IMG/VR virus record: IMGVR_UViG_3300006923_001082
Span: 1-29,926 of that record
From: a virus
Direction: 5' to 3' (one strand)
Length of the DNA stretch: 29,926 bases
Notes under the pieces: model-generated
What the model was told of the DNA's origin: nothing
The model's input: only the letters and a program-made list of their open reading frames with translations
Database searches by the model: none
Shown here: positions 1-29,926 of the stretch, piece after piece
How positions within the stretch are numbered: position 1 is the stretch's first letter
How the letters are laid out: the number at the start of each line of letters is the position of its first letter
Position numbers and translations under genes: made by a program

Positions 1-1
1 C

Positions 2-3000
2 AGTGCTACCATCGCAGTAGTAACAGGAGATTTCTTACGATACAAAACAGAAGGTGATGATGGATGGTATGTAGCTAAACCCCCAACAACTAATGACCTG
101 TCTGCATATTTTAGAGCTGATGGTGCTACAGCAGCTACGGGAGACTTTGACTTAGATTCAAACAAAATAACTTCTCTGGGTGAACCTGCGGCTAGCACGG
201 ATGCAGCAACAATGAACTATGTCGATAGTGTAAAGGTAGAAGATCTTGCGGATACTTCTGGTAGTGCTGCTGAGGGTACAATCCTTAGACATGATGGAAC
301 CGATTGGGTAATGGCATTACCTAGTGATGCTACCGATGGCTTAGCACTGGAAGATCTAAATGATACTTCGTTTACAGATGTAGGAGCCAATGATATTCTT
401 TTCTATAATGAAAGTACATCTAAGTGGGAGAACTCAGCTTCATTTGCTGATCCACAATCATTCTACAGCGGCGGAGTAGGAGACAACGCTATTTCAGGGG
501 GTCTTACTGGAGGATACGGCGATGGATCTACTGTCGAATTCACCTTAGGAGAAGTACCTAATACTACAACCTCAGCTAGTGTTATCGTTAACATCGACGG
601 GGTTACCCAGAAAGCAACCGACTATTCAATTAGTGGTTCTACACTTACGTTTGATACAGCTCCTCCTCATAGCTCAGAGATATATATAGTTGTCTTTGGT
701 ATTGCTCACACAGGTGATGCTAGTAGCAGCTACGTTACAAGTACAGGATCAACCACAGGAAGAACACTGGCTACTAGGTTTGCTGAGTTAGTAAATGTTA
801 AAGACTATGGTGCTGTGGGAGATGGCGTTACTGATGACACTACGGCTATTATCGCTGCTTCGGCAGCTTTAGGTAGTGGACAAACCTTATACTTCCCTAG
901 TGGGACTTATCTCATAAGTCGTTCTGGGTTTTCAGACTTTACATCTGTTTATGGTAATAATGTTGTAGATTTAACAGATCTTGAGAACATTCGTTTACAG
1001 GGAGATAATGCAGTAATAAAAATAGTAGACCACGATATATCCACCTATGGTGGGCTAATGTTTGCTTCTTTAACGGATTGCAACACTGTGGTGGTTGAGG
1101 GTTTTCGTTTCGATATGACCTTCACAGGATACAAAACAAGTTCTGAATACTACCCCTTCTGTGGTGCTATTAGAATGGGATCTGCAAGCTCTGCGGATGA
1201 CCAAGACCCCTCAGACCTTCTCGGTGATATCTTAGTTCGTGATTGTAAGTTTAAGTTATATCACCCATTGGGTTCCTATGGAGTTCAGGAGGACTCGGAG
1301 AATTATTATGATGGAGACTACAATAACGGTTTCAAGGTTTTCTCTGTATTTGTACACGCACCCTATCTAGGGGATGAGTATAGTGCTGCTGCCCGTAACT
1401 GTACTATTAAAGATTGTATCATAGAAGAAGGGCACAATGCTTATGGATTCTGGGTCTGGTCTACGCATAGTGTAAACTTTGATAATCTTACTGCGGAAAG
1501 CTGGGTAACTATGAAATCGGCTGTACCTTCTGGTACTTTCAACGGTGGTGGACCTCCTTTTATACGTCACCACCAATTTCATACAGCAGGTATGAAGGTG
1601 ACTAACTGCAACTTTCGGGCTAGACCTTCTGGTGAACGCCTTACAAATTTTCAAGGCATAGGTGAGTTCGTCAGTGCAACTACCAACCTGTCTGGAGACA
1701 CATGGAATTATGCCATAGGCGAATACATCATATCTAATAATATTATTAGACATGGATTAGGTGATTCTAATAACTCTGTATCAGATTATGTAGTAACCCT
1801 TAATGGGTTTGGTCACATGATTGTATCTAACAATATGTTTGATGGTGAAGATGGGGACACAAACACATACCAAGCCTATGGTATTTTTTATAACTCATGG
1901 GCTACCGATGGAAATGGTGTAGGGTCTTTAATTATAGACGGTAACGTGTTTGGGCGATGGTCAAGAAGCCAAAACATAGCGATAGCCAATGGCACTAATG
2001 ATAGTGAGTATGAGAGAAGGTTAAAGCAGTTAAGTGTTACGAATAATATAAGTCTTTCCCAGTCTCAATATTTTTGTTGGGTGGGAAACAATAATACATA
2101 TACCTACGAGGGTGTTCGCCAGATAAACATATCAGACAATATAATTGATGGTGATAATTCTGTTTATGATAACGAAGACGAAAACTCACGAGCTATCTTG
2201 ATAAAAAGCAACCAATTAACAGACAGCATAAATATATCCAACAACCACATTAGAGACAAATACTTTGGACTACACCTAAGCAATGTATCTAATAGTAACT
2301 CTTTAACGCTTTTGAATAACACTTTCTATGAGGTAGCTGTAGAACTTGAGGGTACTGTTACTTCTGAAACACAGTGTATAGGAACATTGGATGTTACTGG
2401 TGATATTACTGGTAATGTCACAAGTACAGGATCTACAACGACTCGTAGTTTGGCTACCAGGTTTGCTGAGGTTGTAAATGTTAAAGACTATGGTGCAACT
2501 GGAGATGGTGTTACAGATGATACTGTGGCTATTCAAGCTGCTTTAGATGCTAATAAGCCTATTTATATTCCTACAGGTACATATAAAATAACCACAACTT
2601 TGGAAGTAACAGGACAGAATGTTCATATTACAGGAGACGGCAAGGAAAGTATACTGGATACAGCCTCACTAGCTGTTGATGAATTATACGCCATTAAGAT
2701 TAATGGGGATGGTTTAACATTACTAGAGACAAACCCTACAGCGATTACAGCAGGGGATACAGAAATAACACTTAGTTCCGCACCTAGTGTTAGTGTGGGT
2801 GACACGATTGTTATACATAATCCTACAGATTATAGCTATAGCCCAGCTCGTGACTACTACACAGCAGGAGAACAAATTACTGTTAAATCAGTAGATGGTA
2901 ATACCATATACTTTACATCTGGGACGTATGATTCTTATGCTATAGGGGTTAATATCTATAAGAAAGATTCTGTAAGTGTAACCCTTAGAGATTTCCAAGT

Positions 3001-4393
3001 TATAGGCTCCCCAACAACCTTATCTGAATATGGTCTATACTTAAGTTACTGCCGTAATGTAACTGTTTCAAATATTAGAATATTTAATGGTGGTAGGTAT
3101 AGTGGGATCACTTTCAAACAGTGTTATGGGGTTTCTGTAGATGCCTGTGAGTTTGTTACCACAGAGCCTGGATCGTTAGATGATTCGAATACCTACCCTA
3201 TGATAGTATCTAACTCTCAAGATGTAAAAGTAACCAACACCAGAGCCTATAGTCCTTGGCATGCAGTAGCTGTGGGAGGTGGAAGCGGTGCTGGTGCAGT
3301 TCCGAACAGAGGTGTAACATTCACAAACTGTGAACTAGAGACAACTACAAATGTATTCCCAGCAGATTTGCATGGTAACTGTGAGCATTGTGGATACTAC
3401 AATTGTACCCTTAGAGGTGGCGGTTCCACAATGGGCGCACATAGTAATTCATTTATTGGAAATAGAATTATTACCATGAATAGAGATCACACTACAGGAG
3501 AGCCTGTAGATGAGGGAGCCTCATTATGTTGGTATGCTTCTGGTGCTATTGGTTTTGGTTTTGTCATTGCTGATAACACACTAGAATCAAATGGTTGGTA
3601 TAGTGCTACAGGGTTTGGTCAGTTCCTCAGTTTTCATGTGGCTGAAGATGGTGGATCTGATGACTATGCTTTAACCCCTGGAGATATGGTCATATCTGGT
3701 AACAGTGTAAAAGTGTTGGGGGATTCGGGTGAAACCACCTCAACTCGTCCGTTAATCCGAATTGACAGGAGAGCCACAACTGGATACGCGGGTGTATCTT
3801 TAACAGGAAATACCTTCTTTACAGAACACACATCAGCAACCGAAATTAGGATTGGTGAAGCGGATGCAACCATAGACTCAGTAACTATAACGGGAAATAA
3901 ACTTGATGGTGTTGGTTTACTATTGCGACATATTGACAGAGTAAAACTGTCGGGTAATGAAATTAACCCAACCCGTTTTGATGGAACATTCTTAATAAGT
4001 CTATATGAGATTGAAACTCTTATACAAGACGAAAAAAGACAGATTTATATTGATGGGGATACATGGACAGATGTTTTATTGATATTACATAATACCACTA
4101 ACTGGAGTTCCTCTATCGTATCCCTTGAGGGTGTAGACTCAGGAGGAGGATCGTATGGTAAAGTTAGATTTACTAATAAAGGTAATACTTCAACTACTAA
4201 CTCAACCATAGATACTTACGAGGATGGTAATTTAGTAACTAATGAACTTATACGGTATGTACACGATGGAGTCCAAACAAACATCCAAGCGAGAGCTGAC
4301 TCTGCGACAGGTAGATTAGCGTTGAGCTGTGAATATGTAGTAACAGCCAGACCAGCCGATTACAAAGATTTAATATTATATTGGAAACAATAA
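2..4393 (+). CDS. Tail fibre/tail spike with two tandem pectate-lyase-type beta-helix modules (5' end outside window)
   Basis: The reading frame is open from position 2, so the first visible ATG (212) is internal and the true start lies before the window. The visible N-terminal part has typical phage-fibre text: [20 protein letters not shown], then two copies of an (V/L)EDLxDT...IL...W repeat. A small beta domain follows, containing [11 protein letters not shown] and LTFDTAPP. Next come two modules, each opening with a pectate-lyase-3-type signature: [17 protein letters not shown] (codons near nt 790-840) and [17 protein letters not shown] (nt 2473-2523). Both are followed by Asn-rich rungs such as SNNMFDG, SDNIIDG and TGNTFF that indicate right-handed parallel beta-helices. 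The role is likely host-surface recognition, possibly with polysaccharide depolymerase activity; catalytic residues cannot be assigned by eye. An adhesin without enzyme activity is the alternative. The end overlaps nothing and the next gene starts 18 nt downstream. Confidence 0.9.
737..852 (+). repeat. Duplicated spike-module junction, copy 1
   Basis: This segment codes for the VTSTGS...[22 protein letters not shown] junction of the first beta-helix module. It matches positions 2420-2535 at a constant offset of 1683 bp (561 codons), with no indel visible. Exact stretches include 14 bp at 737-750 and 21 bp at 793-813. This indicates duplication of a spike module or recombination at a shared linker. 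Confidence 0.8.
2420..2535 (+). repeat. Duplicated spike-module junction, copy 2
   Basis: Second copy of the linker plus pectate-lyase signature found at 737-852, in the same reading frame and 1683 bp downstream. It opens the second beta-helix module of the spike. The beta-helix bodies that follow the two copies are not visibly similar in sequence, so the conserved part is the hinge rather than the whole module. Confidence 0.8.
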
Positions 4394-4411
4394 TGTTTTG
4401 GAGACATAATA

Positions 4412-4603
4412 ATGGAAGAAATTAGAAAACTATGGACACAGCGAAGCAAGGAATTAAAAGAAAAAATATCACAGGATAGAGCTATAGAGCCAGCTATGGT
4501 AGATAAGTTTGAATTACATGCTGATGCTGATGCATATATTGCAGCGTATGATATTACAGATGATGAGATTATTGCAAGTGTTAAGGCACGATATTTACAG
4601 TAG
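4412..4603 (+). CDS. Small hypothetical protein between two tail spikes
   Basis: A 63-aa protein of unknown function. It starts at an ATG with GGAG at 4400-4403 and an 8-nt spacer, which is a good ribosome binding site, and begins 18 nt after the upstream spike stop. The N-terminal half is a charged, probably helical segment (EEIRKLWTQRSKELKEKI). The C-terminal half is acidic and ends in a likely helix (DDEIIASVKARYLQ). There is no signal peptide, membrane segment or cysteine, so a holin is unlikely. Its place between two spike genes suggests a virion accessory, chaperone or adaptor role, but this is context only. Confidence 0.6.
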   Translation: MEEIRKLWTQRSKELKEKISQDRAIEPAMVDKFELHADADAYIAAYDITDDEIIASVKARYLQ

Positions 4604-4686
4604 ATGAGTATAAAACCCCTTCACAGAAAACCCTAAAACATGACCCACAAAGTCGTGAAATTATTAGATAACTAAAAACCTAAGTT

Positions 4687-4701
4687 ACAGGCTCAGCCTG
4701 T
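4687..4701 (+). other. Hairpin in the intergenic gap before the second spike
   Basis: ACAGGC and GCCTGT form a perfect 6-bp stem around a TCA loop, extendable by two U-G pairs. It lies in the 136-bp gap (4604-4739) between the 63-aa gene and the second spike. No T-run follows, so it is not a clear intrinsic terminator; it could stabilise or process the mRNA. No promoter is recognisable in the gap. Confidence 0.4.
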
Positions 4702-4739
4702 GGATACCTTATGACTACTAAACAAACCAGGAGAATCAA

Positions 4740-6890
4740 ATGACTCTAACTAAATCTAATCTGAGAATGCTAGACTCAGGTTTCATAACGCCCCTCGACT
4801 ATGGGGCAGCCGGAGATAACTCCACTGACGATACAACAGCTATCCAGTCAGCATTGGATTCTACTTACGGTGTTATTGATCTAGCAGGTAAAACTTATAG
4901 AATCACATCTGAGCTGACTCTTACTCGTGGGGGGGTTGTTATTAGAAACGGTACTCTAAGATACGACGGAGCAGAAAATACTCTGGTTAATCTATTACAT
5001 ATCTACGGTACAGAGGGCTCTGAAGACAATAACACCCTTACCGTAAATACAACAATCGGTTCCTCTACCCTAACGGTAGGAATTAGTAATATCGGAGATT
5101 ATACAGCAGGAGAGTGGATACAAATCACAGGAGTTGCTGATGTATCCTCTAACAGTGGTGGATTTCTACATGGTGAACTCCATCAGATTTATAGTAAAGA
5201 CTCTGCAGGAGGTACCTTAGAACTATTGACTGCCGTATCAGGGAATCTAAAAACCTCAGATACTACTAAAGCACAACAGATTACTACAATGTTAGAGAAT
5301 ATCATTATTGAGAACATGACATTCCAAGGAAGCGGAGAAACCACTACTGAGCTAGTAGGTTCCACCCCCTTGGCTACAGACGGCTCTACAGCTACTGTCA
5401 CAGTTACTCAAACAGCTCATGGTCTTTCTACTGGAGATTCTGTATACATCTCTCAGGCAGACGCTACAGGTGGTATAACAGTGGCTGATATTACAGGGTC
5501 ATTTACGGTTACAGTAACAGATGCAAATACCTACACCTACACAGCAGGAGGTACATCCTCTTCAGCTACATCTGGTGGTGGTAGCTCGGTTGTAACAACA
5601 TATGGATTAAATCGTGGTATTTATGCTAACATAGTATCTAATGTCCATGTTAAGAACTGTACATTCAAAGATCTTACTTATAGTGTTGTCTTTGAAAAGG
5701 TATACTCAGGATCTATAGATAACAATACATACTATGGTCCAGGATATCCTGAAGAAGCAACATTGAAATTACTTAGCTTCTGTTCTAGGATATCAATCCG
5801 AGATAACAAACTATTGTATCCAGGTACTGCAATCAAAGTAGGAGACACAGCAGGTTCTACTACTCAAGTAAATATCCACGATAACCTAGTAGATAATATA
5901 GGTTATATTGGAGTAGATATATCTCCTAATGTTCGTCAGGTACGAATCAATGATAATACCTTTAGATTCCGTAACAGATTTACAGACAATGATTCTTATA
6001 GTTATGGGGTCTATAATCAAGGTTGGGACTGTGATATTGTGAACAATACATTCGATGGGGTTACAAACACAGGAATACTATGGGGATGTTACGCTAAAAC
6101 AGATTCTATCTTTGGTGATTCACCTGATAATACAGACCTACCTACGTCTTATCTACCGTTTCCTGCCTGTCATATCTCAGGTAATACTATTCTAGGTAGT
6201 CAAGATAATAAAGCAAACTACGCTATCCAAATTAAGAATGGTATCTCAGGAACTGGACATATTCATGGTATGCGTATCTTGAATAACTATACCTATGGGT
6301 TTAACTCAAGTGTATACCTTAACAATACAAGTAGTATTGCTACTGAGACAAATCCAGGATGGAAGGATACAATAGTATCTAATAATGTATTCATATCAAC
6401 ACCCGATAGTAATGCTAGTGATCCACATGGTATTCATTTTAAAAACGACAGTGCTCAAACGAGTAGCTACGCCCTAAGATCCTTGTTTACTAATAATATC
6501 TTCGATGATAGATCTACAGATACTAACATCAATCTAGCTAACCTAGTTGATCTATATGATAATACTAATAGTAAATACCTTAACGCAAGTAAGAGCAACT
6601 TCATGGGTAATATTCTAAATGCCGATGCTAGCACAACAAGTAAGGCATTGGTATTTGCTACCTCAACATCAGACACAAGCCAAACAACCGAGGGTGTCAA
6701 CCTTATGGGTAATATCTTTGTAAACTTTGGTACTACAGACACAGAAGATGATGTCTTAACTGACATCTCAGGAAATAGCCACTACTTTGTTGGTACACCT
6801 ACAGGAGATACCTCAGCAGATGATGCAACATTCTGGGGATTGAACGTATGGAGTAGTATTGAAGATACAGGCTGGACAGGAACAACATGA
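4740..6890 (+). CDS. Second tail spike, beta-helix protein with an inserted small beta domain
   Basis: A 716-aa protein. AGGAG at 4729-4733 with a 6-nt spacer supports the start. A pectate-lyase-type signature (PLDYGAAGDNSTDDTTAIQ) begins only about 17 residues from the N-terminus, so there is no room for a fibre or head-binding domain. Beta-helix rungs follow, rich in NNT/NDN/GN turns (IDNNTY, INDNTFRF, VNNTFDG, ISGNTIL). Residues about 199-287 look foreign to the helix: a Thr/Ser/Gly-rich segment containing TAHGLSTGDSVYI and FTVTVTDANTYTYTAGG, of a type recurring in phage structural proteins. The likely role is a receptor-binding or depolymerase spike that docks on another tail protein rather than directly on the virion. 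The gene overlaps the next by 4 nt (ATGA), indicating coupled translation. Confidence 0.85.
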   Translation: MTLTKSNLRMLDSGFITPLDYGAAGDNSTDDTTAIQSALDSTYGVIDLAGKTYRITSELTLTRGGVVIRNGTLRYDGAENTLVNLLHIYGTEGSEDNNTLTVNTTIGSSTLTVGISNIGDYTAGEWIQITGVADVSSNSGGFLHGELHQIYSKDSAGGTLELLTAVSGNLKTSDTTKAQQITTMLENIIIENMTFQGSGETTTELVGSTPLATDGSTATVTVTQTAHGLSTGDSVYISQADATGGITVADITGSFTVTVTDANTYTYTAGGTSSSATSGGGSSVVTTYGLNRGIYANIVSNVHVKNCTFKDLTYSVVFEKVYSGSIDNNTYYGPGYPEEATLKLLSFCSRISIRDNKLLYPGTAIKVGDTAGSTTQVNIHDNLVDNIGYIGVDISPNVRQVRINDNTFRFRNRFTDNDSYSYGVYNQGWDCDIVNNTFDGVTNTGILWGCYAKTDSIFGDSPDNTDLPTSYLPFPACHISGNTILGSQDNKANYAIQIKNGISGTGHIHGMRILNNYTYGFNSSVYLNNTSSIATETNPGWKDTIVSNNVFISTPDSNASDPHGIHFKNDSAQTSSYALRSLFTNNIFDDRSTDTNINLANLVDLYDNTNSKYLNASKSNFMGNILNADASTTSKALVFATSTSDTSQTTEGVNLMGNIFVNFGTTDTEDDVLTDISGNSHYFVGTPTGDTSADDATFWGLNVWSSIEDTGWTGTT

Positions 6891-7093
6891 GTAATATAAA
6901 TAAATTAAATGAATTACTCTTAGGTCAACTACAAGAAGATTTAAGAGATCAGAGTAAATGTACGCCGGGATTGTATCAAGTTATCCGTGGAGTTATTAAT
7001 GATAACCGAGATAAACTAGACGAGATTCCAAACGAAGTGTTAGACGAAATTGAAGAGATGGTAAAGGACACTCCGTTTAAGTTTGGAACCTAG
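6887..7093 (+). CDS. Small terminase subunit, T7 gp18-like (DNA maturase A)
   Basis: A 68-aa acidic, helical protein whose ATG overlaps the upstream stop (ATGA). AGGA at 6878-6881 lies 5 nt before the start. The segment CTPGLYQVIRGVINDNRDKL resembles the T7 gp18 pattern SPQLYNAINKLLDRHK and the (T/S)P.L...R..(L/I).DN signature of small packaging subunits. T7 gp18 is 89 aa, so this one is slightly short. It lies 30 nt upstream of the large subunit, the canonical neighbour, which is half of the argument. It would recognise concatemeric DNA and regulate the motor. Confidence 0.7.
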   Translation: MSNINKLNELLLGQLQEDLRDQSKCTPGLYQVIRGVINDNRDKLDEIPNEVLDEIEEMVKDTPFKFGT

Positions 7094-7123
7094 TATCGGG
7101 CATTATAATAGAGGAGAAAACAC

Positions 7124-8791
7124 ATGACCAACATACCACAAGAGATGATAGATGATTTTAGAAATCATATGTGGGCTTGTTTTAAGTACCTTGGTCTAGG
7201 TGACCCAACTCCTGCTCAGTATGCTATGGCAGATGCACTACAGAATGGTGAGAAAGACATGCAGTTACAAGCTGGTCGTGGTTTCGGTAAGTCCGTAATC
7301 ACAGCTTGTTTAGCTTCTTGGTTTCTCTTAAGAGATTCTAACTGTACTATCATGGTTGTCTCAGCAACCGGAAACAAAGCTACAGAGTTTATCTCTATGA
7401 CTAGGAAGATCTTAGACCTAGTACCATACTGTGAACATCTAAAACCTGGAGATCATACTACAGACAATGCCTTTGCTTTTGATGTAGAATGTCGTACTAA
7501 GATTGGTCAGGATAAATCTTGCTATGCTAGAGGTATCTCTTCACAAATCACAGGGTCTCACGCAGACTTTGTAATCGGAGATGATGTAGAGATCGAAGGT
7601 AACTGTGAAACCGCAGCATCCAGAGATAAGCTTCTAAATAAGGTACATGAGTTTGAACAAATTAGGAATGTTGGCGGTCGGGTTATTCTATTGGGTACTC
7701 CGCAAACCCAAGAGAGTATCTATAACCAGCTTAAGGAAGGCTATGGTGTTACCAAGTTTCCTGCGGTTATGCCCGATCCCAACATCCCCAGTGAAGTGGA
7801 AGACGTAAACGAATGGATTCTTCAAACTGGACTTGAAGTAGGGAAACCCACTCAACCTGAAAGATTCCCTGAAGAAGTACTTATACAACGACAGGCTAAG
7901 ATTGGTCCTAGGTTATTCTCACTACATTATAAACTAGATACATCTCTTACAGATGCACAGAAGTATCCATTGAAACTTAAAGATTTAATTGTGTTCGATA
8001 TAAATCCAGAGGTTGCACCAGAGAAGGTCGTGTGGGCATCCGCAACTCCAAACAGAACGATACCTTCGTTCGGATTAGCAGGGGATCTTATCTACGAGCC
8101 AATGTGGATTTCTCCTAACTTCACGCCATACATACAAACGGCTATGTTTATCGACCCATCAGGGCGAGGTAAGGATGAAACTGCTATATGTATAGCTTCC
8201 ACATGTAATGGTTATATCTTTGTTCATGAACTCTTAGGGCTTGAGGGGGGCTATAATGATGTTACACTACAAAAGATATCTAAGCTAGCCTTTAGATATG
8301 ATATTAAACTTATACGAGTAGAGTCTAACTTTGGAGATGCCATGTTCTGTCAGCTCCTTAGACCTATTATCGGTGAGACCTGTGGTCAGGTAGCTATTGA
8401 AGACTTTAGAGCAACTAAGAATAAGGAACGAAGGATCATTGCTGCCCTAGAACCTATTATGTCTCAGCATCGCCTGTGCTTCGATACACGGGCAGTTAAG
8501 GATAAGGAGACCCAGCTACAGCTTACTCGTATACACGGCTCCAGAGGCTCTCTTAAGCGTGACGATAGGGTGGATATCCTAGCAGCTGCTATTAGTTACT
8601 GGGAAGACACCATTGGTCTTAATGTAGATCATGCTGTAGAGAAAAATAGAGCTAAAGAAAGAGATGAGATCGTAGACCAATGGCTAAGTGATGACCGTAT
8701 CTATGGATTGCTATCCAAGAAGGTATCAGGAGCCTTGAGATTAACAGATAAAACAAATAAAAAGAAACGCAATAAGCGTTCTTGGAATTAG
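7124..8791 (+). CDS. Large terminase subunit, T7 gp19-like (DNA maturase B)
   Basis: A 555-aa ATPase-nuclease that packages DNA into the procapsid (T7 gp19 is 586 aa). The start is set by GAGGAG at 7111-7116 with a 7-nt spacer. The Walker A-like loop is QAGRGFGKS (residues 49-57). The Walker B region is DFVIGDDVE (148-156), inside the T7-like context GSHADFVIGDDVEI. The coupling motif is LLGTPQT. Nuclease residues include D344 in IDPSGRGKDETA, ESNFGDAMF (400-408, D405) and RDDRVD (D484). These blocks align in order with T7 gp19, so the protein looks complete. The start of the next gene is 8 nt past the stop, and its ribosome binding site overlaps this stop codon. Confidence 0.97.
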   Translation: MTNIPQEMIDDFRNHMWACFKYLGLGDPTPAQYAMADALQNGEKDMQLQAGRGFGKSVITACLASWFLLRDSNCTIMVVSATGNKATEFISMTRKILDLVPYCEHLKPGDHTTDNAFAFDVECRTKIGQDKSCYARGISSQITGSHADFVIGDDVEIEGNCETAASRDKLLNKVHEFEQIRNVGGRVILLGTPQTQESIYNQLKEGYGVTKFPAVMPDPNIPSEVEDVNEWILQTGLEVGKPTQPERFPEEVLIQRQAKIGPRLFSLHYKLDTSLTDAQKYPLKLKDLIVFDINPEVAPEKVVWASATPNRTIPSFGLAGDLIYEPMWISPNFTPYIQTAMFIDPSGRGKDETAICIASTCNGYIFVHELLGLEGGYNDVTLQKISKLAFRYDIKLIRVESNFGDAMFCQLLRPIIGETCGQVAIEDFRATKNKERRIIAALEPIMSQHRLCFDTRAVKDKETQLQLTRIHGSRGSLKRDDRVDILAAAISYWEDTIGLNVDHAVEKNRAKERDEIVDQWLSDDRIYGLLSKKVSGALRLTDKTNKKKRNKRSWN

Positions 8792-8799
8792 GAGATACT

Positions 8800-11700
8800 A
8801 TGTTTGATGATATACCATACTTGGTAGACCAAGCAATCTCTATGGCACCGCCTGGAGTTATAGATGCAAATAAACTAGAGAAAGAACTCAAAGCAGGTAG
8901 AGCTGAGAATCTAGTAAATCCTCACCTTAAACAATTAGCTCAAGCAGACCTACCTGTAGAGTCTTTTATAAGACTAGGATTTCAGCAACCCAAGATAGAA
9001 GAAAAGAGAACCTTCCCCTCTGGTGAATATGATATGATATCAGCTAAGGAATACGAAACATCTACTGGTCTATCTTTATATGATGGTAATCATTATGCAT
9101 CTAGGATACCCACGGGACCCAATGTAGGACTACTATTGAAATCAGAGAAGCATGAGACATTCGGTAGAATGTTACGTGGCGAGAGAAATGCAGGTACTGT
9201 ATTATACAGACGAAGAGATCCAGAGGGTAACAAAACCGTTCTAGATAATCGTCTATTTTCTTTCCTCCCTGGAGACAAGGTAGATACTAGTTTGTATCGC
9301 CCCGTCCCAGAAGAACAGATAAACAAATGGAGATTCTCTTCGTATAATATCTCTGATATTGCCGATAGTATCATACCATTCGAAGTAGTCCTAAGTGTTC
9401 CAGAACAATGGGGATACGATAAGGCATCTGACACCTATAAAGTTTACTTAGACAGTAAAGGTATACCTACGATTGGAATTGGCGGTAACATAGGTCCAGA
9501 TCGCAAGCATAAATTCATAGAACAACTAGAGATTGTAGCACCTGAGAAAAACTATGACGATATACTCTCAGGTGAACTAGGGCTTACAAGATCAGAAGTA
9601 GATCAGATATTCATGATGAATGTTAGAGAACATACCATAACAGCCGAAGGTCTTAAGATAGAAACCGAGAAGAATAGTGGAATCTTTGTACAACCATTCG
9701 AGAATCTATCAGAGTTTCCTCCGTATCTACAGCAAGCGATAATCAATGGTGTCTTTTGGTCGATGCTTACTCCAGCCAAGAGTCCTAATACCATGCGTAT
9801 GATTGCTCGTGGAGATTGGGAGGGAGCATCTAAAGAGTTTCTTGATGGTAAATGGCAGAGAGAACAAAAAGCAAAGAATGGGTCTACATGGCAAAGGTTC
9901 GTTCTAATCTCTGATGCATTAGATAGATATGGTAAAGAACTCAAGGGAACAGAAGACTCTGGATACATCATGCAAAAAGGAGATACTCTTTGGGGAGTAT
10001 CACAAGATCTTGGTATGACAACAGAGGAATTACAAGAGATGAATCCTGGGTTAGATCCTACGAATATTCCTGTGGGCTATAGACTTAAGACTAAGGCAGC
10101 TGAGGCTATAAAATATGGACAAAGAGTTGATGGAACTATGAAGGGAAGCGGATTCTTAGGTCCTATTAAAATGGACGATGGTCGTACTATGACTGAGTTA
10201 TCTATAGGAGTAGAGTTTGATGGGAAAGAAACACTAATTCCAGCTATTGTTCCTACCCTTACAGAAAAAGAAATAGATCACTTAAAAGGCGGGGGGAAGA
10301 TAACGGACGAGATTTTTAAGAAAGCAGTAGACCACGCCAAACAAAGAATGTCTAATGGATTAAGCCCCTTTAAAGAAATTAGTAAGACTGATAATGAAAC
10401 CTTTTGGAAAGACTTGGGTATAGTAGGGGGGTTAGCAAGTGTGGGAGCAGGGGGATTACCTGAAGATGTAGCTTTTGGAATGACCGAAGAACAGTTCGCG
10501 ATGTGGGAGAAGGCATCAACTCCAGAAACTAAAAGACTGATAGAAGCCTCTATAAGAGATAATATACATATAGCACAAACAAAGAACTATGACTGGGATT
10601 TGTTATTCGAAGAATTTGAAGCCCTCTCTCAGGGAAGTAAACAAGACCATCCTGAGTATCCTTTTGATATAGACTCAGCCAAAGAGTATAAGAAGCTTTC
10701 AAAAGAATCTGGAATTAAAAACATCCAAGAACAAGTGCCCCCTTTATCCGATTCTTGGGACAGTTTTATCGAGAACTTACCAGAGAAAAACAATGCACAC
10801 AGAAAAGCACGGGTTAATTCTTTAGTATCTGACCTAGGTGTAGATGGAATAGTGGAACTTGCAGCTTGGGATACGGGCGAATGGAAAGAATCAATTAAGC
10901 GCAAGGCAATCGAACTTGCAAGGCAAGTGGTTATAGAAGAAGAGATGGCACTAATAGAGATAGAAAGTACCCATGAACCATCTAAAGAACTACAAGATAG
11001 AAAGATAGCCCTTAGAAATTCTAAAGATGCCTTAGTAGATTACGACTACTTCGAAAGCTATCCTAAAAATAAAGGTGTTCAGATAATGGACCATAGCTTA
11101 AGAGATGCCTTATTACAACAAGGACATAACTACCAACCCACTCATATGAAAAGACCCACTCATATGAAAAGACCCCTACATATAAATGAAGGCTTGTATG
11201 CTGCAGTAAAAAATCTGCGGTTAGAAAATAGAAGTGTGGAATATATCCTAACATTAAATTCTAAGTTGGAAAGAAGAATGAATCTTACTGGAGAAATAAC
11301 TGAAGCCTTAGGAGGTCCTAAATCCGAGGCATTCTCACTAGAAGATAATGGAATATATAGGAAACAACTTCAAGAATTTTTCGATTCTAGAGGTCTTAAG
11401 GAAAAACGACCAAAGAAAAAGATTACGAAGAAGATTGAAAAGAAAGCGGTCTCAAAGAAAAAGCTTACAAAGAAGAAACCAAGAAAAAAAAGAAGAGGGC
11501 TTGTTCTAAACCCTGCCGAAACAAAAGCAGCAAAGGTGGCTCTGCGTCTATTAGACCCTAAAGCAAATCTTAAGGCTCTACAGAAGATGAGAGCCGCCAC
11601 GAACACAAAAACAGGAAAAGCTGGTGGAGCTGCCTTCTTCTTATATAGCATGATTGGATTATTACGCTCTATAGAAGAAGGAGAGACTAAGGATTTAACC

Positions 11701-12015
11701 GAGGGATGGCAAGGTCCGTGGTTCCGTGAATGGATGAAAGGCATTGCGGAAATGCAGTTAGGTGGTGCAGAATCTGTTGAAAACATGACTATAGATAATC
11801 TTATGTATTATATTACATCTATCTATAAGCCTAAGGAACAGCTTAGAATTCTATCAGAAATCCCTAAGAGCCTTAAGGATGTATTCGTCGAACCTTTATT
11901 ATGGGCAATGGAAAAATTGGACCAAGGCTCCGACACACCCTCAGTAACACCAATGAATTCAAGAAGTGGACAGTCTACCCCATCGGGGCAATATCCACCT
12001 TCGGTACAACAATAA
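8800..12015 (+). CDS. Mosaic virion protein with T4-lysozyme-like domain and LysM repeat
   Basis: 1,071 aa. An upstream in-frame TTG (8782) exists, but AGGAG at 8790-8794 with a 5-nt spacer selects the ATG at 8800. Residues about 74-160 (HYASRIPTGPNVGLLLKSEK onward) match a segment recurring in large phage structural proteins. Residues about 200-380 resemble GH24/T4 lysozyme: YLDSKGIPTIGIGGN supplies D218 and T224 at the positions of T4 D20 and T26, and E202 is the best candidate for the catalytic Glu, although its spacing to the Asp is longer. A LysM-like repeat (YIMQKGDTLWGVSQDLGMTT) covers about 388-433. A SIGVEFDGKETLIPAIVPTL domain (447-527) is again typical of phage virion proteins. A very Lys/Arg-rich stretch lies near 868-902. 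It is likely a packaged muralytic protein that opens peptidoglycan at infection, not a lysis endolysin, because of its size and position before the ejection genes. Confidence 0.8.
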   Translation: MFDDIPYLVDQAISMAPPGVIDANKLEKELKAGRAENLVNPHLKQLAQADLPVESFIRLGFQQPKIEEKRTFPSGEYDMISAKEYETSTGLSLYDGNHYASRIPTGPNVGLLLKSEKHETFGRMLRGERNAGTVLYRRRDPEGNKTVLDNRLFSFLPGDKVDTSLYRPVPEEQINKWRFSSYNISDIADSIIPFEVVLSVPEQWGYDKASDTYKVYLDSKGIPTIGIGGNIGPDRKHKFIEQLEIVAPEKNYDDILSGELGLTRSEVDQIFMMNVREHTITAEGLKIETEKNSGIFVQPFENLSEFPPYLQQAIINGVFWSMLTPAKSPNTMRMIARGDWEGASKEFLDGKWQREQKAKNGSTWQRFVLISDALDRYGKELKGTEDSGYIMQKGDTLWGVSQDLGMTTEELQEMNPGLDPTNIPVGYRLKTKAAEAIKYGQRVDGTMKGSGFLGPIKMDDGRTMTELSIGVEFDGKETLIPAIVPTLTEKEIDHLKGGGKITDEIFKKAVDHAKQRMSNGLSPFKEISKTDNETFWKDLGIVGGLASVGAGGLPEDVAFGMTEEQFAMWEKASTPETKRLIEASIRDNIHIAQTKNYDWDLLFEEFEALSQGSKQDHPEYPFDIDSAKEYKKLSKESGIKNIQEQVPPLSDSWDSFIENLPEKNNAHRKARVNSLVSDLGVDGIVELAAWDTGEWKESIKRKAIELARQVVIEEEMALIEIESTHEPSKELQDRKIALRNSKDALVDYDYFESYPKNKGVQIMDHSLRDALLQQGHNYQPTHMKRPTHMKRPLHINEGLYAAVKNLRLENRSVEYILTLNSKLERRMNLTGEITEALGGPKSEAFSLEDNGIYRKQLQEFFDSRGLKEKRPKKKITKKIEKKAVSKKKLTKKKPRKKRRGLVLNPAETKAAKVALRLLDPKANLKALQKMRAATNTKTGKAGGAAFFLYSMIGLLRSIEEGETKDLTEGWQGPWFREWMKGIAEMQLGGAESVENMTIDNLMYYITSIYKPKEQLRILSEIPKSLKDVFVEPLLWAMEKLDQGSDTPSVTPMNSRSGQSTPSGQYPPSVQQ
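11137..11172 (+). repeat. Two tandem 18-bp units inside the lysozyme gene
   Basis: The unit CCCACTCATATGAAAAGA occurs twice head to tail (11137-11154 and 11155-11172) and codes for THMKRPTHMKRP. It is in frame and looks like a recent slippage duplication in a linker of the virion lysozyme. Confidence 0.9.
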
Positions 12016-12027
12016 GGAGATATTCAT

Positions 12028-12702
12028 ATGTACGCAGGATTAGTAATGGGCGGCTTAAGTATGCTATCAGGCATGCAAGCCAATGCAGCCCAACGACAAG
12101 CAGAAGCAGCTCAACATGCTATCCAAATGTCGAACTACAATCGTGAGAATATGATTGGTAATCTTCAGAACATGATGAAGAATATCGAAATCTCTAGAAT
12201 TAATCAAGCTCGATGGAGACAGAATCGTGAGATCGCTAAAGCAGCTAATGAAAACCGTGTGCTTCAGGAGAGAGAACTCCGAAAGAGTGTCGGTGGTAAG
12301 ATGATGCAGATAAGCCGTGGACGTAACCAAGCATTAGATGCCCTAGCATCCAAAGCAACGGGAGCAGGGATGACCCCCGAAAGTGGAACAGCCAAGGCAT
12401 TACGTAATATGATCCTTACGTCCAGTGGTCAAGAGATGCAGTCCCTTAGGGAAAACAATTACATGGCTCGACAAAATATTATTCGTGAGCAAGAGAAAGC
12501 TTTAGCAAGTAGAGATCTATATAGTTATAATCAGGGATCTACATATTTCTCTGGTCCAGCCCCACAACTCGTACAAACAGCAAAGACATCTCCTTTAGCA
12601 GCAGCATCTATGTTTGCTAGCGGTGCAGCTAGTGGAATCGGACTGGACTCATCGGTTCAAGACACATATGGTGGCTGGTCTAATATGATACAAGGAAACT
12701 AA
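12028..12702 (+). CDS. Internal virion protein, T7 gp14-like
   Basis: A 224-aa protein (T7 gp14 is 196 aa). AAGGAG at 12014-12019 with an 8-nt spacer fixes the start, 12 nt after the lysozyme gene. The N-terminus is Gly/Met-rich and mildly hydrophobic (YAGLVMGGLSMLSGMQANAA), followed by long Gln/Asn/Arg/Glu-rich helices (about 20-165) and a Gly/Ala/Ser-rich tail. This pattern is typical of gp14-class ejection proteins that enter the outer membrane in the infected cell. The assignment rests on architecture and on its place directly before gp15- and gp16-like genes; I do not see a diagnostic motif. Confidence 0.7.
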   Translation: MYAGLVMGGLSMLSGMQANAAQRQAEAAQHAIQMSNYNRENMIGNLQNMMKNIEISRINQARWRQNREIAKAANENRVLQERELRKSVGGKMMQISRGRNQALDALASKATGAGMTPESGTAKALRNMILTSSGQEMQSLRENNYMARQNIIREQEKALASRDLYSYNQGSTYFSGPAPQLVQTAKTSPLAAASMFASGAASGIGLDSSVQDTYGGWSNMIQGN

Positions 12703-12707
12703 AAATA

Positions 12708-15700
12708 ATGCCACAACCTAACAACAAAAAACGTAGAGAGAGAACCGGGGGTCTAGGATCTATAGAACAGTTTACCAAACTTGGACAGATTGTCGAAGAA
12801 GGATCACAAATTACTCCTGTATCTCCTCAAAATATGAAGGGGCATATAACAGCTCCTTCTTTTGCTGTAGGTCCAGGCAAACATGATCCTAATAATATCA
12901 AAGTAGCTAAAGGATCTATTCAGCAGCTCAATGAATTTGCCACAAACATGACAAGTGTTGTGGATGCCCAAGCTAAATATAAAAAAGTAGAAGAACAACG
13001 AAGGATTAAGCAGGACGAAGATAAACAAATAGAGGCTATGAATAAACTCTTAGGTCTTGAGAATGATTGGGAAGAAGGAAGAAACAATACTCTTCTCAAG
13101 AGAACTAAAGAGGCTAGAAATTATCTAACACCAGATAGACTCAATGAGGTAACTAAGTCAAACCCCCAAACAGGTGATGACGAGATAGATTTCTCTATGT
13201 TAACTAACACAGAAATCTTATCTATCTCTCAAGGTGTAGATTTTAGATCACTAGAAGGCAAGGGGGCGGCAGAAATAGCGAAAATGTTAGATGCCCTTCC
13301 TATTGAGTGGAATTTTAAGAAGCAACGACAGATACTAACAAGTAACTGGAAGACTCTTGAAACACAGATGCAAACCTCCAGAGGAAGTGCTGAGTATTAT
13401 AAGGGACTGAACTCCTTGAACTCTCATATGAATGAGTTAACTGCTAGTGAGTATCGTGCCGATCTTATTGAGATTGTTAATATGCTTGATGCAGACCCTA
13501 ACATCACTCTTGAAGAAGCAGATGAAATCATAGATAACTGGAATGAGGCGGTATATATAAATAATCCAGAGCTCCGTGGTAGTGGGGTATATCAACAGAC
13601 TATTGAGAACATAGCTGGGAATGCACATACTACTATTTCTAGATCTCGTATTAAGGCTGTAACGGATTGGTATGACGAGATAAAAGAAGAAGGAGTAATA
13701 GACCTTTTTATTATGCAGGTCAAGGAACACTTTAAGAATGGTTCCATTCCAATACCTGAAGATGTTACTTGGAATGTAGAGGACATGCCAGCATCGTATC
13801 TTACAGACTTTGTTGTAGATTCCTTACTAGGTACTAGAGAAGATGGACCAGATTTTTTGAATCCAGAAATCATCCAAGATATGATGAGAGGGCTTGGGCT
13901 TGGGGATAATACAATCGGGTTTGATTCAGAGTCTGCAGTAATCCAGAGCTTCGTCCGAGATAAGATCTTTCCTATAGTATCTGAAAGATTCGCTGTAGAG
14001 CGAGATCTCAACACACAGATACGTAGGCAACACAAACTTATTATGGATGAGGACTCGATTGCTAGGGGAGATGTGGTAGATATAGATGATTTCTATCCCT
14101 CAAAAGGATCACAAGAAGATCTTTCTTTGTATATTAAGACTATAACAAATATCATCCATCCTAGAATTCTTGGAGGCTTTGACAATAGAGCTATTTCAAT
14201 AGCTACAAATCCAGAAGGTAATAAAGAAACTAAACTTTTAGAAGGATACAAAGTCTTATCAAAGAATAATTTCATAGATATTTTTACAGCATACCATGAT
14301 AGACTTGGAACATTTGATAATATCAAAGATCCTGAAGAGAGAACTAAAAGTATCAGAGACCAAGCGTTAGCCCAGAGAGAGAAAGCACTCGAAAAATTCG
14401 AAACTCAGGTAATTCAATTTGAAAAAGACGCTTCTCTGACTAGGTTCAACGCACATTTGGAATCATCTATGTTACTAGGTTACTTAACTAATGTGGACGG
14501 TTACTCTTATTTTCAAGCCCTAGTAACCAATAAATCGTTAGACGATTCTTTGGATGGTATCATACAAAATACTAAAAATATAGAGAGCTATCGTAATACT
14601 GGAGAATATAACTCTAGTATCACATACGACTATATGCATCCTGGAAACTTAACAGACAAAGAACAGGAAGATATAGGAGATCCTACTTTACTGAATGACC
14701 ACTTAGGTATAATTAAGAAGACTTGGAAAGATCAGAATGGTCTCACTCATGTAGAGTACGAAAGAATTGACCCAGCAGATCCTATAGGTGTAACTGTTCA
14801 TAATATGTTTAAAACAGTAATGAATACTGTAGCAGAGGCTGGGGGATCTGAAGATGCTGGGGGGGTAGATACTTTAAATGGCTTGGGTACAACATCTGGT
14901 CAAAAAAATATCTTAGAAAATATTATAGCTGCAATATCCCGAGAAGAGGATACACGCCAAAGAACCCCAGATACTCCCAATGCTATCGAGAATGCTGCAA
15001 AAGTATTAGGGGAAGTAGAGTATGAAAAGTATAAGAACTATAGCCTTCTTATGCATAATGTAAACACCACTGGAAAACTGGATAACACAGTTAAGGATGC
15101 CTTGTTAAAGAGTATACAAGATCCTAAGATGTTCCATCCTTTAATACAGTGGATGTACCTAACGGACGATAATGGTAAGTACCATATCCATGAAGCATCT
15201 CGTAGGTCTCTTATAAAAAACCTCACGACCAACGAAAACAATGCTGACTATAGAAAACTAGGATGGATTATTTATGACCTCGATAATAAACTTACTACAC
15301 AAATAGGTAACCTACCATCTGATCCAGAGGAGAGAGCACAAGCATTAGGTATGATGTCTGGAGAATTATCATTAGACGAGAATATGGTGACACTGCTTAA
15401 TGATGCTATAACATACGCTGGAATTAGGGAAAAAACTCGGGTGAAGGGCTTTAGTAAGGAGGTTGATAAGTTTCTTGCTGATCCAGATTATGAGGGGGAC
15501 ATGAATATAGACGAAGCTGCCGAGTCTCTAATAGGGGTGCTAAGTAGTGGAGGTTATCTTGAGGCAACTAGAGAAGAGGGAAGTAGGTGGAGTGACTCTA
15601 ATCAACTAGCCATGTATCCTTATTACTCTAAAGTAGTCTCTACATCTCTAGGACCACAACAATTCGACCCAAATTCATACGGTGACTTTATGCAAGATAT

Positions 15701-17165
15701 GATGTTCCGGTATCTAGAGTACCGTTTTCAGCATCCTGTTGATCCAGATACAGGAGAGTCAGAAGATTTATCTCTTAATGATTTCTGGAATAATACACTA
15801 AGCGACGAATTTGCTGCAGGAGAATGGTCAATATACATAGATGATTCCTTTGGGGCTAACGGTAGGGTATACTTTACCAAAGATACTGAAGGAGCTTTAG
15901 AAGGACCAACAACACCGATGAGAGCATGGTTTTCTACAGCCAGTAAGTATGTGATCACAGATAACTTTGATACCAATAGTATGCTATACGATACATCATC
16001 TTCTATAGATCTAACATCTCCTAAAGCTGTAGATAACATGTATAGTGCTATACGCTTAGTCATGGATGATTACTTAATTAAAGAAGATGGTTCATTCTTG
16101 GCTGATAGTGAATTCTTTAGGGGTAAATGGATAGCCCATCCAACTGTACAAGAATTTTATAATACCACAAGAGAACTAAGGGAATCTTCTCCAGATTATA
16201 CTGAAGAGCATGAGTACAAAAGAGTAGTAGAGAACCTTGCTAATGCTATACATCTAGGAGAGATACCAATACCAGGAGAGATGGACACAGAAGGTAATTG
16301 GATTAGCCACCCACTTACACATACCCCAACTTCAGTAAGTTCTAATAGCAAAGCATATTCTTATAAGAATGCTGTACATGACTACATAAATATTGCAGGT
16401 AGTTTTCCATCACAAGAAGTGTATAGTATGATAGGAAACCAATTAAAAACAAGAGCAGATATTGCGATATGGGCTCTCAACTCTCACAGAGCCTCAGATA
16501 GTATAAAGTACCCCTCTGAATTTGCTAGACAGGAAATGATAAACCTAGACCAAGTATCTATACATCCTAATCCAGAAGACTTTACTCATGCAGAACTAGG
16601 AATCTTTAGAGATTCTTTTGGCGGGGAACGCCGGGATACTGAAACTAAGCTTAGTCATCAAATCAGGAAGTCTCAATTAGATCAATACTTTAATCTCTAT
16701 GGAGATGGATACCCTGTCCAACTAAGACTGAGTATGCCCGATGGTACACCTATAGATGATTTTCCTACGTTATATGTTCGTAATATATACAGGGATATAG
16801 ATGGTCGTTGGGTTAATGAACAGACAAGGAGTCCTGCGTTTGTAATCAACCAAAATAATATGGATGGTGCAATTACTAGAGAAAAAATTAAAAACCAAAA
16901 AGGGAAAGCATTTAGATTGGTAAGCAAAGACTCTCCAGATTTTGAAATCAATATAGTATTTCCTGATAATGTACACAATGAAGTACGAGGAGAAATAGAG
17001 GAAAAAGGCATGAGAGTTAAGTGGGACTGGAACCCAATGCAAAGGGGAGTAGCTCCTTTTATTACAGCCAAAAAAATATCTGGTGATTTGAGGGGTGGTG
17101 AGTTTGTCTTACCTTACACTTTCTCGCCATTCATACAAGAACGCTTGACTTCTGATCTTAAATAG
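12708..17165 (+). CDS. Internal virion protein, T7 gp15-like, enlarged
   Basis: 1,485 aa, about twice T7 gp15 (747 aa). It starts 5 nt after the gp14-like gene. The ribosome binding site is weak (AAGGA at 12692-12696, 11-nt spacer), so expression may depend on coupling. The N-terminus is basic and disordered-looking (NNKKRRERTGG). A charged helical section follows (AKYKKVEEQRRIKQDEDKQI), then long alpha-helical, Asp/Glu/Asn-rich stretches without cysteine clusters, signal peptide or membrane segment. No enzyme motif is recognisable. Position between gp14- and gp16-like genes and the helical character support a periplasmic-conduit ejection protein. A different virion protein cannot be excluded from sequence alone. 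Confidence 0.65.
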   Translation: MPQPNNKKRRERTGGLGSIEQFTKLGQIVEEGSQITPVSPQNMKGHITAPSFAVGPGKHDPNNIKVAKGSIQQLNEFATNMTSVVDAQAKYKKVEEQRRIKQDEDKQIEAMNKLLGLENDWEEGRNNTLLKRTKEARNYLTPDRLNEVTKSNPQTGDDEIDFSMLTNTEILSISQGVDFRSLEGKGAAEIAKMLDALPIEWNFKKQRQILTSNWKTLETQMQTSRGSAEYYKGLNSLNSHMNELTASEYRADLIEIVNMLDADPNITLEEADEIIDNWNEAVYINNPELRGSGVYQQTIENIAGNAHTTISRSRIKAVTDWYDEIKEEGVIDLFIMQVKEHFKNGSIPIPEDVTWNVEDMPASYLTDFVVDSLLGTREDGPDFLNPEIIQDMMRGLGLGDNTIGFDSESAVIQSFVRDKIFPIVSERFAVERDLNTQIRRQHKLIMDEDSIARGDVVDIDDFYPSKGSQEDLSLYIKTITNIIHPRILGGFDNRAISIATNPEGNKETKLLEGYKVLSKNNFIDIFTAYHDRLGTFDNIKDPEERTKSIRDQALAQREKALEKFETQVIQFEKDASLTRFNAHLESSMLLGYLTNVDGYSYFQALVTNKSLDDSLDGIIQNTKNIESYRNTGEYNSSITYDYMHPGNLTDKEQEDIGDPTLLNDHLGIIKKTWKDQNGLTHVEYERIDPADPIGVTVHNMFKTVMNTVAEAGGSEDAGGVDTLNGLGTTSGQKNILENIIAAISREEDTRQRTPDTPNAIENAAKVLGEVEYEKYKNYSLLMHNVNTTGKLDNTVKDALLKSIQDPKMFHPLIQWMYLTDDNGKYHIHEASRRSLIKNLTTNENNADYRKLGWIIYDLDNKLTTQIGNLPSDPEERAQALGMMSGELSLDENMVTLLNDAITYAGIREKTRVKGFSKEVDKFLADPDYEGDMNIDEAAESLIGVLSSGGYLEATREEGSRWSDSNQLAMYPYYSKVVSTSLGPQQFDPNSYGDFMQDMMFRYLEYRFQHPVDPDTGESEDLSLNDFWNNTLSDEFAAGEWSIYIDDSFGANGRVYFTKDTEGALEGPTTPMRAWFSTASKYVITDNFDTNSMLYDTSSSIDLTSPKAVDNMYSAIRLVMDDYLIKEDGSFLADSEFFRGKWIAHPTVQEFYNTTRELRESSPDYTEEHEYKRVVENLANAIHLGEIPIPGEMDTEGNWISHPLTHTPTSVSSNSKAYSYKNAVHDYINIAGSFPSQEVYSMIGNQLKTRADIAIWALNSHRASDSIKYPSEFARQEMINLDQVSIHPNPEDFTHAELGIFRDSFGGERRDTETKLSHQIRKSQLDQYFNLYGDGYPVQLRLSMPDGTPIDDFPTLYVRNIYRDIDGRWVNEQTRSPAFVINQNNMDGAITREKIKNQKGKAFRLVSKDSPDFEINIVFPDNVHNEVRGEIEEKGMRVKWDWNPMQRGVAPFITAKKISGDLRGGEFVLPYTFSPFIQERLTSDLK

Positions 17166-17173
17166 GAACACAT

Positions 17174-20100
17174 ATGACAACATTCACAACACATCCGGCA
17201 TTTAACCAAGGTCCTAGCTTTAGCGACCGACTCCGTTGGGCTAGTGATAGAGCTCCAAGGGCAATCTTTCCTGCAGCTATGAAGACAGAGATCATGGATG
17301 AAGCAGCAAGAAACAAAGTACAGGTCAATGATTCAGGGAAATCTGGAGATCTCTCTTTTTATACAGGACACCGAAGAACAGATGTTGATGACTTCTGGAA
17401 ACCTAGGTTACTAACGAATAGAGCACACTGGAGATCTGGACTCTATGGAGCCTCTCCGTTTGCTGTGAATTACGATAGACAACTTGCTAATATGGAAGAT
17501 AAGAATATAGAATCAAGTCCATGGAATCTTTGGGGTGGACTAACGGCAGGACAAGATGAAGAGTGGAAACTAACAGATCTTAATCCTGTAGTTGGTATGG
17601 TGAAATATAATGCAAAGGCTATTAGGTGGTTATCTAACAACTGGAACTTTGATTCGGTTATAGAAATGACCGAACAAGTAGACCCAACCTTCAAGGATTT
17701 TAAGACAGACGGATGGATAGATGCTCTAAATAAAGAGTTTGGAAAACAAGCAGATCTTGCTCGAAAAGCGTTAGAGCAGAACGGGTGGGACCCAGAGAGT
17801 CATGGGATAGGAACTAAGAATGCTCAAGCATACACCTATCTAGCAAAAAGAAGACTAAGGGATATCTATTTACAACAATGGGCTCAAAGTAGATATGATT
17901 ACCAAGATTATATAACAGGGGAAAACTCTAATAAAGTCTTTGGAGATATAGGCAAAGGGCTACTTGTAGATATCTTTACTGATTACGAGATTGCTCTAGA
18001 TACAGTGGTAACTATACCTCTAACAGGAGGAGTTGGGACACTACTAAAGACAGGGGGCGAAGCACTAAAGGCAGCTGGACGAATTAAACGACTTGCTGGA
18101 AGTATACGCAAAGGAAAATACTCAGCTATGATTTGGGATACTATAGATGTTCCTCTAGGTGTAGGTAAGGGAGTAAGAAAAGTTAAAGTACTTCATTTAA
18201 CAGATTCTAAGGGTATCGTAAAAACTGCACCAATCTTTGAGAATGAGGTATTAGAACTAAGGAAACTAGGAGTACTTAAAGACGTTCCTTTGATTGGTAA
18301 GAAACTCGTCACAGGAAAAATGCTAGTGGGAGAATCCCGACTAGCACAAAGATTTGCACAAGGAACTAGTGAAAAATTAATAAGTAGTATGGGATGGGGC
18401 TCCATAAAATTAGGAAGTGTTGCAGAATTTCTAGCTTTTCAGAATGCTTCGAGAAGTGTTGCATCACTAGGACACACCGCATCTGCTTCAGGTATCTGGG
18501 GAGCAGCCACAGGAGTGGGCTGGTCTATTGGATCTCAGAAAGACAGACGGATAATAGCAGATCTTACTTATGGTATAGGTAATCATGACGTTACCTTTAG
18601 TGGGGGAGAGGCAGTACAAGCTTCACTGCTATTTGGTGGTGCTGGTTTTGTTCTTGGTGGAGTACTCTCTGGTTTATTTCGCGGCTCCTTCTATACGAAT
18701 TTTTGGAATAGTGCTAGGAAACATGGGTGGAACCCAAGTGAAATGTGGAAGAATCGAGTATTAGGACACTCCCCAACTACCACGGTCGACGGAACTCCCG
18801 AAGGTCTTATAAAACAGTTAACGAAAGACCACTACCTAAAATTCTTAGCTGATATTCTTGATCAAACGGCAGGAGAAACAGGACATGGTGCACGATTATT
18901 AGACGATGCTATGTTCGAAAAAAACCATTTATTGGCTGATGATGTTGGTATGTTCTTAGAGTATATCTATAAGAAACTAAATGGAAACTATATTCCTATT
19001 GAAGCATTAGAACCAATTATAATGAGGTTTATAGCAGACGCAGGTAAACATGGACCTGCAAATTTAACAGAACGCCTTGCTATGAATAAAAAAAGAGCAG
19101 CTGAACTATGGAGAAAAGCACGTAAAAACATCTCAGAAGAAAAGGGCAAACCAGCCATAGAAGTTCCTGTGCCAGAAAGAGACCATTCTGGTTTAAATAC
19201 TTTTCAAAGAACTAAGTTAACTACCCTTCAAAATGATATTGATACTATTCGTAAGAGAGCTAATAGAGAAAAGAAAAATGGTAGAGTGGAAGATGAGACA
19301 CATAAAGCATATGATGAGGCTATAGATGCTCTAGAGAAATGGTATGAAAAAGAAGGAATAGACTTCTTGCCCACAGAGATGATACCTGAAATTAGATTTA
19401 AGGATTATAATTTTTCGGTTACAGAGGAAGGGGCATTCTTAGCTAAGCTAATCCAAATAGCTGAAAGTATAGAAGAAGCAGGATGGCGTGGTGCTCCTAA
19501 AAAAGAAATCAAAGGACTTGAGCAAGATTTTGCTAGGGCACTTGAATCAATAGATAAGACCTTTGCTCGAAGGGATAAGAAAACCCGATTACAAGCTCTT
19601 GAGGATGATATTAATATACTTATGCCGGAGATTAGAAAAGCAGGAGACGAGGGACAAGCTTTAGTTAAAGAGAAACTCTTAAATCTCTTGGTAAAAAAAC
19701 TAGGAGCAGAGTCTCCGCAAGGTGATCATGCAAAAAGTGGAGCATGGTTTGATAGGGTTATGAGAAGTGGACCAGGTAAGGGTCTTACTAAGATTGCAAC
19801 TCTTGGCTCTGGTTACTCTAGTATGGTGTATAGTATAGCTCATGAGATACGTCTACTTGCTCGAATGATTGATAGTAGCCACGAGGCTTTAGCAGATGAT
19901 ATAGCTTTGTTTGGTCGTATGAGGTCTGTATGGTCTGCACAGCGACAAGCATTTAGAGACGGTGGTCATGTAGTTACTGCTGTAAATAGGGCTGAGACGG
20001 AGCTAGGTGTTGTTTCAACTAATGTTATTCAAGACATAGTTTCAGCAAAACGACTAGCAGGTGAGGCTATCACAGCAGAAGACTTTTCAAGGGCTGGATT

Positions 20101-23100
20101 TAACTTTAGAGATACTGTATCTGCTCTTAAGCATGCGGAGGATATCTCGAAAGCAGTACAAACCTTTTTTGGATCTAACTTAGAGAGGGGTGTGGAAGTA
20201 CAACTCCTTAAAAAAGCAATGGATTCTGATAGATACATATCAATGATGTTTGTTGATACACTTCCAGATTCAGAAATCTTACGAATCGGTAGAGAAGCAT
20301 GGGAAATCCAAGCCAAAGAACTATGGCTAGATAAAACAGTAGCGTGGGTTGAACTAGAAGCATTGGGTCTTCTCAATCTAGCTAAAGATGAAGGAGGAAA
20401 CATACTAGGAATCCATAGTATTCCAGAAGATTCTTTCTTTAATGTAGGTCTCCCAGTTCAAGAGATAGAGAAACTACTAACCAAACTATCTAGAGAAGAC
20501 TTGAGAGCATGGCAAGGTCTTGCAGATAGAAATAGAATAGCACAAGGTCTTGACGTACACCCGAACCGATTAGACAATCTTACAGCCACACTCGAAAAGA
20601 AGAGATTAGATATTAATAAAGTATCTCCAGAAACTGTAGAGTCTTATTACAAAGGCTCCAAAGGCAGATACTTAGTAGCTCTTGGAGAAAATAATCTACC
20701 TAAAGCAGCAAAAGAACTTTATACATTACAGAGACAAATCTCTGAATTCAAACGATTTAATCCAGAATCATCTGTTGAACATTCTTTATATCTTAAAGAA
20801 CATTTACAACATCTTGAAAAAGAATATGGTATAACTATTGTTGATCCAATGAGCCAACCCTACACTAAAGACGTAACATGGATTGTAGACAAGTGGCACT
20901 CAGATCCAAAACCTGGTGCTCTAACAAAAGATCCTGTAGTTATTGCAGTGAATCATCCAGAGGTTCGGCGAGGTACTAAGATTCTTAAAGAAGCTAGAGT
21001 AGTTGTCACAGATATCGTAGGTGCACAAGATATTCCTGCAGTGGGGTATATGAAAGATCTCGCAGATTCTATTGGAGTGGTTGAAAAGGGACAGAAGGTA
21101 GTACATACTCCTGTGTCAGGAGAGCCTAGATTTACTGAGCCATTAGTTATCGAAAAGATTGTTATAAAGACATCAACAGAAGACCTTGATGCAACAAGAG
21201 TTCTAAGAGCTAATGAGATTTATAAGGATAAATACCAAGGGGAAGTAGAAATCGGTGCCTTGACAAAGGATGAAGCCAGACGGTATGCAATGGAAGATGC
21301 CACTAGAGAATTAAAAAAGGCAAAACCTGAGGAGTATACGCACACTATGGTCAAGGTAGAAGGAATAGATGACCTAATCCCAAGCCATGAACTACAGACT
21401 GTAGGAAGAAACCTTACACCTGATGAGTTCGATGGAGCAGCTAAGTACTTACGATACAATAGTTTGTACAACGCAGAAGACTATGATATGCTTGGTGCAC
21501 ACGACCTTATGACTCTAGTGGAGGCTCTCTCTGGAACTACGCTTAGTCCTATAGAAATAGGCATAACTAAAAGAGCATTGAGAAACAGTGGGATTACATC
21601 CTCAGACTTAACAGAACATCTCACGACCAGTCAATCTATGAGAGAACTCTTTTCCTTAGCAATGCAAAACGATATAGATATCTCTACGTTTATCCCAGCT
21701 TATTTACAAAAGACAATCCAAGATGCATCTAAAGTTAACAGAAGAAATGTTGTTACATGGCTCAATGAGACTAACCCCAAGCCAGCTAAATCAGAACTAC
21801 TAAAAGCTATAGGAACACCAGATAGAGTTAAAGAAGCAGTAGACCTAATAAACAAACGGATCTACGATCTTGAAGATCTTCTTCCTGAGTCATCTATATT
21901 GGTTGAGCGTGGTGTAATCTCTTTAGACGACGACGGAGTAGCCTCGCTACTTAAACCTCTCCAAGGTGAAGATCTTGAGGTTTATACAGCAGCAGTAAAT
22001 AAAGTAAAATCCAAGTATGAATCTCGTCTCACAACCGAACAACTAGGGTTGATCCGAAGAGAAGAGTGGGATACATTGGCTGCTACTTCTACTGATATCC
22101 TACATAAGATACACGAGATAAAACAAGGATTCATAAATGATAACCTAGCTAGAATTTCTAGCGGAGAAGCTTCAGTTAACAATCGAATAGCAATGACTAA
22201 TGCTATAGAAGAAGAATTTCCAGGACTGAAGCTATGGGATCCAGCAGATGATATCTCTGATGATATCTTCAGAGCTTCTGTAAGTAAATGGGAAAATTCT
22301 TTTGCAGACGCACACGGTACTGGGCTTCATAGAGAAGCCTCAGATTTCGTAGGTCCTCCTAAACCAACAGTAGAGATCAAACAACCTAAGGTAGTTGACC
22401 CTATCACACCAGAGGAAATGGCTAGCCATATGGCTTCTGATACACAGGTGGGTAAGGTGTTAGATGAAAGCTCTAAGAAGAATGCAAAACATGTTACACA
22501 ATCCCAGAGGGTACAAAAATATTTCCCCGAATCAACATCAGATCAACTTAAAGATAGGAAGTATATTGCTTCTAAGATGGCGGAAGTTAAACGCTTAGAA
22601 TATCTAGATAATGTAGATGCTAGGATTACTTCTGATCTAAATAAAGTATCCGCAGCAATCTCTGAAGTAGAAGAAAGAATTGGAGCACTTAGAGAACTTC
22701 CTCCGGAAGTTATGAAGGAACATTCAGACTTGTTGGTTAAGGAGATGATTCTTCGTACTGACCTTGCAGAGGCTAAAATAAAGAGAGAGTTTGGTGGGTA
22801 TGATAAAGATGTAGAGAAACTTGAGAAGGAGATTTTAGATAAAGTAGATGATATGCTTGCCCTTGATGAATCAGACTTAGCCCTAAGAATTAAGGGAGAT
22901 AGGTTAGATTTCGAAGAGTCCCTACCGTCTGCATATAGAGGAATGAGTCCTGAAGACATCAAACAGAGTATAGTAGATCTAAAGGAAGTTCGTTCTGATG
23001 TTATCAAAAGAAAGAAAAAATACAAAAAGGACTCACCTAAATATAATAAAGCTTTAGGTGAAGAGAGAGCATTATCTGGAGGTATTAACAAACTTGAAGC

Positions 23101-26100
23101 TAGTATGGATATCGCTGACCAAGCGGTAACCTCGATCTCAGCTCTTCAGGATGAAATGAGTTTAGCTGTAGCTAAACTTGAGGACAGAATACTTAAGATA
23201 CATGGAACAAGAAAATTCATGGATCCTAAGGCAGATGAAGTCATTACTCACATCCAGAATAAGCTTGATAAGAATATTAAAAGACAAACTAAGTTAATAC
23301 CCTTAAATACATTAGAGGATCGTATGGATCGCCTAATGTTAGATAGAGAGAGGTTGAATTATATTAAGACTCTCAGAGATGAGAACTACGATCTTACAGA
23401 TTTCTCTAAGGGTGCTACGCTAATGGAATTGTTAGACACAAAGTTACATTGGTGGGAACAAGGTAAGCTTGCAAAGGAAGCTAATGCTGAACTGAAGTTA
23501 GAGACAGAAGCATTACACAAAGAGTTAGCTAGGGTTGAACAAAAAGTCTTTGGCACAGGGGAACATGCTTTAATTCCAGAAAGAAAAAGAACAGGGACAG
23601 TAGGAGACTACATATATCTCATGTCTAGACGACCCGAAAGAGCAGAAGAATATCTAAAAGGTATCGCTGTTGCAGCATTATCCTATGCTAAGAAGAAGGG
23701 GTGGATAGCCACAGAAGCTAATACTTCAATAGCACCAGAGTCCCTTCTTGGTCAAGAGATGGAAGATATACTTCAGGATTTCTTTACGATGGCAACCCTA
23801 CCTTATCACAAGTATAATACATCTCCGGTAGAACAGATAGTAGCATACGCTAACGCTAGTGGAAATCCAATGACTCCCCATAATGCTGACTACCTAGCCA
23901 AGAACTTATTCTCTTACGAAAGAGTGTTGAATCCAGATACGGGTAAGTATTTCGATAGACGTGTACCAAAGAAAAGACGCTTCAGAGGCGGAGAAGATTC
24001 TAAAGTCCCTATGGGTCTTTTAATCTACCAAGCAGCTAATGAAATCAGAAGACGAAGGGGTGGACTTACCAAGCTTCTACAATATCCTGAAGCTAGAAAG
24101 CATGCCAATAGTCCATACGATGATCTCTTTGATCCAGATAGTGGAGATTGGGCAGGATCTATAGACAGATTTGCTGATCCTTTTGGTTACGAGTATGGTT
24201 CAACCTTTGGTAAACCATTAGCTTCTCTAGAAGAATTAGCAGGACGGGAACAGTTTAACGAGATTGTTAAGTCTTACTTTGGTAAGACCGCAGGACTAAC
24301 GATTATAGAACAGGCGGAGAAGGATCGTCAATATGCTTTGGTTCGTTTAATTATGGAACAAGATAAAGGTGGTTCACGTATTCTTCGTAGAGGTAGAGAA
24401 AGAACCGTAGAAGAAGAATTGTCATCACGAGAAGTTAGAGTGAAGAAAGATAGAGTATTACGAGAAGAAGAATTCCCTCATCGTAGTGAAATCTATAGAA
24501 AGGATGGAGTAATTCGTCCTGACAAGGTTGCAAAAATGCTTAGAGATCGTGGGTTCGCAGATGCTTCAGTAGCTACAGTAAGATCTGATATCAACGCACT
24601 AAAGAACTTCTATGCAGATAGTTTGTCTATCTTTAAAGAAGTAGAGGGATCTGTACGTATTCTCAATTCATCACCAGAGACTTTCCGTAAATGGCTCGAC
24701 AAGGCATTCTCTGGAGATACTCACTCGTTTATGGGTAAACCGTCTCAACAACTAATAGATGTTAAGATGGATGGTAAGTCTCTCATGGATAATTCGAAAT
24801 ATTATCTTAGTAATGCTGACGAACTAGAGGTAAAACTTCTTGGTTCAGTTTTATCTGAAGGAGAGAGAGAAGCTGTTATACAACAAATGAAAACACACCT
24901 AGATGTATACACAAGAGACTATGATAGATTCTTAGATAATATTGTAATCTATGGTAGTGATCCTATTAGCTATATGAAAAATCGTATGATGTTAATTGAA
25001 GAAGAACTAAGTAAACCAAGATTTACTTATATAGAGGATAACAAATGGTTCGTAAAACATGGTTGGGCACGACCTGATAGAGAGAGAGCTTTCGTTATAT
25101 CTAAGGGAGACTATGCTAGGTATAATAAACTCCAGATCGAAAAAGCAGTACTCCGTCGTAAACTATCGAATATCAAGAAAGATATCTACACAACTCTTGC
25201 TAGGGATATCGAGCAGTTCGAGGTTCCTGTAGTAGCTAAATGGTTACCAGATGCAGCACATGGTGATACTATGTTCAAGCTAAAGGATCTGTTAGATACC
25301 GATGCTATACGTAAGAAGGACTTCCTAGCTATGCATAAGATGACAGACGCTCAATGGAAGAGTACTATATATCCTCATCTTGTTAAACTAAGAAAAGAAG
25401 GATTCGTTGATACTGTAAATAAACGATGGCAGCTCACAGAAAAAGGCAGGAACCATGTAGATGCTAACGAACCCATAGTAATCAATGTTCATACCCCAAG
25501 AGACTCCTTCAGTCCTGTGGTTAACAAAGAACTACTATCGAATACTCAAGCTAAGAAGTTACTAGGATTATCGGACTCTAGTACTATAAAGATACAAGCT
25601 AGAGATAAGCAGGGCTTTACTAAAGCTATGCGACAACAATACAACAACATGGTTACCCTTAAGAGACAGTCGATAAAGCGAGGGGATCTTAAGATGGTAG
25701 CCATGTATGAATCCCAAATACGGGCTCTTAAGGCTCAGGCTATAACAGCTGAGACTGAGGTGGGTATGATGCTCATGAAAGAGTTACGTCAGATATATAA
25801 AGAATTGGAAGATATTCGTAATATGAGGATGTATGGTCAGGAAGTGGGACCCAATGCCTTTAAGAAATTCAAGAACCTAACTAAGGTTTATGAAAAAGGA
25901 ATGAAGAGAGCTCAATTTCTAGAGGTTAGAAAACATCAGATTATCGACAGTCTCCAAGAGATCTTAGGTAAGAAGATATATAAGGATGGAGCATTCGCTC
26001 CCCCTACGTCTTCCGTATTCTCTACTAGTAAAAGAAAACTCATGAGTACTGCAGATGTAGGAGAAGACGTAGGTACTACATCCTCCGCTGCAGGGCTCAT

Positions 26101-28588
26101 AGAGAAACTTGAGAAGGCTGGGATTGACCCCGAAAAGATTAATCCTAACTACCGTGGATCAACAGATGCTCTTACAGCTGATGAGAAGTACGGAGAGGCT
26201 CTCACAGGTATTTCGGATCATTATACGGGACGGGCGAAGGAAAAATATAAAAACAATATGACGGCACTACAGGATGGTTTATGGGCATGGTCTCGTAGAA
26301 TGAATGGAGAGCGAGCTGGTACTGGTTCTGGTTTTGATCCTATTATGGCAGGGAAGTATAGAAATCCTGATGGGTCTCCTCATATGGGAGACCACTCTAG
26401 AGTATTTAGCGCAGAGCTTCTAGTTAAGTATCCTGAGTTTAGAAAGAACTTTGAAACCGATCTTAGAAAGATTGTTGCTAATTATTCTAGAACTATGGGT
26501 GCTCAGATTAGAGCACAAGAGGTTCTTAATGATTGGATGAAACACCTCATGGTAGGCGTAGATCAAAAATACTTAAAGAATATTAGGTGGGATGATATCT
26601 TTGATCTCATAGAAGCTAGAGTAAATAACATGACTGAGATTATTAATAAGTCAGGCACGATGAAAATAGGAGGCGAAGAGCGTAGGAGTTTGGTAGATGC
26701 TGTAAAACTTGCTAAGCATGCATATTATGATATGATTGGCAGACCTTATCACGAAGGATGGATGGAGCAAACGAGTCTGGTAAAAGCAGCTAATAACGTA
26801 GCCCAATCTATGTTTGGACCTGGTATCTCAACAGCAGTAGCATTGGTAGAGTTTCCTATGGCTATTCTCGCTCGATCAGGAGACCTTGGTGGTCTTGTGA
26901 ATGGTATGGGAATAGCTGCTCGGAATGTCAAACATATGAATACACTCGAGCGTAGTGACCTGGAGGGGACTTCGTTTGTTTTAGATAACTACGTACACTC
27001 GGGTTTACATAGACATCTTTCTTCAATAGGAGATGATTTAGAATCTAGAGTATCAACCAGAATTCGTATGGCATGGTCAAAGATGTTTGAGGGTAGTGAA
27101 CGAGTAGGAACCATGGATAAAGTTATGGAGAATATAAACAACTTTCTAGAGGGTACAGCTAAAATAGGCAGTGAACTCTCCGGTTTACGTCAGGCAATCA
27201 ATTTGGTCAAAGCCGTAGCCGTAGGAAAAGCCAAGTATACTATAATGAAAAATGTAGATGGTCTTATGAAATTTGGAGAATTATTAGATATTCATAAGAT
27301 AAAGACAGCCTCTACTCCAGGGGAGAGGGTAAAGTATATCAAAGGAATAGCTAGAAAAGCCGGAGTTAATCCTACTCTAGCGTTTCGGTGGTATCGGGCA
27401 GGATTGGTAGGAGATAATGATGGGATACTGTTGGGTAAGGTTGTTAAGAATCTTCTTGGGATGGGGTCTACACTAGAGGGAAAATCCTTTGACCTTGGGC
27501 TCATGTATCGAGGTATGGTTGAAATGGAGCATACTGTAGGGGCTGGTAAAGCTTTATATGAAGATGTCTTTGATCGTCTAGCGTTATTCTTAGAACTACA
27601 TGCACACGATCTCTCACCAGAGCCTAGAGGTCTCGTGAGGTTTGGAATGTACAATAGTCCACTCGGTCGCTTGTTTGCATTCTATGCTTCTTACCCCATC
27701 TCGTTCTTTATGGCATACTTTAAGAAAAACCCAAGTGAGATGGGAACTATAGGAGCTTTGGCTACTATTTTAACTCTTACAGGATTCGAGGCATTTCATA
27801 TGCAGGTTCGTGCACTACAGCGGGGTGATGACTGGGATGAGGTTGCTGAGAAATGGAAGGAGAATCCTTGGGCTATGTTGTTTAGACATGGATCTAATAC
27901 TCCATGGTTAGGGTATACTAATGGCTTAATTAGAGAAACTGTGTTCTTACCTGGCATTAATAAAATTCTAGGAGATAGAGATTATCCGGTTTCTGTAGGA
28001 CATACTGCGGGTCTAGGGGCTGTAACTAAATTATTTGATTCTCTACGAGATGTTGTTAAAGGGAATCTACTTACCCGGGGTGCAAATAACGCATCCAGTA
28101 ATATGCGATCTATTGATCGTCTTATGACTGGTTTTGATTTAGAAAGTGGTGGTGAGTCTGCACAGGCTAGTAAATTCTTCGAAGTTCTTTATGATACAAT
28201 GCTTCCTACGAAGGCATTCTATTGGGTTCTAATAGATAAGATGTTTGATTATGAATTTGATCCTCAGGTATCTGATAATCAGGAAGTAATCATGAGAGCA
28301 TATAGACCTATCCTAGAAGCTTTAGAGCAGTCTGGAGATTCGAAAGAATTCGAAAGAATAATGAGAGAGCTTAATAAAGAGCACTTTAGTAATAAACGTA
28401 TACATCCAAGTATGCCCAGTAGAGAGACTCCATTATTTCCACAGCAAAGAAAAGATGTTCCTACCCCTACGGGACCAATGCCAGAGTTCTATAAACCAAA
28501 GAGCGTTCCACAGGTAAATCCACAAGATGTTGTGGCTTCTTTATTGAAGACCCCTACATATAGTAGTATACCAGAGGATTTGGTCTAA
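17174..28588 (+). CDS. Giant internal virion/ejection protein, T7 gp16-like position, 3,804 aa
   Basis: A single uninterrupted frame of 11.4 kb; T7 gp16 is 1,318 aa. TAGGA overlapping the upstream stop, with a 6-nt spacer, precedes the ATG. Hydrophobic Gly-rich segments lie near residues 276-293, 415-456 and 481-509 (QASLLFGGAGFVLGGVLSGL), and others near 3210-3250 and 3500-3545 (LFAFYASYPISFFMAYF). Long charged, probably coiled-coil regions lie near 660-850 and 1790-2130. Two segments look like winged helices (about 2447-2480 and 2705-2763). The block PHMGDHSRVF...Y.RTMGAQIRAQEVL (about 3070-3125) and the C-terminal LGRL...SYPISFF followed by a Gly/Ala helix resemble large phage internal virion proteins. 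The transglycosylase domain at the N-terminus of T7 gp16 is not seen; muralytic activity seems to sit in the separate 8800-12015 gene. Likely role: inner-membrane part of the DNA-ejection conduit. Function of most of its length is unknown. Confidence 0.75.
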   Translation: MTTFTTHPAFNQGPSFSDRLRWASDRAPRAIFPAAMKTEIMDEAARNKVQVNDSGKSGDLSFYTGHRRTDVDDFWKPRLLTNRAHWRSGLYGASPFAVNYDRQLANMEDKNIESSPWNLWGGLTAGQDEEWKLTDLNPVVGMVKYNAKAIRWLSNNWNFDSVIEMTEQVDPTFKDFKTDGWIDALNKEFGKQADLARKALEQNGWDPESHGIGTKNAQAYTYLAKRRLRDIYLQQWAQSRYDYQDYITGENSNKVFGDIGKGLLVDIFTDYEIALDTVVTIPLTGGVGTLLKTGGEALKAAGRIKRLAGSIRKGKYSAMIWDTIDVPLGVGKGVRKVKVLHLTDSKGIVKTAPIFENEVLELRKLGVLKDVPLIGKKLVTGKMLVGESRLAQRFAQGTSEKLISSMGWGSIKLGSVAEFLAFQNASRSVASLGHTASASGIWGAATGVGWSIGSQKDRRIIADLTYGIGNHDVTFSGGEAVQASLLFGGAGFVLGGVLSGLFRGSFYTNFWNSARKHGWNPSEMWKNRVLGHSPTTTVDGTPEGLIKQLTKDHYLKFLADILDQTAGETGHGARLLDDAMFEKNHLLADDVGMFLEYIYKKLNGNYIPIEALEPIIMRFIADAGKHGPANLTERLAMNKKRAAELWRKARKNISEEKGKPAIEVPVPERDHSGLNTFQRTKLTTLQNDIDTIRKRANREKKNGRVEDETHKAYDEAIDALEKWYEKEGIDFLPTEMIPEIRFKDYNFSVTEEGAFLAKLIQIAESIEEAGWRGAPKKEIKGLEQDFARALESIDKTFARRDKKTRLQALEDDINILMPEIRKAGDEGQALVKEKLLNLLVKKLGAESPQGDHAKSGAWFDRVMRSGPGKGLTKIATLGSGYSSMVYSIAHEIRLLARMIDSSHEALADDIALFGRMRSVWSAQRQAFRDGGHVVTAVNRAETELGVVSTNVIQDIVSAKRLAGEAITAEDFSRAGFNFRDTVSALKHAEDISKAVQTFFGSNLERGVEVQLLKKAMDSDRYISMMFVDTLPDSEILRIGREAWEIQAKELWLDKTVAWVELEALGLLNLAKDEGGNILGIHSIPEDSFFNVGLPVQEIEKLLTKLSREDLRAWQGLADRNRIAQGLDVHPNRLDNLTATLEKKRLDINKVSPETVESYYKGSKGRYLVALGENNLPKAAKELYTLQRQISEFKRFNPESSVEHSLYLKEHLQHLEKEYGITIVDPMSQPYTKDVTWIVDKWHSDPKPGALTKDPVVIAVNHPEVRRGTKILKEARVVVTDIVGAQDIPAVGYMKDLADSIGVVEKGQKVVHTPVSGEPRFTEPLVIEKIVIKTSTEDLDATRVLRANEIYKDKYQGEVEIGALTKDEARRYAMEDATRELKKAKPEEYTHTMVKVEGIDDLIPSHELQTVGRNLTPDEFDGAAKYLRYNSLYNAEDYDMLGAHDLMTLVEALSGTTLSPIEIGITKRALRNSGITSSDLTEHLTTSQSMRELFSLAMQNDIDISTFIPAYLQKTIQDASKVNRRNVVTWLNETNPKPAKSELLKAIGTPDRVKEAVDLINKRIYDLEDLLPESSILVERGVISLDDDGVASLLKPLQGEDLEVYTAAVNKVKSKYESRLTTEQLGLIRREEWDTLAATSTDILHKIHEIKQGFINDNLARISSGEASVNNRIAMTNAIEEEFPGLKLWDPADDISDDIFRASVSKWENSFADAHGTGLHREASDFVGPPKPTVEIKQPKVVDPITPEEMASHMASDTQVGKVLDESSKKNAKHVTQSQRVQKYFPESTSDQLKDRKYIASKMAEVKRLEYLDNVDARITSDLNKVSAAISEVEERIGALRELPPEVMKEHSDLLVKEMILRTDLAEAKIKREFGGYDKDVEKLEKEILDKVDDMLALDESDLALRIKGDRLDFEESLPSAYRGMSPEDIKQSIVDLKEVRSDVIKRKKKYKKDSPKYNKALGEERALSGGINKLEASMDIADQAVTSISALQDEMSLAVAKLEDRILKIHGTRKFMDPKADEVITHIQNKLDKNIKRQTKLIPLNTLEDRMDRLMLDRERLNYIKTLRDENYDLTDFSKGATLMELLDTKLHWWEQGKLAKEANAELKLETEALHKELARVEQKVFGTGEHALIPERKRTGTVGDYIYLMSRRPERAEEYLKGIAVAALSYAKKKGWIATEANTSIAPESLLGQEMEDILQDFFTMATLPYHKYNTSPVEQIVAYANASGNPMTPHNADYLAKNLFSYERVLNPDTGKYFDRRVPKKRRFRGGEDSKVPMGLLIYQAANEIRRRRGGLTKLLQYPEARKHANSPYDDLFDPDSGDWAGSIDRFADPFGYEYGSTFGKPLASLEELAGREQFNEIVKSYFGKTAGLTIIEQAEKDRQYALVRLIMEQDKGGSRILRRGRERTVEEELSSREVRVKKDRVLREEEFPHRSEIYRKDGVIRPDKVAKMLRDRGFADASVATVRSDINALKNFYADSLSIFKEVEGSVRILNSSPETFRKWLDKAFSGDTHSFMGKPSQQLIDVKMDGKSLMDNSKYYLSNADELEVKLLGSVLSEGEREAVIQQMKTHLDVYTRDYDRFLDNIVIYGSDPISYMKNRMMLIEEELSKPRFTYIEDNKWFVKHGWARPDRERAFVISKGDYARYNKLQIEKAVLRRKLSNIKKDIYTTLARDIEQFEVPVVAKWLPDAAHGDTMFKLKDLLDTDAIRKKDFLAMHKMTDAQWKSTIYPHLVKLRKEGFVDTVNKRWQLTEKGRNHVDANEPIVINVHTPRDSFSPVVNKELLSNTQAKKLLGLSDSSTIKIQARDKQGFTKAMRQQYNNMVTLKRQSIKRGDLKMVAMYESQIRALKAQAITAETEVGMMLMKELRQIYKELEDIRNMRMYGQEVGPNAFKKFKNLTKVYEKGMKRAQFLEVRKHQIIDSLQEILGKKIYKDGAFAPPTSSVFSTSKRKLMSTADVGEDVGTTSSAAGLIEKLEKAGIDPEKINPNYRGSTDALTADEKYGEALTGISDHYTGRAKEKYKNNMTALQDGLWAWSRRMNGERAGTGSGFDPIMAGKYRNPDGSPHMGDHSRVFSAELLVKYPEFRKNFETDLRKIVANYSRTMGAQIRAQEVLNDWMKHLMVGVDQKYLKNIRWDDIFDLIEARVNNMTEIINKSGTMKIGGEERRSLVDAVKLAKHAYYDMIGRPYHEGWMEQTSLVKAANNVAQSMFGPGISTAVALVEFPMAILARSGDLGGLVNGMGIAARNVKHMNTLERSDLEGTSFVLDNYVHSGLHRHLSSIGDDLESRVSTRIRMAWSKMFEGSERVGTMDKVMENINNFLEGTAKIGSELSGLRQAINLVKAVAVGKAKYTIMKNVDGLMKFGELLDIHKIKTASTPGERVKYIKGIARKAGVNPTLAFRWYRAGLVGDNDGILLGKVVKNLLGMGSTLEGKSFDLGLMYRGMVEMEHTVGAGKALYEDVFDRLALFLELHAHDLSPEPRGLVRFGMYNSPLGRLFAFYASYPISFFMAYFKKNPSEMGTIGALATILTLTGFEAFHMQVRALQRGDDWDEVAEKWKENPWAMLFRHGSNTPWLGYTNGLIRETVFLPGINKILGDRDYPVSVGHTAGLGAVTKLFDSLRDVVKGNLLTRGANNASSNMRSIDRLMTGFDLESGGESAQASKFFEVLYDTMLPTKAFYWVLIDKMFDYEFDPQVSDNQEVIMRAYRPILEALEQSGDSKEFERIMRELNKEHFSNKRIHPSMPSRETPLFPQQRKDVPTPTGPMPEFYKPKSVPQVNPQDVVASLLKTPTYSSIPEDLV

Positions 28589-28637
28589 GTGTCGTAGAAA
28601 CGGGTATAGTAGTAAGTGTATACATAGTTCCTAGGAT

Positions 28638-28699
28638 CCTAAGGATACTTTCCCACCTTTATATTAAAAGTGTGTAGATACATTCAAAGTATCCTTAGG
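28638..28699. repeat. 14-bp perfect inverted repeat with 34-nt spacer
   Basis: CCTAAGGATACTTT (28638-28651) is the exact reverse complement of AAAGTATCCTTAGG (28686-28699). The left arm abuts a 10-bp palindrome, TAGGATCCTA (28632-28641), and the right arm overlaps a further palindrome. There is no T-run at the 3' side, so it looks more like a protein-binding or genome-end structure than a terminator. Confidence 0.85.
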
Positions 28700-28712
28700 T
28701 CCAAGGACCTAA
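28695..28712. repeat. Palindrome with 8-bp arms
   Basis: TTAGGTCCAAGGACCTAA has perfect 8-bp arms around an AA centre. It overlaps the right arm of the 14-bp inverted repeat at 28686-28699, so the two structures would be mutually exclusive if extruded or folded. A possible operator or hairpin. Confidence 0.8.
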
Positions 28713-28766
28713 TTTCAAAGTGAGAAGCTCTTTGTGTATCTTGGATCTCTAAGGTATGCGGATTAT

Positions 28767-28786
28767 GGATACTCTATAGGGTATCC
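28767..28786. promoter_or_regulatory. 20-bp dyad containing CTATAGGG (possible phage-type promoter or operator)
   Basis: GGATACTCTATAGGGTATCC is a dyad with one mismatched pair, centred on CTATAG. The CTATAGGG core equals the initiation part of the T7 RNA-polymerase promoter, while the upstream specificity part differs. No second copy was seen at other gene starts in the window, so a promoter role is tentative; operator or structural dyad is equally possible. Confidence 0.3.
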
Positions 28787-28846
28787 TAGGAATCGACTAG
28801 GGGGTCGAGAATATACACGGGGGTATTAGATACTTGGCGCAACGCA

Positions 28847-28864
28847 CGTCCCCCGCCGTCCCCC
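28847..28864. repeat. Two direct CGTCCCCC copies
   Basis: CGTCCCCC occurs at 28847-28854 and 28857-28864, 10 bp apart, the second followed by AAAACAAGGGG, which can pair CCCC with GGGG. One helical-turn spacing would suit paired protein binding, but two copies are weak evidence. Confidence 0.5.
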
Positions 28865-28994
28865 AAAACAAGGGGTCATACAGGGGCAATAACGCATCCT
28901 ATGGGGATTCATGGGCTAATAATCAGGATTGCCTCTCGTAAACCCTTGGTATCAAAGGACTTATGACGCTGTACGGAATCCACATTGGTAGTAT

Positions 28995-29023
28995 GCAGGG
29001 TCACTGTGACAACCTGCTTTTTT
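28995..29023 (+). terminator. Rho-independent terminator before the GC-rich small-gene region
   Basis: GCAGG (28995-28999) plus GTCA (29000-29003) pair with TGAC (29007-29010) and CCTGC (29013-29017) around a CTG loop, with an AA bulge on the 3' arm. A run of six T (29018-29023) follows directly. It would end late transcripts or act as an attenuator for the gene at 29052. Confidence 0.7.
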
Positions 29024-29051
29024 CCCCTCGTACGTGTAAGGAGACATGAAA

Positions 29052-29255
29052 ATGACTGACGCACGAATCATCGAACAGGGCGAAGCCCTGCTCAACACAC
29101 CTGAGTTACAAAATCGCAAATGGTTCTTGAACGGCAACTTGCAACGCCAAGTTACCCGCCTGAAAAACGGCACAGGAAACCTTGCTCACGCCCGCAAGAA
29201 AGTCCTCGCCCGCGTGGGGAACGTGCTCAAACACAACAAAATGGAAATCAAGTGA
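29052..29255 (+). CDS. Small basic hypothetical protein
   Basis: 67 aa. Two ATGs are possible. AAGGAG at 29038-29043 is only 2 nt from the ATG at 29046 but 8 nt from the ATG at 29052, so 29052 is preferred (MTDARIIEQG). The protein is basic and probably helical, with Arg/Lys-rich stretches (RQVTRLKNG, HARKKVLARVGNVLKHNK). No membrane segment or known motif is seen. Codon use (CGC, CTG, GCC, CTC) differs clearly from the AT-rich late genes. It lies just past the terminator as first gene of the GC-rich region, a place typical for early host-interaction or nucleic-acid-binding proteins, but the function is unknown. Confidence 0.6.
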   Translation: MTDARIIEQGEALLNTPELQNRKWFLNGNLQRQVTRLKNGTGNLAHARKKVLARVGNVLKHNKMEIK

Positions 29256-29335
29256 TTTCACGCCCGTGTTGAGAATCCCAACGACATCCCTTCCTTCGGG
29301 CGGGGCTGTCTATTGCGACTCTCGCATAACCCACG

Positions 29336-29355
29336 CACAAGGGGTACGACTTGTG
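29336..29355 (+). other. Hairpin downstream of the 67-aa gene
   Basis: CACAAG (29336-29341) and CTTGTG (29350-29355) form a perfect 6-bp stem with an 8-nt loop, followed by only three T. It could be a weak terminator or processing site 80 nt after the stop of the gene at 29052. Confidence 0.35.
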
Positions 29356-29381
29356 TTTCACACGGGGGATTGGAGGCAGTT

Positions 29382-29594
29382 TTGGTACTAGCCACAATCA
29401 GAGACGGGCGTATAATACGCAGGACGAACTTCGCATGGATACCACAAGGACAAACACGCCCTGCGTGGGGTAAGCGTGGGGGTCGCTGGCATTGGAAGCG
29501 TGGCTTCGTGCCTTTCCTCGCTACGTGCATGAAGGACATCAAGGAATCGCAACTGTGTCCCGCCTCAGCACCTAACACACTAACGCTCGCATGA
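29382..29594 (+). CDS. Doubtful small ORF with TTG start, Arg/Trp-rich
   Basis: A 70-aa reading frame beginning at TTG, with GGAGG at 29372-29376 and a 5-nt spacer. The product is rich in Arg, Trp and Gly (RPAWGKRGGRWHWKRG) and shows no recognisable domain. A TATAAT element and several hairpins lie inside it, which argues for a non-coding region instead. It is kept because the ribosome binding site is perfect and the neighbouring small genes use similarly strong sites. Confidence 0.25.
   Translation: MVLATIRDGRIIRRTNFAWIPQGQTRPAWGKRGGRWHWKRGFVPFLATCMKDIKESQLCPASAPNTLTLA
29389..29420 (+). promoter_or_regulatory. Sigma70-like promoter with dyad over the -10 element
   Basis: A perfect TATAAT (29411-29416) lies 16 nt after TAGCCA (29389-29394), which matches TTGACA at four of six positions. 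The -10 is embedded in the 13-bp dyad GCGTATAATACGC (29408-29420), so a repressor or other factor could bind over it. It points toward the small genes at 29635 and 29799. T7-type phages use host promoters at the start of their early region, which fits. Chance occurrence in coding sequence is the alternative. Confidence 0.45.
29488..29512 (+). other. Nested hairpin, possible structured leader RNA
   Basis: GAAGC/GCTTC (loop GTG) is enclosed by GGCA/TGCC with a small internal loop. Another 5-bp hairpin, CACGC-CCT-GCGTG, lies at 29455-29467. Both fall downstream of the TATAAT element, so they would be near the 5' end of that transcript. Confidence 0.35.
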
Positions 29595-29634
29595 GCCCCA
29601 AGCGTGAGGGTATCACGCACAACGGAGATTTGCT

Positions 29635-29697
29635 ATGAATTATCACACACCTGACGAGTGGTATGACGCTTGGGAAGCGTATACCACGCAAGGCTAA
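29635..29697 (+). CDS. Very short ORF, 20-aa acidic aromatic peptide
   Basis: MNYHTPDEWYDAWEAYTTQG: GGAG at 29624-29627 with a 7-nt spacer gives a credible ribosome binding site. The peptide is acidic and rich in Trp and Tyr. Two strong hairpins follow within 60 nt. It may be a genuine micro-protein or a leader peptide for the gene at 29799. Function is unknown. Confidence 0.4.
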   Translation: MNYHTPDEWYDAWEAYTTQG

Positions 29698-29711
29698 ACG
29701 CCCTTGCCTTA

Positions 29712-29733
29712 CGACTCCTGTTCGCAGGAGTCG
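29712..29733 (+). other. Strong hairpin with 9-bp perfect stem and UUCG loop
   Basis: CGACTCCTG (29712-29720) and CAGGAGTCG (29725-29733) pair perfectly around TTCG, an exceptionally stable tetraloop closed here by G-C. The stem can extend further after two mismatches (CCT/AGG side). No T-run follows, so it is not a classical terminator. It may be an RNase processing site, a translation-control element or part of a small RNA. Confidence 0.75.
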
Positions 29734-29738
29734 GTAGG

Positions 29739-29757
29739 CGTGAGCGTTTGACTCACG
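29739..29757 (+). other. Second hairpin following the UUCG hairpin
   Basis: CGTGAG (29739-29744) pairs perfectly with CTCACG (29752-29757) around a 7-nt loop. It begins 5 nt after the UUCG hairpin and ends 30 nt before the GGAGG of the next gene, so both hairpins belong to its leader. Confidence 0.6.
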
Positions 29758-29798
29758 AACCCTGCATGAGGGACATCATGCGAAACTGGAGGTGTCTT

Positions 29799-29926
29799 AT
29801 GGCTACAAGCCTTAAAACACTCGAAGCACAAGTGGCTGAACTTACAGCACTCGTGACCATCCTTGCTACGCAAGGGGCATCGGTTACCGTAACCGAAACG
29901 AAACCAGCGAAGAAATCCCGCAAGAA
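29799..29926 (+). CDS. Small helical protein with basic tail (3' end outside window)
   Basis: The frame is open to the window end (42 complete codons). GGAGG at 29788-29792 with a 6-nt spacer sets the ATG; an in-frame ATG at 29766 lacks such a site. The start, SLKTLEAQVAELTALVTILA, has leucine/aliphatic heptad spacing typical of a short coiled coil. A Thr/Val-rich linker and a Lys/Arg-rich tail (KPAKKSRK) follow. This suggests an oligomerising, nucleic-acid-binding small protein, but the remainder is missing and no family is recognised. Confidence 0.6.
   Translation, partial: MATSLKTLEAQVAELTALVTILATQGASVTVTETKPAKKSRK

Follow-up and report, generated by a model that had tools for sequence, protein, structure and literature searches.

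A candidate gp16-type ejection protein of 3,804 residues in an uncultivated lineage of T7-like phages

RESULTS

A giant reading frame in a T7-like genome

The stretch of viral DNA analyzed here, called the window, is 29,926 nucleotides long (IMG/VR record IMGVR_UViG_3300006923_001082). The following features were placed in it, with residue numbers referring to the giant protein, P0001.

6887..7093, + strand: possible terminase small subunit, a weak match (E 0.012)
7124..8791, + strand: terminase large subunit, T7 type (PHROG 38, E 6e-91; Pfam Terminase-T7 RNaseH-like)
8782..12015, + strand: 1,077-aa protein with T4-type lysozyme (about 9436-9945) and LysM, from domain matches
12028..12702, + strand: gp14-like protein of 224 aa, from an 18-member family, by comparison with gp14
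12708..17165, + strand: 1,485-aa protein in the gp15 slot, by position
17174..28588, + strand: P0001, probable giant gp16-type ejection protein, from the reading frame, a second record, and homologues
17990..18046, + strand: hydrophobic segment, residues 273-291, from the sequence
18611..18679, + strand: glycine-rich hydrophobic segment, residues 480-502, from the sequence
19736..20398, + strand: module M, residues 855-1075 (local E 1e-5; score 44.3 against a shuffled maximum of 33.9, n=40)
26399..28063, + strand: conserved C-terminal core, residues 3076-3630, common to clusters of giants, by profile
27566..27913, + strand: stretch aligned to T7 gp16 1071-1192, residues 3465-3580, by profile alignment

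The P0001 frame runs from an ATG at 17174 to a stop at 28588 and encodes 3,804 amino acids (about 422 kDa) with 0 internal stops. As originally predicted, it is single and uninterrupted and takes up 38% of the window, and we found it again base for base in a second record. The whole window is contained in a 68,335-bp contig, IMGVR_UViG_3300025066_000003, which has 0 base differences from window positions 7174-29926, so that the P0001 gene is identical, and two base differences from the rest. Because the ends of this contig overlap by a direct repeat of about 55 bp, the genome is apparently a complete, circularly closed assembly. All of its large frames lie on one strand, and the P0001 gene makes up 16.7% of it.

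Judged by its matches to known families, the phage is T7-like. Along with the T7-type terminase, we detected the nozzle (PF25675, E 2e-79; 966 aa), the portal (PF12236), and a scaffold and a capsid protein of T7 type. Other matches were to a primase-helicase, DNA polymerase A, and a pair of RNA polymerases of the single-subunit kind (817 and 700 aa). Together these make an Autographiviridae-type genome. The polymerase genes lie outside the window (L004:17152-19605 for the 817-aa enzyme and L001:25863-27965 for the 700-aa enzyme), and both products retain equivalents of T7 D537, K631, Y639, and D812. An RNA polymerase was matched in ten genomes, and a second such gene occurs in just two of them, this one and G002. 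At the start of the window, positions 2-4393 and 4740-6890 each hold a large gene resembling a tail spike, with pectate-lyase-like and beta-helix domains in the pair. In the full contig, the first encodes 1,821 aa, and two of its regions are of pectate-lyase type. The closest terminases among phage records are about 40% identical and belong mostly to marine and freshwater T7-like phages. A terminase search yielded 66 loci, several of them on contigs of 64-70 kb; the same search of bacterial genomes for a host gave no match.

Giant proteins at the same position in related phages

The giant protein is a lineage trait because 13 full-length homologues, P0001 included, occupy the same position, with lengths of 3,267-5,729 aa. 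The complete frames of the 12 relatives measure 3,267, 3,579, 4,219, 4,649, 4,728, 4,879, 5,012, 5,182, 5,359, 5,473, 5,565, and 5,729 aa, and further relatives have giants of more than 4,000 aa each whose frames end at the edge of the retrieved DNA. One relative with a giant (L161) is on a contig of 82,250 bp, the others being on contigs of 64-70 kb. Since 12 further complete giant frames exist at the same position in related contigs, the P0001 frame is neither a chance frame nor an assembly fusion. A tblastn search of 50,697 phage records with the two halves of P0001 and with three relatives gave no match, and sequence searches of Pfam, PHROG, NCBIfam, and PDB with P0001 returned nothing convincing.

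The ejection module

Up to and including P0001, the genes follow the small, medium, giant order of T7 genes 14, 15, and 16. The 224-aa product two places upstream of P0001 scored 31.5 in comparison with gp14, well above the shuffled maximum of 18.0 (n=200). The middle protein, at 1,485 aa, is about twice the size of its T7 counterpart in position and is 1,052-2,079 aa in most relatives; no gp15 similarity was detected in it. Additionally, the module here comes after the terminase, whereas in T7 it comes before the tail fiber and terminase. The proposed gp16 position thus stands as regards the 14-15-16-like order and the gp14 relative but not as regards the place of the module or the identity of the middle gene. 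For comparison, all three ejection proteins of the Schitoviridae are without detectable sequence similarity to those of T7 (PMC12633501). In other clusters (L022, L023, L029, L036, L039, and ten more loci), a conserved gene of 320-373 aa follows the gp14-like gene; it gave no match to gp14, gp15, or gp16 and was not found in this window or in its two closest relatives.

No domain match to an N-terminal lytic transglycosylase was found in P0001. The transglycosylase in gp16 is a T7 feature and not a mark of the whole family, and some relatives carry a lysozyme on gp15-type proteins (PMC8954989). In this phage, a T4-type lysozyme lies in the 1,077-aa protein (PDB 6xc0, E 4e-5), which, with its LysM domain, may supply the wall-degrading activity that T7 puts in the gp16 transglycosylase.

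The same small, medium, giant order occurs in N4, where the giant, at 3,500 aa, is of similar size and is the virion RNA polymerase. This was the identity that the original prediction had named as contrary to its own. P0001 has no RNA_pol domain and no profile similarity to the N4 enzyme, and the genome has two RNA polymerase genes at other places, so an N4-type virion RNA polymerase can be dismissed with near certainty, short of a polymerase fold that escapes recognition.

A C-terminal core with likeness to gp16

The giants share a C-terminal core of about 550 residues. Full-length profiles matched cluster B (E 6e-13) and cluster C (E 2e-9), and the last 800 aa of clusters A and B matched each other at E 8e-17. 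The direct match of the core to the L090/L095 pair is weak (0.006), and this pair is strongly linked to cluster B. Within residues 3465-3580, a hydrophobic stretch comes after a block of the G[K/R]-x4-F type. The core profile scored 35.7 against eight T7-like gp16 sequences, with 24.8 as the best of 120 block shuffles and about 21 for the reversed control; as a single hit, this match is under the usual significance (hhalign probability 4.6%, E 0.009). It was not reproduced with a larger, narrower, pelagiphage-heavy gp16 alignment (score 23.8).

The predicted structure of a relative points the same way. For the core of L093, AlphaFold gave an almost entirely helical model from 21 sequences (pLDDT 67, pTM 0.64); its model of P0001's own C terminus is too poor for use alone (pLDDT 47). 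In a Foldseek search of BFVD, the named matches of the L093 core included three internal core proteins (Yersinia phage ISAO8, E 2.7e-4; PSTCR2, 3e-3; Ralstonia phage RSB3, 0.05) as well as internal virion protein D of ctSH72 (1.1e-3) and internal protein D of Bordetella phage BB8 (3e-3). Foldseek gave each of them a probability of 1.00. The top structural match of the core was A0A6J5R557 (E 1e-8 to 1e-10). The proteins listed by a PDB fold search and a VIA search were helical but unrelated, and a solved structure of T7 gp16 was not among them. Taken together, the profile score above all 120 shuffles and the predicted L093 fold suggest, at moderate strength, that the core resembles the C-terminal part of T7-type gp16 (internal virion protein D), as had been predicted for the C-terminal block. 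The large part of the chain that lacks a T7 counterpart was put at about 2,500 residues; the residues with no detected counterpart are nearer 3,200.

The core and its neighbors bear on two other accounts of P0001. It would be very improbable for P0001 to be a nonvirion protein made inside the host, since its location at the end of the late block, ahead of the early genes, would suit such a protein but the gp14-like neighbor, the gp16-like core, and the adjoining structural genes argue against it. P0001 could also be a podophage giant of the polyvalent, DarB-like, or PLxRFG class that merely occupies the gp16 slot. Proteins of this class, with 4,300-5,000 aa, occur in podophages of 57-66 kb (PMC9505181, PMC5512222), one BFVD match was named for a polyvalent-associated domain, and the C-terminal block of the PLxRFG family aligns to the same T7 gp16 site (44.4 against a shuffled maximum of 39.2). 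No direct sequence relation to P0001 was detected, however, with 17 of 100 shuffles reaching the score, and we find this account improbable as it stands. It would be compatible with a gp16-type identity if all of these proteins share a gp16-type C terminus. The sequence SPLGRLF in P0001 was considered as a PLxRFG motif and dropped; in the SopranoGao PLxRFG protein, it is FPLARFGDY that answers to the name, and it lies elsewhere in the chain.

The remainder of the chain

The N-terminal regions gave no convincing match to gp16. Two hydrophobic segments lie there (residues 273-291 and 480-502), and in relatives outside the close cluster, NDPDM stands directly before the counterpart of the first. 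In most of L084-L095, the first few hundred residues include a conserved motif of the GI[LI]N[DE]PD[ML] type, after which comes a hydrophobic stretch rich in glycine; the motif is not retained in P0001, L083, or L091. Module M lies about 1,900 residues ahead of the C-terminal core in P0001 and about 90 residues ahead of it in L092, as expected if long stretches of the chain have been inserted or moved.

Enzyme domains were found in the giants of four relatives, one each and at different places in the chain. An ART-PolyVal (ADP-ribosyltransferase) domain is present in L094 (E 5e-26) and L087 (6e-10), and a PD-(D/E)XK nuclease domain is present in L089 (7e-10) and, weakly, in L095 (7e-5), with the nuclease motif GELDILL ... 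D[VL]KT visible by inspection in both. No enzyme domain was found in P0001 itself in the Pfam, PHROG, NCBIfam, and PDB sequence searches. Residues from about 2434 to 2762 of P0001 contain two stretches that look winged-helix-like by eye only and are candidates for DNA binding; this look was not counted as evidence.

It had been proposed that the extra mass either builds a longer conduit or brings in additional activities. A purely structural role, in which P0001 lengthens or strengthens the trans-envelope conduit or the internal core and carries no enzyme payload in this phage, would agree with the enlargement of the whole apparatus (the gp15-slot protein is about twice the size of T7's, and the nozzle has 966 aa) and with the lack of a detected enzyme domain in P0001. 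However, the lengths of relatives with the common core vary by about 2,400 residues, and the enzyme domains, at differing positions in four relatives, are unneeded by a conduit. We therefore regard a purely structural role as rather unlikely, and the domains of the relatives favor additional activities over a longer conduit.

DISCUSSION

In T7, the textbook case of DNA ejection, gp16 is a compact protein of 1,318 residues. P0001 is probably a gp16-type ejection protein of a T7-like lineage that has turned into a payload carrier. In T7 and in the Schitoviridae, three ejection proteins form an outer-membrane pore, a periplasmic tunnel, and an inner-membrane complex (PMC8954989, PMC10925440, PMC12633501), and in the Schitoviridae the third is a giant virion RNA polymerase (PMC10925440, PMC12633501). 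By analogy, P0001 would be the third ejection protein. A few copies would be kept in the capsid and would leave before the DNA, together with the gp14-like and 1,485-aa proteins. Its hydrophobic N-terminal segments and C-terminal core would form the last part of the DNA conduit, at the inner membrane and in the cytoplasm, in the manner of T7 gp16, and its long middle would be an exchangeable payload delivered within the same chain. Wall cutting would fall to the separate lysozyme-LysM protein.

More tentatively, gp16 itself may have become a delivery vehicle throughout this uncultivated lineage. A few chains of 360-640 kDa per virion would each be anchored in the ejectosome by the conserved end, and the middle would be swapped between lineages, so that different enzymes enter as soon as infection begins. 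We consider this broader scheme possible but short of likely.

Giant ejection proteins and polyvalent proteins are already known in other podophages (PMC10925440, PMC5512222, PMC9505181). What appears to be new, within the collections and literature searched, is a gp16-type giant in a T7-like lineage. If this is true, N4-like and DarB-like phages are not alone in delivering payload with their ejection machinery, and the series of gp16-type proteins of 3,300-5,700 residues offers natural lengths and inserts for separating conduit from cargo.

Several known systems can be set beside P0001. The virion RNA polymerase of N4 and DEV (Schitoviridae) is likewise a giant that comes third, behind a small and a medium ejection protein, but P0001 has neither its polymerase domain nor detectable similarity to it, and the genome is T7-type and not N4-type. 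The polyvalent, PLxRFG, or DarB-like giants of Lastavirus, Pavtokvirus, and similar podophages (4,300-5,000 aa) are annotated with varied enzyme functions, and their C-terminal block aligns to the T7 gp16 site to which P0001 also aligns; they differ in having no direct sequence match to P0001, and their records are not classed with T7-like phages. Polyvalent proteins as described by Iyer (2017) have several effector domains per injected chain, whereas here four relatives have one each and none was found in P0001. The uncharacterized protein A0A6J5R557 (UniProt; uncultured Caudovirales phage), with no described function, is alike in the structure of the C-terminal core. Compared with gp16, the internal virion protein D of T7 (Autographiviridae), P0001 is 2.9 times longer, has no detected transglycosylase domain, leaves the lysozyme to a separate protein, and belongs to a module placed after the terminase; it is like gp16 in being the third of a 14-15-16-like set, in its C-terminal core by profile and predicted fold, and in its hydrophobic segments.
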